From: Thermodesulfatator indicus DSM 15286 | GTDB taxonomy: Bacteria > Desulfobacterota > Thermodesulfobacteria > Thermodesulfobacteriales > Thermodesulfatatoraceae | Assembly: GCF_000217795.1 (NCBI RefSeq) | Contig: NC_015681.1 | Coordinates: forward strand, 921,244 to 985,243 | Length of the DNA: 64,000 nucleotides | Direction: 5' to 3' | Part shown: piece after piece, positions 1-64,000 of the stretch | Layout of the letters: the number at the start of each line of letters is the position of its first letter | How positions within the stretch are numbered: position 1 is the first letter of the stretch | Notes under the pieces: generated by a model | Seen by the model: only the letters and a program-made list of their open reading frames with translations | What the model was told of the DNA's origin: nothing | Databases searched by the model: none | Program-made: the position numbers and the translations under genes

Positions 1-182
1 CGCAAATGGGCCTGAATAAGAGAAAAGGGCTCAAGGGTGTTAACAAAACGTTTGAGACTTTTACGCCCTCCTTTAGCTACAGCGGCCAAACGCCCGCGTT
101 CTGCTGAAAGTAACTCCAGCCGGACATCTTTCTCTCCTAGCGTTTGAGAACTTAAAATGATGGCCTGAACAACGACATTCAA
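1..182 (-). CDS. recO: DNA repair protein RecO, N-terminal fragment (runs off the window)
   Basis: Only the first 60 codons are inside the window. They encode a RecO-like N-terminal OB-fold start, with LSAERGRLAAVAKGGRKS followed by a KRFVNTLEPFSLIQ segment, the usual opening of RecO. RecO loads RecA onto SSB-coated DNA in the RecFOR pathway. I chose the TTG at 182 because family similarity begins there and no ATG or GTG is available. It lies three bases after the stop of the RodZ-like gene, so the gene is probably the last visible member of the mfd operon. The identification rests on a short stretch and is good but not certain. Confidence 0.75.
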   Translation of the reverse strand, partial: MNVVVQAIILSSQTLGEKDVRLELLSAERGRLAAVAKGGRKSLKRFVNTLEPFSLIQAHL

Positions 183-185
183 CGC

Positions 186-701
186 TTATTCAGCTGACCC
201 TGGAAGCTTAGGTAAAGTTGGTGATGGATTTTTAGGAGTATTTGCTTCGTCTTTTTTTAGAGGAATTTCTTCTATAAGAGGTGCAAGCTGAGAAGCAGAT
301 TTCTTTTCTTCTTTAAAAAAGAGGAAATAGCCTCCAGTTATAAGTAAAATTACCAGTATCAGAATGGCTATAAGACGCCACGGTATTTCTTTTTGGGATT
401 CTTTTTCATAGGACATTTCTTGAATTTTTTCAGTCTTATGCCGACGAAACGGGGCATAAGCCTCTTCAAAGCGGATTAAGGCTTCGTTTGGGTCAAGCCC
501 GATGGTTTCACAGTAGCTTCTTATAAAACCCCTTATGTATATTTCTGCAGGAAGAATTTCCCAGTCTTCAGCCTCAAGAGCTTTTAGGGCTCGCAAACCA
601 ATCCTTGTTTGTGAAGAAATTTCTTCCAGACTAAAGCCTCTTATTTCCCTCTGGTGTCTAAGGTATTCCCCAAAGCCGTTTTTATTTTGTCCTTCAGACA
701 T
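186..701 (-). CDS. RodZ-like helix-turn-helix membrane protein
   Basis: 171 residues. Residues about 10-75 form a HTH_25 domain (FGEYLRHQREIRGFSLEEIS, then the EAEDWEILPAEIYIRGFIRSY signature of RodZ proteins). A basic linker and one transmembrane helix follow at about 108-127 (WRLIAILILVILLITGGYF), then a short Pro-rich tail. RodZ links MreB to the cell wall machinery; the HTH would be cytoplasmic. The C-terminal periplasmic DUF4115 domain of full RodZ is absent, so this is a short form. The start codon shares one base with the stop of the upstream SurA-like gene, indicating translational coupling. Confidence 0.75.
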   Translation of the reverse strand: MSEGQNKNGFGEYLRHQREIRGFSLEEISSQTRIGLRALKALEAEDWEILPAEIYIRGFIRSYCETIGLDPNEALIRFEEAYAPFRRHKTEKIQEMSYEKESQKEIPWRLIAILILVILLITGGYFLFFKEEKKSASQLAPLIEEIPLKKDEANTPKNPSPTLPKLPGSAE

Positions 702-1618
702 TAAAGCAATATCCTTATGTAAGCTTGTTCTCTAAGTTCTTTTTGCCAATTTTTGAGCAGTTGGTCAATTTTTTTCTGGCGAATTTTTTCTTCTATCTTT
801 TGTTTGACTTCGCTTAAAGGTTTAGCCTTTTCTTTTTTAACTTGCAAGAGTTTAAAAATCTGCCAGGTATGGCCAACTTTTACAGGTGGGCTAATTTCAC
901 CTGGGTGAAGCTTGGCCAAAATATTCCTTACTTCTGGAGCTAACTCTTCTGGACTGAACGTCCCAAGGCTGTGACCGCTATCTGGAATTTGAGAATATTC
1001 GGCGGCCACTTCCGCAAAGTCTTTCCCCTTTTTTAGTTCTTGATAAGCCTTTTTAATCTTGATTTCTGCCTGTGGACCACTAATGACTATAGCAGCTATT
1101 TCGTATTTGGTTATTAGTTTTCCATATTTTTTTTGATACGCCCTTTCTATTTCCTCTGGAGTGACAACTATCTGGCTTACTCGGCTCTGGACCAGCTTTA
1201 TTCGTTTTATCTGTTGTGCTACTTTCTCTCTGTATTTTGCAAGAGTTAACCCCTGCTCGGTCAAGAATCTTTGAAAGGCTTTGTCATCAAAACCATTTTG
1301 GCGCTTAAAATGCTCAATAAACTTGTCTATTTCTTCTGGAGAAACGGTAATTCCTTGACGCTCAATCTCCTGATTTATTAGTTTTTCGTCGATTAATTCT
1401 TGAAGGACTCTTTGGCGAATTTCTTTTTTAATACGCTCTCTTTCAGCAGGGTCTTGTACGCCTTTTAAGTATTCCTGATATAACGGAGCTGCTGCTTCAT
1501 CAAGCTCTGAAAGGGTTATAACCTCATCGTTTACCACGGCTACAATGCGGTCTACTATCTGGGCCTGAACATTTACCGCCCAAAAAATAACCCATATAAA
1601 CAAAATAGCCTTTTTCAT
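701..1618 (-). CDS. surA: SurA-like periplasmic peptidyl-prolyl isomerase/chaperone
   Basis: 305 residues. An N-terminal signal peptide (MKKAILFIWVIFWAVNVQAQ) is followed by a SurA_N chaperone domain beginning IVDRIVAVVNDEVITLSELD, a typical SurA mature start. One parvulin (PpiC) domain lies at about 170-265, with a degenerate active site and the GTFSPEELAPEVRNILAKLHPGEIS core. It should fold outer-membrane proteins in the periplasm. E. coli SurA has two parvulin domains; this one has one, as in many non-enteric relatives. Its start overlaps the mfd stop by four bases. Confidence 0.85.
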   Translation of the reverse strand: MKKAILFIWVIFWAVNVQAQIVDRIVAVVNDEVITLSELDEAAAPLYQEYLKGVQDPAERERIKKEIRQRVLQELIDEKLINQEIERQGITVSPEEIDKFIEHFKRQNGFDDKAFQRFLTEQGLTLAKYREKVAQQIKRIKLVQSRVSQIVVTPEEIERAYQKKYGKLITKYEIAAIVISGPQAEIKIKKAYQELKKGKDFAEVAAEYSQIPDSGHSLGTFSPEELAPEVRNILAKLHPGEISPPVKVGHTWQIFKLLQVKKEKAKPLSEVKQKIEEKIRQKKIDQLLKNWQKELREQAYIRILL

Positions 1619-4600
1619 CTAGCCTCCGCTAAATTTTTCTGCTCTGAGAGAAAGTAAATCTTTTCTGGCAACTTGGCGAGGGCCTTTTTTACCTCCTCGA
1701 GAAAAGAAAGCAATTCTTCGAGCACTTCCGATGTAGCTAGACTCAAAATAAGTTTGTTATCTTTAGTGATGCGTAGCCCAAGACCTCTTTTTCGAGCGAG
1801 CTTACGCCACAACTTTTCGTCTATCTGGGCTGAAGGGTCAAAGTAAAAGATTACCTCTTTGCCACGACGGTCAAGCTTACGTACTTTAAAAGACCTTAAA
1901 ATGGCCTTGAGCAGAGAAAGTTTTATCAGGTTTTCCACTTCTTTGGGCAGGATACCGAAACGGTCCTCTATTTCAAGGGCTAGTTCTTCTATGGCTTCTC
2001 TAGTTCTAGCCAAGGCCAGACGCCGATAAAGATGCAGACGTTGTTCTACGTCAGGAATATAAGAGGCTGGAAAATAAGCAGGCACCTTGAGGTTGACATC
2101 GGATTCTACCTCTTCTTCCAAAGGCTTCCCGCGCATTTCGTCTATAGTATGCTTAAGTATTTCCAGGTAAAGGTCATAACCTACTGCGGCCACATGCCCT
2201 GATTGAAACGTTCCCAATAGATTTCCGGCCCCTCTAATTTGCAGATCACTCATAGCCAGCTTAAAACCTGCCCCAAGCTCCGTAAATTGCATAAGGGCCT
2301 TTAGCCTACGCTCAGCATCTTCTGAAAGCCCTGAAAGAGAAGGCACCAGTAGATAAGCATAGGCCTGAACGTTACTTCGCCCGACTCGTCCCCTTAACTG
2401 ATAGATCTCAGCCAGGCCCATACGGTCAGCCCGGTTAATAATGATTGTATTGGCTGAAGGAATGTCTATGCCCGATTCAATTATGGTAGTACAAACCAGG
2501 ACGTCTATTTCCCTGCGTACAAAACGCACCATGATTTCTTCAAGTTTTTGCGATGGCATCTGGCCATGAGCCACTTCTATACGCGCTTGAGGCACCAAGC
2601 GCCGCAGCCAGTCTGCCAGGGCGTATATGCCTTTTATACGATTGTGGACAAAAAAGACCTGGCCTTTACGGTTAAGTTCTCTTTCAATAGCTTCTTTTAT
2701 CACCTGTTCATCAAAACGGGCCAGATAGGTCTTTATAGGTAGCCGTTTTTCTGGTGGTGTGGTTATAACGGATAAATCTCTTATTCCTAAAAGTGATAAC
2801 TGTAGCGTCCTGGGAATAGGAGTAGCAGAAAGGGCAAGAACATCTACATTTTTTCGTAATTGTTTAATTTTTTCTTTGTGTTTTACTCCAAAGCGATGTT
2901 CTTCGTCGATAATAAGTAACCCGAGATCTTTAAAAGAAACATCATTTGAAAGTAGCCGATGAGTGCCAACTACAATGTCTATTTCGCCTTGAGCTAGTTT
3001 TTTAAGGATTTCTTTTTGTTCTTTTGGAGATTTAAAACGGGAAAGAACCGCTACTTTAATACCGAGAGGAGAAAGTCTTTCATAAAAGGTACGAAAGTGT
3101 TGTTCAGCAAGCACCGTGGTAGGGACCAAAATAGCCACCTGTTTTTTGTTTTCTACGGCCAGAGCCGCAGCTCTTATGGCTATCTCTGTTTTGCCATACC
3201 CCACATCTCCACAAACGAGACGGTCCATAGGGGTAGGCTTTTGCATATCTTTCAAAGTTTCTTCAATGGCGACAGCCTGTTCAGGAGTCTCTTCATAAGG
3301 GAAAGAAGCTTCTACCTGACGCAAAAGGGGCCCTGGCTCAAAAGAAAAGCCCTGGCCTACTTTTCTAGCTGCGTAAAGAGAAAGGAGTTCCTGGGCCACT
3401 TCTTCAATGGCCTTTTGGACTTTTTTCTTCCTAGCCTCAAAGCTTTTACCACCCAGACGATCAAGAGAAGGTTCTTTTCCTTCGAGACCAACGTATTTGT
3501 GGAGGAGATTAAGCTTATCAACTGGGAGATAGAGTTTATCGCCGTCTTTGTATTCAATTAGAAGGAACTCTCCAGGCAAACCGCCTATCTCCAGTGACAC
3601 TAATCCGTGATAGCGGCCAATACCATGCTCACGATGGACAACAAAATCTCCTGGCTTTAAGTCTTCAAAACGTAAAAAAGTTTCTTTTAATGAACGGGCT
3701 TTTTGAGTAGTAAGTGGTTTACGAACTCCAAAAAGCTCATGTTCGGGAATAATAGCTAAAGAAAGTTCTGGCCAGATGAACCCGCGCGAAATGGTGCCTA
3801 CGTATATGGCCATTTCAAACGGGGCCGCAAATGCATTAAAGGCCTCTTTTTTGAGGGGGATTTCCATAAAGCCGAGTTCTCTTTCTACGAGGGACTTTAT
3901 CTTTTCCGCTGATTTTTCGTGAGGCGAGGTTATTACCGTTCGTTCTTTACTGGCAATTTCTTGCAGATATTTCAATCCTCTTTCTATGGCTTCTTTAGGA
4001 AAGGCCTTAATGGACTCAAGATGGGCCTGATGGTCTTTTATTTCAAAGCTCAAACCTTCTTCTAAGACAGGTAGTTTTGAAATCTCTAAAATTTTGGCAT
4101 GGTTATCTAAAAGGCTCAAAGCTTCTTTCTGAGTAAGAAAGCTTTCTTGTGGCTCTACCAATACCCTTTTACCTTCCTTGGCCTTGCGCCAGGAAAGGAC
4201 GAGGCGTTCTTCAAAACGAGCTATCTCGTCAATCACTTTTTCGGGCTCAAAAATGATCAGGGTATCTTTAGGTTCAAGATAGTCAAAAAAACTGGCAGGT
4301 TTTTCGTAAACAAGGGGCAGCCAGAATTCTTCAGGTTCTAAAACAAGGCCTGTTTCAAGGGTCCTGAGATAAGAGCTTTCTTTATCAGGAGGAAGGCCAT
4401 AGTCGGATAGCCTTTTGAATAGGCGTTCTTCAAGGCCAGAAGGGTCAAAGGATAAAATTATTTCTCTTGCCGGGAGAATGACTAACTCTTCGATTTCTTC
4501 AAAAGAGCGTTGGGTTTCAGGGTCAAAGCGCTTTACACTTTCCACTTCATCGCCAAAAAAATCAATCCTTACGGGAAAGGTCTCTCCAGCGGGGAAAATG

Positions 4601-5118
4601 TCAATTACTCCGCCTCTTATAGAGAACTCTCCTACCCGCTGGACAAGGCCTGTTTTTTCGTAACCCAAGTTGATTAAGTTTTCTAAAAACTTTTCGCGAG
4701 GAAGCTCTTCACCAAGCACTACATATTCGTAAAATTTATTTAAGGCTCCGGGAGGTAAAGTTTTTCGCAAAAGGGCCTTGGCCGAAAGAATAATTAAGGC
4801 TTTTTTTCGTGTTCTAAATTGGTACAGGGCCGCTATCCTCGCGGCACTGATAACGGGAGAATGATAAACGCCACCAAATGGGAGGACATCCTCAGCTGGA
4901 TAGTGGAAAACGTTGGTAAAACCGAAAAAGTTAAGAGCTTCTTTTACGCGTAAGCATTGAGATTCTTCAGGTAAAAGAATTATTCCTTTTTGTGCTTCAG
5001 CAAGACGCAAAAGACAGGCCAGTGCCTCTTCGGTAAGGCCCGAGACCTTTAGCCGGCCTTTTCCTCCAGTTAAAAACTCTTTTATATTTTCAAACTTTTC
5101 CGAAAGTTTTAAAGTCAT
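1615..5118 (-). CDS. mfd: Transcription-repair coupling factor Mfd
   Basis: 1167 residues, full length for Mfd. Domains in order are a UvrB-homology N-terminal region, and a CarD-like RNA-polymerase interaction domain near residues 485-550 (FVVHREHGIGRYHGL). A RecG-like translocase motor follows, with Walker A GDVGYGKTE near 636 and the DEEH box (LLIIDEEHRFG) near 738. Helicase motif VI (QLRGRVGRS) and the C-terminal TRCF domain close the protein. It removes stalled RNA polymerase from lesions and recruits UvrA. It is the first gene of the operon mfd-surA-rodZ-recO on this strand. No anomaly seen. Confidence 0.97.
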   Translation of the reverse strand: MTLKLSEKFENIKEFLTGGKGRLKVSGLTEEALACLLRLAEAQKGIILLPEESQCLRVKEALNFFGFTNVFHYPAEDVLPFGGVYHSPVISAARIAALYQFRTRKKALIILSAKALLRKTLPPGALNKFYEYVVLGEELPREKFLENLINLGYEKTGLVQRVGEFSIRGGVIDIFPAGETFPVRIDFFGDEVESVKRFDPETQRSFEEIEELVILPAREIILSFDPSGLEERLFKRLSDYGLPPDKESSYLRTLETGLVLEPEEFWLPLVYEKPASFFDYLEPKDTLIIFEPEKVIDEIARFEERLVLSWRKAKEGKRVLVEPQESFLTQKEALSLLDNHAKILEISKLPVLEEGLSFEIKDHQAHLESIKAFPKEAIERGLKYLQEIASKERTVITSPHEKSAEKIKSLVERELGFMEIPLKKEAFNAFAAPFEMAIYVGTISRGFIWPELSLAIIPEHELFGVRKPLTTQKARSLKETFLRFEDLKPGDFVVHREHGIGRYHGLVSLEIGGLPGEFLLIEYKDGDKLYLPVDKLNLLHKYVGLEGKEPSLDRLGGKSFEARKKKVQKAIEEVAQELLSLYAARKVGQGFSFEPGPLLRQVEASFPYEETPEQAVAIEETLKDMQKPTPMDRLVCGDVGYGKTEIAIRAAALAVENKKQVAILVPTTVLAEQHFRTFYERLSPLGIKVAVLSRFKSPKEQKEILKKLAQGEIDIVVGTHRLLSNDVSFKDLGLLIIDEEHRFGVKHKEKIKQLRKNVDVLALSATPIPRTLQLSLLGIRDLSVITTPPEKRLPIKTYLARFDEQVIKEAIERELNRKGQVFFVHNRIKGIYALADWLRRLVPQARIEVAHGQMPSQKLEEIMVRFVRREIDVLVCTTIIESGIDIPSANTIIINRADRMGLAEIYQLRGRVGRSNVQAYAYLLVPSLSGLSEDAERRLKALMQFTELGAGFKLAMSDLQIRGAGNLLGTFQSGHVAAVGYDLYLEILKHTIDEMRGKPLEEEVESDVNLKVPAYFPASYIPDVEQRLHLYRRLALARTREAIEELALEIEDRFGILPKEVENLIKLSLLKAILRSFKVRKLDRRGKEVIFYFDPSAQIDEKLWRKLARKRGLGLRITKDNKLILSLATSEVLEELLSFLEEVKKALAKLPEKIYFLSEQKNLAEAR

Positions 5119-5126
5119 TTAAGTTT

Positions 5127-5375
5127 AAAAAGGCCTTTGCAAAATGCCATATTTAAGAGACTGCTTCGCCCATACGGGCTCGTAGTGACAAAGTAGATAA
5201 AAGCTAGCCTTGACAAGCTGGAAAGGACTCGCCGTGACAGTGGTGTCATTGCGAGCCCTCAGCTCCTTTCCCGTCATTGCAAGCCACGAAGTGGCAAAGC
5301 AATTTCTATCGCGAGGCGACATAGTCGCCGTGGCGATCAATCTATATTTTTTTGAATTTTGCAAAGGTCTCAAAT
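5127..5375. repeat. MITE-like interspersed repeat, copy 1
   Basis: Fills most of the 331-base gap between mfd and the HDOD-GGDEF gene. The left end is GGCCTTTGCAAAATGCC (from about 5132) and the right end GAATTTTGCAAAGGTCTC (to about 5371), an imperfect terminal inverted repeat. The interior holds the block GAGACTGCTTCGCCC...GGGCTCGTAGTGAC and the hairpin GGCGAC/GTCGCC. The same blocks recur at seven other places in the window. Short open frames across it are low-complexity by-products of the repeat. Confidence 0.75.
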
Positions 5376-5449
5376 TTAAAAGTTTTTTAAAAGTCTCCGA
5401 AAAGTATTAAACAAGAGCCATAAAAAATCTCTTTAAGCTTAAACGACAG

Positions 5450-6952
5450 ATGAAAGTTTTAAAAGAACTGGCGAGACAAAAAGAACTAGACCTTCCGTCT
5501 TTTCCCCCATTAGCTATTAAACTCGTTGAAGCCGTAAAAGAAGGTTCTTTTGAAAAACTAGCCAAATTAATTCAGCTAGACCCGGCCCTGAGCTCTAAGG
5601 TATTAAAACTGGCTAACTCGCCTTTCTTTTCCCACGGTAAAAAAGTTGAAGATTTAAAGTCAGCCATAGCCATTCTGGGTACCGAAATGCTCCAAAATAT
5701 AGCTTTATCTTTTATTTTAATTAAACATTTTACCCAGAAGGGTAAAGGTAAATTTGATTTTGCTCACTTCTGGCGCAGGTCCCTCACCGCGGCGATAGCC
5801 GCCAGTCTTTTAGCTGAAGAATGCGGTTTGTCTCGCGAAAGATTGTATTTGGGAGCCCTTTTAATGGATTTTGGTATTCTCGTTATGTATCACCTGTATC
5901 CTGACGACTATATCCAAGTATTAGAAAGTAAAAAGATCGAAGAGATTTCCATTTTAGAAGCGGAAAAGAGGGTATTTGGAATTACTCATCCTGAGGTTGG
6001 TAAAGAAATTATCGCTATATGGAAACTACCTTCTTATTTGGAAAGCTTTATCTTGTACCATCACAATCCTGATGTAGCACCTGACATCCTTAAAAAAGAA
6101 ATAGAGATTCTTTATTTAGCTGATAGGACTTCTAGTATCTACTTTACGAACAGAACAGCTGATAAATATAGTATAGTTCTCGAGAGAGCTAACAAAATAT
6201 TGGGCTTATCTTTTCAAACAACAGAAAGCCTAATAGATAAAACAGCTAACAAGGCTCAAGAGATTTTTGCTATATTTGATCTAGTTTCTTATGAAATAAT
6301 ACCTTATTCTTTAATACTTGCTGAAGCCAATAAGGAGCTGAAACGGATAAATATAAATTATGCTTTGCTTTTGCAGCAACTTAAAGAAGAAAAAGAAAGA
6401 GCAGAAAGGCTTGCAAAAAAGTTAAAAGAGTCAAATATACGTTTGCGAGAAATAGCTTTAAAAGACGCCCTTACGACCTTATATAACAGACATTATTTCC
6501 AAAAAAGGCTTGAAGAAGAAATTGAAAGGAGTTTCAGGTATAACCAACCACTTTCTATTGCTATTTTGGATATTGATTTTTTTAAGAACATAAATGACAA
6601 ATATGGCCATTTATGTGGAGACAAAGTTCTAAAGACGTTAGCTGAAATTTTAAGAGAAGAAACCAGAAAAAGCGATATATTAGCCAGGTACGGTGGTGAA
6701 GAGTTTGTTATTCTTCTTCCTTCTACCAATCTTCAAGGAGCCAAGACTCTAGCTGAAAGGCTAAGACAAAAAATAGAAAAATATGAATTTTCCTGTGAAA
6801 AATATAAGTTCTCAATAACTGTGAGTTTTGGGGTGGCTTCTTTAGATCCAAAGAAAAAGACAACAGTTATTGATTTCCTTTCTGCTGCTGATAAAGCACT
6901 TTATATATCTAAAAGGCAGGGGAGGAATAGAACCACCGCTGTCCAGTTATAA
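5450..6952 (+). CDS. HDOD domain protein with C-terminal GGDEF diguanylate cyclase
   Basis: 500 residues. The N-terminal HDOD domain (about 15-210; LPSFPPLAIKLVEAV, then ALSSKVLKLANSPFF) is a signalling output or scaffold fold. A coiled-coil linker (about 300-330) leads to a GGDEF domain from about 340. The active-site motif is GGEEF near 414, and an RxxD inhibitory site (RKSD) stands five residues before it. It should therefore make cyclic di-GMP with product inhibition. No signal peptide or membrane segment, so cytoplasmic. The input signal cannot be read from sequence. It converges on rpmA across a shared terminator. Confidence 0.9.
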   Translation: MKVLKELARQKELDLPSFPPLAIKLVEAVKEGSFEKLAKLIQLDPALSSKVLKLANSPFFSHGKKVEDLKSAIAILGTEMLQNIALSFILIKHFTQKGKGKFDFAHFWRRSLTAAIAASLLAEECGLSRERLYLGALLMDFGILVMYHLYPDDYIQVLESKKIEEISILEAEKRVFGITHPEVGKEIIAIWKLPSYLESFILYHHNPDVAPDILKKEIEILYLADRTSSIYFTNRTADKYSIVLERANKILGLSFQTTESLIDKTANKAQEIFAIFDLVSYEIIPYSLILAEANKELKRININYALLLQQLKEEKERAERLAKKLKESNIRLREIALKDALTTLYNRHYFQKRLEEEIERSFRYNQPLSIAILDIDFFKNINDKYGHLCGDKVLKTLAEILREETRKSDILARYGGEEFVILLPSTNLQGAKTLAERLRQKIEKYEFSCEKYKFSITVSFGVASLDPKKKTTVIDFLSAADKALYISKRQGRNRTTAVQL

Positions 6953-6979
6953 TGAGACGGGCAAATCGCCCGCCTCATT
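6951..6979. terminator. Bidirectional terminator between HDOD-GGDEF gene and rpmA
   Basis: AATGAGACGGGC, a short loop, then GCCCGCCTCATT makes a 12-bp stem overlapping both convergent stop codons. A/T-rich sequence flanks it on both sides, so it can serve both genes. Confidence 0.7.
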
Positions 6980-7253
6980 AAGCTGCTTGAGCAGCTAATT
7001 CTTCTGGAGGGTAAACACTAACCACTTTGCGGCCGTGACGGGTTTCAAACTTAACAATACCGTCTATTTTGGCAAAGATGGTATAGTCTTTACCAAGGCC
7101 AACATTATATCCAGGATGGATTTTGGTACCACGTTGACGGATTATTATGTTACCAGCTTTTACAAACTGGCCACCGTAACGCTTAACACCAAGTCTTTTA
7201 CTATGGGAATCACGGCCATTCTTAGATGAACCGCCTGCTTTCTTATGAGCCAT
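6978..7253 (-). CDS. rpmA: 50S ribosomal protein L27
   Basis: 91 residues with the L27 signature [20 protein letters not shown] and [15 protein letters not shown]. It begins directly with MAHKKAGGS, so it lacks the N-terminal propeptide seen in Firmicutes. It lies 11 bases after rplU in the usual rplU-rpmA order; the obgE gene that often follows is absent, as the next gene is convergent. Confidence 0.97.
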
Positions 7254-7264
7254 AATTTCCTCCC

Positions 7265-7576
7265 TTAGGCTGAAATTTCTTTAATTTGTAACTCAGTATA
7301 GTACTGACGGTGCCCCATTTTCTTTTTATAATTTTTTCGTCTCTTTTTCTTGAAGACAATAATTTTTTTACTGCGGCCCTGGTTTACAATAGTGGCTATG
7401 ACTTTAGCTCCTTCCACTAAAGGCTGACCAATTTTAAGATCGTCATCTTTAGCTACCAAAAGAACGTCAGTTAGTTCTATCTCCTGACCAGGTTCCCCTG
7501 GAAGTTTTTCCACTCTAATGGTATCTCCAGGGCGCACTTTATATTGTTTGCCTCCGGTTTTAATTACCGCGTACAC
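7265..7576 (-). CDS. rplU: 50S ribosomal protein L21
   Basis: 103 residues beginning [19 protein letters not shown] longer reading frame extends to 7618. I chose the GTG at 7576 because GGAGG stands seven bases before it, the product then starts where L21 homology starts, and 103 residues is the normal length. The C-terminal half has the basic [16 protein letters not shown] segment typical of L21. First gene of the rplU-rpmA unit. Confidence 0.95.
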
Positions 7577-7648
7577 TTCTTCACCTCCCACAAAAGTATG
7601 ACTAGGGCAAGATATCACCTAAAACACAACTGTCAAGATTTGAACTTA

Positions 7649-7804
7649 TTATAAAGCAACTTCTCTTTCTTTAAAAGCCTCTAAAATGCCGGCTTGAGCG
7701 GGATCTTGAAGGAGTAAATTTATAGCTGTCCTGGCAAAATATGAAAAGAGATGTATATTAGCAAAATGCTGGCTTAAAAAATGACAGCAGGGAGAAAGAC
7801 TCTA
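7649..7804 (-). pseudogene. Possible gene remnant (C-terminal fragment, unrecognised)
   Basis: Between rplU and the radical SAM gene the minus strand has an open stretch of about 50 codons with protein-like composition (HLFSYFARTAINLLLQDPAQ near the end) but no start codon or ribosome site. It could be the tail of a lost gene or chance. I do not recognise it. Confidence 0.25.
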
Positions 7805-7825
7805 ACATCTCAGGTGGTCTAAACC

Positions 7826-8971
7826 TTGAAGCACATCAATATAAAAAAATTACAGATAGAGATAACAAGCTACTGTAATCTTGATTGCGATTACTGTATC
7901 AAAAATTCCCAGGCAAAAACCACACAAACTCACTTAACCCTTGAATCTTTTGAAGAAATTTTACAAAAATACACCGCCCAAGAGTTCGTATTATACGGCT
8001 TTGGCGAGCCTTTACTTCATCCTCAAATAGAAAATCTAATTGAACTCGCTAGAACCAAAGGGAAGGTATTTTTACTAACTAACGGTACTATAATCCCGAA
8101 GTTAAAAGAGATAGCTTCAAGAGTAGATTCATTAGGCGTTTCGGTAGATAGCCTCCAAAAGAGCAACTTAAGAAAATTACAATTTCAGGAAATCCTAGAA
8201 GTTGTAGATAAACTCACCGAAATTGTTCCCATAAGTCTCTCAACTGTATTGTCAACGGAAAATATTGACAACTTCTTAACACTAGTAACCTGGGCGGGAG
8301 AAAGGCACATCAATATTTCTGCCACTAATTTAGTCCCTTATAACCAAAATATGGCCCGAAAAGCTCTTTTCTTAGAACTTAGTAAAAAAGCAATAAACGT
8401 TTGCCAAAGGTTTTTAAAAAACCTTAACGATGCAGAAGAGTTGCTTAAAGGTATAACTTCTCTTTCCACTAAGGCTCAAAAGTCGTATCAAGAAATTCTT
8501 GATAACCTTGAAGGATACCATTTAAACCTTGAAGCCTTGGTCAAGGGATGGCCTAAAATTGAGCAGGCTCAAAAAGCTGAAAAGATACTGGAAGAAGCTC
8601 GCGAAAAGGCCTTCAAGTTCAACATAAATATTGATCTTCCCCGCATGTTTGCTGACGAAAAAAGAAGGACCTGCCCTTTTCATGAAGCTATCTTTATTAG
8701 ATCAGATGGACGCGTGGCTCCCTGTGCAGAATTGGCCTACACTCACCCTCTTTTTGTAAACTTTAGGCAAAAAGAAGTCCAAGAATATTTAAGTTTTTCA
8801 GATGAGTTTGCCCTTAAAAAGAAAGACATTGTAAAAAATTATCCCTGGTGTGGTGACTGCCAGCTAGTAGACGGCTGTTGGTTCTTAGAAGAGAGTATGG
8901 ACTGCTACGGTAATTATCCTTCCTGTAGCGAATGCCTCTACAGTGCTGGCCTGGCGAGATGTATTTTGTAA
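7826..8971 (+). CDS. Radical SAM/SPASM-type maturase, resembling tungsten-enzyme cofactor maturases
   Basis: 381 residues. Cys17, Cys21 and Cys24 (CNLDCDYC) form the radical SAM [4Fe-4S] motif; GFGEPLLHP is the GGE-like motif. The C-terminal 100 residues carry about ten further cysteines (TCPFHEA, APCAEL, WCGDCQLVDGCW, CYGNYPSCSECLYSAG) for auxiliary clusters. That tail resembles, from memory, the maturase family linked to tungsten aldehyde oxidoreductases. The substrate is not shown by neighbours, since no oxidoreductase gene is adjacent. Start is TTG at 7826 with AGGTGG nine bases before it. Family assignment is moderate; radical SAM chemistry is clear. Confidence 0.7.
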   Translation: MKHINIKKLQIEITSYCNLDCDYCIKNSQAKTTQTHLTLESFEEILQKYTAQEFVLYGFGEPLLHPQIENLIELARTKGKVFLLTNGTIIPKLKEIASRVDSLGVSVDSLQKSNLRKLQFQEILEVVDKLTEIVPISLSTVLSTENIDNFLTLVTWAGERHINISATNLVPYNQNMARKALFLELSKKAINVCQRFLKNLNDAEELLKGITSLSTKAQKSYQEILDNLEGYHLNLEALVKGWPKIEQAQKAEKILEEAREKAFKFNINIDLPRMFADEKRRTCPFHEAIFIRSDGRVAPCAELAYTHPLFVNFRQKEVQEYLSFSDEFALKKKDIVKNYPWCGDCQLVDGCWFLEESMDCYGNYPSCSECLYSAGLARCIL

Positions 8972-8992
8972 GTCGTTTTTCGAACTTAAAGA

Positions 8993-10390
8993 TTACTTTT
9001 TAGAACGTCCGTAAACATCGTCAAAACGGACAATATCATCCTCGCCAAGGTATTCACCATTTTGCACTTCTATTATTTCCAGAGGTATCTTGCCCGGATT
9101 TTCCAGGCGATGTTTGGTAGATTTAGGAACAAAAACAGATTCATTTTCATGTAAAAAGATTTCCTCATCGCCTATTTGAACTTTAGCTGTCCCTCGCACT
9201 ACAACCCAGTGTTCTGAACGGTGATAGTGCATTTGAAGGCTCAATCGTTCTCCAGGGTTAACCACAATGCGTTTTATCTTATAGCGAGGGCCTTCTTCAA
9301 GCACTGTATAGCTTCCCCAAGGGCGATAAGTGGTCACATGCTCCAAGGCCTCAGGATAACCTTCATTTTTTAATTGTTTTACCAGATTGCTAACTTTCTG
9401 GGCCTCACCTTTCTTGACTATCAAAATAGCATCGGGAGTCTCTACTACCAGGTGGTCCTCAAGACCAATAGTAGCAATGAGCCGTTTTTGACCAAGAATC
9501 ATACTATTTTCTGTGTCAATGGTTATAACCCGACCGGTTTGAGCATTGCCTGATGAGTCTTTTTCTAAAACATCAAAAAGGGCATCCCAAGAGCCAATAT
9601 CATTCCAGTAAAGAGAAAGAGGGACTACTGCTACCTGAGAAGATTTTTCCATTAAGGCGTAATCGATCGATATATCAGGCATTTCTGCAAATTTTGAGGT
9701 AAGAGTGTCAAAATCATTATCATAAAGAGCAAAAATATCCGGAGCACAGGTCGCCAGTTCTTTTGAAAAAGTTTCAGGCGTAAAGAGAAATATACCGGCG
9801 TTCCAATAATAACCACCTTCTTTAAGGTAATTTTCCGCAGTAGCGACATCAGGCTTTTCAGTAAAGCGAGCCACTTTATAAGCAGAAAAATCATTTACTT
9901 CTTTTAACCTCTCCCCCTGTTTGATATATCCATAGCCTGTTTCTGGCCGGGAGGGTGTGATACCAAAGGTTACTAAAAAGCCCTCTTTAGCCACCTGAGC
10001 TGCTTTTTGCACGGTCTCAGCAAAAACATCTTCTGGTTCAATTAGATGGTCTGAAGGGCAAATAAGAACAGGTTCATCAGAAGGCAATCCCCACTTTTCT
10101 AAAGCATATTTGAACCCGTAAGCAATAGCTGGCCCCGTATTCCTAGCATGAGGCTCACAAAGGAGATGATAACCTGACAAGTCTACAAGATGGGCTTTCA
10201 CGTGAAATTTATAATGCTCGCAAGTTAAAATCAAAATATCTTCTGGATTAAGGAATAACAACAATCTATCTACGGTTTGCCTCAAAAGAGACTTACCCCC
10301 ATTAAGCTTTAAAAATTGTTTGGGATAATCTTTACGGGATAAAGGCCAAAGCCTTGTGCCAGAACCTCCTGCTAACACAATAGCCTTCAT
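8993..10390 (-). CDS. manC: Bifunctional mannose-1-phosphate guanylyltransferase / mannose-6-phosphate isomerase
   Basis: 465 residues. The N-terminal nucleotidyltransferase opens with KAIVLAGGSGTRLWPLSRK. The C-terminal cupin (about 350-460; RYKIKRIVVNPGERLSLQMH, then HRSEHWVVVRGTAKV) is the type II phosphomannose isomerase domain. Together they convert fructose-6-phosphate to mannose-6-phosphate and mannose-1-phosphate to GDP-mannose for surface polysaccharide; a phosphomannomutase is needed between and is not in the window. It lies 12 bases downstream of the phosphofructokinase gene, so the two are probably co-transcribed. Confidence 0.93.
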   Translation of the reverse strand: MKAIVLAGGSGTRLWPLSRKDYPKQFLKLNGGKSLLRQTVDRLLLFLNPEDILILTCEHYKFHVKAHLVDLSGYHLLCEPHARNTGPAIAYGFKYALEKWGLPSDEPVLICPSDHLIEPEDVFAETVQKAAQVAKEGFLVTFGITPSRPETGYGYIKQGERLKEVNDFSAYKVARFTEKPDVATAENYLKEGGYYWNAGIFLFTPETFSKELATCAPDIFALYDNDFDTLTSKFAEMPDISIDYALMEKSSQVAVVPLSLYWNDIGSWDALFDVLEKDSSGNAQTGRVITIDTENSMILGQKRLIATIGLEDHLVVETPDAILIVKKGEAQKVSNLVKQLKNEGYPEALEHVTTYRPWGSYTVLEEGPRYKIKRIVVNPGERLSLQMHYHRSEHWVVVRGTAKVQIGDEEIFLHENESVFVPKSTKHRLENPGKIPLEIIEVQNGEYLGEDDIVRFDDVYGRSKK

Positions 10391-10402
10391 AACTTACGTC
10401 TC

Positions 10403-11746
10403 CTAAGTTGTATTTTTTAAGGACGGTTGGCCGGTTGACTCAAGCACTGACTGCCAGAAACGGCTTTTTAAGTCAACCTGTTTTCTTTTCTGAATCGCTG
10501 TCTTAAGAGGAATATGGATGTAGCGATCATTCAAATAACTTACCATTAACCCGGTTTTCCCGGCCATGGCCGCATGCACAGCATATTGCCCCAAGAACCC
10601 ACAATAGATTCGGTCATCAACAATAGCCGGGACACTTCTTATGATGTAACTGGGGTCTATGTAACGAATGTAAATCTCTGTACCTTTTTGTTTGAAATAC
10701 TCTTTAATTTTGTCCCGTAAAAATTTGCCAATGTCACCCAGTTTTAGATTCCCTGAAGCATCGTATTCAGGCGGATCAGGACGAACGTATTTTTGCCCAG
10801 CTCCTTCAGCCACTACTATTACCGCGTGCTTACGAGCTTCAAGACGCTGCTCTAACACTGGCAAAAGGCCGTTTGGGGGCTCGATATCGAAATCTGCCTC
10901 AGGTATTAAACAAAAATTTACTTCTTTCCGCGCTAAGGTAGCCGCCGCTGCGATAAAGCCTGAATAACGTCCCATAACTTTTACTAATCCTATGCCATTT
11001 GGCACAGCTATAGCTTCAGTGTGCGCGCAGCGAATAGCTTGACACGCCATTTCTACCGCCGTGTCAAAACCAAAAGTCTTAGAAGTAAGAAAAATATCGT
11101 TATCAATGGTTTTAGGGACGGCTACCACTACTATTTTTAAGTGGCGTCGGCTTATCTCTTCTTTAATAAGAGTGGCGGCACGGAAAGTACCGTCACCTCC
11201 AATCATAAAAAGTATCTGAACATTCAAACGTTCCAAAGCATCAACTATTTCATCAATGGGCTGATGGCCACGAGAAGTACCTAAAATAGTACCACCCAGT
11301 TCGTGAATGTTAGAAACAACATCTGGTGTGAGCTCTACTACATCATGGCCATATTTAGGGATAAAACCTTGAAGGCCGTATCTAATACCAAAGATATGTT
11401 TCACGCCATAGGAAAAATAGAGCGTAAGCACAATAGAACGTATGACGTCATTGATCCCCGGACATAATCCTCCACAGGTAACAATAGCCGCTCTAGTTTT
11501 AGATGGATCAAAATATATACGAGGCCTTGGGCCAGCAAGTTCAACAGTGGGAGGAAGTTTTTTTTCTTTTAAACATTGTTTTAGATAAGCCTCTGAGATC
11601 TTTAAGGCCACTTTCATGTCATCGGAGATATAGCTGATAGGCTCTTTTTTTAGAGGATTTGTTATTTTGTTGGGCCCTAAAGATTCAATCCTGAAGTCAA
11701 GATTCTCATCAATAATTTCTTCAAGGACTTCAAATTGGCATTCCAT
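10403..11746 (-). CDS. 6-phosphofructokinase, long (plant/PPi-like) clade
   Basis: 447 residues, longer than the 320-residue E. coli type. The phosphate-donor motif is GGDGT near 182 and the catalytic loop is PKTIDND near 207. Gly at the GGDGT position is the ATP-type residue, while Lys in PKTIDND is shared with PPi-dependent and plant-type enzymes. By family knowledge this combination marks the ATP-using members of the long clade. It phosphorylates fructose-6-phosphate in glycolysis. First gene of a probable pfk-manC unit. Confidence 0.85.
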   Translation of the reverse strand: MECQFEVLEEIIDENLDFRIESLGPNKITNPLKKEPISYISDDMKVALKISEAYLKQCLKEKKLPPTVELAGPRPRIYFDPSKTRAAIVTCGGLCPGINDVIRSIVLTLYFSYGVKHIFGIRYGLQGFIPKYGHDVVELTPDVVSNIHELGGTILGTSRGHQPIDEIVDALERLNVQILFMIGGDGTFRAATLIKEEISRRHLKIVVVAVPKTIDNDIFLTSKTFGFDTAVEMACQAIRCAHTEAIAVPNGIGLVKVMGRYSGFIAAAATLARKEVNFCLIPEADFDIEPPNGLLPVLEQRLEARKHAVIVVAEGAGQKYVRPDPPEYDASGNLKLGDIGKFLRDKIKEYFKQKGTEIYIRYIDPSYIIRSVPAIVDDRIYCGFLGQYAVHAAMAGKTGLMVSYLNDRYIHIPLKTAIQKRKQVDLKSRFWQSVLESTGQPSLKNTT

Positions 11747-11793
11747 AATAGCCCCCTCAACTGCCGAGGTTTTTAAGTTTATTCTTTTATTTA

Positions 11794-12705
11794 TTATCGT
11801 CTCAATAATCTCTTTTTAAAGAGATTTTGTAAAGCCGGAAAAAGTTCAGGAAAAGAGAAAATATAGCCTGCTTCAAGAAGTCTTTTAGGGCGAGCTTTTA
11901 CCCCTCCCACCAAAATATCTACCAGTTCTCCAAAAATAAGTTCAAGTGCCTTTGGCGGAACAGGCAGAAGGGCAGGACGCCTTAACACCCTTGCTAAAGT
12001 TTGAATAAATTCTTTATTGCGGACAATTTCAGGAGCGACCAAGTTAAACGGACCAGAAACATCTTTCTTGATAAGGAAGGTTACCGCAGCACAAACATCT
12101 TCAATGTGTATCCAGGGGAACCATTGTTTACCATGTCCAATCGGACCACCAAGCCCTAGTTTAAAAGGAAGAAGCATCTTAGAAAGAGCTCCTCCGTCGC
12201 GACCAAGAACTATACCTAATCTTAACGTACAAACACGGACTCCTTTATCTTTTGCTGAAAAAGCTGTCTCCTCCCAGGACTTACAAACCTTAGCCAAAAA
12301 ATCTTTTCCTGGAGCACTTTCTTCAGTAATCTCCTCTTCACCGCGGTCAGTCCCATAAAAACCTATAGCCGAAGCATTAAGTAAGATCTGGCCTTTAGTT
12401 AATACAGAAACTATGTGTTTAGTAGTTAAAATCCGACTCTCGTAAATAAGTTCTTTGTATTTCGAGGTCCAGCGAGCAAAAATATTAGCACCAACAAGGT
12501 TAATAATTACATCGGCTTTAGCACACTCATGCAGCCAATCTCCAGGAATTATTGGGTTTCCATAGGAGGGAATGACCCCTTCAGAAATTACTAGGGCTCT
12601 TTCGGGCCTCCTTACTAAAACCTTTACCCGAAAGCCCCTTCTTAATAAGTACTTTGCAAGATGTCTTCCTATAAAGCCGGTACCTCCGGCTATAAAAACT
12701 TCCAA
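11794..12705 (-). CDS. TIGR01777-type SDR family protein (YfcH-like)
   Basis: 303 residues. The N-terminal Rossmann motif GGTGFIGRHLAKYLLRRG binds NAD(P). The middle segment SAIGFYGTDRGEEEITE and the C-terminal tail (RPKRLLEAGYIFSFPEL) are characteristic of the YfcH/TIGR01777 epimerase-like family. Substrate is unknown for the family. It is 47 bases upstream of the phosphofructokinase gene on the same strand and could be the first gene of that unit. Confidence 0.85.
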   Translation of the reverse strand: MEVFIAGGTGFIGRHLAKYLLRRGFRVKVLVRRPERALVISEGVIPSYGNPIIPGDWLHECAKADVIINLVGANIFARWTSKYKELIYESRILTTKHIVSVLTKGQILLNASAIGFYGTDRGEEEITEESAPGKDFLAKVCKSWEETAFSAKDKGVRVCTLRLGIVLGRDGGALSKMLLPFKLGLGGPIGHGKQWFPWIHIEDVCAAVTFLIKKDVSGPFNLVAPEIVRNKEFIQTLARVLRRPALLPVPPKALELIFGELVDILVGGVKARPKRLLEAGYIFSFPELFPALQNLFKKRLLRR

Positions 12706-12870
12706 TACTTTCCTCCATAGTGGCTCTGCTTTCCTTTTACCCTAAAAATTATTTTTTTGCCAAATAAATAGAGTTTGACTATTAGTTGGTCTATAAAACA
12801 CGACAATTCAAGATTACCATTGAGTTTCATAAATTTTGGTTTTAAATTTTTTTAAGATGAAAAATATTTT

Positions 12871-13041
12871 AAAGAGACCTTTGCAAATGCTATATTTAAG
12901 AGACTGCTTTGCCCGTAAGGGTCCGCAGTGACAGCCTGAGAGGCTCATTGTGAGGCTGCGTCTAGCAGCCGAAGCAATCCCTGTCACGAGGCGCCGATGG
13001 CGCCGTGGTGATCTATCTATGTTTTTTGCAAAGATCTTTTT
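12871..13041. repeat. MITE-like interspersed repeat, copy 2
   Basis: About 170 bp in the 372-base gap between the divergent SDR and kinase genes. Ends are AAAGAGACCTTTGCAAA and TTTTTTGCAAAGATCTTTTT, inverted relative to each other. The interior has GAGACTGCTTTGCCC and the GGCGCC-ATG-GCGCC hairpin. The rest of the gap is AT-rich with no gene that I can see. Confidence 0.75.
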
Positions 13042-13077
13042 AGGTCAAAATAAAAAGATTAAGGTCATTCAAAATAG

Positions 13078-14457
13078 ATGATAAACTCAAATTACATGTT
13101 TAAGTCTTTGTTTTGCGAAAAAGAATGCCGGCTTGAACATTTACTTGAATTATCTCTCAAGTTTGTTACCAAACTCTTGCAAACTGAAGAGGAAGAAGAT
13201 TTATGGGCCTTGGTGTTGGTGGCAATCACCTCGGCTCAAGGGTTAAAATTTAACCGAGCCTTTATTTTTAAAAAAGAAGAAGCCCGCGATGTCTTTAGGG
13301 GAGTAACCGGCTTAGGGCCACTTTCTTTTGAAGAAGCCCACCAAATTTGGTCGCAATTGGAAGTTGAAAAACCGTCTTTCGAAGAATTAATAGCTAGGGC
13401 CAGACAAGAAATCACCAACGAAAACCGCCCGATTGTTAAATTTGCTAAAGAACTTTCTATTTCTTTTTGCGAAAATTCTTCCAGCTGGCAAAAAGTTTTT
13501 AACGAACAAAAGGTTTTACATCTCAAAAGAGACGAACATCCCGAATTTCGCTATCTTTTTGAAAAATTAGAGGTAAATGAGTGCGCTTTGGCACCTATTA
13601 AAACACCTATGACTTATGGATTCATCTTGGTAGATAACTTTGTTACCAAGAAGTCCTTTTCGGCAATGGAGTTCTATTTTTTAGAAACTATATCTGCCTT
13701 AACCAGCATAGCCTTACAAAGGCTTTGGTCTTATAAAGAACTGCTAAGACAAAAACATCTTCTTCTAGAGGCGGAACGCATTTCTGTAATAGGTGAGCTC
13801 TCTTCAAAGATTTTTCATGAAATACGGAATCCCGTTTCGGCTTTAGGGGGTTTATCAAAAGTTTTGTTAAAAAAAGAAGTCCCTGAAGGCATAGAAAATT
13901 ACTTAAAAACTATGGTACGCGAAGCTGAACGTCTGGAAAATGTTTTAAAAGATCTTTTTCAATTTATGCCTTCTTTTGAACTTAAAAAAGAACCTGTCAG
14001 ACTTTATCGTCTACTGCAGAGTGCTCTAGTCCTTTTTTTAGGAGTTTTCAAAGAAAAAGGGATCCATGTTTCCTTTGAGTGTTTGGACGGAGATCCAATA
14101 GTAAATGTTGATCCTAAAGAGATGCAGTTAGTTTTTATCAATATACTTAAAAATATTTTAGAAACATTAAAAGAAGGTGGTAGTCTACAAATTATAACGG
14201 ATAAAGATCAAGAAGGCATAAAACTAAAAATTATTGCCCAAAATTCCCAAATAAAACAAAAAACTTTCCATAAATTCCCATCTCAAATAACTAAAGGTTT
14301 TTCGGAAAAATCCGTCTCTGGTTTAGGTTTATCTTTAGCCAAAAGGATGATTGAATTACATGGAGGAAGATTTTCTGTTGAATATCTGGAGTCATCTGGT
14401 ATGGAAATTATCATCTTTTTCCCAAAAAAGATGATAATGAATGGAGAAGACGCATGA
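13078..14457 (+). CDS. GAF-containing sensor histidine kinase
   Basis: 459 residues, no membrane segment. The N-terminal 220 residues form a GAF-like sensor. The dimerisation/phosphoacceptor helix follows with IFHEIRNPVSALGG (His near 247), then a HATPase domain. That domain has a weak N box (NILKNILETLKEGG) and a clear glycine-rich GLGLSLAKRMIELHGG. The Asn-containing N box is less canonical than usual, but the catalytic core looks intact. No response regulator is adjacent. The gene overlaps the HIT gene by four bases (ATGA). Confidence 0.85.
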   Translation: MINSNYMFKSLFCEKECRLEHLLELSLKFVTKLLQTEEEEDLWALVLVAITSAQGLKFNRAFIFKKEEARDVFRGVTGLGPLSFEEAHQIWSQLEVEKPSFEELIARARQEITNENRPIVKFAKELSISFCENSSSWQKVFNEQKVLHLKRDEHPEFRYLFEKLEVNECALAPIKTPMTYGFILVDNFVTKKSFSAMEFYFLETISALTSIALQRLWSYKELLRQKHLLLEAERISVIGELSSKIFHEIRNPVSALGGLSKVLLKKEVPEGIENYLKTMVREAERLENVLKDLFQFMPSFELKKEPVRLYRLLQSALVLFLGVFKEKGIHVSFECLDGDPIVNVDPKEMQLVFINILKNILETLKEGGSLQIITDKDQEGIKLKIIAQNSQIKQKTFHKFPSQITKGFSEKSVSGLGLSLAKRMIELHGGRFSVEYLESSGMEIIIFFPKKMIMNGEDA

Positions 14458-14960
14458 AAGTTCTATGGGCCCCGTGGCGCATGGAATACATACTCGGGCA
14501 AAAAGAACCAGGTTGTCCTTTTTGCCCTCCAGAAATCAATCTTCCTGATGAAAAACGTCTTATTTTATACGCCGACGAAAAAACTATCGTTATAATGAAT
14601 AAGTTTCCTTACAATACAGCCCATCTTTTAGTATCCCCCAGGAAACATGTTCCCGAATTAGACGATTTGTCTCCCGATGAACTTGCGGCTCTAATGCTCA
14701 CTACCAGAATGTGTCTTAAAATTTTGCGTGAGGTAATACGGCCTGATGGTTTTAACGTAGGTATAAACCTTGGCAAAGTGGCCGGTGCTGGTATTCCTGA
14801 ACACCTTCATATACAGATAGTTCCCCGCTGGAACGGAGACGTAAATTTTATGACCGTTTTCGGAGATGTAAGAGTAATCCCAGAACATATGATTGCTACT
14901 TATAGGCGTCTTTATCCCCATTTTGAAAAATATATGAAGGAGAAAAACTCCTCTGAATAA
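14454..14960 (+). CDS. HIT family nucleotide hydrolase/phosphorylase (Ap4A-type)
   Basis: 168 residues. The start MKVLWAPWRMEYI and the CPFC zinc-binding pair are typical of the bacterial Ap4A phosphorylase-like HIT subgroup. The active site is GIPEHLHIQIVPRW, the HxHxQ variant of that subgroup. Substrate is probably a dinucleoside polyphosphate or an adenylated nucleotide. It is translationally coupled to the kinase before it and overlapped by the radical SAM gene after it. Confidence 0.9.
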   Translation: MKVLWAPWRMEYILGQKEPGCPFCPPEINLPDEKRLILYADEKTIVIMNKFPYNTAHLLVSPRKHVPELDDLSPDELAALMLTTRMCLKILREVIRPDGFNVGINLGKVAGAGIPEHLHIQIVPRWNGDVNFMTVFGDVRVIPEHMIATYRRLYPHFEKYMKEKNSSE

Positions 14961-15867
14961 GAAGGACTCTGTCCAAAAAGCTTTAAAAAAGCTTAGCTAC
15001 CACCGAAAAGCTTGTCGACTATGCCCCAGAGAGTGTGCGGTTGATCGTGTAAAAAAGCAGGGCTTTTGTAAAACTAGTTGGAACCCCAAAATAGCAGGCT
15101 ACGAACCCCACTTTGGAGAAGAGGCCTGTCTGGTCGGGAATAAAGGCTCGGGTGCTATTTTTTTCTCTGGTTGCAATCTGGCCTGTGTCTTTTGCCAAAC
15201 TTATGAAATATCCCGTGAAGGATTAGGCCAGGAAATTTCTTCTGAAAATCTGGCGAGTATCATGCTTGAACTTTCTCAAAAGGGCTGCCATAACATAAAT
15301 TTGGTTTCTCCTAGCCATCAGGTCTATCAAATTTTAGAAGGCTTGGAATTAGCCTGGGCCAAAGGGCTTACGCTTCCTGTTGTTTACAACACCGGAAGTT
15401 ATGACAAAGTAGAAACCCTCAAAGCCCTTGAAGGCCTCATAGACATTTACTTAGCGGACTTTAAACTCTGGTCCCCTGAGCTTGCCGCCAAATATTTAGG
15501 CGCCAGAGATTACCCTGAAGTAGCAAAAAAGGCTATTAAAGAGATGTATCGCCAGGTAGGTGACTTGGTATTTGATAATCACGGCCTGGCCCGCCGAGGG
15601 CTTATTTTGAGACATTTAGTTATGCCAGGTCTACTTGGAGAGACTGAAAAAATTTTAGTCTTTCTAAAAGAAGAGTTATCCACAGACATTTATTTGAATT
15701 TAATGGGGCATTATCATCCAGCGGGCCAAGCGCATAATTTTTCGGAAATAAATCGCACCTTAACCAAAAAAGAATATGAAGAAGCCCTAAAAATAGCCAA
15801 GGATTTGGGTTTCAAAAACCTTGACACTACTCACCGAGCTCTATTGGAGCTACTACTGCCAGATTAG
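14953..15867 (+). CDS. PflA-like radical SAM protein, probable CTG start
   Basis: Reading the frame upstream of the first ATG (15262) restores a full N-terminus: a CRLCPREC motif (Cys21, 24, 28), then HFGEEACLVG, and the radical SAM motif CNLACVFC (Cys74, 78, 81). All are essential to this family, so the gene must start before 15172. The frame is closed by a TGA at 14935. From there to 15261 it has no ATG, GTG or TTG. CTG at 14953, ten bases after AAGGAG, is the only near-standard start. The product is about 304 residues, normal for the PflA-related radical SAM family of unknown substrate. It overlaps the HIT gene by eight bases. Confidence 0.8.
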   Translation: MNKKDSVQKALKKLSYHRKACRLCPRECAVDRVKKQGFCKTSWNPKIAGYEPHFGEEACLVGNKGSGAIFFSGCNLACVFCQTYEISREGLGQEISSENLASIMLELSQKGCHNINLVSPSHQVYQILEGLELAWAKGLTLPVVYNTGSYDKVETLKALEGLIDIYLADFKLWSPELAAKYLGARDYPEVAKKAIKEMYRQVGDLVFDNHGLARRGLILRHLVMPGLLGETEKILVFLKEELSTDIYLNLMGHYHPAGQAHNFSEINRTLTKKEYEEALKIAKDLGFKNLDTTHRALLELLLPD

Positions 15868-15896
15868 CCGTAATTTTTCTGTAAGATGGTTAATTT

Positions 15897-15925
15897 TTGA
15901 CATTAGTCGAAAATTTTGTTATAAA
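15897..15925 (+). promoter_or_regulatory. Near-consensus sigma-70 promoter upstream of dsrC
   Basis: TTGACA (15897-15902), 17 bases, TATAAA (15920-15925). A second weaker match, TTGCTT (15969) and TATAGT (15991) 16 bases apart, lies closer to the gene. No other gene lies between these and dsrC. Confidence 0.7.
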
Positions 15926-16038
15926 TTTTCATAAAAAGAAGACTAATTATTTTATTTATGAAAATAGATTGCTTGACAAGCTTTAACCCCTATAGTAACT
16001 AGCGCTTTAAAGAGAATTTTTGAATTAAGGAGGGCATT

Positions 16039-16359
16039 ATGCCGGTAGTAGAATTCAAAGGTAAAAAGTTTGAGGTAGATGAGGACGGTTTCCTTCTTGG
16101 CGGTTTGGATGCTTGGTGCATGGAGTGGGTAGAATACGTAAAGCAGCTAGAAGGTATTGAAGAGCTCACCGATGAACACTGGAAGGTAATCAAAGTTCTC
16201 CAGGATTATTACAAGAAGAACGGTGTTGCTCCCATGGTTCGTGTTCTTTCTAAGGTTACTGGTTATCCTCTTAAGAAGATTTATGAGCTCTTTCCCTCTG
16301 GCCCTGGTAAGGGAGCCTGTAAGATGGCTGGTCTTCCTAAACCCACTGGTTGCGTATAA
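16039..16359 (+). CDS. dsrC: DsrC, sulfur-carrier protein of dissimilatory sulfite reductase
   Basis: 106 residues. The C-terminal arm GPGKGACKMAGLPKPTGCV has both redox cysteines: Cys94 and the penultimate Cys105, ten residues apart. Both are needed to form the trisulfide intermediate with DsrAB and pass electrons to DsrMKJOP. TusE homologues lack the first of the pair. The start is fixed by AAGGAGGG about eight bases upstream. The gene stands alone between its own promoter and terminator, away from dsrAB, which is common for dsrC and points to high independent expression. This is the best metabolic marker in the window. Confidence 0.96.
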   Translation: MPVVEFKGKKFEVDEDGFLLGGLDAWCMEWVEYVKQLEGIEELTDEHWKVIKVLQDYYKKNGVAPMVRVLSKVTGYPLKKIYELFPSGPGKGACKMAGLPKPTGCV

Positions 16360-16370
16360 GGCTTTATTTG

Positions 16371-16394
16371 GGGCGGTTTAAACCGCCCTTTTTA
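16371..16394 (+). terminator. Rho-independent terminator of dsrC
   Basis: GGGCGGTTTAAACCGCCC followed directly by a T run, 11 bases after the dsrC stop. A textbook intrinsic terminator. Confidence 0.9.
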
Positions 16395-16496
16395 TTTTTT
16401 GTTATTTTTGTTGCACTAGTAGATATTTTTGTAAATTGTTTCTTTCTCCAAAAAGAGTAGATTATTATCTGGCTAGCCCGTTTATTATTTTTATTA

Positions 16497-16883
16497 AAAC
16501 CTTTGCAAAATGCTATACTTAAGAGACTGCTTAGCCCAAGTGGGCTCGCAGTGACTACATGGTGGATGGCCAATGGCTGATGGCTAATGGTAATATCCCG
16601 GAGACTGCTTCGCCTGTCCCAAGCGTAGCGAAGGGATCTTCCTATTGACTCCTAGCCGTGACAGAATGGTAAATGGCTCTCACTTGCCATTTCTCACCTC
16701 TCACTTTTCACTTCTCACTCATATTTACCAGAAGCCCCGCAGGGCCGACGGAGTGGCCCAGCAGGGTCATTGCGAGCGAGCTGTGGCGAGCGAAGCAATC
16801 TCAGGGCCGAAATAACGCTCTCGCGAGGCAAAAGTCTCGCCGTGGCGATCAATCTATATTTCTGCATTTTGCAAAAATCTCTA
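16497..16883. repeat. MITE-like interspersed repeat, copy 3 (longest)
   Basis: In the 698-base gap between dsrC and the porin gene. Ends are ACCTTTGCAAAATGC (16499) and GCATTTTGCAAAAATCT (to about 16881), the cleanest terminal inverted repeat of the family. The interior has the GAGACTGCTTAGCCC block. It also holds an insert with reiterated GGCTGATGGCTAATGG and CACTTTTCACTTCTCAC motifs (about 16560-16720), and the GCAATCTC...GCGAGGC...CGCCGTGGCGATC hairpin. No gene seen in the gap. Confidence 0.75.
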
Positions 16884-17057
16884 TTTTGTTGATTTAAAAA
16901 GCACAGAATCCTATTCTATAGTAATTTTTTCTTAAATAAAGATTCAGATATATTGTAGATAGTTTTTCTACCTCTTAAATATTTTTTGTTTGACTAATCT
17001 TTCTTTTCAACATAAAGGTATTTTATATCCAGTTTATCAAAATTTAGGAGGTTAGGC

Positions 17058-18743
17058 ATGAAGTGGGCGAAAAGTATTTTGGTTTTAGTCATTTTTTTAG
17101 GCCTGTTGGGTTTGGCTCCGGCAAGTAGGGCCCAAACTTCTACAGCTGAACTTTTAAAAAGGATCGAAGAACTTTCCCGCGAACTTGAATCTCTCAAAAA
17201 ACAGCTCGCTGAGATGAAAGAGGCCCAGGAAGAACAGCTGGCCGTCCAGGAAGAAAACACTGAGTTTCTAGAAGAAGTGAAAAACAATATGGGTAAATTC
17301 AAAATCTGGGGAGATATAAGAACCAGAGTTGATTCAACTCGCGCCAAAGTGGCTACCAGCTACTGGAGTTATTTTAACGGCATTTATTATGACTCTACTC
17401 TACACCGAATGATTCCTATGATTGACATGACAGATCCAGGCCATGGACAACCCACTAAAGGTTATAAAGAAAACGACACTCTTTGGACCAACCGTATGCG
17501 TCTCAATTTCAAGGTAAAGCCCACGGAAGACACGGTGGTTAAGGTTCGCCTGGCTTATTACAAAATATGGGGCATGTCCGATGATTACGTTTCCCCTGAG
17601 CTTTTCCCGAGCATGGACAACAATTTTACTTTTGGCGTCAGGCCTTCAGACAGCCGCCTCTACGTTGACCGAGCTTACTTTAACTGGACTAATATTGGTG
17701 GCCTTCCTATCTGGGTATCCCTTGGTCGCCGTCCTACCACCCACGGAGTCCCCTCTCATATTCGGGAAGGGCTTGAGCGGCGTGAAGCCAGCCCGGCTGG
17801 CATCAACATAGACATTCCCTTTGATGGGGCCACTATTGGTTATCAATATAGCTGGCCCTGGACGGGGAGGATTCGTTTCTGTTACGGTCGCGGCTTCGAG
17901 TCCGGTTTTAAAATGCCCATTGACCGCGCCAAAGACGACATAGATTTTTACGGCTTTGTCTGGGACGTCATTGATGAACCTGAACGCAATATGCTCTTCG
18001 TTATCCAACTATTTAAAGCCGAAGGAGTGATGGACTTCCCTGAAGGCACCTGGTTCATGTCAAAACTCGGGCCAGGCTACGTAACCACCAATAACAACCT
18101 TGGCGACATTTATGAAATAGGCGCTACCTGGCTCCACAAGGTTGACATTCCAGCCCTTGGCCTTGAAGGTGTAGATTACTTCGTCTCTTTCGGGCTTTCT
18201 ATAACGGACCCCGACCAGATAGGCGCTATGCCTGTAGCAGTTTATGATGGTACCGATTATAATACTGACTTTATGTATTACTCCCTTCTGGGTGGTTTTT
18301 CTTTAGGTGACCCTTCAGCAGTAGATACCAGCACCCACACAGGCTGGGCCGTTTATTTGGGCACACGCGTTCCTCTTCCCTGGGTTCCTGGAGCCAAGCT
18401 CGGTTTAGAATATAACTACGGCTCTAAATGGTGGATGCCCTTTATGGTGGCCACGGACGACATCTATATCAACAAACTTGCCACCCGCGGGCATGTAGCC
18501 GAAGTTTACTGGATTCAGGATCTAGCAGCTGGCGAGGCCCTCTCTGATTACGCCAAAGTCTTCCTCCGGGTAGGTTTCCAGTATTTCTGGTTTAATTACA
18601 GCGGTAGTGGCTCCTGGCTGGGTGAGCCACACGAAATAAACGAGCTTGATGATATGGGTATGATGGGACCAGAAAATCCGCAAATGTTTGTGCCTTTAAA
18701 ACACATGTATAATCTCTATCTCTCTCTAGAACTCTTCTTCTAA
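17058..18743 (+). CDS. Outer-membrane porin-like beta-barrel with N-terminal coiled coil
   Basis: 561 residues. A signal peptide (about 1-26, ending ASRAQ) is followed by a coiled coil at about 30-78 (LLKRIEELSRELESLKKQLA), then a long region of alternating aromatic strands. It ends LYLSLELFF, a C-terminal phenylalanine as needed by the BAM complex. This layout fits large porins of sulfate-reducing bacteria that anchor to peptidoglycan or trimerise through a coiled coil. Substrate unknown. AGGAGG stands about eight bases before the start. A single-gene unit with its own terminator. Confidence 0.8.
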   Translation: MKWAKSILVLVIFLGLLGLAPASRAQTSTAELLKRIEELSRELESLKKQLAEMKEAQEEQLAVQEENTEFLEEVKNNMGKFKIWGDIRTRVDSTRAKVATSYWSYFNGIYYDSTLHRMIPMIDMTDPGHGQPTKGYKENDTLWTNRMRLNFKVKPTEDTVVKVRLAYYKIWGMSDDYVSPELFPSMDNNFTFGVRPSDSRLYVDRAYFNWTNIGGLPIWVSLGRRPTTHGVPSHIREGLERREASPAGINIDIPFDGATIGYQYSWPWTGRIRFCYGRGFESGFKMPIDRAKDDIDFYGFVWDVIDEPERNMLFVIQLFKAEGVMDFPEGTWFMSKLGPGYVTTNNNLGDIYEIGATWLHKVDIPALGLEGVDYFVSFGLSITDPDQIGAMPVAVYDGTDYNTDFMYYSLLGGFSLGDPSAVDTSTHTGWAVYLGTRVPLPWVPGAKLGLEYNYGSKWWMPFMVATDDIYINKLATRGHVAEVYWIQDLAAGEALSDYAKVFLRVGFQYFWFNYSGSGSWLGEPHEINELDDMGMMGPENPQMFVPLKHMYNLYLSLELFF

Positions 18744-18773
18744 AGTAAAGGGCCGGGATTCCGGCCCTTTACT
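18744..18773. terminator. Bidirectional terminator between porin gene and queE
   Basis: AGTAAAGGGCCGG, GATT, CCGGCCCTTTACT gives a 13-bp perfect stem between two convergent stop codons. Confidence 0.85.
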
Positions 18774-19432
18774 TATACACCTCTTTTTTCTCCCCAAAGA
18801 ATTTTGTGGAGCTGGAGCTGAAAACGCACTGGAAGCTTGTCTTTTATTATCCATTCGGCCAGCTCTCTGGGTTCAAGCCTCTGCCACACAGGTGAAAATA
18901 GAACCTGGGTGTAAACAGGAAGGTAAAATTTGGTCATAACATTTTTAGCCCACTTGTAATCTTCTCTATCAGCAATGACAAACTTCACTTGATCCTTGCG
19001 GTCTAAATAAGCCAGGTTTTCAAAACGCATGTAAGCGTTCATCTCGGATGAAGGGGGCTTTATGTCCATGATTTTTACGACTTCGCGGGGAACGCGCTCA
19101 AGGGGCATACTTCCGTTTGTTTCCAGAAGGACAGTGGCTCCTTTGTCCAAAAAAGCCTTCATCAAAGGATAGACATTTTCCTGAAGAAGAGGCTCTCCGC
19201 CGGTTATCTGGACTACTTTAAGCTTGCCTCCCCTTTGCCACCTATCCAAGATCTCAGAAAGGCTAATAAAGTTTTTTTGGGGCTGCTGAGCGTAAACCGT
19301 GTCACACCATTGACACTGCAAATTACAGCCAGCCAGCCTCACAAAAAAAGTAGGAAGACCAACGTAGGTGCTCTCCCCCTGAAGGCTAACAAATATTTCG
19401 GCTATGTCTAAAATTAAGTCCCTCTCAGGCAT
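18773..19432 (-). CDS. queE: 7-carboxy-7-deazaguanine synthase QueE
   Basis: 219 residues. The start AEIFVSLQGESTYVGLPTFF and the radical SAM motif AGCNLQCQWCDT are characteristic of QueE, which contracts carboxytetrahydropterin to the 7-deazaguanine core of queuosine. GGEPLLQE is the SAM-binding GGEP motif. It starts directly after queD with no gap. The third and fourth steps (queC, queF) are not in the window. Confidence 0.93.
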   Translation of the reverse strand: MPERDLILDIAEIFVSLQGESTYVGLPTFFVRLAGCNLQCQWCDTVYAQQPQKNFISLSEILDRWQRGGKLKVVQITGGEPLLQENVYPLMKAFLDKGATVLLETNGSMPLERVPREVVKIMDIKPPSSEMNAYMRFENLAYLDRKDQVKFVIADREDYKWAKNVMTKFYLPVYTQVLFSPVWQRLEPRELAEWIIKDKLPVRFQLQLHKILWGEKRGV

Positions 19433-19804
19433 TTAAGCCTTAACAAAAGAAGCACAGGCCCGCTCAGTTTCACAAACAGTTACGCGGATAAGCTCCACTC
19501 CATAAGGTTTAAGTTTAGGAGCAAGCTTTTCAAAAATATAGCGGGCAATATTTTCCGAGGAAGGATTCTTGTCCTGAAACGCAGGATGTTCATTTAAGTT
19601 TTGGTGGTCTAGCTCGTCAAGAACTTCTTTCAGGTGTTTTTTTAGGTCTTTAAAATCAATGAGAACGTCTATTTCGTTAAGCTTTTCGCCTCTTACAGCT
19701 ATTTCTACTTTCCAGTTATGGCCGTGTAGCCTCTCACATGCTCCGGGATAATCACGAAGATAATGGGCTGCGGCAAATTCATCTTTAACGGTTAATTCGA
19801 ACAT
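19433..19804 (-). CDS. queD: 6-carboxy-5,6,7,8-tetrahydropterin synthase QueD
   Basis: 123 residues. Zinc-binding histidines appear in DEFAAAHYLRDYPGACERLHGHNWKVEIAV, read as AAAHYL and LHGHNW. The catalytic Cys sits in YPGACERLHGH. Glu in the C-terminal VCETERACASF completes the site. It makes the pterin precursor of queuosine from dihydroneopterin triphosphate. It is immediately upstream of queE and only 25 bases after tRNA-Cys, so tRNA and enzyme genes may share a transcript. Confidence 0.93.
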   Translation of the reverse strand: MFELTVKDEFAAAHYLRDYPGACERLHGHNWKVEIAVRGEKLNEIDVLIDFKDLKKHLKEVLDELDHQNLNEHPAFQDKNPSSENIARYIFEKLAPKLKPYGVELIRVTVCETERACASFVKA

Positions 19805-19828
19805 TGTTTAAAAACCTCGGCAGGAAGT

Positions 19829-19904
19829 TGGAGGCGGCGCGGGGATTCGAACCCCGGAATAACGATTTTGCAGACCGTCGCCTTAACCGCTTGGCTACGC
19901 CGCC
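19829..19904 (-). tRNA. tRNA-Cys (GCA)
   Basis: On the minus strand, acceptor GGCGGCG pairs with CGCCGCC, and the T-loop is TTCGAAT in a CGGGG/CCCCG stem. The anticodon loop CTGCAAA gives GCA. The CCA end is encoded (U discriminator then CCA). Confidence 0.93.
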
Positions 19905-19912
19905 TCTGTTAT

Positions 19913-19989
19913 TGGTGGCGGCGCAGGGACTCGAACCCCGAACCTTGCGGATATGAGCCGCATGCTCTCACCTGTTGAGCTACGCCGCC
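19913..19989 (-). tRNA. tRNA-Met (CAT), elongator type
   Basis: Acceptor GGCGGCG/CGCCGCC, D-arm GCTCAACAGGTGAGAGC, anticodon stem TGCGG/CCGCA with loop CTCATAT (anticodon CAT), T-arm TTCGAGT, encoded CCA. The paired first base rules out the initiator. A tRNA-Ile with modified CAT anticodon is possible but the body looks like elongator Met. Confidence 0.88.
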
Positions 19990-20063
19990 ACGCTCTTTTA
20001 AATGTTCTCGATAGAAAACAAATTGTCAAGGCCTTCTAAAATTTATCCAAAATTCCCGCTTAA

Positions 20064-20113
20064 GCATTGGGGGCTTCGCCTCCAAACCCCCATGTTACCA
20101 ACATGTTAAGCTC
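20064..20113. repeat. Short palindromic GC-rich repeat, copy A
   Basis: GGGGGCTTCGCC...ACCCCC followed by CATGTT-ACC-AACATG, two adjacent hairpins, in the 329-base gap upstream of purL. A related unit (cccccaagcccacgttccca and a trailing tttagc) lies after purL. The rest of the gap is AT-rich leader sequence without a recognised gene. Confidence 0.5.
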
Positions 20114-20318
20114 TATTTTCAGTTTTTTGTGTTTTCACCCGCTTGCAAAATATATTTGAGCTTTAATTCTTACAGTAAGCTGTTTTAAACCACCAAAATC
20201 CCACTTAAATGAGAACAAAGATAGAATTAATTTCTCAGGTTTAATTGAAAATTCTTGAATAGCGGTCAGGCCTGTGGTTTATCTTAAACAGTCAAACAAT
20301 TTTTAAGAGAGGTAAGCT

Positions 20319-23300
20319 ATGCTAGCTAGTATAGAAGTTGCCTTAAAACCTGAACTTAAAGATGCCCTGGGAGAAAAGCTTGCCAGACGCATGCGTGAAG
20401 ACCTGGGGCTTTCTGTAGAGGCCTGTCGTACTATACGAATCTATTTAGTAGAAGCAGATATTTCCCATGAGGACTTGCTAGCCTTTGCCTCGGGGCCACT
20501 TTGTGATCCTGTAACTGAAATATATTCCGTTGAAAGGCCTTTGGCTCCGAAGTTTGGTTTTGATTGGCTTATTCAGGTAGGTTTTCGGCCCGGAGTTACA
20601 GATAACGAAGGAAAAGTAGCCAAAGAGGCCCTTGAATTACTCATTGGTCGTAGTCTAAATGAAGACGAAAATGTCTATTCCCTGACCCAGTATCTGATAA
20701 GAGGGCATCTCAGCCACGAAGAAGTAGAGAGGATTGCCAAAGAACTATTGGCCAATGAACTCATAGAACGCTTCTGGATAGTTTCTCAAGCTGAGTTTAA
20801 TGTGGAAACCGGCCTTGAAACCCCACCACCAAAAGTTACCGAAACCCACGAAATAAAAGTAGAAGTCTTTGATTTATCAAAACTTTCAGACGAAGAACTA
20901 CTAAAGCTTTCCAAGGAAAGATTACTTGCTTTGAACCTCAAAGAAATGCAGACTATAAAGGAATTTTTCACCGCTAATCAGGAATTCTTGAAACTGCGCC
21001 AAAAATACGGCCTTGACTATCGCCTAACTGACGTAGAGTTAGAAAGCCTTGCCCAGACCTGGTCAGAACACTGTAAACACAAAATTTTTAACGCCAAGAT
21101 TACGTATACTGACAAAACTTCAGGGAAAACCGAAATTATTGACAGTCTCTTTAAGACTTACATTCGCAAATCAACTGAAGAGATTCGAAAGGCCAAAGGT
21201 GAGCGAGACTTTTGCCTCTCGGTTTTCGTAGATAATGCCGGTGTTATTAAACTTAATGACAAGTGGAACGTGGCCATGAAAGTTGAAACCCACAATAGTC
21301 CCTCAGCCCTTGATCCGTATGGAGGAGCACTCACCGGCATCGTGGGAGTTAACCGTGATCCCTTTGGCACAGGCAAAGGGGCTCTTCTAGTCTTTAACAC
21401 CGACGTGTTCTGTTTTGCCCCACCAAACTGGAAAAAACCTCTTCCCCCAAGACTTCTTCATCCAAAACGTATTTTTGAAGGGGTAAGAGAGGGAGTAGAG
21501 CATGGTGGTAACAAAAGCGGTATCCCTACGGTTAATGGTTCCATTGTATTTGACCCCCGGTATCTAGGGAAACCCCTGGTTTACTGTGGCACAGGAGGTA
21601 TCATGCCGGCTGAAGTGTGTGGAGAACCGAGCTGGAAAAAGGGGGCCCGTCCGGGAGACTTGGTTGTCATGGTTGGTGGCCGTATAGGTAAAGACGGCAT
21701 CCACGGAGCTACCTTCTCTTCAGAAGAACTCCACGAAGGCAGTCCAGCCACAGCAGTCCAGATAGGAGATCCCATTACCCAGAAAAAGATGTTTGACTTT
21801 CTCTTAAAAGCCCGCGATGAGTGCCTTTATACCTCTATTACTGATAATGGCGCCGGTGGCCTTTCTTCCTCAGTGGGGGAGATGGCACGCGAGTCAGGTG
21901 GAGCTGAACTTGACCTTGAAAAGGCACCCCTCAAGTATCACGGCTTACAACCTTGGGAAATTTTGGTTTCAGAAAGCCAGGAACGCATGACCGTAGCCGT
22001 GCCTCCTGAACATATTGATCGCTTCCTTGAACTGGCGAAAAAGATGGACGTAGAAGCCACGGTCCTTGGCCAATTTACAGACTCGGGGTTTTTCCACATT
22101 CGCTATCAAGGAAAAACGGTAGGGCTTTTGCCCCTTGATTTCCTACATGATGGCGTGCCTCAACTGGAACTTAAGGCCGTGTGGGAACCTCCTAAAGTTG
22201 ACGAACCTAATTTACCAGAACCTGAAGACTGTGGAGAGATTCTTAAAGACCTGCTTTCCTCTTACAATATATGTTCCAAAGAATATGTAGTGCGTCAGTA
22301 TGACCACGAAGTGCAGGGGGGAAGCGTAGTAAAGCCTTTGACAGGAGCCAAAGACGATGGCCCGAGCGACGCGGCTGTTTTGAGGCCGGACTTAAGCGCC
22401 CCCGATGGCCTGGTTGTGGCCCACGGTATTTGTCCAAAATACTCAGATATTGACACTTACTGGATGGCGGCCAACGCCATTGACGAAGCTATACGCAATG
22501 CCGTTTGTGTGGGAGCAGACATTGAACATATGGCCGGGCTTGACAATTTTTGCTGGTGCGATCCCATTCAAAGTGAAAAGACTCCAGATGGCTACTATAA
22601 ACTTGCCCAACTGGTAAGGGCCAACCAGGCCCTTTACGATTTTACCACGGCCTTTGGAGTGCCTTGTATCTCTGGGAAAGACTCCATGAAAAATGATTAT
22701 TTAGCTTCTGGGCTTGGCTTAACTCCAGAAAACAATCCCTTTGGCGTAGGAGTAGTGCTGCCTGATGGTAGCCTCAAAATTTCTATCCCGCCAACACTAC
22801 TCTTTTCAATCCTGGCCAGGATTCCTGACGTCACTAAGGCCTTGACTCTTGATGTCAAAAGGCCGGAAGAACTGGTCTATATCCTTGGGCTTACCCGAGA
22901 TGAACTTGGAGGCTCAGAATACTTCAGGCTCAGAGGGTTCACTGGTTCTAAAGTGCCCAAAGTTCACGCCTCCTCGGCTTATGAGCGCTATCTGAAATTG
23001 AGAGACGCTATTTACTATGGCCTTGTTTCGGCAGCGCACGATTGTTCTGACGGAGGTCTGGCCGTCACCCTGGCTGAAATGGCCTTTGCCGGGCACCTGG
23101 GCATAGCCATTGACCTTTCAGCTATACCTTATGAAGGAGAAAAGCGGCCTGACTACTTACTCTTTTCAGAGTCAGCTAGCCGCATAGTGGTAACTGTGCC
23201 TAAAGATAAACAAAGGGACTTTGAAAACCTTTTCACCGGTACGGCTTACGCCCTAATTGGCGAAACCATAACCGAACCAGTTTTTATTTGCCGTGATGAA

Positions 23301-23372
23301 AGAGGCAAGGCGGTAATAGAAGAAAATATCTTTGAGCTTAAAAACGCCTGGCAAAAGCCTCTAAACTGGTAA
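20319..23372 (+). CDS. purL: Phosphoribosylformylglycinamidine synthase, long PurL with PurS-like N-terminus
   Basis: 1017 residues. The first 155 residues contain two PurS-like repeats in tandem (about 2-75 and 82-155), the second with the VGFRPGVTDNEG signature. The synthetase core follows, with LAQTWSEHCKHKIF and HGGNKSGIPTVNGS, then the two AIR-synthase-type halves. There is no glutaminase domain at the end, so it needs a separate PurQ. By family knowledge the N-domain of large PurL mimics a PurS dimer, so this is a large-type PurL lacking its fused amidotransferase. It catalyses the fourth step of purine synthesis. Confidence 0.93.
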   Translation: MLASIEVALKPELKDALGEKLARRMREDLGLSVEACRTIRIYLVEADISHEDLLAFASGPLCDPVTEIYSVERPLAPKFGFDWLIQVGFRPGVTDNEGKVAKEALELLIGRSLNEDENVYSLTQYLIRGHLSHEEVERIAKELLANELIERFWIVSQAEFNVETGLETPPPKVTETHEIKVEVFDLSKLSDEELLKLSKERLLALNLKEMQTIKEFFTANQEFLKLRQKYGLDYRLTDVELESLAQTWSEHCKHKIFNAKITYTDKTSGKTEIIDSLFKTYIRKSTEEIRKAKGERDFCLSVFVDNAGVIKLNDKWNVAMKVETHNSPSALDPYGGALTGIVGVNRDPFGTGKGALLVFNTDVFCFAPPNWKKPLPPRLLHPKRIFEGVREGVEHGGNKSGIPTVNGSIVFDPRYLGKPLVYCGTGGIMPAEVCGEPSWKKGARPGDLVVMVGGRIGKDGIHGATFSSEELHEGSPATAVQIGDPITQKKMFDFLLKARDECLYTSITDNGAGGLSSSVGEMARESGGAELDLEKAPLKYHGLQPWEILVSESQERMTVAVPPEHIDRFLELAKKMDVEATVLGQFTDSGFFHIRYQGKTVGLLPLDFLHDGVPQLELKAVWEPPKVDEPNLPEPEDCGEILKDLLSSYNICSKEYVVRQYDHEVQGGSVVKPLTGAKDDGPSDAAVLRPDLSAPDGLVVAHGICPKYSDIDTYWMAANAIDEAIRNAVCVGADIEHMAGLDNFCWCDPIQSEKTPDGYYKLAQLVRANQALYDFTTAFGVPCISGKDSMKNDYLASGLGLTPENNPFGVGVVLPDGSLKISIPPTLLFSILARIPDVTKALTLDVKRPEELVYILGLTRDELGGSEYFRLRGFTGSKVPKVHASSAYERYLKLRDAIYYGLVSAAHDCSDGGLAVTLAEMAFAGHLGIAIDLSAIPYEGEKRPDYLLFSESASRIVVTVPKDKQRDFENLFTGTAYALIGETITEPVFICRDERGKAVIEENIFELKNAWQKPLNW

Positions 23373-23389
23373 AAGTTTAATTCTTTATC

Positions 23390-23446
23390 CTTGGGGGCAA
23401 GAAATGGCCTTGTGGCTCCGCCCCCAAGCCCACGTTCCCAATTTGT
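23390..23446. repeat. Short palindromic GC-rich repeat, copy B
   Basis: CTTGGGGGC (23390-23398) pairs with GCCCCCAAG (23420-23428), a 9-bp perfect stem, followed by a segment resembling copy A near 20064. It lies between the convergent purL and lipoprotein genes and could end either transcript, but has no T run. Confidence 0.5.
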
Positions 23447-23453
23447 TTAGCCC

Positions 23454-24131
23454 TTAAAAAGAATAAATTTGGACTTCAAAATAAGGGGGGATAAAAATCT
23501 TGGGGCAATTGGGCTTTTTATTTAGAAAAGTCCTTTCTTTGAAAAGAAACTGAGCTTTACTTCTTAGCCTGGAAATTTCAATAAAGGTCTTATTTTTTTT
23601 ATAACGAAAAATTAAAGTCCCTTTCGAGGTTTTTAGTTCTATCTTATTTAAAACACCTAATTTTGAAAAATATCCGCAAACTTTACCCTTTTCGTTTAAA
23701 GGGATATCTAATCTATAACCATCCTTCGTGGCAAAGCTTTTCGCTTCTTCGAGCCATTCCTGAGGATAAACCCCTAAAAACAAGGCACCCCAGGGGATAT
23801 CTATCTGACCTAAAAGGTCTTTCATTTGAAAGATATAGGCTTTTTTAGCCAAAAAATTTAGTGCTTCAAGTCTTTGCTTGGCTAAAATTCCTTGGAAAAC
23901 AGTTAAACCCAAAAAAGAAGGCACTTCAAAATAGACAAAATTTGAACCTGCTAGAAAAAAAGCCTCCCCCTTTAGATTGCCTTTAGGCGTTGAAATATCA
24001 TAAGCCACTAGCCCTTTGGCCCCGTAAAACGGCCTTACCTCTGGCAACCAGGACACCGGCTTGGGCGGAGCACAGGAAAATAAACAAGAAAACAAAAGAA
24101 GGACAAATATTAAGAGGAGTTTTTTCTGCAC
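23454..24131 (-). CDS. Lipoprotein, LolB/DUF4292-like
   Basis: 225 residues. A lipoprotein signal peptide ends in the lipobox LFSC (Cys near 20), followed by Pro-rich APPKPVSWLPEV. The remainder has the length and hydrophobic strand pattern of LolB-like outer-membrane lipoproteins, but I see no diagnostic motif, so the family call is tentative. It overlaps the end of the TPR gene by 22 bases and is the last gene of the mnmG-rpoH-TPR unit. Confidence 0.6.
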   Translation of the reverse strand: MQKKLLLIFVLLLFSCLFSCAPPKPVSWLPEVRPFYGAKGLVAYDISTPKGNLKGEAFFLAGSNFVYFEVPSFLGLTVFQGILAKQRLEALNFLAKKAYIFQMKDLLGQIDIPWGALFLGVYPQEWLEEAKSFATKDGYRLDIPLNEKGKVCGYFSKLGVLNKIELKTSKGTLIFRYKKNKTFIEISRLRSKAQFLFKERTFLNKKPNCPKIFIPPYFEVQIYSF

Positions 24132-25795
24132 AGCTTTTCTATTTTCCCGGTTATTCTTTCGCGATCGCGCTTCTTTTTAGCGAAAGAAAGCGATTTTTCA
24201 TATGCCTTACAGGCCTCTTTTGGACGGCCAAGAGCCTTTAAAATATCTCCGTAATGTTCGTGAATTATCGGGTCATTAGGAGATAATTCCAGGGCCTTTT
24301 GAATATTTTTTAAGGCTTCTTGATACTTGCCTTTACGAAATTGAACCCAGGCCAGACTATCAATAATGTAGCCACTTTCAGGCTTTTTCGATAAGGCCTT
24401 TTTTATGTATTTTTCCGCTCTGTCAAGGTCTCGATTGAGATCAGCCAGGGTATAGCCAATAAAGTTTAAAAGGTCTGGGTCATCGGGGTATTTCTTTAAA
24501 AGCGGAGTAAGAACTTTTAGTACTTCTTCGTCATTACCCGTGCAAACCAATAACATGGCGTAGGATGACATAAAGTCCAGGTCTTCGGAAAACTGCGAAA
24601 GCCCTTTTTTCATAAGAGAAAGGCCTAGATCACAGGCATCTAATTGATCAAAAATAGAAGCGGCAAGCAAATATAAGTCTTTATTGTCCGGTTGGCTTGC
24701 AAGGGCCTTTTCAACAAGAGAATAAACTTTTTGAGGATCACGGGTAAGGGCCGCAATCCTCCTGAGTGCCAAAGGGAAAACTTCTGAATCAGGTGGTATT
24801 TTTTGATAAATTTTAAGGGCTTCTTCTTTTAAACCCTGTTTTTCTTTGGCTATTCCTAAATAAAACAAAGCCGCGTAAAAATCTGGTTTTTTTTCAAGGA
24901 CTTTTTCAAGGGCTTTTTCAGCCTCTTTTTCACGATTCAAATCCATAAGAAGTAAAGCCTTGCGAAAAAGGAGCTGCGGCCTTTCTCCCACTAATTCTTC
25001 AAGTTTATTAATCAGCTCAAGAGCCTTTTCAAACTCATTTGAATTTACATAAAGTTTCAATAAGGCCTCATAAAGGTGAAATTGCTCAGGGTTTTGAGCC
25101 AAAGCCTCTTCATAAATTTTCTGTGCTTCTTTAAAAGCCCCTATTTTTTCAAGGAAATCCCCATACTCAAGGAGTATTTTGAGGTTATCTGGTTCAAGTT
25201 TTAGAGCCTTAGAATAATACTTACGGGCCTGATCAAAGTCTCCCTTTTTTCGGTAAACACGAGCAAGTTCCAGATATATAACAGGATTTTCAGGATTTTT
25301 TTTGGCCAAACGCTCAAGCACTTTTATGGCCTTCTCAAGTTTGTTTTGTTCGAGATAAATAGAGGTAAGAATAGAAAGGGCCTCAGCGTTATTTGGATCT
25401 TTTTCTAAAAGTTTTTCTAAAGTCTCTGCTGCTCTTAAAGGTCTCTGTTGAAACCAATAGGCCCTGGCTAGTAGAAAAAGGGTATCTTTATCCCCTGGGG
25501 ACTCTTTCAAGATCTTTTGAGCCAAACTAATAGCCTTTTCATATTGGCGCATTTGAATATAAATTTTTAGCAAATCCTTTTGGGGTGTAAGGGCCTTTGG
25601 ATCACATCTTACAACCCTTTCCAAGGCCTTTCTGGCAGAGACTAAATTCCCTTGGAGCAGGAATTGCTCTCCTACGAGATAGTAATAATAAGCTTCAGCA
25701 GGAGGACATTTGGCCCACAAATTTGAAGAAATTAGCAGTCCTAAAAAGAGACCTAAACTAAGAACCTTCAATGGCCAGAGGATAATTTTCTGCAT
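24110..25795 (-). CDS. Secreted TPR repeat protein
   Basis: 561 residues. A signal peptide (about 1-28, ending NLWAK) precedes a solenoid of roughly 14 tetratricopeptide repeats, many with the canonical PxNxxxLxxxAxxY pattern (for example DPNNAEALSILTSIYLEQNK). It should act as a periplasmic or outer-membrane protein-protein adaptor. It overlaps the rpoH end by 38 bases and the lipoprotein start by 22. A role in outer-membrane assembly or export with the lipoprotein is plausible from context only. Confidence 0.85.
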   Translation of the reverse strand: MQKIILWPLKVLSLGLFLGLLISSNLWAKCPPAEAYYYYLVGEQFLLQGNLVSARKALERVVRCDPKALTPQKDLLKIYIQMRQYEKAISLAQKILKESPGDKDTLFLLARAYWFQQRPLRAAETLEKLLEKDPNNAEALSILTSIYLEQNKLEKAIKVLERLAKKNPENPVIYLELARVYRKKGDFDQARKYYSKALKLEPDNLKILLEYGDFLEKIGAFKEAQKIYEEALAQNPEQFHLYEALLKLYVNSNEFEKALELINKLEELVGERPQLLFRKALLLMDLNREKEAEKALEKVLEKKPDFYAALFYLGIAKEKQGLKEEALKIYQKIPPDSEVFPLALRRIAALTRDPQKVYSLVEKALASQPDNKDLYLLAASIFDQLDACDLGLSLMKKGLSQFSEDLDFMSSYAMLLVCTGNDEEVLKVLTPLLKKYPDDPDLLNFIGYTLADLNRDLDRAEKYIKKALSKKPESGYIIDSLAWVQFRKGKYQEALKNIQKALELSPNDPIIHEHYGDILKALGRPKEACKAYEKSLSFAKKKRDRERITGKIEKLCRKNSS

Positions 25796-26912
25796 CTGGT
25801 AACCTTTCCTTTAGATATTTTCTAAGCTTTTTAAGCAAACGTTCTTCTATTTGGCGAATCCTTTCACGTGATACACCAAATCTTTGACCAATCTGCTGAA
25901 GAGTTAAAGGCTCTTCAGCCAAAAGACGTTCGTAAAAAATAACTCTTTCCTTGTCTTTTAAGTCTTTACCAAATTCCTCTAAAATACTACGAAGTTTGGA
26001 AATAACTTCTTTTTTAGCTACCTGGTCTTCCACTTTGGCATTTGGGTCAGCTAGAAAGTCGCGGTGAAGTTCATCAGAATCTTCTTTAACAGGGGCGTCA
26101 AGACTTACCTCACCAGCACTCAAGCGCTGTTCCATTTCAATGACGTCTTCTTCTTTCACGTTAAGACGCTTGGATATAAGCTTGGCCGCAGGCTCAAAGC
26201 CCATGGCATCAAGCTTTTCTTTTTCCTTGCGCAAATTGTAAAAGAGCTTTCGCTGGGCCTGAGTAGTCCCTATTTTTACTAATCGCCAGTTATCCATAAT
26301 GAACTTTAAAATGTAGGCTTTTATCCAAAAGGAGGCGTAATAAGAAAATTTAACTCCCCGATAAGGATCAAACTTCTTTACGGCCTGCATTAAACCAACA
26401 TTTCCTTCTTGAATGAGATCGAGAAAGTTTTGCATCCAGAATTTCTGAAAATCAAGGGCAATTTTTACCACCAGGCGCAAGTTAGAAGTTACCAAGCGAT
26501 AGGCAATTTTGGGATCTTTGGTTTCATAATATTCCTTGGTAAGACGCTCTTCTTCTTCACGAGTTAGAAGGGGATATTTGCTTATCTCTTTCAAATATTG
26601 CTGTAAAGGATCATAAGAAATCAGATCTTTTTCTTCCTTAGGAATAGCCGGCAGAGCTTCTTTTTCAGAACGATTCTTTTCTGTTCGCTTTTTAGGTTCT
26701 TTTAGGGAAAGCTGTTCTTTTTTTTCTGTATTTTGGGCCTTCTCTTTTGTTGTTCTAGCAATATTTTTCTTTTTAAGCTTGAGCTTAATTTTTTTCTTAG
26801 GTTTTTCTTCGGTAGGAGAAGAAACGGGTACTGCCAAAGGAGGTTCTTTTTCTGGCAGTTCAACTAAAGCTTTATCTTTATTGATTTGGGATTCTGAAAC
26901 TTTTGTTGACAT
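25758..26912 (-). CDS. rpoH: RpoH-type sigma factor with lysine-rich N-terminal extension
   Basis: 384 residues. Sigma region 1.2 starts near residue 103 (DPLQQYLKEISKYPLLTREE). Region 2 is clear (NLRLVVKIALDFQKF, then DLIQEGNVGLMQAVKKFDP). The RpoH box QRKLFYNLRKEK near 224 identifies the sigma-32 subfamily. Region 4 has the HTH LTLQQIGQRFGVSRERIRQIEER. The first 100 residues are unlike E. coli RpoH: a low-complexity Lys/Glu/Pro tail with KKKIKLKLKKKNIA. It would direct heat-shock-type promoters. Located eight bases after mnmG. Confidence 0.9.
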   Translation of the reverse strand: MSTKVSESQINKDKALVELPEKEPPLAVPVSSPTEEKPKKKIKLKLKKKNIARTTKEKAQNTEKKEQLSLKEPKKRTEKNRSEKEALPAIPKEEKDLISYDPLQQYLKEISKYPLLTREEEERLTKEYYETKDPKIAYRLVTSNLRLVVKIALDFQKFWMQNFLDLIQEGNVGLMQAVKKFDPYRGVKFSYYASFWIKAYILKFIMDNWRLVKIGTTQAQRKLFYNLRKEKEKLDAMGFEPAAKLISKRLNVKEEDVIEMEQRLSAGEVSLDAPVKEDSDELHRDFLADPNAKVEDQVAKKEVISKLRSILEEFGKDLKDKERVIFYERLLAEEPLTLQQIGQRFGVSRERIRQIEERLLKKLRKYLKERLPDAENYPLAIEGS

Positions 26913-26920
26913 CTATCCTC

Positions 26921-28819
26921 CTAGGCGGTTTCTTCTTTAACTGGGCGATAGCCCTGTTTTTTAAGGTAAATTTGAATAGCTGTAATAGCCGCCGGTGTTA
27001 CTCCTGATATACGTAAGGCCTGCCCTAAAGACCTAGGGCGCACTTTGCTTAACTTCTCTCTAATTTCTGTAGACAAGCCTGGAATTTCCCAATAATTCAA
27101 ATTCTCTGGTAAAAGCATGCTTTCCCAGCGGCGAAATCTTTCTATCTCCTGACGTTGCCGATTAACGTAACCAGCGTACTTGGTTTCTATCTCAATCTGT
27201 TGCAGGATATCATCAGATAAGCCTTCAAGAAAGGAAAAAATTTTCTTGATCTCCTCAAGAGGTACTTCTGGACGCTTCAATAAATCAAAAAGGCTCTGAG
27301 GCTGCTTCAAAGGATTAGAACCAATTTTTAAAAGGAGAGGATTTATTTCTTCAGGGCGCAATTTCAATTTCTTTAGTTTTTCTATAGTTTCTTGAATCAG
27401 CTTTTTCTTGCTAAGAAAGTGATGGTAACGTGTATCATCGATAAGCCCCAGGCGATAAGCAAATTCTGTCAAACGCAGGTCAGCATTGTCTTCTCTGAGA
27501 AGCAAGCGATATTCTGCCCGGGAAGTAAACATACGATAAGGTTCATTGGTTCCCTTGGTAACTAAGTCATCTATAAGCACACCAATATAGGCCTGCGAAC
27601 GGTCAAGGATAAAAGGCTCTTTTTCCTGCACAAAAAGGGCGGCGTTAATACCCGCCATAATACCCTGGGCCGCGGCTTCTTCGTAGCCCGAGGTTCCATT
27701 TATTTGCCCGGCCAAAAAGAGCCCGGCTATGGTCTTAGTTTCAAGGGAATGCTTTAGCTGAATAGGATTTACGTAGTCATATTCAATAGCATAACCTGGT
27801 CTTAAAATCTCGGCATTCTCAAGCCCCTCTATAGAGCGCACCATGGCCCACTGCACGTCTATGGGAAGACTTGTGCTTATTCCGTTGGGATAAACTTCTA
27901 CAGTATCAAGGCCTTCTGGCTCAAGAAATATCTGATGTCGTGGCTTATCAGCAAAACGAAAGATTTTGTCTTCAATAGATGGACAATAGCGGATACCCAC
28001 TCCTTTAATTATGCCGGTAAAAAGGGGGGAGCGGTCAAAGGCCCCCCGTATTATTTCGTGAGTTTTTTCATTGGTGTACGTGATATAACAGGGTACCTGA
28101 GGCAAAGGTGGCCTTTTGCCCTGGTTTTCATAGGAAAAAAGGGGAGGAGGGACATCACCCCACTGGACTTCCAGACGGGAATAATCAATAGTGCGCCCGT
28201 CAAGCCTGGGACAAGTGCCGGTCTTAAGGCGCCCTATTTCAAAGCCTAGCTCCTTCAAACAATCGGATAGTTTGTTTGAAGGGGGGTCTCCCATTCGCCC
28301 CGCTGGAAAATTTTTAAAACCTATATGTATAAGACCTTTTAAGAAAGTCCCTGTGGTTAAAACTACGGCTTTGGCGTGAAATATTTCGCCGATAGAAGTT
28401 TCCACACCGCAAACCCGGTTATCCTTTACCAGGATACGGTCAACCAGGGCCTGTTTCACAAAAAGGCCTGGAGTGGTTTCAAGCTTTCTTTTCATGTAGT
28501 CCTGGTAACGCCAGCGGTCAGCCTGGGCCCTGGTAGCGCGTACAGCTGGCCCTTTACGAGTATTCAGTTTGCGAAACTGGATACCTGTTTGATCAATAGC
28601 TTTGGCCATCTCTCCGCCAAGGGCGTCTATTTCCTTAACTAGATGCCCCTTGGCCAGCCCCCCGATGGCCGGGTTACAGCTCATAGCACCAATACGGTCA
28701 AGATTAATAGTTAATATCAAAACTTTTGAACCGAGCTTGGCGGCTGCCAGAGCAGCTTCTATCCCCGCGTGCCCAGCACCCACTACGATTACGTCAAACT
28801 CTTGAAAATAAACCGGCAT
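26921..28819 (-). CDS. mnmG: tRNA uridine-5-carboxymethylaminomethyl modification enzyme MnmG (GidA)
   Basis: 632 residues, full length. The FAD-binding motif [20 protein letters not shown] lies at 9-28, then [34 protein letters not shown], and [17 protein letters not shown] in the C-terminal half, all MnmG signatures. With MnmE it installs the cmnm5 group on wobble uridine of tRNAs. First gene of the unit that continues into rpoH. No anomaly. Confidence 0.97.
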
Positions 28820-28910
28820 AACCCCTAACCTACAATTTGACTTTTAAAATTTATCAATTTAGACTAATCGATTAAAGGATTTTCGCCTATCTCCGAAATT
28901 AAACATATAG

Positions 28911-29243
28911 GAGAGACCTTTGTAAATTCCGAAAAGAGGAATTGCTTCGGCTGCTAGTGCCTGGCGACAGCGATCCCTTCGCTAACGCTCGGAACAGGCG
29001 AAGCAATTCCTGAGATTGCTTCGCCCCTAACGGGGCTCGCAATGACAAAAAGTGAAGACGAGAGATCGCAATGACAAAAAGTGAAGACGAGAGATCGCAA
29101 TGACAAAAAGTGAAGACGAGAGATCGCAATGACAAAAAGTAAAGACGAGAGATCGCAATGACTGCCCCCACTCGTCACTGCGAGAAGGCCCGTAGGGCCG
29201 ACGAAGCAGTCTCTTAAGTTAAGCTCTGGCAAAGTTTTTAAAA
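28911..29243. repeat. MITE-like interspersed repeat, copy 4, with internal tandem repeat
   Basis: In the 444-base gap between divergent mnmG and the 29264 gene. Begins GAGAGACCTTTGTAAATTCC; ends CGAAGCAGTCTCTTAAGTTAAGCTCTGGCAAAG. It contains both the forward GATTGCTTCGCC and the reverse CGAAGCAGTCTC blocks, and a 29-bp minisatellite in the centre. Small frames across it are repeat by-products. Confidence 0.7.
29044..29159. repeat. 29-bp tandem repeat, four units
   Basis: Units start at 29044, 29073, 29102 and 29131 and read GACAAAAAGTGAAGACGAGA then GATCGCAAT. The first three are identical; the fourth differs by one base (GTAAAG). There are no spacers, so it is a minisatellite, not a CRISPR. 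Confidence 0.95.
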
Positions 29244-29263
29244 ACCTTTTGTGAGGTGGCTTT

Positions 29264-29638
29264 ATGAAAATACAAGACCGCCTGGTATCAAAAAATTTAA
29301 TTCGTGACTTAAAATCTCAAAAAGGGCCAACAAGGGCGAGTTTTCAAGAAATTTTACAAAAAACTCTTGAAAAGCCAATAAAAACTTCTAAAACCGTAGA
29401 AATAACTTCTTCTTTAGAAACTTCATTAAGTCGGGTCAATCAGTTGGCACAAGAAGTTATGGCCACCTTAGAAGACGTCTTAAAGGGTAATCCTGCAGAC
29501 CTTTCTCTTCTTGAAGCCAAAGCTCAAGAGCTCAAAGAGGCAGCGCAAACATTTCCTCAAGGAGTGCGTGAAACCTTAGAAGAAGTAGCTTTATTGGCTG
29601 TGGTACACTCAGCCAAGGCTAAAGAAGGTTTGATTTAA
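29264..29638 (+). CDS. Small helical protein of unknown function
   Basis: 124 residues, no signal peptide or membrane segment, almost entirely predicted helical and rich in Lys, Glu, Leu and Ala. GAGGTGG stands eight bases before the ATG, supporting expression. I do not recognise a family. It converges on the CNNM gene with a four-base overlap of stop codons. The preceding gap holds repeat copy 4, so it may be a lineage-specific gene. Confidence 0.65.
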   Translation: MKIQDRLVSKNLIRDLKSQKGPTRASFQEILQKTLEKPIKTSKTVEITSSLETSLSRVNQLAQEVMATLEDVLKGNPADLSLLEAKAQELKEAAQTFPQGVRETLEEVALLAVVHSAKAKEGLI

Positions 29639-30861
29639 GAAGGATTATTTGGTTTCACCCAGATTTCAAGTTCGTCAAGGGCTGTTTTACTGGCTCGTCT
29701 AATCTGTATCTTTAAATTCTTGTATTCAATTACTTCTCCAGGCTTGGGTATGCGGCCTGCTATTTTTAAAACGAATCCACCTATGGTTTCGTAATCTCCA
29801 GGTGGGATATTTAGACCTAGCTCTTCGTTGGCCTGTTCTATCTCCATCCAAGCCTTTACTAAAAAGTGATTTTCAGCAAGTTTTATATAGGGGACTAATT
29901 TTTGGTCAAATTCATCCCAAAATTCTCCTAAAACCTCTTCCACCAAGTCTTCCACAGTGATAATACCCACAGCCTGTCCATATTCATTTACTACCACCGC
30001 CAGGGTTTGTCCCATTTTTTGCATTTCACCAAGGAGCTCGGCAGCTAACTTAAACTCAGGCACGTAAAGGACTTCTCGCATAAAATTGCTGACTGGTTTA
30101 TCAAGCTCTTTAACCCCTAAAACATCAAGAGCAATAAGGACGCCTACCAAGTGATCAGGATGCTCTTTATAGACCAGAATTCTTGAAAAACCACTTTCTA
30201 CAAATATTTTAAGAGCTTCTTTAAGAGGCTGATTCTTTTCTATCGCTTTTACCCTTACCAGAGGAATCATTACCTGGGCTGCTGTTTTTTTAGAAAAGTC
30301 AATCAGACGGGTAATGAGAAGTTTTTCGCGAGGATCAAGGGCCTCCTCAGAAGAAACAAGAATCCTGATCTCTTCTTTGGTAATGGAGGGAAGCTTTTTA
30401 CCTTCTTCTTTGGTTACCAAAGAAATAAGATTTGCTACCACCCAAATTAGAGGATACAAAAGTCGGCTCACCAAATAAACCAAAGGGGCAATTTTGGGAG
30501 CTAGGGAGTTGGCCTTTTGTTGGGCAATACTTTTGGGTATCATTTGACCGAAGAGCAACATTAAAGGAGGCAAACCAAAAACAGCTAAAAAACCTCCAAA
30601 TTCAGGAGACACTTTGAGTAGGAATTTAGTAGTAACCACACTATTGCCAATAACAGAAAGATTTAGTCCCAAAAGAGTCGTTGTCAGTAGCCATTCTGGT
30701 TTTTCTAATAACTTTAAAGCAATTTTGGCTCCGAGATTCTTTTTAGCCTGCTTTTTTAGTTGATTTTCATCAGCTGCTACCAGAGCAATTTCAGCTCCAG
30801 CAAAAAAAGCTTCGGAAAATAGCAATATAAGGAATATGGCCAGGCCAGTTAGATAAATCAT
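29635..30861 (-). CDS. CNNM/CorC-family transporter-associated protein, paralogue 2
   Basis: 408 residues. An N-terminal DUF21/CNNM membrane domain with about four helices (residues 1-150; IFLILLFSEAFFAGAEIALV) precedes a CBS pair (about 180-310; RVKAIEKNQPLKEALKIFVE, VVVNEYGQAVGIITVEDLVEE). The CorC_HlyC transporter-associated domain is at 320-400. The family is linked to Mg2+ efflux; the old name is hemolysin. Its start overlaps the stop of the paralogue upstream by four bases. Confidence 0.88.
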   Translation of the reverse strand: MIYLTGLAIFLILLFSEAFFAGAEIALVAADENQLKKQAKKNLGAKIALKLLEKPEWLLTTTLLGLNLSVIGNSVVTTKFLLKVSPEFGGFLAVFGLPPLMLLFGQMIPKSIAQQKANSLAPKIAPLVYLVSRLLYPLIWVVANLISLVTKEEGKKLPSITKEEIRILVSSEEALDPREKLLITRLIDFSKKTAAQVMIPLVRVKAIEKNQPLKEALKIFVESGFSRILVYKEHPDHLVGVLIALDVLGVKELDKPVSNFMREVLYVPEFKLAAELLGEMQKMGQTLAVVVNEYGQAVGIITVEDLVEEVLGEFWDEFDQKLVPYIKLAENHFLVKAWMEIEQANEELGLNIPPGDYETIGGFVLKIAGRIPKPGEVIEYKNLKIQIRRASKTALDELEIWVKPNNPS

Positions 30862-32114
30862 TTGACTTTTTCCACAACAATACTAACCAGGCGCGTACCT
30901 TTAACCCTCTCTACCGTGAACTTAAAACCAAAAGCCTCTCGACTTTCGCCTTCGCGTGGGAGTTCTCCGAAAAGATGTAGAACCAACCCTCCTAGGGTTT
31001 CGAATTCATCTGTGGGAAGATCTGCTCCTACCACACGATTAAATTCTTCAATCCGAAGCCTTGCTGAGACACGATAAACTCCTGGCTTAATTTCCTGTAG
31101 GGGCTCACGGCGCACATCAAATTCGTCGTAAATTTCACCAAAAAGCTCTTCAAGAATATCTTCAAGGGTGACAAGACCTACAATAGTGCCATATTCATCC
31201 ACCACTAGGGCAAATTTGAGACGTTTTTTCTGAAACTCTTCAAGCAAGGTGCGTACTTTCATGGCCTCTGGCACAAAAAAAGGCGGGCGCACCAGTTGAG
31301 ATAGCTTGGTTGGCTCTGGGCTAAGCTGCCAGCGCAAGAGATCTTTTACATGCAAAATGCCTATAACATTATCGATGTTTCCCTGATAAATGGGAATACG
31401 TGAAACCCCTCTTCGCTTGATACGAAACAAGAGATCTTCAGTGATAGGTCCGTCTTCTAAGGCAAAAATTTCACGTCTAGGAGTCATTATGGCTGAAACA
31501 GGAATCTTTTCCGACTCAAGAAGCCCGTGGATAAAACGCCTTTCTTGCTCACCTAAAAGACCTGCCTGATAGCTTTCTTCAACAAGTTGTAAAAGATCTT
31601 CTTCTGAAAAATCGACATCTGAGCGAGCAGGGAGCCCAAATAGACGCAAAAAAGCTTCAGTAAAAGAAATTAAAAAGATCCTTACCGGAGAAAATATAAA
31701 AATAAAAATTCGTAAAAAAGGCGCTAGGAAACAAGCGGCTCTTTCTCTCTGACGGAAGGCAATTACCTTGGGAAATAAGTCTCCAAAAAAGAAAAGCAGG
31801 ACCGTCATAACCGGAAAAGTAAGCCAGGCATTTTCATCCCCGAAAAGTTTTACAAAAAGAACAGTGGCTACGGCCGAAGAAACAATATCGGCAAATTCGT
31901 TGCCGATAAGTATGGTAGCTAAAACTCTACGTGGGTGATGGAGGAGCTTAGCAGCTAAGCGACAGGATTTTTTACCGTGCTCTTTGAGACGCAAAATATC
32001 CAGGCGAGAAAGAGAAAATAGAGCAACTTCTGAGCTGGTAAAAAACGCTGAAAAGCATATCAGGGAAGCCACCAAAATTAGTTGTAAATATACTTCTAAA
32101 AGGCCTGGACTCAT
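30858..32114 (-). CDS. CNNM/CorC-family transporter-associated protein, paralogue 1
   Basis: 418 residues, same architecture as the next gene: a DUF21/CNNM membrane domain (LICFSAFFTSSEVALFSLSR), a CBS pair with MTPRREIFALEDG and VVDEYGTIVGLVTLEDILEE, then CorC_HlyC. The two products differ throughout, so the pair is an old tandem duplication that may work as a heterodimer. The ATGA overlap argues for equal translation. Confidence 0.88.
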   Translation of the reverse strand: MSPGLLEVYLQLILVASLICFSAFFTSSEVALFSLSRLDILRLKEHGKKSCRLAAKLLHHPRRVLATILIGNEFADIVSSAVATVLFVKLFGDENAWLTFPVMTVLLFFFGDLFPKVIAFRQRERAACFLAPFLRIFIFIFSPVRIFLISFTEAFLRLFGLPARSDVDFSEEDLLQLVEESYQAGLLGEQERRFIHGLLESEKIPVSAIMTPRREIFALEDGPITEDLLFRIKRRGVSRIPIYQGNIDNVIGILHVKDLLRWQLSPEPTKLSQLVRPPFFVPEAMKVRTLLEEFQKKRLKFALVVDEYGTIVGLVTLEDILEELFGEIYDEFDVRREPLQEIKPGVYRVSARLRIEEFNRVVGADLPTDEFETLGGLVLHLFGELPREGESREAFGFKFTVERVKGTRLVSIVVEKVK

Positions 32115-32229
32115 GTAAAGTTTGAGTTGTTATTAAACTGTTTGAATGAAAAAATACCTTAGCCTTTATTTTTTTGAAAGATCTTAACTGTTTTGTCATC
32201 AAAGTTTTTTGTCTTTTTCAGAAACTGGT

Positions 32230-32400
32230 ATTAAGTTAAGGAAAAATATATGAGGCAGTGCCGTTTTGGGTGGGAGAGAATTTTCATAATAAGAGCTTTA
32301 CAAAGTTCTAGGAATTTGGGTTCATTGGGCCTTGAGGTGAAAGATTGCTTTGCTCGTAACGATAGGTCAAGAAAGCTAAAATGGCTATTATTTGATAACA
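32230..32400. other. Gap between divergent CNNM and permease genes; degenerate repeat remnant possible
   Basis: The 296-base gap is AT-rich. The stretch AGCTTTACAAAGTTC ... GATTGCTTTGCTCGTAACG resembles worn pieces of the MITE-like repeat, but the ends cannot be placed. No gene or clear promoter identified. Confidence 0.3.
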
Positions 32401-32410
32401 ATTTTAATTT

Positions 32411-33508
32411 ATGCAGCGTAATCTTATTGCCCCTATAATAGGCTTTGCTTTAGCAGCCACGGTCATTTTTTTGACCTTGCGCCTTTACCTTCCTTTTTTT
32501 CAACCTATTGCCTGGGCAGCGGTTATCGCCCTTTTTTTGCACCCTGTTAACCGTTTTTTGCGGCGCAAATTGGGAGGCCGAAGAGGGCTTGCTTCTTTGC
32601 TGCTTTGCATACTTTTTATATTTTTTATCTGTGTACCCATTATTTTTGCCTTTGCCAGCCTTACCACTCAAGCTATTGATATCGTTACCACTATTAAAAC
32701 CCATATAGAAAAGGGCCAGTTTTCAATAGCCTTTATGCCTGATCCTGAAAAATATCCCCGGTTATATGCCCTGGCCAAAATCTTTTACGAAAAAATAGCC
32801 ATTTATGAACAAGAGATACAGCAGACTTTGCTCACTCTAGCTTCTTCGGTGGGGCAATTTCTCCTCTCTAGAGGAACCGATATCTTTCGAAACACTATCA
32901 ATATAATTTTACAAGTTGTCTTTATGATTTTTACTCTTTTCTATTTGTTTCGAGACGGAGACTATTTCGTAGATAGCATTAAAAAACTTTTACCTGTACC
33001 CCCAGATGAAGCCAACCGTATAATGAAAAAAGTCCAACAAGTTATAGAGGCTACGCTTTATGGTTCTATTTTGACAGCAGCAGCCCAAGGAGGCTTAGCC
33101 CTTTTAATCTATTTGATTCTTCGTATTGACTCTGCTTTTCTACTCGGCCTATTAACGGCTTTTGCCTCTTTCATCCCTCTTTTAGGAACAGCTATGGTTT
33201 GGGTATCTGTGGCCATATATTTGGCTATTTCGGGAGCTTTTGTTAAAGCAGTCATTTTGGTTGTTTATGGTTCGGTAATAATAAGCCAGATAGATAACCT
33301 TATAAGGCCTTATTTTATCGGTGGCCGCACGGAAATTCACAATCTCTTTATATTCTTTAGCATTCTTGGAGGCTTAAAGTTTTTTGGCTTTCTCGGAGTC
33401 TTTTTAGGGCCTATTTTAGTAGCCCTATCCATCTCTGTACTTGAAATTTACCGCCAAAAGATTACAGAAGAACTCTATGCCCGAACTCCCCGAAGTGGAG
33501 ACTATTAA
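32411..33508 (+). CDS. AI-2E family (PerM/TqsA-type) permease
   Basis: 365 residues with about seven or eight membrane helices, starting immediately (LIAPIIGFALAATVIFLTLR). The C-terminal half carries the family block ALLIYLILRIDSAFLLGLLT and FIPLLGTAMVWV, then IDNLIRPYFIGGRTEIHNLF, the typical signature. Members include the AI-2 exporter TqsA and Na+/H+ antiporters, so substrate is open. The C-terminus overlaps mutM by 32 bases. Confidence 0.88.
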   Translation: MQRNLIAPIIGFALAATVIFLTLRLYLPFFQPIAWAAVIALFLHPVNRFLRRKLGGRRGLASLLLCILFIFFICVPIIFAFASLTTQAIDIVTTIKTHIEKGQFSIAFMPDPEKYPRLYALAKIFYEKIAIYEQEIQQTLLTLASSVGQFLLSRGTDIFRNTINIILQVVFMIFTLFYLFRDGDYFVDSIKKLLPVPPDEANRIMKKVQQVIEATLYGSILTAAAQGGLALLIYLILRIDSAFLLGLLTAFASFIPLLGTAMVWVSVAIYLAISGAFVKAVILVVYGSVIISQIDNLIRPYFIGGRTEIHNLFIFFSILGGLKFFGFLGVFLGPILVALSISVLEIYRQKITEELYARTPRSGDY

Positions 33509-34280
33509 AAATAGCCTTAAAACCTGCCTTAAAGGTCAAACAATAAAAAGTTGTGAAGTATCCTTACCAAAACTGGTATCTCCTGATGACTTTGCCGAAA
33601 AAATAAAAGGTCAGAGCATAAACGACCTTAAAAGACGAGGAAAGGTGCTTTTAATTTTTCTGAGAAACTGGGTCCTTTTAGTCCACTTTAAACTAACAGG
33701 TCAACTGATTTATTTAGAGAACCCTTTGTCTCCACCTCCTTATACTCACATTGAGTTTTCTTTAGAAAAAGGCAAGCTTTATTATGCTGATTTAAGGCAA
33801 TTTGGACGCCTTGTCCTCTGGCCCGTTAAAGAGCTAGACGAATGCCCACTTTTAAAAAAATTAGGGCCAGAGCCCTTTGAGCTAAACATTGATACTTTTT
33901 TTAGGCTTTTAAATAAGAGCTCCCGAAAAATTAAAACCTTTTTACTAGATCAAGAGAAAATAACAGGCCTTGGGAATATTTACGTTGACGAAAGCTTATT
34001 TAGAGCAGGGGTTCATCCAGAACGGCCAGCTAATTCTCTTTCTTTTGAAGAAGCTCAAAGGCTTTTAAAAACCATAAAAGAAATTCTCAATGAGGCCATA
34101 AACCTTGGGGGATCGTCTGTTAGGAATTACGTTGACGGCCACGGTGAAAGCGGCCGTTTTCAGGAAAAACACTTAGTTTACGGCCGCCGAGGAAAGCCCT
34201 GCCCTAAGTGCCAAAAGCCTTTGGCTTATGCCCATATTGCTGGTCGAGGAACCACCTTTTGCCCCTACTGCCAAAAATAG
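33477..34280 (+). CDS. mutM: Formamidopyrimidine-DNA glycosylase MutM (Fpg)
   Basis: 267 residues beginning MPELPEVETIKNSL. The open frame extends 12 codons further upstream, but Pro2 is the catalytic nucleophile of Fpg and Glu3 assists, so the ATG at 33477 is required. Lys near 57 lies in RRGKVLLI. The C-terminal zinc finger has CPKCQKPL and CPYC. Removes 8-oxoguanine from DNA. It overlaps the permease gene by 32 bases in another frame. Confidence 0.95.
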   Translation: MPELPEVETIKNSLKTCLKGQTIKSCEVSLPKLVSPDDFAEKIKGQSINDLKRRGKVLLIFLRNWVLLVHFKLTGQLIYLENPLSPPPYTHIEFSLEKGKLYYADLRQFGRLVLWPVKELDECPLLKKLGPEPFELNIDTFFRLLNKSSRKIKTFLLDQEKITGLGNIYVDESLFRAGVHPERPANSLSFEEAQRLLKTIKEILNEAINLGGSSVRNYVDGHGESGRFQEKHLVYGRRGKPCPKCQKPLAYAHIAGRGTTFCPYCQK

Positions 34281-34370
34281 TCAGACGAGGAAAGCACTAC
34301 ACCTCTGGTCGATTGAAGATTTTGTGGTTATAAACTTTAGTGGTCATTAAAAAAACTTTAGGAGGGATAC

Positions 34371-37013
34371 GTGAAAGAGCTGCCCAAAGCCTACGATTAT
34401 CGCGGTGTAGAAGAAAAGTGGTATCGCTATTGGGAAGAAAAAGGCTTTTTTAAGCCTAAGCTTGACCCAAATCGTCCCCATTTTTCAGTGGTTATTCCCC
34501 CTCCAAATGTTACAGGGAAGCTCCATATAGGGCATGCTTTAAATAATACCTTGCAAGACGTCATTGTCCGTTACAAACGGATGGACGGCTATGATACCTT
34601 ATGGCTTCCTGGTACAGACCATGCCGGTATCGCCACGCAAAACGTTGTAGAAAAAGCCCTTGCCAAAGAAGGCATTTCTCGGCACGACATCGGGCGCGAA
34701 GAATTTTTAAAGCGCGTATGGCAATGGAAAGAGGAATACGGCGGCGCCATTATTGAACAGCTAAAACGCTTGGGGTGTTCTTGTGATTGGTCTCGCCAAC
34801 GTTTCACCATGGACGAGGGGCTGTCACAAGCTGTCCGTGAGGTCTTTGTCAGGCTCTGGGAAGAAGGTCTTATTTACCGTGGAGACTATATTATCAATTG
34901 GTGCCCGCGCTGTCACACCGCCCTAGCAGATATCGAAGTAGAGCATGAACCCACTCCAGGCCATCTCTGGTACATCAGGTATCCGTTGGTTGACGGTTCA
35001 GGCTATATAGTAGTGGCTACTACCCGGCCAGAGACCATGCTTGGAGATACCGCTGTGGCGGTAAACCCCGAAGATGAACGTTATCGCCATCTTATTGGCA
35101 AAAAAATAAAGCTCCCTTTAATTGGACGAGAAATTCCAATCATTGCAGACAAAGAAGTTGATCCTGAGTTTGGTACCGGAGCGGTAAAAGTAACACCGGC
35201 TCATGACTTTGCTGACTTTGAGATTGCCAGACGTCATAATCTCCCCTTTGTCAAAGTTATGGACGAGGACGGAAAGATGACTAAAGAAGCCGGCCCCTAT
35301 GCTGGCCTTGACCGCTTTACCGCCCGCCAAAAAGTAGTAGAAGATTTAGAAACTCAGGGACTCCTTGAAAAAATAGAAGATTATGAAGTAGTGCTTGGAA
35401 AATGTTACCGCTGTGACGACATAGTTGAACCCCTTCTTTCCAAACAATGGTTTGTAAAGACTAAACCCCTGGCCACACCAGCTATAGCGGCTGTTGAACG
35501 GGGGTTCACCAGGCTTGTTCCAGAAAATTGGAAAAATCTTTATTACGACTGGATGTACAACATCAGAGACTGGTGTATCTCTCGCCAGATATGGTGGGGG
35601 CACCGTATTCCCGCTTGGACGTGTAAGGATTGCGGGGAAACCACTGTTTCTCGTAACACTCCAGAAGTCTGTGCCCATTGTGGCTCAACAAATATTCACC
35701 AGGAAGAAGACGTACTTGATACCTGGTTTTCTTCTGCTTTATGGCCATTTTCTACACTCGGCTGGCCAGAAGATACGCCTGAGCTCAGGCTTTATTATCC
35801 GACGTCTCTTCTCGTAACCAGTTTCGACATCCTCTTTTTCTGGGTGGCTCGTATGCTCATGATGGGGATTCACTTTATGGGAGCAGTCCCGTTTCGTGAC
35901 GTCTATGTCCACGCCCTGGTTCGCGACGAAAAAGGCCAGAAGATGAGCAAGAGCCGCGGAAATGTAATTGACCCGTTGGTAATGATAGAAAAATACGGCA
36001 CTGACGCCTTCCGTTTCACATTGGTTGCCTTGGCCGCCCAAGGGCGAGATATCAAGCTTGCCGAGTCGCGCATAGAAGGGTACCGCCACTTTGTTAACAA
36101 GATCTGGAATGCAGCTCGTTTTGTATTAATGAATCTAGACAACGATTTTGAAAGAGTTGACTTAAAACAAGCGGCTCTCCCTAAAGAAAGTCGTTGGATC
36201 CTCTCAAGACTCTCTAAAACCGTGGCCAAAGTTCGCCAAGCCCTTGACAACTATGAATTTGACCAGGCAGCTCTTACCTCTTATCACTTTTTCTGGCATG
36301 AATTCTGCGACTGGTATGTGGAAATGTCTAAACGCTTTCTTAGTGAAGGCGGTGAAGCTAGAAAATTGGCCCAAAATGTACTGGTAGAAGTGCTTGAGAC
36401 CAGTCTCAGGCTACTACACCCTTTTATGCCTTTTGTTACCGAAGAAATTTGGCAGGCCATTCCGCACGAAGGTGAATCTATTATGGTTGCTCCTTATCCT
36501 AAGCCAATTAAAGAACTCGAAGATGATGATCTTGAAAGCGAGATTGAGAAAATAAAAGAAGCCATTGTGGCTATAAGGGCTATTCGGGCTGACTATAACC
36601 TCCACCCCACAGCGAAAATCAAAGTCATTTTGCGAGCGGAGAAGGAAGAAACCCTAAAACTTTTTGAAGAGTTTTCTCCAGTTATAAAACTTCTAGCTCG
36701 TTTGGCCGAAATAGAGCTAGTAAAAGGTGGAGAACGTCCTCGCGGAGCAGCTCAGGCCGTGCTAGCAGAAGCAGAAATTTTTGTTCCCCTTGAAGGCTTG
36801 GTAGATATTAAAGCTGAACTCAAAAAACTAGCTAAAGAAGAAGAAAAAGTTCTAAAAGAGCTTTCCCGGGTTAAAAGTCGCCTTGAAAATGAAGGCTTTT
36901 TGAAAAAGGCCCCTAAAGAAGTAATAGAAAAAGAAAAGGCTCGTCGTCAGGAGCTTGAAGAAAGGCTCAGTCGTATTCATGAGAACATGAAACGCTTAAA
37001 GGAGCTAGCTTAA
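34371..37013 (+). CDS. valS: Valyl-tRNA synthetase
   Basis: 880 residues, full length. The class I HIGH motif is in PNVTGKLHIGHALNN near 43-57; KMSKS is in GQKMSKSRGN near 523. An editing domain lies between them (TTRPETMLGDTAVAVNP), and a zinc-ribbon-like CKDCGETT ... CAHCGS insert sits near 420-445. The C-terminal coiled coil (from about 815) is typical of ValS. Start GTG at 34371 preceded by GGAGGG. The next gene starts one base after its stop. Confidence 0.97.
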   Translation: MKELPKAYDYRGVEEKWYRYWEEKGFFKPKLDPNRPHFSVVIPPPNVTGKLHIGHALNNTLQDVIVRYKRMDGYDTLWLPGTDHAGIATQNVVEKALAKEGISRHDIGREEFLKRVWQWKEEYGGAIIEQLKRLGCSCDWSRQRFTMDEGLSQAVREVFVRLWEEGLIYRGDYIINWCPRCHTALADIEVEHEPTPGHLWYIRYPLVDGSGYIVVATTRPETMLGDTAVAVNPEDERYRHLIGKKIKLPLIGREIPIIADKEVDPEFGTGAVKVTPAHDFADFEIARRHNLPFVKVMDEDGKMTKEAGPYAGLDRFTARQKVVEDLETQGLLEKIEDYEVVLGKCYRCDDIVEPLLSKQWFVKTKPLATPAIAAVERGFTRLVPENWKNLYYDWMYNIRDWCISRQIWWGHRIPAWTCKDCGETTVSRNTPEVCAHCGSTNIHQEEDVLDTWFSSALWPFSTLGWPEDTPELRLYYPTSLLVTSFDILFFWVARMLMMGIHFMGAVPFRDVYVHALVRDEKGQKMSKSRGNVIDPLVMIEKYGTDAFRFTLVALAAQGRDIKLAESRIEGYRHFVNKIWNAARFVLMNLDNDFERVDLKQAALPKESRWILSRLSKTVAKVRQALDNYEFDQAALTSYHFFWHEFCDWYVEMSKRFLSEGGEARKLAQNVLVEVLETSLRLLHPFMPFVTEEIWQAIPHEGESIMVAPYPKPIKELEDDDLESEIEKIKEAIVAIRAIRADYNLHPTAKIKVILRAEKEETLKLFEEFSPVIKLLARLAEIELVKGGERPRGAAQAVLAEAEIFVPLEGLVDIKAELKKLAKEEEKVLKELSRVKSRLENEGFLKKAPKEVIEKEKARRQELEERLSRIHENMKRLKELA

Positions 37014-38216
37014 ATGATAGTGGTTGGGCCTTTAAAAGATCAAGCTGTGGCGTCTTTGAGTCTTGAAGTGTGTGAGAGAAAGGGCCTGGGCCATCCGGAT
37101 ACCATTTGTGATGCCCTGGCTGAGGGGTTTTCCCGGGCCCTTTGTCAATTTTACCTGGACAAATTTGGCTTTATTTTGCACCACAACGTGGACAAAGGTC
37201 TTCTTTTTGCCGGCCGGACAAGGCCTGTTTTTGGTGGTGGAGAGGTCCTTGAGCCATTTGAGATTTATTGGTAGGGCGAGCTACCCTCTTTTTTAAAGAT
37301 ATACAGGTGCCAGTTGAAGACCTGGCCCACCAGGTAGCAGAAAACTTCTTTCGCCAAAATTTTCACGCTTTAGACCCTGAAAAACACGTAAAGATAAACA
37401 CACTAGTTAGGCCAGGTGCCCCGGAGCTGGTGGAATTGTTTCTTAAATACCAGAAAAAAGGAGTCCCTCTGGCTAACGACACTTCAATAGGCGTGGGATT
37501 TGCTCCCATGAGTCCTCTTGAGGAGTTGGTGCTCAAATCGGAAAAATACCTTAACGCTCATTTGAAAGAAAAATATCCAGCTATTGGGGAAGATATAAAG
37601 GTTATGGGGGTGCGCGAGGAGGATAATTTCCGCCTTACCATTGCCTGTGCAGCGGTAGGGCGCTATCTTTCAGGCCTTAATGACTATTTTGGCTGGAAAG
37701 AGAAAATTGTAAAACTTATAAAAGATTATTTCTCTCCACAAAAAGATTATTTCTCTCCACATTATCCAAATTTGGAAGTTTTCATAAATGCGGCGGACGA
37801 TCCGGATAAAGGAGATATTTATCTAACGGTAACGGGCACTTCGGCTGAAGCTGGAGATGACGGCGAAGTAGGGCGTGGCAATCGGGTAAACGGCTTAATC
37901 ACGCCTTTTAGGCCTATGAGCCTTGAAGCCGCCGCGGGCAAAAACCCCATAAGCCACGTGGGGAAAATTTATAATTTGTTGGCCCAAAAAATTGCCCAAA
38001 AACTTGTTTCTGAAATAGAAGAAATTGAAGAGGCTTATGTGACTATAGTTAGCCGTATAGGATATCACAGAACCCCAAACTCTTTCTTTGCGATTAAGAA
38101 CAGAAGAAGATTTTCCAAAGATAGCATCGTTAGCAAGAGAACTGGCTCAAGAGGAGCTAAAGAAAGCTCCAACCTTATGGCGCGAAATTATCGCTAGCAA
38201 ACTAAGCTGCTTTTAA
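37014..38216 (+). pseudogene. Archaeal-type S-adenosylmethionine synthetase, frame disrupted
   Basis: The product matches the archaeal MAT family: LEVCERKGLGHPDTICD, FGGGEVLEPFEIY, then LVGRATLFFKD, and [19 protein letters not shown]. The coding frame is broken twice. After 37268 the frame shifts as if one T were missing (TATTGG for TATTTGG). At about 38057-38064 it shifts again, after which the third frame gives ITEPQTLSLRLRTEEDFPK and a natural end at 38216. A perfect 21-bp in-frame tandem duplication lies at 37720-37761. Restored length is about 400 residues, normal for the family. Real decay or assembly errors are both possible. Confidence 0.75.
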
Positions 38217-38221
38217 AAAGA

Positions 38222-38241
38222 AGGGCCCGTTTGCCGGGCCC
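38222..38241 (-). terminator. Rho-independent terminator of the SlyD-like gene
   Basis: On the minus strand GGGCCCGGCAAACGGGCCC is followed by TTCTTTTT, just after the stop of the isomerase gene. Confidence 0.8.
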
Positions 38242-38249
38242 GGCAGATG

Positions 38250-38720
38250 TTACGGAGTAATGATGGGGGATTCTCCGTTTTCAATCTCTACTACTTTGAT
38301 GTAAAAAGTTACGGTTTCTCCTGCGAGCGGGGGATTTAAATCGAGAGTAAGATTTTCTTCATCGATATTAGTGATGGTAGCGGGCACAGTAACTTCTCCC
38401 TGCTCGGTATTAAACACTAGATTTAACATCATGCCTACCTGTGGCTCCGTATCAAGAGAAAGAGCATCTTTAGGAACCACTTTAACTAATCTTTCGTCTC
38501 TTTCGCCAAAAGCTTTATCAGGAGACAAAGTAATTTCTTTTTCTTCACCTTCAGCCATACCAATTACCGCCTCAGAAAGCCCGGGGATAATTTCTGGAGA
38601 GCCAACCTGAAACTGAAAAGGAGGACCACCTTCTGTGCTTTCAAAAACTTCGCCATTGGCTAATTTGCCTACACAATGAATGCTTACTACATCACCTAAC
38701 TTAACTTTACGCATAAACAT
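38250..38720 (-). CDS. FKBP-type peptidyl-prolyl isomerase, SlyD-like
   Basis: 156 residues. The FKBP fold carries the insert-in-flap domain: VSIHCVGKLANGEVFEST, IIPGLSEAVIGMAEGEEKEI, and the IF segment DKAFGERDERLVKVVPKDAL. SlyD-type proteins are cytoplasmic folding helpers and metallochaperones; the His-rich tail of E. coli SlyD is missing, so a nickel role is unlikely. Start could be Met1 or Met3. A single-gene unit with its own terminator. Confidence 0.9.
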   Translation of the reverse strand: MFMRKVKLGDVVSIHCVGKLANGEVFESTEGGPPFQFQVGSPEIIPGLSEAVIGMAEGEEKEITLSPDKAFGERDERLVKVVPKDALSLDTEPQVGMMLNLVFNTEQGEVTVPATITNIDEENLTLDLNPPLAGETVTFYIKVVEIENGESPIITP

Positions 38721-39051
38721 AACTCCTTAAAAATTATTCGTGAAGGGAACTAAGGTAGGTGGGCCTTAGCATCCCTCTCCAAATTAAGATAGCATAAGTC
38801 TAAAAATAAAAAAAGAAAAATTTAATAAAATATTTTGTTAAACTTCCACATGAAAGCTAATTTTACTTCTATGCTTACTTTTATGCGACTTTAGCGTTTA
38901 GATCACCCAGATATTAGGTTTAGTCCAATTTATAACGATAAAGGATAAAGTCTTCTGAGGCACAATGGGTGCTGCGATCCTACGGGATTGTTTTGTCACT
39001 TTGTTCTCTCAATAAAAGAGATAGTTATTCGCAGAAACAGCATAAAATTTT
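38721..39051. other. AT-rich gap upstream of the SlyD-like gene, no gene seen
   Basis: The first part of a 748-base gap. It has a small CTAAGG/CCTTAG hairpin near 38750 and a few bases resembling the interspersed repeat near 38960-39000, but no reading frame or RNA gene I can support. Confidence 0.4.
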
Positions 39052-39251
39052 AGGAGACCTTTGTAAAAGGCCGTACTTACGAGACTGCTTCGCCCAATTT
39101 GGGCTCACAGTGACGGAATAGGAGCTGGCTCCTCGCCGTGACAGAGAGTATCTTGCGAGCTACGAAGTGGCAAAACAATCTCTATCGCGAGGCAACTTAG
39201 TCGCCGTGGCGATCAATTTCTGTTATTTTGAACTTTGCAAAAATCTCTTCC
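39052..39251. repeat. MITE-like interspersed repeat, copy 5
   Basis: About 200 bp. Ends AGGAGACCTTTGTAAAAGGCC and GAACTTTGCAAAAATCTCTT. Internal GAGACTGCTTCGCCC...GGGCTCACAGTGAC and GCGAGGCAACTTAGTCGCCGTGGCGATC match copy 1 closely. The remaining 217 bases to the hybrid kinase are AT-rich leader. Confidence 0.75.
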
Positions 39252-39468
39252 ATGATTACCGTCTATGCAAAAATCTAGGGTGTAAAATTTTTGGCCTCTT
39301 TATTAAGCTCCCTGACAAAAATCCTGAATTTAGAATTTTATTTGCTTCTTTATTTTTCGGAATATTTAAGTTATGCATTATAAGTGACGAACTATAGAAA
39401 AGGCATCTTCGAAGGTTTTCAATCATTATCAATTTAGCTTTAAACGAGAACCATAGAAGAGGTCAAAC

Positions 39469-40884
39469 ATGGAGGAGGTATATTTCAATTTGATTAAGAG
39501 TATCCCCGCGCCTATTCTTTTTTGTGACCAAAATGGAGAAGTAGCGGCTATTAGCGATACTTTATCTAGTATTACCGGGAAATTTTTCGAAAAAGAAATA
39601 AATTTGAAAAATTTATTTCCTAATTGGGATCTCCAAAAAGCATCTCATTTTTTTGCTAACCTTGGAGGACGAGAAGTCCAAGTTGTTTATTCTCCTTTTA
39701 TTGAAAATAATTCTTTAAAGGGCGGCTTTTTTTATTTTTCTTTTCTTGAACACACGGAAAAAACTTTTTCTGCCGTCCAAAAAGAAAGATCCGATATTTT
39801 AAATTTTATTGTTCGTGGCCTAGCTCATGATTTTAGAAATTTTCTATTTGCCGTTCAAGGGTATCTTGAACTAGCCCAAATAGCCTATGACGAAGAGCGT
39901 CAAAAAAAATATTTGCTGAAAGCTAAGCTGGCCTTATCGCGAGCCAAAGAATTTGCTGAAAATTTAATGACCGATAACCCTAACCAAAAATTTGATTTAT
40001 ACGAAACTTTGCAAGAGGTATTTGAGTCGATTTTAGATAATAAAAATATTAAGTGGACTTTGTATATCCCTGAAAATGTTTGGCCCCCAAAGATAGACAA
40101 AATTCATTTGATACAAATTTTTATAAACCTAGTTAAAAATTCTTTGGAAGCTATGCCAACCGGTGGCTACTTAATTTTAGAAGTTGAAAACGTCTATCTA
40201 ACATATAAAAAAAGAGAACTAAATCCAGGACCTTACCTTAGGTTTACTCTAATTGACAGTGGTATAGGTATTAAACCTTCTGATCTACCTCTGGTTTTTA
40301 TCCCCTATTTTTCTTCAAAGGACAAGGTCAGAGGGCTAGGATTAGCCATGGTTAAATATATTGTCAAATCTCACGGAGGAGAAATCAATATAGAAAGTGA
40401 GCCAGGAGAAGGCACCAAAATAGAAATCTTTTTACCTGCTGCTCAAGAAAATTCTTATTTTAAACAGTCAGATATCAATAACAAAAAAAGCCCTGAGCTC
40501 AATGTCTATGTAATTCCCAAAAAACATATTCTTTTATTGGAAGACGAACCAGAAATTGGCTCTTTTTTAAAGGAAACTCTAGAATTCATGGGATATAAAG
40601 TTACTTGGAAAAAGAACCCTGATCAAGCCTTAAATATTTACAAAGAATTTTTGACCAAAAAAGAAACCTTTGACTTTGTTATTTCTGATTATCACTTACC
40701 TAAAATGAATGGTTTAGAATTTTTAGTGGAAATTAAAAATCTCAATCCTAAAGCCAAAATATTAATAACAACCGGAGAAAGAGACAAAAAACTTGAAAAG
40801 ACTCTCAAAGAAGCTGGGGCATTAAAAGTTCTTGTAAAGCCATTCTCTATAAAAGAATTAGCCGAAGCCTTATCAAATACATAA
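39469..40884 (+). CDS. Hybrid histidine kinase with PAS-like sensor and receiver domain
   Basis: 471 residues, soluble. A PAS-like N-terminus (SIPAPILFCDQNGEVAAISD, 10-90) precedes a dimerisation helix with LAHDFRNFLFAVQG (His near 120). The HATPase domain has NLVKNSLEAM, DSGIGI and GLGLAMVKYIVKSHGG. A C-terminal receiver domain (about 354-471) starts HILLLEDEPEIG, with phospho-Asp near 406 in FVISDYHLPKMNG and the conserved Lys in KVLVKPFS. Cys or metal ligands in the sensor are absent. GGAGG overlaps the start. No separate output gene is adjacent. Confidence 0.9.
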   Translation: MEEVYFNLIKSIPAPILFCDQNGEVAAISDTLSSITGKFFEKEINLKNLFPNWDLQKASHFFANLGGREVQVVYSPFIENNSLKGGFFYFSFLEHTEKTFSAVQKERSDILNFIVRGLAHDFRNFLFAVQGYLELAQIAYDEERQKKYLLKAKLALSRAKEFAENLMTDNPNQKFDLYETLQEVFESILDNKNIKWTLYIPENVWPPKIDKIHLIQIFINLVKNSLEAMPTGGYLILEVENVYLTYKKRELNPGPYLRFTLIDSGIGIKPSDLPLVFIPYFSSKDKVRGLGLAMVKYIVKSHGGEINIESEPGEGTKIEIFLPAAQENSYFKQSDINNKKSPELNVYVIPKKHILLLEDEPEIGSFLKETLEFMGYKVTWKKNPDQALNIYKEFLTKKETFDFVISDYHLPKMNGLEFLVEIKNLNPKAKILITTGERDKKLEKTLKEAGALKVLVKPFSIKELAEALSNT

Positions 40885-40896
40885 TATCTAGTTTTT

Positions 40897-41170
40897 TAGA
40901 AACATTTGCAAAGTTTAAAAACATAGGTTGAGATTACTTCGGTTAATGGCGTAGCCTCGCAAAATGATTTGTTCTGCGCTGTCACTGCGAGCCCACCTGG
41001 GTGAAGTAGTCTCTTAAGCAAATCTCTTATTATTAATCCGAGTGTTTTTTACACGACAAAGTATCGCCGCTGACATAATCACTAAAGCAAAGTAACCTTC
41101 GCTGTCACTGCGAGGCCTCGTTAGAGGTCGAAGCAGTCTCAGGGATTGCTTCGCTTCGCTCGCAAGATAC
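40897..41170. repeat. MITE-like repeat, copy 6 (reverse, truncated or composite)
   Basis: Reverse-orientation blocks: AACATTTGCAAAG at 40900, GTCACTGCGAGCCC...GAAGTAGTCTCTTAAG near 40980-41018, then a second partial block GTCACTGCGAGGCC...CGAAGCAGTCTC near 41105-41140. The sequence stops matching where the IS110 element begins, so the insertion may have landed next to or in the repeat. Confidence 0.55.
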
Positions 41171-41179
41171 TGTGGTTTT

Positions 41180-41185
41180 TGTCAA
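41180..41185 (-). promoter_or_regulatory. TTGACA -35-like box at the right end of IS A
   Basis: On the minus strand TTGACA overlaps the transposase stop codon and points out of the element. In IS110-family elements the right end supplies a -35 box and the left end a -10 box when the circular form joins them. The left-end -10 is weak here, so this is suggestive only. Confidence 0.35.
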
Positions 41186-42150
41186 GCACTTTGAGCTTCC
41201 ATTTGCCATTTTTTGTAATTATAGAAAGCAAATATCAATAATTTTCTGGCACAGGCTATTATGGCCACTTTCTTCGGTTTTCCTCTCTTTATCAAACTTT
41301 CGTAATACTCTTTTAGTCCCCCTTCTTTACATCTTATGGCACTAAGCGCCCCCATAAAAAGCAAACCCCTTAACCTATTATCCCCTTTCTTGCTTATCCT
41401 GGTTACCAGCTTCCTCTTACCAGATTCCTTTACTTCCGGGTCCAATCCTGCTAGAGCTACTACCTCCCGCCGGTTTCTTATCCGCCTCTTCCGAAAAAAG
41501 ATGTAACAATATGTCGCTATCATCTTCCCTATACCTTTAACTTTCTCTATCTCTCTAACCCCTCTGTTTATGTCGTCATCTTTATTTACTAATTCCTCCA
41601 TCTCTTTCTTTATCTTCTGAAGCCTCTGCCTTGTTTCTTCTAAGTTTTTCTGTATGTGTTTTTTGCTTTCTTTACTATCTACTGGTACTCTATCTAAATA
41701 CTCTAGAAAATTAGATAACTTGTTTTCTATATTTTGAAGTAATTGATACTCACTTAACAATAAAGCTAATTTCTCTAAATTTTCGTTATATTCTATTTCT
41801 TTGATCTCTTCTTCGCTAACTATCTTGTGATATTCGTATAACAGTTTCGCATCAAGATTATCTGTTTTTGCTCTATGACCTAATACTTCTCTTAAACGGG
41901 GGACTTTTCTGGGGTTAAGGGATACTACTTTTATCATATTCGTAGCACAGAACTCCTCCAGAAATACCGAATATGGCCCTGTGGGCTCGTATATCACCAC
42001 CCTTTTCTTCCTGTCTTCTTTCTTCTTAAAAAACTTCCTCTTAAATTTCTTTAAACCCCTTTCGTTTTGAAACTCGTAAACCTTCTGGCCATCAAAAATA
42101 ACCAATGTATCCTTGGCCACATCCACCCCAAGAAAAGATAAATTTTTCAT
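41182..42150 (-). CDS. IS110-family transposase (DEDD recombinase)
   Basis: 322 residues, intact. The RuvC-like DEDD domain has Asp10 (FLGVDVAKDT), Glu55 (YEPTGPYS), and Asp97 and Asp100 (KTDNLDAKLL). A coiled-coil linker (about 120-195) leads to a Tnp20 domain with a helix-hairpin-helix (VKGIGKMIATY) and the catalytic serine motif around Ser243 (KESGKRKLVTRISKKGDNR). All catalytic residues are present. AAAGGAG lies about 13 bases before the ATG. By family knowledge this enzyme recombines DNA guided by a bridge RNA encoded in the element. Confidence 0.93.
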   Translation of the reverse strand: MKNLSFLGVDVAKDTLVIFDGQKVYEFQNERGLKKFKRKFFKKKEDRKKRVVIYEPTGPYSVFLEEFCATNMIKVVSLNPRKVPRLREVLGHRAKTDNLDAKLLYEYHKIVSEEEIKEIEYNENLEKLALLLSEYQLLQNIENKLSNFLEYLDRVPVDSKESKKHIQKNLEETRQRLQKIKKEMEELVNKDDDINRGVREIEKVKGIGKMIATYCYIFFRKRRIRNRREVVALAGLDPEVKESGKRKLVTRISKKGDNRLRGLLFMGALSAIRCKEGGLKEYYESLIKRGKPKKVAIIACARKLLIFAFYNYKKWQMEAQSA

Positions 42151-42190
42151 AGGTCTTCAATTCTCCTTTCTTTGAGATAAAATAAAGATT

Positions 42191-42358
42191 GTTGGTAGGG
42201 AGGTCCTTCCAGGTTTAGCCTTGTATACGGACAGTTTCCGTAATTGGAAACGTCCCGGATACTGTTCAAACACAGGGAAGGACGGCTAATCTTGCGATCG
42301 AACAGTTTGCTAAAAAGCAAACGTTCCATGACTCAACAGCCTGTCCCTCCCTACCAAC
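42191..42358 (-). ncRNA. Candidate bridge RNA of IS A
   Basis: 168 nt upstream of the transposase. The ends, GTTGGTAGGGAGG and CCTCCCTACCAAC, form a 13-bp perfect closing stem. Inside are two hairpins of matching design: 42300-42326 (GTTTGC/GCAAAC core) and 42223-42262 (GTTTCC/GGAAAC core). Each core has a 4-bp outer stem, one bulged T and a 6-nt loop. Size, position before the transposase, and two-domain shape fit the bridge RNA of IS110-group elements. Transcription and function are inferred, not shown. Confidence 0.6.
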
Positions 42359-42438
42359 TTTTTTTACTTTAATGCTTTTGTCCTTTACTTAAAACCACAC
42401 AATGACTCAATTGTCGCCTATTTAGTGGCCCCATCCTG

Positions 42439-42588
42439 TGAAAACATCGACCAATAACCACCAACTCTAGTTCAAGAGAGATTCCTGTGCGTGGTCAAAG
42501 CCTACAATTTGTTGTGCCTGCTGGTGGTCGGTCAGGTTAATATCGCGCTCTTTGGCTTCAGTGGGAGCTACGACCTTACCTCGCTGTT
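42439..42588 (-). ncRNA. Candidate structured RNA at the downstream end of IS B
   Basis: 150 bases after the stop of the second transposase, with no reading frame. ACCACCA (42457-42463) pairs with TGGTGGT (42522-42528), extended by GACC (42449) and GGTC (42530). IS1111-group relatives of IS110 carry their guide RNA on this side. Structure is weaker than in IS A. Confidence 0.35.
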
Positions 42589-43841
42589 TTATGCCGCTAC
42601 CACTTTATACCCAAGTCTTTCTGCTTCTTCTTTTATTTTTGTCAATAATCTCTCCCTATTTATCTGCTTCAGATGATTTGCCCCTAATTCCCTGTATTCC
42701 TGACCCTCTTTGATGATAAAATACACCGCTTTCAATATCTTATGCGCTATGGCCCCTATGGCTTTCTTAGGCCCTCGACGAGCACGAAGTTGCCTATATT
42801 TTGCCGCATAATATGTCCCTTTCTTCCTCGTGGCCGCCCAAGACACCTCTATCAAAACGCTTCTTAAAGGATGTTTCTTTACCGGGCTCTTGCCGCTAAT
42901 CCTCTTTCCTCCACTTTCGTTATTCCCTGGACAAACTCCTGCCCAACTGGCTAGCGCCCTCTCATTTGAAAACTTCTCAGATCCGGCCCTACTTCTGCCA
43001 AAATAGCTCGCGCTGAAACTTCACTTACTCCTGGTATCCCTTTTAATCTCTCTATTAAATCTTCATGGTGTCTCATTACTTCCTTGATCCTTATATCCAT
43101 AATCCCTATCTCTTTTTCCAGAGTCTCTATTATGCTTAAGAGCGAATGCAAAAGAAAACGATGATGCTCTTCGAAAAAGCCACAAATAGAGCGATAGAGC
43201 TCTTCTACTTTCTTCTTAAGTTTCCCTTTAGCACAAGCCCTAACTTCTTCAAGGCTAGGCTTGGGGGTCTCTAAAAGTAATCTCATGATTTGACGACCTG
43301 TTTCCCCAAACAAATCTGAAACTACATTGTCTAGCTTAATATTTGCTGATTCAAAAAGCTTTTGAACTCTTTTCTTATAATCAGCAAGCGTTTTGACATG
43401 TTTCTGTCTAAGTCGTACTAGCTCTCTCCAGAAACGAACTTGTTTTGGGGGAATATAACTTGCCCGTAGCAGACCTACACGAAGTAATTCTGCTAACCAG
43501 CGGCTGTCTGAGACATCCGTCTTTCGTCCAGGGACATTTTTGATATGCCTGGCATTGACTAAGATCACTTCCACATAGCCTTCTAAAATATTGTGTATAG
43601 GCTGCCAGTAAACACCTGTGCTTTCCATGGCTACAATGGGACAATCTTTTTCGATCAGCCATTCTCTCAGGGCTATAAGATCGTCGGTAAAAGTTTCAAA
43701 TTCTCGAACTTCGACTTCTATAGAACCATCAGGAAGAGTCTTTAGGATACATGCTGAGACGAAACGCTTATGAACGTCAAGGCCACAACAAATGGGATGA
43801 ATAATTCTTAAAACCTGGTTATTTTCTTTTTCAGGAGCCAT
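42589..43841 (-). pseudogene. IS110-family transposase, frameshifted
   Basis: Start ATG at 43841 with AAAGGAGG about ten bases upstream; the frame is open further but the protein family begins near CCGLDVHK. RuvC-like residues Asp22, Glu73, Asp109 and Asp112 are present. After DLRSFQ (residue 292, near 42966) the frame runs to MRGR and stops. Adding one A in the CAAATG run restores NERALASWAGVCPGNNESGG and joins the separate downstream frame ending at 42589. The break separates the serine motif from the DEDD domain, so the enzyme is inactive as read. Restored length is about 417 residues. Confidence 0.85.
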
Positions 43842-43897
43842 GGGTATATACCTCCTTTTTAAAGACTTTTTGAAGCAACAAAATATCCATGGCTCCT
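43833..43897 (-). promoter_or_regulatory. Hairpin over the start codon of transposase B
   Basis: AGGAGCCATGG (43833-43843) and CCATGGCTCCT (43887-43897) are an 11-bp perfect inverted repeat. In the mRNA the start codon lies in the stem and the Shine-Dalgarno (43850-43855) in the loop, which would repress translation. Confidence 0.5.
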
Positions 43898-43960
43898 CTC
43901 TTTTCAATGTTTTCATGCCTTCGTTGTGCCCCTTTGGGGCATGGAGGTTAATAATTAAAA

Positions 43961-45325
43961 CTACCGAAAAATTTTACTTAACCTTTGAAAAGAGAGCAAA
44001 AATAAATTTCTTAATATTTCTATTTTCTGTAAATCCTCTCCTGAAAACGGATAATTTCTTATGGCTATAAGGATACCCAAAGGACGGCCTAAAAAAACTA
44101 AAGGAGAAAACATCAACTCTTTCTCGTTTTCTATAAAAGGAAACAGCTCAGAAGTATTTTTGGCAGAACAAGTCCATTCAATTTGTTTGGCAAAAATTTT
44201 TTCTAAAATATCGTTTATGTAAAAATTCCTACCTTTCCATATCCTTCTATTTTTTCCTAAAGAATAGCGAATTACTATACTTTTTGAAACTTGATTATAA
44301 ATACCGAAAAGAACAGTTTCACAGTTAAACACTCTGATTAGTGTCTCAGCTACTATAGAAAGTATATATTGAAAGTCAGCCTGAGAAACTAAATTAGAAG
44401 TGATTTCTTTTATAGCTTTTTCAAATAGAAATTCGTTAGAAATGTCCACTTTAGTTTCAACTTTTTTAGTATTTATTGAAAATCTTAATTCTTTCAATAA
44501 AGAATCATGTAATTCGCGAGTAATTTCTATTGCTTTTTTGATCTTTTGTTCTATTTCTTCTTTTTTTAATTTAAAATTACGTTGAAGTAATTCAAAGGCC
44601 TTTTCCTTTTGTCCAGTAGATAAAAATTTTACAGCGTCACTTATAGTTTCTATATATTTTGCTGGATGATTTTCCTTTTGAGCGGCAGGAGAACCTTCAA
44701 AAGTTGAAATCAAAATCTCTGGCAAAGACCATTTTTGCCCCATAAAGCTAGCTAACCTAAAAAGTTTTCTTTTTAGTTTTTGGGGATTTTCTTGTTCAAA
44801 TATTTCTATTTTTTTATAAAGTTCCGGAAAATATATAGCTAATATTATTCTAATTAACCTATGAAAAAGAAGCTGAATAAAAAATTCCTCTAAAGGAATT
44901 TTTAAATGAAAAGCGATTTGTCTACCTAAATAAGCTCCTAAAAAAGTCTGCCCTAAAAGACGCAAAACAGTTTCTCTATTATTAGAGTTTGTTTTAGCTA
45001 TTATCTCTTCAAGATAATCAGATACTAAGATAATTTCTCTAATTTTTTCAAAACCAAGAAACAAGATAGCTTTAGAAACAGTTATTATCTCTACTCCATT
45101 AGGATTATAAAAACAAGAATTAGCTAATTTAATTACTTTATTTGTAAGGCCATAATCTTTTAAAATATGGTCAGCTAGTTCTTGAAGAGACACCTCTTCT
45201 GAATCAAGGTTTTCTAACAGAGTAAGAGCCTCATAACTACAGGGGAGTTCTTTGTCAGCTAATAGTTCCTTTATCTTCGACCATTCTATTTCGGGAACAT
45301 GCCTTGTGTTATTGACCATCATCAT
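43961..45325 (-). CDS. HDOD domain protein with C-terminal GAF domain
   Basis: 454 residues. An HDOD domain at about 20-230 (LTNKVIKLANSCFYNP, VSKAILFLGFEKIREIILVS) is followed by a helical linker and a GAF-like domain at about 310-450 (NCETVLFGIYNQVSKSIVIR, SPLVFLGRPLGILIAIRNYP). No enzymatic domain follows, so the protein is probably a signalling scaffold. It is very AT-rich and Ile/Lys/Glu-rich compared with its neighbours. Its 3' end lies about 45 bases from IS B. Three consecutive ATG codons leave the start uncertain by two residues. Confidence 0.8.
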   Translation of the reverse strand: MMMVNNTRHVPEIEWSKIKELLADKELPCSYEALTLLENLDSEEVSLQELADHILKDYGLTNKVIKLANSCFYNPNGVEIITVSKAILFLGFEKIREIILVSDYLEEIIAKTNSNNRETVLRLLGQTFLGAYLGRQIAFHLKIPLEEFFIQLLFHRLIRIILAIYFPELYKKIEIFEQENPQKLKRKLFRLASFMGQKWSLPEILISTFEGSPAAQKENHPAKYIETISDAVKFLSTGQKEKAFELLQRNFKLKKEEIEQKIKKAIEITRELHDSLLKELRFSINTKKVETKVDISNEFLFEKAIKEITSNLVSQADFQYILSIVAETLIRVFNCETVLFGIYNQVSKSIVIRYSLGKNRRIWKGRNFYINDILEKIFAKQIEWTCSAKNTSELFPFIENEKELMFSPLVFLGRPLGILIAIRNYPFSGEDLQKIEILRNLFLLSFQRLSKIFR

Positions 45326-45367
45326 CTAAGCTTTATCGGAAAAACAAAAAAAATATTTAGTAAAAAA

Positions 45368-45826
45368 GTGGGAAAAAGAGTCGCTCATTTAATAGCTACT
45401 GGTTTTGGCCTGGGTTATCTGCCAAAGGCTCCTGGCTCCTGGGGTTCTCTGGGGGCAGTAGCTTTAATGGGCATAATTGGTCCCTTTACGCATCCGGCTT
45501 TCCAAAGTCTCATAGCCATAATTTTGTTTTTAGCTGGTATCTGGGCCTCAAACGAATATATTCAATCGCTAGATAATAAAGATCCTTCTGAAGTAGTGAT
45601 TGACGAGATAGCTGGTCAGTGGATTGCTCTTGTTTTTTTCGCGCCAACTATAACTAACTTATTGCTAGGTTTTTTTCTTTTTAGACTCTTTGATATCTGG
45701 AAACCTTTACCTGTTCGCCTGGGAGAAAAACTACCTGGTGGGCTTGGTATTATGATGGACGATATTTTAGCGGGAATCGCAGCCCATCTTTGCTTAAAGC
45801 TTATCAATCAATTTCTTCTATCTTAA
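45368..45826 (+). CDS. pgpA: Phosphatidylglycerophosphatase A
   Basis: About 152 residues with four membrane segments. The N-terminus ATGFGLGYLPKAPGSWGSL and the acidic EVVIDEIAGQWIAL segment are PgpA signatures; it dephosphorylates phosphatidylglycerol phosphate at the inner membrane. The frame opens at 45299, but that start would overlap the divergent HDOD gene and add a polar tail unlike the family. I prefer GTG at 45368, although its ribosome site is weak. The 3' end overlaps the DUF523 gene by 23 bases. Confidence 0.85.
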   Translation: MGKRVAHLIATGFGLGYLPKAPGSWGSLGAVALMGIIGPFTHPAFQSLIAIILFLAGIWASNEYIQSLDNKDPSEVVIDEIAGQWIALVFFAPTITNLLLGFFLFRLFDIWKPLPVRLGEKLPGGLGIMMDDILAGIAAHLCLKLINQFLLS

Positions 45827-46211
45827 ATCCTTCGAGACTAAATAAAGCTGCGGTCACTCCCATTAAAGGACTCAATCCACACGAAGGACTCCTAGCTTTT
45901 AAAAAAGCCCGTTTTATCTTTAAAAGTCTAGCCAGTTTCAAACTCTCATAAGCCCCGCGTACAAAAGCTTCGGTAACGTCTTGGCCGTCTTTGGTTATAA
46001 CCTTTGCCTTACCTTCAATCACAGCCAGGCCGTCTCCGCCATAAAGATCCGCTGCTGGCCGAGGAGTAGTTAATCCACCAAGCTGTTCCGGACAAAAAGG
46101 AATCAAAAAATACTTTTTGCCCAAGCTTTTGATTAAGTCCGATTCTTTAGAAGTGCCATCATAGCGGGTTGATAGGCCCAATAGACAGGCGGAGACCAAA
46201 ACAGGAATCAT
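45804..46211 (-). CDS. DUF523 family protein
   Basis: 135 residues. Conserved cysteine motifs of DUF523 are present: VSACLLGLSTRYDG at the start, PFCPEQLGGLTTPRP in the middle, and KARSPSCGLSP near 110. The family is of unknown function; the invariant Cys residues suggest a metal cluster or redox role. It begins one base after the purM stop. Confidence 0.9.
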   Translation of the reverse strand: MIPVLVSACLLGLSTRYDGTSKESDLIKSLGKKYFLIPFCPEQLGGLTTPRPAADLYGGDGLAVIEGKAKVITKDGQDVTEAFVRGAYESLKLARLLKIKRAFLKARSPSCGLSPLMGVTAALFSLEGFKIEEID

Positions 46212-46212
46212 C

Positions 46213-47274
46213 TTAGCCTATAATCACTGAAGGTTCGTCTTCTTTTCTAGCTTCAATATAGCCTATTTCAAAAGCTTTTTCTTTCATACCTTCGAGAATA
46301 AGCTTGATATCTTGAAGTTTTTCAGGAGATACAATCAACACCATGCCGATACCACAATTAAAAGTTTGAAACATTTCTTCTTCAGGAATTTGCCCTTTTT
46401 CTTGCAAGAAATTAAAGATTGCTGGACGGGTCCAAGAATTCTTGTTTATAACCGCCTTGCACCCCCTAGGTAACACTCGTGGGATGTTATCGTAAAAACC
46501 ACCCCCGGTAATGTGAGCAAGCCCTTTAAGCCTAAAGCCTTGTTTTAAAAGGCCTAACACCTGCCGGACGTAAATTTTAGTAGGCCTGAGAAGTTCCTCC
46601 GCCAGAGGTCTTTCAAGGCCTTCAGGTATGTCATCCAAAGAAAGTTTTAATTCTTCAAAAACAATTCTGCGTACCAATGAAAAGCCGTTGCTGTGAAGAC
46701 CATTGGAGGCAAGCCCCAAGATAACATCTCCCACGGCAATTTCAGATCCATCTATAATCTCATCGCGATCAACTACTCCTACGGTAAACCCGACACAGTC
46801 GTACTCTCCTCCGGTGTACATACCGGGCATTTCAGCTGTCTCGCCACCTATAAGGGCACAGTCAGCTTCTTTACAACCTGAAGCAATGCCTTCAATAAGC
46901 TCTAAAGCTACTTTTTCGTCAATCTTTCCAAAAGCTAAATAATCTAGGAAAAACATTGGTGCTGCACCCGTGACGATGATATCATTCACGCACATGGCCA
47001 CAAGGTCAACACCTATACCTCGATGCTTTCCGGCTGCCACGGCCACTTTGATTTTGGTACCGACGCCATCAGTGGAAGAGACCAGGACGGGATTTTTATA
47101 CCGATCGGTGTTAAGAGCGAAAAGCCCGGCAAAACCGCCAATTTCCGTCAACACCCCGCGACGAAAAGTAGTAGCCGCAAGCTTTTTTATCTTAGTGACC
47201 AGCTTGTCAGCAGCTTCTATGTCAACTCCGGCTTCTGCGTAACGTTTAGCTTTAGTAGGCATAAAGTTTTCCAT
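46213..47274 (-). CDS. purM: Phosphoribosylformylglycinamidine cyclo-ligase (AIR synthetase)
   Basis: 353 residues. Family signatures: AYAEAGVDIEAADKLV-like start, GFAGLFALNTDRYKNPVLVSS, STDGVGTKIKVA, GGETAEMPGMY, LAHITGGGFYDNIPRVLP. Catalyses the fifth step of purine synthesis, using the product of PurL (20319-23372 in this window). Either Met1 or Met5 may be the start; both overlap the glutamate synthase gene upstream, so translation is coupled. Confidence 0.95.
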   Translation of the reverse strand: MENFMPTKAKRYAEAGVDIEAADKLVTKIKKLAATTFRRGVLTEIGGFAGLFALNTDRYKNPVLVSSTDGVGTKIKVAVAAGKHRGIGVDLVAMCVNDIIVTGAAPMFFLDYLAFGKIDEKVALELIEGIASGCKEADCALIGGETAEMPGMYTGGEYDCVGFTVGVVDRDEIIDGSEIAVGDVILGLASNGLHSNGFSLVRRIVFEELKLSLDDIPEGLERPLAEELLRPTKIYVRQVLGLLKQGFRLKGLAHITGGGFYDNIPRVLPRGCKAVINKNSWTRPAIFNFLQEKGQIPEEEMFQTFNCGIGMVLIVSPEKLQDIKLILEGMKEKAFEIGYIEARKEDEPSVIIG

Positions 47275-47995
47275 AAGGACGATGTGTTTTGGGTTTTATC
47301 TTGAAAAACTTTTCTTTCCAAATTTCCTCAAGGTCAAAATTCAGGTCTTGAGCGTATTCTGCAAGAATTTTCTCAAGGGTGCTTTTATCTTCTTCGTCTA
47401 TCTCCTCGATTTTTAAAACCGAGCTAATCTGTGTCTCAGAAAGTTTTCCTCGCACATAAATTATGCCTCCATGCATACCTGTACCTAAAAACATGCCTGC
47501 GAGAGGCCGCTCAGGATAACGAGAATTCATACCAAGGAGGACTATAACTCCTCCAGCCATGTATTCTCCGAGGAAATCCCCTGCTTTACCCCCTATTACC
47601 AGCACGGGAATCTTGTCCATATAAGACTTCATGTGGATACCCACACGATATCCAACGTCAGAGGCCACAAAAATTTTCCCACCGCGCATTGCATAGCCAA
47701 GAACATCTCCGGCCATGCCCTCCACGATGATTTTGCCTTCATCCATGGTATTTCCTGTACCGTCCTGAGTGTTGCCATGAACCCTTATCCGAGGACCCCG
47801 CATAAATGCTCCCAAGTCATGCCCTGGCACACCGTAAACATCAATATCAATTTCAGCGGATACCCCAGCAGCTAAATAACGGTGACCGTTAACGTTTTTT
47901 ATGATGATATGGCTTGCCCCTTGCTCAATGGCCTTCCGAATATGTTGATTTAACTCACGGTAATGTAAATCTTTGGCATCGATTTCAAAAACCAT
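47252..47995 (-). CDS. Glutamate synthase GXGXG domain subunit (archaeal-type, split)
   Basis: 247 residues. The domain is a right-handed beta-helix with repeated Gly-rich turns (GVPGHDLGAFMRGPRIRVHG, GNTMDEGKIIVEG, GDVLGYAMRGGKIFV), which equals the C-terminal part of bacterial GltB. In the full enzyme this domain supports the ammonia channel. It is a separate gene here, 15 bases after the amidotransferase gene. Confidence 0.9.
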   Translation of the reverse strand: MVFEIDAKDLHYRELNQHIRKAIEQGASHIIIKNVNGHRYLAAGVSAEIDIDVYGVPGHDLGAFMRGPRIRVHGNTQDGTGNTMDEGKIIVEGMAGDVLGYAMRGGKIFVASDVGYRVGIHMKSYMDKIPVLVIGGKAGDFLGEYMAGGVIVLLGMNSRYPERPLAGMFLGTGMHGGIIYVRGKLSETQISSVLKIEEIDEEDKSTLEKILAEYAQDLNFDLEEIWKEKFFKIKPKTHRPYGKLYAY

Positions 47996-48010
47996 AACAA
48001 ACTCCTTACC

Positions 48011-49219
48011 TTAAGCCTCTTCCTCTTCTTCGGTTTCTTCTTCGTCACCTAAAGGAATACGACAAACCGGAGCTGAAATTTTAAAGGGCTCGCCGCGCAA
48101 ATAGCTCCGTTGATTGGGAATGGTATCTGGTTCCAGTTCTATAATTACCGGTTCACCAGCCTTAGGGCACCAAACTTCATCAGGATCAGGACAAATGGCC
48201 CTTATAGCCGCCTCTTCACTGGCCATATAATAAAAATCGCCTTTTTTAGCAGCCACTAAAGGCCTTAATTTCACCCGATCATTCAAGCCCACCAGACCGC
48301 CATTATAAGCAAAAAGAATGGCAAAAGGCCCATTGAGCATAGCCGGGCCGTAAACCGCCCGAATAGCCGTACAAACACTGCGATCTGGTTCTTCCATGCG
48401 GTCTATCTCTTCCCAGAAAGGAGGAGCTAAAGCCATACAGGCAAGCTCTATAGGTAAGCCGTGCCGCCTGATAAGGAGATCCAAAAGATAGGCTACCACT
48501 TCGGTATCAGTAAGGAGCGTGCAGTGGTAGCCAAACATTTCCAAGTAGCGACGGTTAGTCCCATAACTAGAAATTTCGCCGTTATGAACAATTGACCAGT
48601 CAAGAATGGTAAAGGGATGAGCTCCACCCCACCATCCTGGAGTGTTAGTAGGGAAACGGTTATGAGCCGTCCAGATGTAAGCAGAGTATTCATCAAGTCT
48701 AAAAAACTCTGCTATCTGGTCAGGAAAACCAACCCCTTTAAAGGCCCCCATATTGCGGCCAGAAGAGATGATATACGCCCCGCTTATATCGCGGTTTATT
48801 TTCATCACCAGACGAACCATATAGTCATCTTCATCAGGGGTGCCTTCACATATTTCACGAAGGTCCCCTTCATAACGAGGCTTGACAAAATATCGGTAAA
48901 ACCGAGGGGGCGAAGTAATTCCTGGCACGGGACGAGTAGGAATCTTTTCCTGATGGACCAGGTAACACTTGTGGGCTAAGACTTCCTCCACTTCTTTTAA
49001 GGCCTTTTTAGTGTCCGCCATTACGTGCAGGCAATAATGCTCGGCAAACTCAGGGTAAATACCGTAAGCCGCATACCCTGCTCCCAGGCCATTGCCCCGC
49101 TCCATCTGGCAACAAATGGACTCGATAATTACCTCGCCTTTAATTAGTTCACCTTTACGGTTAATAACTCCAGATAAACCACAGCCAGAAATTTCTTTGT
49201 TAGGAATGAATATCTCCAT
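48011..49219 (-). CDS. Glutamate synthase glutaminase (class II amidotransferase) subunit, split
   Basis: 402 residues. The class II amidotransferase motif is SGCGLSGVINRKG with Cys13, not Cys2. Downstream signatures WTAHNRFPTNTPGWWGGAHP and DWSIVHNGEISSYGTNRRYL are typical of GltB. Because the catalytic Cys must be N-terminal, residues 1-12 should be a removed propeptide. It supplies ammonia from glutamine to the FMN subunit encoded next upstream. Confidence 0.9.
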   Translation of the reverse strand: MEIFIPNKEISGCGLSGVINRKGELIKGEVIIESICCQMERGNGLGAGYAAYGIYPEFAEHYCLHVMADTKKALKEVEEVLAHKCYLVHQEKIPTRPVPGITSPPRFYRYFVKPRYEGDLREICEGTPDEDDYMVRLVMKINRDISGAYIISSGRNMGAFKGVGFPDQIAEFFRLDEYSAYIWTAHNRFPTNTPGWWGGAHPFTILDWSIVHNGEISSYGTNRRYLEMFGYHCTLLTDTEVVAYLLDLLIRRHGLPIELACMALAPPFWEEIDRMEEPDRSVCTAIRAVYGPAMLNGPFAILFAYNGGLVGLNDRVKLRPLVAAKKGDFYYMASEEAAIRAICPDPDEVWCPKAGEPVIIELEPDTIPNQRSYLRGEPFKISAPVCRIPLGDEEETEEEEEA

Positions 49220-49221
49220 AT

Positions 49222-50841
49222 TTATTCTCCCGCGTGTTTTACACCCAGGATTCTGAGTTCAACTTCATTAAGGCCTACGGCCCGCAGTTTGTCGCGGTTG
49301 CCTCGCAGGCTCTCTATTGAGTTTAAACCCATGGCCCCTAAAAGCTCTTGAATCTCGTGGGCCCAGCCGTGAACCAGATTATATATCTTTTCATAGGCCG
49401 TATCAGGATCAAGACGCTTAATTAATTCCGGTTTATTGGTAGCTATACCCCAAGGACATTTGCCGGTGAAGCAGCGGCCGCACATAGTACAACCTACGGC
49501 AATAAGAGCCGGAGTGCCAATGTAAACAGCATCCGCCCCGAGAGCTATAGCCTTTACCACATCGGCACTACAACGTATACCCCCAGAAACAATAAGCGAA
49601 GCCCAATGACGTATCCCTTCCTGGCGAAGCCTTTCATCTACAGCGGCAAGGGCCAATTCTATAGGAATGCCCACGTAGTCTCTAAACATAGTAGGAGCCG
49701 CACCAGTACCTCCACGCAAACCACAAAGCACTACGGCGTCAGCTCCGGCACGTACAATACCAGAAGCAATAGCTGGAGCATTATGCACCGCAGCGATCTT
49801 AACAAAAACCAGCTTTTTGTACTCAGTGGCCTCTTTCAAAGCGTAGATTAGGCCGCGCAGGTCTTCAATGGAGTAAATATCGTGGTGAGGAGCAGGTGAG
49901 ATGGCATCAGAGCCCACTGGAATCATACGAGTTTTAGAAATTTCTTCCGTAACTTTTTCGCCAGGAAGATGGCCACCGATCCCGGGTTTAGCCCCCTGGC
50001 CTATTTTAATTTCAATAGCTACACCTGCATTCAGATAATCTACATGTAAACCAAAGCGCCCAGAAGCACATTGGACTATGGTGTTTGAACCGTACTCATA
50101 AAGAGAAGCATGAAGCCCACCTTCACCGGTGTTATAAAGGGTGCCCAGGTCTTTAGCCGCCCGAGCAAGGCCCTGGTGAACATGGAGGCTTATGGCCCCA
50201 TAAGACATAGCCGCAAACATTATGGGCACTTCAAGTTTGATCCACGGACCGGGTTTTTGTTTAAGGTAGTATTTCCCGTCCTCAAGGACTACTTCTAATT
50301 TATCTGGCTTGGGGCCGATATAAGTGCGGAGCTCCATGGGCTCTCGCAAAGGATCTATGGGAGGATTGGTAACCTGACAGGCATCTAAAACGAGATGGTC
50401 CCAATAATTGCGAAAAGGTACGGCACAACCTGTTGCTGAAAGAAGAACACCGCCTGTATCCGCTTGCTTATAGACATTTTTGATAAACCACGGCTTCCAG
50501 GTGTCATGCTCGCGAAATTGCGTGGGGTGATGCCGAATAATAATGGCTCCCGTAGGGCAGGTGGCCTCACAGCGATGACAACCTACACACTTAGAGTGAT
50601 CTTCTGTAAGAGTTTCCCTCTTTTCATCCCACCCGTGGGCTTCATATGTGCACTCACGAATACAGAGCTTACACTTGGTGCACTTATCCCCGTCTCGGTC
50701 TATATAAAAATCTGGATAAAGCTTACTGAACTGGACCTTCTTTTTTTTAGATTTAGTTTTTGCTTCTTTTTGGGGGTTCACTGTATCCTCCCAATCATCG
50801 AGTGTGTTGGCAAACTTACAAAAGCTGTTTAAAAAATTCAA
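49222..50841 (-). CDS. Glutamate synthase FMN/Fe-S subunit (archaeal-type, split)
   Basis: 539 residues. Two ferredoxin-type clusters near 54-97 (CTKCKLCIREC and CVGCHRCEATCP) precede the FMN-binding TIM barrel of GltB (IKIGQGAKPGIGGHLPGEKV, GSDAISPAPHHDIYS, CGLRGGTGAAPTMF). A third cysteine set CTMCGRCFTGKC near 455 binds the 3Fe-4S-type cluster. It reduces 2-oxoglutarate plus ammonia to glutamate. The ferredoxin domain suggests ferredoxin or an unlinked beta subunit as donor. First gene of the operon FMN, glutaminase, GXGXG, purM, DUF523. Start uncertain by about 20 residues. Confidence 0.9.
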   Translation of the reverse strand: MNFLNSFCKFANTLDDWEDTVNPQKEAKTKSKKKKVQFSKLYPDFYIDRDGDKCTKCKLCIRECTYEAHGWDEKRETLTEDHSKCVGCHRCEATCPTGAIIIRHHPTQFREHDTWKPWFIKNVYKQADTGGVLLSATGCAVPFRNYWDHLVLDACQVTNPPIDPLREPMELRTYIGPKPDKLEVVLEDGKYYLKQKPGPWIKLEVPIMFAAMSYGAISLHVHQGLARAAKDLGTLYNTGEGGLHASLYEYGSNTIVQCASGRFGLHVDYLNAGVAIEIKIGQGAKPGIGGHLPGEKVTEEISKTRMIPVGSDAISPAPHHDIYSIEDLRGLIYALKEATEYKKLVFVKIAAVHNAPAIASGIVRAGADAVVLCGLRGGTGAAPTMFRDYVGIPIELALAAVDERLRQEGIRHWASLIVSGGIRCSADVVKAIALGADAVYIGTPALIAVGCTMCGRCFTGKCPWGIATNKPELIKRLDPDTAYEKIYNLVHGWAHEIQELLGAMGLNSIESLRGNRDKLRAVGLNEVELRILGVKHAGE

Positions 50842-50891
50842 GTTCTATCTAAATTTTTCTTATGCTATCATAAAATTGAGGTTAGCAAAGA

Positions 50892-51698
50892 ATGAATAAA
50901 ATTCTTTTAATCACCAAAAAAGGGGTCTCTATTCCCAAAAAACTTAAGGAAACCCTTTACAGGGTTTTTAAGGCCCACGGAATAGATATAGTAGAAGAAT
51001 TCAAACCAGAATACCAAAATCAAATATTAGCGGTGGTGGTATTGGGAGGAGACGGGACGCTTTTACGTGCAGCTCCCACTGCTTACATGCTTGATGTCCC
51101 TCTTTTAGGAGTAAACCTCGGAAGACTCGGTTTTCTCACAGAAATCACCGAAGACGAAGCAGGTAAAACTTTTGAATCTCTGGCCAAAGGCACTTACGAA
51201 ATAGAAGAACGCCTGATTCTAGAGGTTTACTCTGGCCCTAAAAAATATCTATCTTTAAACGAAGTGGCCATCATTAAAGGGCCTCTTGGGCTTATGATTC
51301 ATATTAAAGTTGATTGTGATGGAAAACTTTTAAGCGTTTATCATGGAGATGGCCTTATTATCTCCACCCCTACAGGCTCTACCGCCTACAATCTTTCAGC
51401 AGGAGGCCCTATAGTTCATCCCCAGAGTGACAATTTTATCCTCACTCCCATTTGCCCTTTTATGCTAAGTGCCAGGCCTATTGTTATTCCCGCAGATAAA
51501 AAATTATCTGCCAGTCTTCTTTATAAAGCCGAAGAGGTTCATGTAATAATTGATGGTTATATTAATTTTATTCTGTCGCATGAAGACAGGCTTCAAATAA
51601 AAAAAGCGCCGCGGACGCTTAAATTAGTGCGCTCCCCGACGCGGGATTACTTTGAAATTTTAAGAATTAAACTCGGTTGGGCCGAAGTTAAAGTTTAA
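50892..51698 (+). CDS. nadK: NAD kinase
   Basis: 268 residues. The GGDGT motif lies near 54 ([14 protein letters not shown]), followed by [12 protein letters not shown] and the second NAD site [26 protein letters not shown]. Makes NADP from NAD. Converges on the YtxH gene with a four-base overlap. Confidence 0.95.
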
Positions 51699-52126
51699 GC
51701 CGTTTCTTCTTTTTTTATCTTAGCTAAAAGGCGCTCTTTTTCTTTTTCCATAGCCTCTTTGCCCGCTTCTATGGCCTCACGCAAAGTAGCTGTCTTCTCT
51801 TCTAGAACCTCTTTGCTTTTAACTACCACTTCTTCGGCCTTTTCTTTTAATTCTTCTTTGATTTCCTCGGTCTTTTCTTCTAATGCGGACTTAACCTCTT
51901 CGGCTTTTTCTTCAAGTTCTTCTTTGGTTGTAATCAACTTCAAGCGGGCCTCTTCAGCGGCCATACGTGCCTTTTCACGAAGTTCTTCGGTAGTTTCTTT
52001 AAGCTCTTCTCTTATTTCTCGGCCTGGCTTAGGGGCTAAAAAAAGAGCAAGACCTGCTCCTACTATTCCTCCAATAAAAAAAGACGCCACTACCGTAGTA
52101 AAAGAAAAATTTTTTTCTTCCATCAT
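51695..52126 (-). CDS. YtxH-like membrane-anchored coiled-coil protein
   Basis: 143 residues. One N-terminal helix with a glycine zipper ([20 protein letters not shown]) followed by the GxxxR pattern typical of YtxH, then about 100 residues of Lys/Glu repeats ([18 protein letters not shown]) forming a long coiled coil. Family members act in envelope stress and resemble LEA-like proteins. It overlaps the DUF948 gene by four bases, a pairing common for these two families. Confidence 0.85.
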
Positions 52127-52797
52127 GATATTTCACCTCCTGCAGGTAATTTCTTTTTAAATGTTTTCAAAGCTACTTGTAAGCCTTTGGCCACAGCAGC
52201 TACCTCTATAGCTGCCTCTGCTACATTTTTAGATATGACTTCTGCCACCAAACGACTGGCCTTTCCGGTTTCTTCCACCGCTTTAAATAACTCTTCGGTT
52301 TTCTCTACCTTTAACTTTATATCTTCTACAATCTGGTTTAATTCTTTGATTAAAGCTTCTACTTCCTCCATAACTTTTGGAAGATCTTTTTCTACTCGCT
52401 CAGTGGATTTTTCAAAGAAGGTGCCAATTTTTCCAACGGCCTCTTTTATATTGCTAGCCGCTCCTCTTATTTCATAGGCTGTATCTTTTAGTATTTCTTG
52501 TAGCTCTGATAATAATTCTTTTATGGCTGGAGGCAAAATAGACATATCATCAGCCAAACGGTCTAGACGTTTGGCTAAATGATTCACGCTATCTAGAGTT
52601 TCCCGAGCATTTACTAATACAGGTTTTACTTCTAGCTCAAGATCCCTGAGGATATTAAGAGTGTCAGATAAGGTGCGGTCTACTTCGGTTAAAGTGTTTT
52701 TCAAACGAGAAACGAGGCTTAACAAAAAAACGACCAAAATAACAAAAAAAGCCGCGGCGATTATTCCTGCTAGATAAAGCCCTTGCTGCAAATCCAT
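52123..52797 (-). CDS. DUF948-type membrane-anchored coiled-coil protein
   Basis: 224 residues. An N-terminal helix (GIIAAAFFVILVVFLLSLVS) is followed by DUF948-like heptads (LKNTLTEVDRTLSDTLNILR, VLVNARETLDSVNHL). The rest is a coiled coil with KAVEETGKASRLVAEVI. Function unknown. Translationally coupled to the YtxH-like gene downstream. Confidence 0.8.
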   Translation of the reverse strand: MDLQQGLYLAGIIAAAFFVILVVFLLSLVSRLKNTLTEVDRTLSDTLNILRDLELEVKPVLVNARETLDSVNHLAKRLDRLADDMSILPPAIKELLSELQEILKDTAYEIRGAASNIKEAVGKIGTFFEKSTERVEKDLPKVMEEVEALIKELNQIVEDIKLKVEKTEELFKAVEETGKASRLVAEVISKNVAEAAIEVAAVAKGLQVALKTFKKKLPAGGEIS

Positions 52798-52923
52798 TTT
52801 TGCCTCCCCTTCATTGAAAAAATAAGTTGCTTCAGGGTGGTTTGTTTTAAGTTAAGCCCAACCTTAATATAAAGCAAGAAAAAGTTGACGATTTCAAAAA
52901 GCTATAGTAGCTAAGCAGCTGTC

Positions 52924-54210
52924 ATGAACGAGATAAAACCTTTTTACGGCTGGCGATATAATACAGAAAAGGTCTCTCTAGAAGATGTTTTGGCCCCTCC
53001 TTATGATGTGGTCTCTGCCGAAGAACAAGAAAATTATCTCAAAAAAAGTCCTTATAACATTTTTCATTTAGAACTAGGAGAAATATTTTCCTCTGATAAC
53101 CAGAATGAAAATCGCTATACCAGAGCAAAAGAATTTTGGAATCGCTGGCGCCAAGAAGGTATACTTGTTCGAGAAAAAAAACCATCTATTTATCTCTATA
53201 ACCTCCATTTTGAATGGGAAGGCAGACGGATAACCAGAAAAGGTTTTATTAGTCTGGTACGCCTGGCTCCTTGGGAGACAAAAAAAATTCTTCCTCATGA
53301 AAAAACCTTCGATAAAGTGACCGAAGATCGTCTTAAGCTTTTAAAAGCTACTCAGGCCCAATTCAGCCAGATATTTTGCCTTTATCACGACAAAAATCTT
53401 GTAAGTTTGAATGCTTTAGAAGAAAAGGCCAAGCTTCTCTATCAGGTAAAAGATCCGCAAGGCTTTACCCATGAACTTCTCCAGGTTACTGACAAAGAGG
53501 CCCTAGAATTAGTCCAGCAAACTATAGAGAAAGGGCCTTTATATATAGCTGATGGCCATCATCGTTACACCACGGCTCTGCGCTTTATGAAAGAAATGGA
53601 AGAAAAATACGGTGCTAATCCACCGCGATGTTTTCACTACATGATGATGTATCTTTGCCCCTTTGAAGAACCTGGTCTCTTGGTTCTACCTACTCATCGT
53701 CTTTTAACTCTTTCTTTGTCCCTAGAAGAAATCAAACAAAAGCTGGAAAGCTGGGGCAAAATTTCTGAGCTAACTCTCTCACCAAATAAACTAAACGCTT
53801 ATATTTCTGAGCTTAAACCTTATGAATTTGTAATTGTAAACAATGGAAATCTTTTTATTTTCAAATTAGAGAAAGAAAAAATCGATAAAGCCAAAGAGAT
53901 TTTTCCCCCATCGGTGGCAAAACTCCCAGTTGCTCTTTTTACTTGGGTGATAAAAGAAGCCTTAAAAATTGACGAAGCCGCGCTTAAAGTTCAAGGCAAA
54001 GCCCGGTTTATTCCGTGGGTGCCTGAAATTTTGGATAAAGCCAAGGGCAATATTTTTGGCTTTTTACTAGCTCCGACCCCTGTTTTAGCTTTAGAAGAAG
54101 TTTCTCAGGCAGGTACAGTAATGCCTCACAAATCTACTTACTTTCATCCTAAGATATTAACGGGCACAGTACTTTTTGAAATATCCCCTGAAAAAGGGCC
54201 TCCCTGTTAA
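52924..54210 (+). CDS. DUF1015 family protein
   Basis: 428 residues. The start IKPFYGWRYNTEKVSLEDVL and PPYDVVSAEEQ define DUF1015. The central IADGHHRYTTALRFMKEM and the later LPTHRLL block are the conserved, probably catalytic, parts. The family has a ParB/kinase-like fold; function in bacteria is unsettled. The next gene starts at the base following its stop. Confidence 0.9.
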   Translation: MNEIKPFYGWRYNTEKVSLEDVLAPPYDVVSAEEQENYLKKSPYNIFHLELGEIFSSDNQNENRYTRAKEFWNRWRQEGILVREKKPSIYLYNLHFEWEGRRITRKGFISLVRLAPWETKKILPHEKTFDKVTEDRLKLLKATQAQFSQIFCLYHDKNLVSLNALEEKAKLLYQVKDPQGFTHELLQVTDKEALELVQQTIEKGPLYIADGHHRYTTALRFMKEMEEKYGANPPRCFHYMMMYLCPFEEPGLLVLPTHRLLTLSLSLEEIKQKLESWGKISELTLSPNKLNAYISELKPYEFVIVNNGNLFIFKLEKEKIDKAKEIFPPSVAKLPVALFTWVIKEALKIDEAALKVQGKARFIPWVPEILDKAKGNIFGFLLAPTPVLALEEVSQAGTVMPHKSTYFHPKILTGTVLFEISPEKGPPC

Positions 54211-54696
54211 GTGAAAAGCTCTGACGTCCTAGCCAAACTACTGGCTAATGTGGCTCATAAGTGGCAAGAATACGGCTCTATTTTAAAAAATGATCCAGAA
54301 ATAAAGTCCCTTCTCGATAAACACCAAAAGGCTTTCGGGCATGTGCAAAAAGTTATGCAAGAAACCGGAGCAGCTCTTTTTTGTCGCGATTGCGGAATAT
54401 CCTCTATTTCCTGCTGTGGTGAAGGGATGGAACTTGAGTGTGAAGAAGCCCTTTTACTGGCTAATCTTTTGCTAGGAGTTAACATCCCTAATTCTCGCCG
54501 TTTTTCTACTGGCTGTTTTTTTCTTGATGAAAATGGCTGTGTTTTGAAAGTAAGGCCCCTTATTTGCCGCAACTTCATTTGCCCTGAGTTAAAAGAAAAC
54601 CTTGGCCTCCTGAAAACAAGAAAACTACAAGAAGCCCTAGATAATGAAGCCTTTTATCTTTTTCTTTTGTTAGAACGCATCAAAGAAATTATTTAA
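54211..54696 (+). CDS. Cysteine-rich YkgJ-like protein
   Basis: 161 residues, GTG start directly after the DUF1015 stop. Cysteines are clustered: CRDCGISSISCCGEG, then ECEEALLLANLL, CFFLDENGC, and CRNFICPEL. This order resembles YkgJ-type putative zinc or iron chelating proteins, but the match is partial. Gene coupling with DUF1015 suggests a shared task. Confidence 0.6.
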   Translation: MKSSDVLAKLLANVAHKWQEYGSILKNDPEIKSLLDKHQKAFGHVQKVMQETGAALFCRDCGISSISCCGEGMELECEEALLLANLLLGVNIPNSRRFSTGCFFLDENGCVLKVRPLICRNFICPELKENLGLLKTRKLQEALDNEAFYLFLLLERIKEII

Positions 54697-54814
54697 ATTT
54701 TCCCTCAACCACTCAACTTTTAACCATTAACCCGAGACCGAAAAATTTAAGGCCTAACGTTTTTGCATTCCTTTGCCGAAAAATATCTCTGAACTTAATC
54801 TGCGGGAGGTTTTT

Positions 54815-57148
54815 ATGAAAAAATTTTTTTCGGCCAAATTTTTAGTACCAGGGAGTGTATTTCTTGTCTTTTTGGTCTTTTTAATGGCCAGTCTGTCTAG
54901 TTTTTATCTTTTGGCCCAACAAAAACACGATGCTCATTATATAAATATTAGTGGTAAACTTCGTATGCTTTCTCAAAAAATAAGTAAAGAAAGTTTTTTG
55001 TATGCCCATACTAATGACCCCAAATGGTTAAATTCTTTGCAAAATACAGTAAAAACCTATGATGAAATAATAAACGAACTAGACGAGATATCTCGTAAAA
55101 CTCCAAGCTTTGTGAGAGAAGAATTTCAAAAGTTAGTTTCGTTATGGAAACCATTTAAAAGAAATGTTCTTTTGTTAAGCGAAGATAAAATTAAAAACCA
55201 ACAAATCCTTGAGTATGTTGCTAAAAACAACCAGGCTTTATTGGCTCAAGCTAATTCTCTCACTAAAAGCTTAGAAAAATTTTCTGAACAAAAGGCCGTT
55301 ACTTTCAAAAGAACTCTTATATTTTTACTAGGACTTGGACTAGCAATTTTTATTTTCACTTTAGCCATTACCAGAAAATTTTTGCTTGAACCTCTAAAAA
55401 AAATTTCTTGGGCCTTGCAAGAGCTTAAAAATGGAAATTTCGAAAAATCTATTCATCAACAGAAGACTTTAAAAGAATTAGAAGAAATTACATCGGCAAC
55501 TAATGCCGCAATTGCTTATATAGCCAGTCAGCTCTCTACTTTCAGTGATCAGAACCGCAGTTTGGCTACGGCAGCTGAATTTGTTGAACAATCAGGAGGA
55601 GCCATAAGGCAATTTGGTTATGACAGTGAGCGCATGGCCCAGGAGTTAAAAGAGGCTTCACGGCTAGCCACTGAAAATATTGCCACTATTGCCCACGCCA
55701 TGGAAGACCTTAACACCGCGGCGCGCGAAATCGCTCAAAGTATTCAAGAAACAGCAATGAAAGCCAGTGAGGCTAACGAACACGTAGCTTTTGCTAAAGA
55801 GACTATAAAAACCCTCGCCAAAAGTTCTCAAGAAATAGAAGAGGTAACGCGTTTAATTAATGATATTGCTGAACAAACCAACCTTCTGGCTTTAAATGCA
55901 ACTATTGAAGCCGCCAGGGCCGGAGAAGCAGGTAAAGGATTTGCCGTAGTAGCAGGCGAAATAAAAGAGCTTTCCAGACAAACGGCTAAAGCTACTAAAA
56001 AAATTGGGAAAATTATCAATACCATTCGCCAGGATATGGAAAAGGCCGTAGCTGGAGTAGAATCAATTTCAGAAACTGTAGCCAGTGTTAATGACCTGGC
56101 TAATACCATTGCCAGTGCTAGTGAGGAACAAACCGTAACTATAGCTGACCTAAACAATAACATTCAAGAAGCGGTAAGTACCGTAGAAAAAGTAAATCTC
56201 CAGGCCGATGAACTATTAGCTCACGCCGAAAGCTTTGAGGCTATAAGAGAAAATTTAGACACTATAGATACATGTATTTCAGGTATAGTGGAAGAAGGAA
56301 CAGTCCTGCTTTCTTTAGTAAAAACAAATCCCAATCTCGAAAAAGAATTATTTGAGACTCTTCCCTTAGAAACCAAACTAAAACTTTCTTTACTAACACA
56401 CCTCAGATTTCGTGAAAGAATTATTCAAGCTATCCTTGAAGGACAGATGCCAGAGATTGAAACAGAAGCCCACCTTTGCATATTAGGTAAGTTGCTCTCT
56501 GAATATCAACCAGAAACACAAGAAGAACGAGAACTTATAAGAAAACTTGAACCTATTCACGAAAAATTACATCAAGAAGCGAAAATCTTTCTAGAAAAAA
56601 TTAGAGATGCCCAAGACAAGAAAGATCTCATGAACTTTTATAGAAACAGTATAGAACCTCTTTTTGAAAAGATGATCTTCCTTATGGGAAAATGGTTGGC
56701 CATAAGACAGCTATCAGGAGAAAATTTAACTGCAGAAAAAGGCGAATTGATAAAATGGGGGCCTTCTTTTGAAATCGGAATTAAAATTATAGATGAACAA
56801 CATCATAAGCTCGTTGACATGATTAACGAACTTTACCGTAGCTTAAAAGAAGAAGTTAGCATAGCTAATTTAGAAAAAATTTTAGATGAGTTGATTGATT
56901 ATACCGCTAAACACTTTAAAACCGAAGAAGAATTCTTCGATAAATATGGTTATCCAGAAACGGAAATTCACAAACAAATCCATGCTAAATTAGTAGACAA
57001 AGTTATTGACTATAAGCACAAAATAAAATCAGGAGATGAAAAACTAGCCTACGATTTACTCACTTTTCTTAAGGACTGGCTAAGTAACCACATTTGCGTA
57101 ACAGATAAAAAATACGGGCCTTTTCTTAAAGAAAAAGGATTAAGATAG
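54815..57148 (+). CDS. Methyl-accepting chemotaxis protein with CZB and hemerythrin domains
   Basis: 777 residues. Start at 54815 is chosen because GGGAGG stands eight bases upstream; the frame opens 14 codons earlier. Order: TM1 (8-30), a PilJ-type sensor ([19 protein letters not shown]), TM2 (167-188), a HAMP-like linker, and a signalling domain with the hairpin [20 protein letters not shown] near 348. A chemoreceptor zinc-binding domain (525-610; [28 protein letters not shown]) follows. A C-terminal bacteriohemerythrin (647-777) has the diiron ligands in [28 protein letters not shown] and [10 protein letters not shown]. Likely senses oxygen or redox state and zinc or hypochlorite in the cytoplasm. 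Confidence 0.9.
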
Positions 57149-57150
57149 AC

Positions 57151-57185
57151 GTTAGGCCTTCGAGTTTTCAGGCTCGAGGGCCTAA
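57151..57185 (+). terminator. Stem-loop after the chemoreceptor gene
   Basis: TTAGGCC...TCGAG pairs with CTCGAGGGCCTAA across a short loop just after the stop. No T run follows, so it may only stabilise the transcript end. Confidence 0.5.
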
Positions 57186-57268
57186 TCCCTCCCATGAGAC
57201 AACCTCAAAATTTTGCCAAAATTGTAAAATTTTATGAAATCGAAATAAAAGTCGATAAAAATAAAAAC

Positions 57269-57296
57269 TTGACATAGCCGACAATATTACTAGTCT
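57269..57296 (+). promoter_or_regulatory. Possible promoter of the mltD-like gene
   Basis: TTGACA at 57269 followed after 16 bases by TAGTCT, about 30 bases before the start. The -35 is perfect, the -10 poor. Confidence 0.35.
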
Positions 57297-57327
57297 CTAT
57301 CTGTAAGATTTTCCCAAGGGAAAGGGC

Positions 57328-59007
57328 ATGAATAAAGTAAAGCTGGTCCTAATTTTATGGATTTTTTTTGTTTTTGTAGGTTGTAGTTCAACAAAAACCT
57401 CTCAGATTTCTCCAGATATTCCAAAGCCAAAATCTAATTTAGCCCAATCAACCTCTACAAATAGCCACAATACTCCTAAAATTGCTCAAAAATCTGACCT
57501 TTCAGGTTCTACCACAAACGAAAATGTAGATGCCAATACGGAAAAAAATAATTTATCTGAAAATTCCGAAAATAAAGAGCCGCAAGCAAGTGACTACGAT
57601 AAGGGTTCTCAAGAGGGAAATGACAAAATACAGCATCTAGTTGATTCCGCCTTAGAGTACTACAACCTTTCTCAAGATCTTTGGAATCAGGGTAAAGACG
57701 ATGAAGCCCTTCAAGCTTTAGATCAAGCTTATGAGTTAATTCTCCAGATAGATGACGATTCTGAACTAGCCCAATCAAAAGAAAATTTGCGTTTTATGAT
57801 TGCTAAACGCATTCTTGAAATATACGCCTCAAGATACACGGTAGTAAATGGTCTTCACTCAGAAATCCCTTTGGTAATGAATCGCTACGTTAAAGCAGAA
57901 ATCAAAAGGTTTCAAACTAGCGAACGCAAATTTTTTCTTGAGGCCTATAAGCGCTCAGGTCGTTACCGTCCTATGATAGTAAAAGCCTTAAAAGAAGCTG
58001 GGTTACCTGAAGAATTGTCCTGGCTCCCTTTAATTGAAAGTGGATTTAAAGTCAGAGCTTTATCTAGAGCAAGGGCCTTGGGCTTATGGCAATTTATCCC
58101 TTCTACCGGCTATAAATTTGGCTTAAAACGTAACATGTGGATTGATGAACGCCTTGATCCCGAAAAATCTACTAAGGCCGCTATAGCCTATCTTAAAGAG
58201 TTACACGAAATCTTTGGTGATTGGACAACGGTTTTAGCTGCTTACAACTGCGGAGAGGGTAAAGTTCTTAGAGTAATCAAACGCCAAAAGATTAATTATC
58301 TAGATAATTTCTGGGATCTTTATGAAAAATTGCCTCGCGAAACAGCTAGATACGTACCTCGTTTTTTGGCAGTATTACATATCCTGAAAGATCCAGCTAA
58401 ATACGGTTTTAATAAGTTGCCTGAACCAGATCCACCTTTAAAATATGAAACAGTAAAAGTAAACAAACAATATCGATTAAAAGATATAGCTAAGGCAATT
58501 GGTGTTTCAGCAAAACTCCTGGCTGATTACAATCCTGAATTGCGTTATAAGATAACCCCAGCCAATTACGTTTTAAAAGTCCCCAAAGGTAAAGGCCCTC
58601 AATTAGTAGCCCTTTTAGAAAAGGGAAGCATTAAACCCTGGGTGCCTAGGAAGACTTATTACGTATATTATCGTTTAAGACGAGGAGAAACTCTTTCTCA
58701 TTTGGCGAGACGTTATAAAACCAGCGTAGTAGCCATTATGAGAATTAACGGAATATCAAATCCTCGCCGTCTAAGAGCTGGTCAACGTTTAAAAATACCT
58801 GTAGGCAAAAAATATGTAGCCTATTCCTCAAAACGAAAGAAACAAAAAGTAATTACCTATATAGTGAAAAGAGGAGATAGCCTCTGGGTTATTGCCCGGA
58901 AGTTTAAGACTAGTACAAAAAGTATTATGAGAATAAACAATTTAAAAACTCACCGTCTTCAAGTTGGGCAGATTTTAAAAATACCTGTACGATATAGTTC
59001 TTCATAG
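57328..59007 (+). CDS. mltD: MltD-like lytic murein transglycosylase lipoprotein with LysM repeats
   Basis: 559 residues. Lipobox FVGC near 19; a Ser/Thr/Asn-rich linker to about 100. The SLT catalytic domain at about 205-330 has the catalytic Glu in SWLPLIESGFK, then ALGLWQFIPSTGYKFGL and VLAAYNCGEGKV. Three LysM modules follow (about 372-420, 448-492, 510-556; for example RRGETLSHLARRYKTS and KRGDSLWVIARKFKTS) for peptidoglycan binding. It cleaves glycan strands at the outer membrane. No anomaly. Confidence 0.93.
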   Translation: MNKVKLVLILWIFFVFVGCSSTKTSQISPDIPKPKSNLAQSTSTNSHNTPKIAQKSDLSGSTTNENVDANTEKNNLSENSENKEPQASDYDKGSQEGNDKIQHLVDSALEYYNLSQDLWNQGKDDEALQALDQAYELILQIDDDSELAQSKENLRFMIAKRILEIYASRYTVVNGLHSEIPLVMNRYVKAEIKRFQTSERKFFLEAYKRSGRYRPMIVKALKEAGLPEELSWLPLIESGFKVRALSRARALGLWQFIPSTGYKFGLKRNMWIDERLDPEKSTKAAIAYLKELHEIFGDWTTVLAAYNCGEGKVLRVIKRQKINYLDNFWDLYEKLPRETARYVPRFLAVLHILKDPAKYGFNKLPEPDPPLKYETVKVNKQYRLKDIAKAIGVSAKLLADYNPELRYKITPANYVLKVPKGKGPQLVALLEKGSIKPWVPRKTYYVYYRLRRGETLSHLARRYKTSVVAIMRINGISNPRRLRAGQRLKIPVGKKYVAYSSKRKKQKVITYIVKRGDSLWVIARKFKTSTKSIMRINNLKTHRLQVGQILKIPVRYSSS

Positions 59008-59051
59008 CTTTAATTGACATTGATGGAAGACGTGTTAACTTTTTAGTCGCT

Positions 59052-59128
59052 GGGCCGCTAGCTCAATTTGGTAGAGCAATGGACTCTTAATCCATAGGTT
59101 GGAGGTTCGAGTCCTCCGCGGCCCACCA
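59052..59128 (+). tRNA. tRNA-Lys (CTT)
   Basis: Acceptor GGGCCGC/GCGGCCC, D-arm GCTCAATTTGGTAGAGC, anticodon stem ATGGA/TCCAT with loop CTCTTAA giving CTT, T-arm GGAGG-TTCGAGT-CCTCC, encoded CCA. Confidence 0.93.
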
Positions 59129-59228
59129 GCTTTTCTCTAGCCCCCATAAGAAATCTATCCTACCTGGTGCATGGTCTTCATAGTGATAGTAAAAATAGAG
59201 CAATCCTTTGGTTAATGGGAGCAACCGC

Positions 59229-59870
59229 ATGAAAAAGATCGGCATTTTTTTATGTTTTCTCATCTTCTGGTTACCTCTAGGATGCAATGCCCACAAAGAA
59301 ACACATTATGTCCGTTGGGTTATTGATGGTGATACAATTGTTTTAGAAAATGGCCAAAAAGTCAGATACGCAGGGATAAACGCCCCAGAGATTGCACATG
59401 AAGACAAACCGGGAGAACCTTTTGGGCGGAAAGCCTTGAAATATAATATCAAGCTAGTTAAAGGCAAAAAGATTATCCTCGAACTGGCTGAAGAAAAACG
59501 CGACCGTTTTGGCAGAATTTTGGCCTATGTTTTTCTCCCTGATGGTACCTTCGTTCAAGAGGCCTTAGTCAAAAAAGGGCTAGCTTTTATCTGCTACATG
59601 CCTCCAAATACAAAGTACTTTGAGCGACTTCTTGAAGTACAACGCCAGGCAATGCGCCAAAAAATAGGCATCTGGGGCGTTGATTCTCTTTTCGAAGGAG
59701 AGCCTTATTACATTGGCAACAAACGCTCAAGGCGTTTTCATCGCCCAAGCTGTAGGCTTGGATTAAAGACCAGCCCTCGAAACAAAGTTATTTTTCGCTC
59801 TATGAAGGAGGCCTTTTTTGAAGGTTTTTGTCCATGTCGTAAGTGCCGTCCCTGGCCAGGGAAAAGATAA
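59229..59870 (+). CDS. Thermonuclease-family lipoprotein with Cys-rich tail
   Basis: 213 residues from the ATG at 59229; a longer frame from a TTG at 59208 adds seven residues ahead of the signal peptide and is rejected. Lipobox LPLGC; SNase fold with DGDTIVLENGQKVRYAGINA and KRDRFGRILAYVF, containing the two catalytic arginines. The last 50 residues (RRFHRPSCRL ... CPCRKCRPW) resemble the metal-binding motif seen at the end of some nuclease/Ada-like proteins. Likely a secreted, membrane-anchored nuclease. Confidence 0.85.
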   Translation: MKKIGIFLCFLIFWLPLGCNAHKETHYVRWVIDGDTIVLENGQKVRYAGINAPEIAHEDKPGEPFGRKALKYNIKLVKGKKIILELAEEKRDRFGRILAYVFLPDGTFVQEALVKKGLAFICYMPPNTKYFERLLEVQRQAMRQKIGIWGVDSLFEGEPYYIGNKRSRRFHRPSCRLGLKTSPRNKVIFRSMKEAFFEGFCPCRKCRPWPGKR

Positions 59871-59898
59871 AAGAGAACTTTGCTTGGTTCTTTTTATT
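59868..59898 (+). terminator. Possible terminator of the nuclease gene
   Basis: AAAGAGAAC pairs with GTTCTTTTT (one wobble) around an 8-nt loop, with more T residues after. Confidence 0.45.
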
Positions 59899-59914
59899 TT
59901 GGTAAATTTATTAA

Positions 59915-60036
59915 CAAAGACCTTTGTAAAAATGTGTTTAAAAGTTTTCTCATCGCCGTGAATGTCATTGCTAAGCGTAAGCGGCTTAGTGGCGATCTCA
60001 AACTAAAGTTCTAAATTATGCAAAGATCTTTAACAA
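59915..60036. repeat. MITE-like interspersed repeat, copy 7 (shortest)
   Basis: About 120 bp. Ends AAAGACCTTTGTAAAAATG and ATTATGCAAAGATCTTTAA. The interior keeps only the CATCGCCGTGAATGTCATTG and GTGGCGATC parts, so it is a minimal or deleted copy. Confidence 0.65.
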
Positions 60037-60047
60037 ACTAAATAAAA

Positions 60048-61151
60048 ATGGATGTGGGGATGGATAAAAAAGAGATAGAAGCTCGCCTAAAAGAATTACG
60101 CCAAGAGATAGATAGAGTTGATCGCACTATTCTTGATTGTCTTAAAAGGCGCTACTCGATTGTTAAAGAAGTAGGGCATCTAAAGAGAAAACTTGGCGTA
60201 GAGGTTCTTGATTTAAACCGAGAGCGTGCGGTAATAAAAAAAATTCTTGAAGAGAACCAAGGAATTTTCCCGGAAAACTCTTTAAAAGCTATTTTTTTAG
60301 AAATTGTTCACACTTGTCGCACAGCTCAGGAATTACAAAAAGTAGCCTATTTAGGGCCTGAAGCTACTTTTAGCCACATGGCGGCCCTTAAATTTTTTGG
60401 CCAGGCGGCTAATTTTCTCCCTCAAGAATCAGTACTCGATGTCTTTGAAGAAACAGAATCTGGAAGAACAAAGTTTGGTGTGGTACCAGTTGAAAACTCT
60501 ATAGAAGGCACAGTTTCAGCCACTTTAGATGCCTTTTCAGATTACAAACTAAAAGTTTGCGGAGAGGTTTTTATACCTGTAAGTCATGATCTTTTGAACC
60601 AAACTGGTCGTAAAGAAGATATTAAAAAGGTAATTTCTCATCCCCATGCTTTGGCCCAATGCCGCAAGTGGTTGAGAAAGAATTTGCCGTCAGTGCCGGT
60701 AGAAGAAGTTTCTTCCACGGCCTTTGCCGCCCGCTGGGCAGCCGTAGATCCCTCGGTAGCAGCTATTGCTAGTTCACTTGCCGCCCGTACTTATCATCTT
60801 CAAGCAGTGGCTACCAGCATAGAAGATTTTCACGGAAATGTTACCCGTTTTTGGGTTATCGGCAAAGAAAGCCCTGGACCTACAGGAAAAGATAAGACTT
60901 CTCTTTTCTTCAGTATCTCTGATCGCCCTGGAGCCTTATTTGAAGTTTTAAGCTCTTTTGCTAAACGGCAAATAAACCTTTCTAAGATTGAAAGCCGGCC
61001 AGCAAAGAACGAACCATGGCATTACTTCTTTTTTCTAGATTGTGACGGCCATATAAAAGACCAAAAGGTAAAAGAATGTGTTGAAGAAATTTCAAAAATC
61101 TGTGTGCGCATAGAATGGCTTGGTTCATACCCAGCTGGAGAGGAAAACTAA
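60048..61151 (+). CDS. pheA: Bifunctional chorismate mutase / prephenate dehydratase
   Basis: 367 residues. An AroQ-type mutase (5-90; LRQEIDRVDRTILDCLKRRY) leads to prephenate dehydratase (100-275; VAYLGPEATFSHMAALKFFG, VVPVENSIEGTVSATLDAF, ATSIEDFHGNVTRFWVIGK with the catalytic TRF). The ACT regulatory domain has DRPGALFEVLSSFAKRQINL and ESRPAK, the phenylalanine-binding site. It makes phenylpyruvate for phenylalanine synthesis and should be feedback-inhibited. Start at 60048 or 60060. It overlaps the next gene by 37 bases. Confidence 0.95.
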   Translation: MDVGMDKKEIEARLKELRQEIDRVDRTILDCLKRRYSIVKEVGHLKRKLGVEVLDLNRERAVIKKILEENQGIFPENSLKAIFLEIVHTCRTAQELQKVAYLGPEATFSHMAALKFFGQAANFLPQESVLDVFEETESGRTKFGVVPVENSIEGTVSATLDAFSDYKLKVCGEVFIPVSHDLLNQTGRKEDIKKVISHPHALAQCRKWLRKNLPSVPVEEVSSTAFAARWAAVDPSVAAIASSLAARTYHLQAVATSIEDFHGNVTRFWVIGKESPGPTGKDKTSLFFSISDRPGALFEVLSSFAKRQINLSKIESRPAKNEPWHYFFFLDCDGHIKDQKVKECVEEISKICVRIEWLGSYPAGEEN

Positions 61152-61648
61152 AAAACTCAAAAGAAAGGCTAGATAAATATCTTTTGGGAGAAGCGTCTTC
61201 GCTTGCTGAAGATTTAGTAGGAGATTATTTTAACCTTGCGGATAAAGATTGGCGCAAACTTCAGTATGAAGTTTTGTTAAATAGTAACTACTTTCTTTGT
61301 TTACCTCCAAAAGCCTTAGCGGGGCTCTTTCTTTTAGAAACTTCAGATTTTTTACCACGTCGCCGTAGGAATTTTTACAAACTAGTTTTGGCTGAAGACC
61401 AAATTCTATCTCTAGGGTTAGGAGCCTCTTCTCTTCGGGCCCTTTTGCTTTATATTTTTACTCATGAGCTAATACATATGATACGGTTTACAAAATTTGC
61501 TGCCAGTTTTTGGATGCCTGAAAAAGAACGTTTAGAGGAAGAAAAAAAAGTACATTTGCTTAGTAAAGAGGTCTTGAGTTTAATTAAAAACGAGGAAATA
61601 GAAAAAATACTTAAGCATTTTGATAAAACTTATCTAAAGGAGGTGTAA
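61115..61648 (+). CDS. Uncharacterised protein with HExxH motif
   Basis: 177 residues, no signal peptide. The motif IFTHELIHMIRFTKFA near 116-122 is a zinc-metalloprotease-type HExxH, and a run of acidic residues follows near 140. No family recognised. The frame overlaps pheA by 37 bases; later in-frame starts are possible but would need an alternative ribosome site. The next gene follows after three bases and its ribosome site lies in this gene's end, so the three are one unit. Confidence 0.65.
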   Translation: MAWFIPSWRGKLKNSKERLDKYLLGEASSLAEDLVGDYFNLADKDWRKLQYEVLLNSNYFLCLPPKALAGLFLLETSDFLPRRRRNFYKLVLAEDQILSLGLGASSLRALLLYIFTHELIHMIRFTKFAASFWMPEKERLEEEKKVHLLSKEVLSLIKNEEIEKILKHFDKTYLKEV

Positions 61649-61651
61649 AAA

Positions 61652-61891
61652 ATGCCTATTTATGAATACGAGTGCGAGAACTGCGGCCGTCATTACGAAG
61701 TGTGGCAAAAAATCACCGATGAACCCCTTACAACCTGCGAAGCCTGCCAGGGTAAACTCCGTAAACTCGTAAGCCAAAGCTCTTTTATATTAAAAGGCTC
61801 TGGCTGGTATGTAACTGACTATGCTCGCAAAGAGAAAAAAGAAAGTAAAAGCTCAAAAGGGAGCCAAAAGTCTGAAAGTTCTTCCAAATAA
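61652..61891 (+). CDS. FmdB-family zinc-ribbon protein
   Basis: 79 residues. N-terminal [20 protein letters not shown] and [21 protein letters not shown] are the FmdB ribbon with two CxxC pairs; the tail is Lys/Ser-rich and disordered. Regulatory role inferred by name only; family members are often small and of unclear function. AAAGGAGG stands about eight bases before the ATG. Last gene before a strong terminator. Confidence 0.88.
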
Positions 61892-61900
61892 TATCCCTTC

Positions 61901-61940
61901 AATTAAAGAAAGCGGCCCTAAAAGGCCGCTTTCTTTAATT
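61901..61940. terminator. Strong bidirectional terminator after the FmdB-like gene
   Basis: AATTAAAGAAAGCGGCC, CTAAAA, GGCCGCTTTCTTTAATT: a 17-bp perfect stem with built-in A and T runs. Confidence 0.9.
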
Positions 61941-61971
61941 AATAAGTTCATTAAAGAGGCGACAAGAGACA

Positions 61972-62308
61972 AGATACACACTCATTGCGAGCGGAGCGAA
62001 GCAATCCCTGTCGCGAGGCGACGCAGTCGCCGTGGCGATCTCTAAGACTCCTGTGCCCACGTTAGGGACCGAGATTACTTCGTCGGCACTTCGTGCCTCC
62101 TCGTAATGACCCGGCTGGGCCACTTCGTCGGTCCTAGCGGACCTCCTCGTAAGTGTAAGTGAGAAGTGAAAAGAGAGAATTATTTACCATCGGCCATCTG
62201 CCATCAGCCATCGGCCATCCCGTCACTGCGAGCCCGTATGGGCGAAGCAGTCTCTTAAATAAAACGAAGCAGTCTCTTAAATAAAATATTTTGCAAAGGT
62301 CTCTTAAA
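61972..62308. repeat. MITE-like interspersed repeat, copy 8 (composite, reverse)
   Basis: Fills most of the 426-base gap between convergent fmdB and trkA. Has GCGAAGCAATCCCTGTCGCGAGGCGACGCAGTCGCCGTGGCGATC, read in two parts, then GGCCATC/GCCATCAGCCATC motifs near 62190, a GTCACTGCGAGCCCGTATGGGCGAAGCAGTCTC block, and the end TTTTGCAAAGGTCTCTTAA. A 22-bp unit is tandemly duplicated at 62243-62286. A matching left end is not clear. Confidence 0.65.
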
Positions 62309-62317
62309 CATATACTA

Positions 62318-62977
62318 CTAGTCAGTATCAGGTAAAAGTTTCTCTAAATATTCTTTTTTACCTAGAACAAAAAGTTCTTCGTCTTTTTCGATAACATGTT
62401 CAGCAGGCGGAAGAATTATAATTTTAGAGGTATGTTTTTTCCGTATAGCCAAAATATAAACGTGGTAGCGACGGCGCAAATCAAGTTCCTTAAGGCTATG
62501 ACCAACAAATTCGTCTGGCGGATCAATTCTCGCTATAAGAAATTCTGGCAATAAGGGTAGAAAATCTACCATGTTGGGTGTAATTAAGGCTTGAGCTTCT
62601 TTAAGAGCAGCGTCCTGTTCAGGAATTACGACACGGTCTGCCCCAAGGAGTCTCAAGATACGAGCATGGTCTTCATCATTGGCCTTGGCGAGGATAAATT
62701 TGGCTTTAAGCTCCCGTAAGTAAAGCACAATTAAAACACTGGCCGACAGATTACTCATGGCTACTACTACATAATCTGCTTCCTCGACACCAATACTTTT
62801 TAGAACTTCCTTGCGTGTAGCATCAGCTACAATGGCCTCAGAAATATCTTGACTTATGTCTTCTACCAACTTTTCATTTCTATCTATTCCTAACACCTCT
62901 ACCTTTTCCATGGCTAATGTCTTAGCCAGATTAGAACCAAATTTCCCAAGACCTATGACTATAACTTTTTTGTTCAT
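62318..62977 (-). CDS. trkA: TrkA-type potassium uptake regulator (RCK domain)
   Basis: 219 residues. An RCK_N domain with the nucleotide-binding motif VIGLGKFGSNLAKTLAMEKV and acidic IDRNEKLVEDI end, then an RCK_C domain from about 135 (PPDEFVGHSLKELDLRRRYH). Single RCK pair, as in KtrA. It gates the membrane subunit encoded two bases upstream according to bound ATP/ADP or NAD. Cytoplasmic. Confidence 0.92.
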   Translation of the reverse strand: MNKKVIVIGLGKFGSNLAKTLAMEKVEVLGIDRNEKLVEDISQDISEAIVADATRKEVLKSIGVEEADYVVVAMSNLSASVLIVLYLRELKAKFILAKANDEDHARILRLLGADRVVIPEQDAALKEAQALITPNMVDFLPLLPEFLIARIDPPDEFVGHSLKELDLRRRYHVYILAIRKKHTSKIIILPPAEHVIEKDEELFVLGKKEYLEKLLPDTD

Positions 62978-62979
62978 AT

Positions 62980-64000
62980 CTAACCCACCATAACTCTTTC
63001 TTTGGGATAGCGGTACGGTCGAGGTTCATGGCCCACTTCCGAAAGAAAAGAAATCAACGAAAGAAGCCCAACCCTTCCTACAAACATGGTAAGAATAATA
63101 CAAATTTTCCCCCATAAATTTAAGTTAGAAGTAACGCCTGTACTTAAGCCTACTGTTCCTAGGGCAGAAACCACTTCAAATAAAGCTCCTAAAAATTCGT
63201 GCTGGGACTTATAAAAAGGTATGTTGGGCTCCGTAAAAGTAAGAAAAAAATGAAAAAGCATAATGGCCAGCAGGTAGATAAAAACCAGGGTTACGGCTTT
63301 ACCTACTTGATCTACAGGTATTGACCTTTTAAAGGCCACGGCTTGAGGGAACCCCCTTAATCTGCTCCATACCGTACAACTCAAAACAGCAAACGTAGTA
63401 GTCTTTATTCCACCACCTGTTGAGCCTGGACAGGCCCCTATAACCATCAGAATCAAAAATACATAAATGCTGTGTTCTGAAAAATGAGCAATATCTATAG
63501 AATTAAAACCTGCCGTACGGGCACTAACACTATGAAAAACAGCTGTAACAACTTTAAGAGGCCAGGACAACCCAGCCATAGCACCAGCGGAATCGAACCA
63601 TAAAAACGCCACGGTTCCAAAAATTATTAAAGCCACATGGGTATAAACAGTTAACTTAAAATGCAATGATAATTTATGGCGTTTTTCTTTAAAAAAGCTT
63701 AGTAGTTCGTAAACAATAGGAAAGCCTGTATTCCCTAAAAGAATTGCCAAAGCTATTAAGGCGAGAACGGCATAACTTTTCTGAAAATCAATCATGCCAT
63801 CATTGAAAGTAGAAAACCCTGCATTACAAAAGGCGGAAACCGCATGAAATATGGCCTGAGCCAAGGACACTTTGATCCCTAAACCGTGTCCTAAAAAGCA
63901 CAAAAAAAGCCCCAAAGCTATTAAAGCTTCAGATATGAAAGTATAAGCAAAAATGGTAAAAAGTAACTTTCTGGGTTCAGGCGTAAAGTGGGGCAAAAAG
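62980..64000 (-). CDS. TrkH/KtrB potassium transporter, C-terminal part (5' end outside window)
   Basis: About 340 residues visible. Membrane helices and the selectivity-filter-type loops SAFCNAGFSTFNDGM, SARTAGFNSIDIA and ACPGSTGGGIKTTTFAV are TrkH/KtrB signatures, and a fourth loop SALGTVGLSTGVTS follows. The family is about 440 residues, so the first 100 residues (first filter loop) lie beyond 64000. The Met near 63996 is internal. With TrkA it imports K+. Confidence 0.92.
   Translation of the reverse strand, partial: FLPHFTPEPRKLLFTIFAYTFISEALIALGLFLCFLGHGLGIKVSLAQAIFHAVSAFCNAGFSTFNDGMIDFQKSYAVLALIALAILLGNTGFPIVYELLSFFKEKRHKLSLHFKLTVYTHVALIIFGTVAFLWFDSAGAMAGLSWPLKVVTAVFHSVSARTAGFNSIDIAHFSEHSIYVFLILMVIGACPGSTGGGIKTTTFAVLSCTVWSRLRGFPQAVAFKRSIPVDQVGKAVTLVFIYLLAIMLFHFFLTFTEPNIPFYKSQHEFLGALFEVVSALGTVGLSTGVTSNLNLWGKICIILTMFVGRVGLLSLISFLSEVGHEPRPYRYPKERVMVG

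Follow-up and report, generated by a model that had tools for sequence, protein, structure and literature searches.

What does a chemoreceptor respond to when it carries one sensor in the periplasm and two more behind its signaling domain? This question is raised by a 777-residue protein of the thermophilic anaerobe Thermodesulfatator indicus DSM 15286, which is encoded within the 64,000-nucleotide stretch of DNA analyzed here (the window) and joins a PilJ-type domain, an MCP signaling domain, a CZB domain, and a C-terminal hemerythrin (Hr). The reading that we prefer—and to which we give an even chance, judging from the sequence and from analogy with studied receptors—is that of a membrane chemoreceptor whose serial cytoplasmic CZB and Hr domains would report zinc/redox state and O2 to one CheA pathway, probably for oxidant avoidance.

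Domain architecture

The features of the gene are as follows, in coordinates of the window.

54815–57148, plus strand: whole receptor gene, 777 residues and a stop codon (open reading frame with ATG start and GGGAGG upstream)
54842–54916, plus strand: first transmembrane helix, about residues 10–34 (hydrophobic by reading; a script detects the counterpart in orthologues)
54905–55225, plus strand: PilJ-type periplasmic sensor, residues 31–137 (Pfam 73.8 bits, cut-off 26.6; a profile from eight members of the family hits PilJ structures and also 6gcv)
54941–54976, plus strand: N-box-like stretch, residues 43–54, with GxxR as G47 and R50 (compared with published motifs)
55304–55372, plus strand: second transmembrane helix, about residues 164–186 (hydrophobic by reading; counterpart in orthologues detected by script)
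55373–55492, plus strand: possible HAMP linker, residues 187–226 (15.7 bits, under the cut-off of 25, so that a HAMP domain is not claimed)
55742–56197, plus strand: MCP signaling domain, residues 310–461 (Pfam MCPsignal 116 bits, cut-off 34.6)
56372–56704, plus strand: CZB domain, about residues 520–630, with zinc ligands H529, C555, H582, and H586 (Pfam at 529–590; invariant ligands; alignment with DgcZ)
56705–56755, plus strand: CZB–Hr linker, about residues 631–647 (low model confidence; variable length in the family)
56756–57145, plus strand: Hr domain, residues 648–777, with seven diiron ligands (Pfam and NCBIfam; structural match to DcrH; conserved ligands)

The order PilJ, MCPsignal, CZB, and Hr, with the last two following the signaling domain, had been read from the sequence in a first-pass annotation, and both the assignments and their order hold, each domain scoring above its own curated Pfam cut-off. 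For Hr, the Pfam match at residues 655–771 (64.3 bits, cut-off 25.3) is accompanied by an NCBIfam match of the C-terminus to bacteriohemerythrin (E 1.4e-43). The CZB assignment—on which the annotation had staked its reading—is accepted by the profile search with a small margin (residues 529–590, 31.9 bits against a cut-off of 29.4, E 1.8e-7); in the genome-wide search, it scores 37.9 bits and is the sole CZB match of the genome.

Two hydrophobic helices flank the PilJ domain. Hence, the receptor does not belong to the soluble TlpD-like class, which lacks transmembrane helices, and counts among the membrane-bound receptors with a C-terminal CZB. It also has the C-terminal Hr after the MCP signaling domain that marks Hr-MCPs of the DcrH type, but with CZB in between.

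Counting from the MCP tip, 422 residues follow in this receptor versus 149–150 in the seven other MCPs of the genome whose tip a script detected (another MCP, L010, escaped it). The point 149–150 residues past the tip, where these other receptors end, falls just before CZB. The domain thus begins at the terminal point of the other receptors' MCP helices and appears continuous with the signaling coiled coil, which Hr does not.

Metal sites

Both metal sites predicted in the first-pass annotation are intact at the level of their ligands. The 3His/1Cys set of CZB (H529, C555, H582, and H586) aligns with four residues of Escherichia coli DgcZ. Of these, H22 and C52 are named as zinc ligands in the available literature; the other two are H79 and H83. 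Hr bears the seven diiron ligands—five His, one Glu, and one Asp—as H663, H700, E704, H719, H723, H759, and D764. All ligands of both domains are invariant in an alignment with nine relatives. Among the 19 tandem CZB–Hr proteins of the family, none lacks any of the four CZB ligands, though CZB identity drops to 21%, which makes their conservation more than chance; the Hr ligands are likewise kept in 19/19, where the last three are counted over 18/18 since one row ends at a contig end.

The survey of Perkins et al. 2021 (PMC8262984) uses CX(L/F)GXW(Y/L) as CZB motif, with position 6 also listed as "bulky hydrophobic" in its available text. Here, the stretch reads CILGKLL and therefore departs from the motif: W is replaced by L in this receptor and by F in the 18 others, and one family member has S instead of the motif G. 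Under Pfam, CZB exceeds the cut-off in six of the nine relatives and falls below it in L046, L047, and L048.

In a rival reading, Hr is the only cytoplasmic sensor—making the protein an O2 receptor of the DcrH type—and the zinc of CZB is structural, the domain merely placing Hr under the coiled coil. Mean identity across the family is 60% for Hr, 42% for CZB, and 25% for the N-terminal part, so that Hr is better conserved than CZB; the lost motif W and the S for motif G point in the same direction, and conserved zinc ligands would be expected of a structural site as well. However, the ligand set that persists in all 19 proteins includes the Cys that is redox-active in studied CZBs, and two close relatives, L084 and L157, retain CZB without Hr. 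We consider this reading unlikely.

Structure and junction

An AlphaFold2 model of residues 456–777, calculated from seven aligned sequences, has a mean pLDDT of 69.6. In ten-residue blocks, pLDDT ranges from 73 to 94 within CZB—with 62 in its last block—and from 62 to 83 within Hr, and drops below 50 at the junction (residues 633–643 and 648–657). The Hr model superimposes on DcrH with Z 18 and an rmsd of 1.6 over 129 residues; by sequence too, the DcrH Hr domain is the closest solved entry to the receptor's C-terminal Hr (E 2.3e-25). The CZB model matches the CZB domain of DgcZ (3t9o_B) with Z 10.5 and an rmsd of 3.1 over 115 residues, a match which unrelated four-helix bundles equal in score. 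The CZB sequence alone gave no credible match in the PDB, and the viral fold library returned nothing at E 0.001 or better. Given the departure from the motif and a fold match that is shared with other bundles, the filing under CZB rests on the profile and on the ligands, that is, on sequence.

The linker between the conserved columns that flank the CZB–Hr junction varies from 20 to 66 residues across the family. Such variation speaks for a flexible tether and against a rigid helix running from CZB to Hr; together with the model, it argues for an Hr domain that would hang loosely beside CZB.

A loosely tethered Hr, and a signaling coiled coil that runs into CZB and not into Hr, would also suit a domain that does not signal at all: Hr might buffer O2/peroxide or iron locally and so shield the CZB zinc-thiolate from oxidation, leaving CZB as the only signaling domain. 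Yet Hr domains of the DcrH type in MCPs are generally regarded as O2 sensors in the literature available to us, and Hr beside an MCP without any CZB is common in the phylum (e.g., 13 loci). A buffering Hr is thus improbable in our view.

Distribution and origin of the tandem

A profile of the CZB–Hr stretch, 307 positions long, was used to find the same order in other genomes. Near full-length matches occur in 10 of the 395 sampled genomes of the phylum, at E 9.4e-127 or better; after these, the phylum's matches resume at 8.2e-58, and from there on those listed cover the Hr end only, except for the CZB-only L157, an Hr-less paralogue. Within the order, the tandem is found in 15 of 41 genomes, in one of which it ends at a contig end; the other 26 genomes are without it. 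Its carriers in order and phylum samples come from six families (f1, f2, f3, f31, f57, and f101). The first-pass annotation had called the serial arrangement of CZB and Hr unusual. By frequency in the phylum this stands, but CZB and Hr are a conserved pair in a small family and not a one-off. CZB as such has Pfam matches in at least 124 of the 395 phylum genomes—a count among whose matches the tandem carrier G328 is absent.

The narrow pattern P[PF]EVETDP, run over contigs, returned 48 stretches from six loci, titled Thermodesulfobacteria(ceae/les), Thermodesulfatator atlanticus, or Deltaproteobacteria. A setting at vents, as had been suggested from the sequence, is consistent with the contig of a genus-mate that bears the title T. 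atlanticus. Among these six loci is L084, which is Hr-less and labeled Myxococcota by the tree program. Plasmid records yielded Hr-only matches, and 0 of 30 cover 80% of the CZB–Hr query.

For a phylogenetic tree, MCP tip and CZB of 39 proteins were used with Hr excluded: 19 tandem and 20 CZB-only proteins. The rows are the CZB matches that were retrieved and make no full sample, and six of the CZB-only rows stand far outside, several of them on long branches. In this tree, the 19 tandems and the two Hr-less proteins L084 and L157 form one clade with a support of 100/99. One gain of Hr followed by two losses—three label changes in total—would fit this topology. L157 shares its genome with the tandem sister L049 and stops shortly past CZB. 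A read-through of the TGA after its CZB was considered and dropped, as no hemerythrin lies downstream in that frame.

The neighborhood offers no operon clue. When seven related loci were compared with positions 44000–64000 of the window, only the receptor or frames overlapping it matched (E 1e-10, best match per frame). Elsewhere in this region, two adjoining open reading frames at 48011–50841 resemble, by eye, a split glutamate synthase with amidotransferase-like and ferredoxin/FMN-like parts.

The N-terminal part and the nitrate question

The N-termini of the family are variable. PilJ is present in 8 of the 19 tandem proteins, namely the six of the receptor's own genus plus L046 and L049; it was assigned by Pfam in the receptor itself, L041, L042, L046, and L049 and by alignment in L121, L122, and L128. 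Two members (L047 and L048) have a periplasmic stretch that does not match PilJ, and nine have only short hydrophobic helices—in L129, which is without a periplasmic sensor, one helix was scored by script and the second by eye. CZB and Hr are hence the constant inputs of the family, and the N-terminal part is replaced or absent in 11/19.

The profile of the eight PilJ-type members matches 6gcv with E 4.1e-9, which we take to be the structure of McpN. Could the receptor be mainly a periplasmic nitrate/oxyanion sensor of the McpN type, whose C-terminal domains only modulate or localize? For McpN, the nitrate N-box is given as [IVL]-[ND]-x-A-G-x-Q-R-M-L-[ST]-Q and the nitrate-contact motif as GxxR (PMC6381276). 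The receptor bears GxxR (G47 and R50), which is kept in seven of the eight PilJ-type members and missing from L049, and it has RMLSQ; the strict N-box fails at two of its ten specified positions (8/10), with A replaced by S and Q by L. It is, however, present in three CZB-only relatives (L158, L159, and L162), and the genome encodes a NapA-like protein that scores below the curated cut-off. PMC5276818 describes, in its available text, a NapA-like protein in T. indicus, with nitrate reduction not reported for those organisms. Against a nitrate receptor stand the absence of PilJ from 11 of the 19 members, the failing N-box, and the genomic distribution: a link of PilJ with nitrate reduction genes was found unsupported, since NapA-like genes occur in 3/6 PilJ-type versus 7/9 hairpin-type genomes of the order. 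We regard a predominantly nitrate-sensing function as very improbable.

As an observation apart, L158, L159, and L162 have the order PilJ-MCP-CZB without Hr and are candidate receptors for nitrate and zinc together.

Chemotaxis pathway and genome context

Nine MCP matches were found in the genome, along with a single CheA bearing two CheW domains and one CheW-only open reading frame. The receptor presumably works through this single CheA/CheW pathway. The cluster reads cheY-cheB-cheR-cheA-DnaJ-like-cheW (names by eye); its DnaJ-like gene between cheA and cheW (L146:8132-9061) shows by eye a J-domain start and CxxCxGxG repeats. There are two flagellin matches and one cytochrome bd subunit. One flagellin match (G000:C1:478983-479393, L169) lies in an open frame of 858 residues, unusually long for a flagellin. 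A stand-alone hemerythrin of 129 residues is found amid housekeeping genes (L147:3089-3478).

Comparison with known systems

DcrH of Desulfovibrio vulgaris is similar as a membrane MCP with C-terminal Hr from an anaerobic sulfate reducer; its domain order, as published in the available text, is without CZB, whereas here CZB sits between MCP and Hr. With the CZB receptors TlpD, McpA, and the membrane-bound C-terminal CZB proteins of "cluster II" (Perkins et al. 2021, PMC8262984), the receptor shares a CZB directly after the MCP coiled coil and the 3His/1Cys set; it differs from these, as far as they are described there, in the Hr that follows CZB and in the L at the motif W, and from TlpD in that the latter is soluble. 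McpN of Pseudomonas aeruginosa offers the PilJ-type periplasmic bundle with the nitrate-contact GxxR, but the receptor departs from the strict N-box, and for McpN the available text mentions neither CZB nor Hr (PMC6381276).

In its main text, the CZB survey of 10,140 sequences (PMC8262984) nowhere uses the words hemerythrin or PilJ, and the hemerythrin survey PMC4919030 does not contain the word zinc. The literature searched on hemerythrin, CZB, and aerotaxis, as far as available, held no description of an MCP-CZB-Hr combination. The receptor is built of known parts.

Proposed signaling mechanism

The first-pass annotation had suggested that the receptor integrates oxygen, zinc, or oxidant signals. 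We infer the same in more specific terms, with studied receptors as precedents. Zinc-site changes of TlpD are described to travel to the kinase tip; for McpA of Salmonella, which mediates attraction to O2, zinc is proposed as messenger; and the Hr domain of DcrH is reported to bind O2 and to change the order of its N-terminal loop with redox state, with negative aerotaxis being proposed.

On our preferred reading, in which both cytoplasmic domains sense, CZB would directly prolong the MCP coiled coil and act as in TlpD and McpA: its zinc occupancy, set by the labile zinc pool or by oxidation of C555, would shift the coiled coil and CheA activity. The tethered Hr would, like that of DcrH, bind O2 and become oxidized by it; the change in its N-terminal loop—which adjoins CZB—might bias the same signal. 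For the members with PilJ, another input may come from an oxyanion in the periplasm (nitrate, nitrite, or sulfite). The behavior would be a steering along gradients of O2 or oxidants, and for an anaerobe such as this one, avoidance is most likely. This sign is the least certain step because the McpA precedent has the opposite one.

In favor of two sensors are the retention of both ligand sets, the single clade, the flexible junction, the DcrH-like Hr fold, one CheA/CheW set, the flagellins, and cytochrome bd; against them, L084 and L157 do without Hr, and 26/41 genomes of the order do without the tandem.

How Hr passes its signal on to the MCP when the receptor is complete is described as unsolved in the DcrH literature available, and the CZB literature treats zinc as a proxy for redox and O2. 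One protein here joins both questions, that of Hr-to-MCP communication and that of the actual stimulus of CZB domains. Variants that naturally lack Hr (L157 and L084) or a periplasmic sensor (9/19) allow for separating the inputs without design. The receptor is also a test case for the possible joint use of a direct and an indirect oxygen signal by an anaerobe where oxic and anoxic zones meet.

The two domains might also form one composite sensor: O2/peroxide chemistry at the tethered diiron site would act on the zinc-thiolate of C555, and O2 would be read as zinc release into the coiled coil. We think this unlikely. Under such a reading, the pairing of CZB and Hr would be functional and recurrent, given a second set of proteins in the phylum. 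In these (L130–L137 and L139; nine loci from eight phylum genomes, among 12 selected stretches), two transmembrane helices enclose a periplasmic CZB, and the same MCP ends in Hr. In L133 and L137 of this arrangement, the first CZB His is replaced.

CZB domains also occur in rows ahead of the MCP domain in this phylum. Three in a row are found in L054, L055, L059, and L066, and two in L057 (the second weak), L063, L064, L067, L070, L071, and L072.
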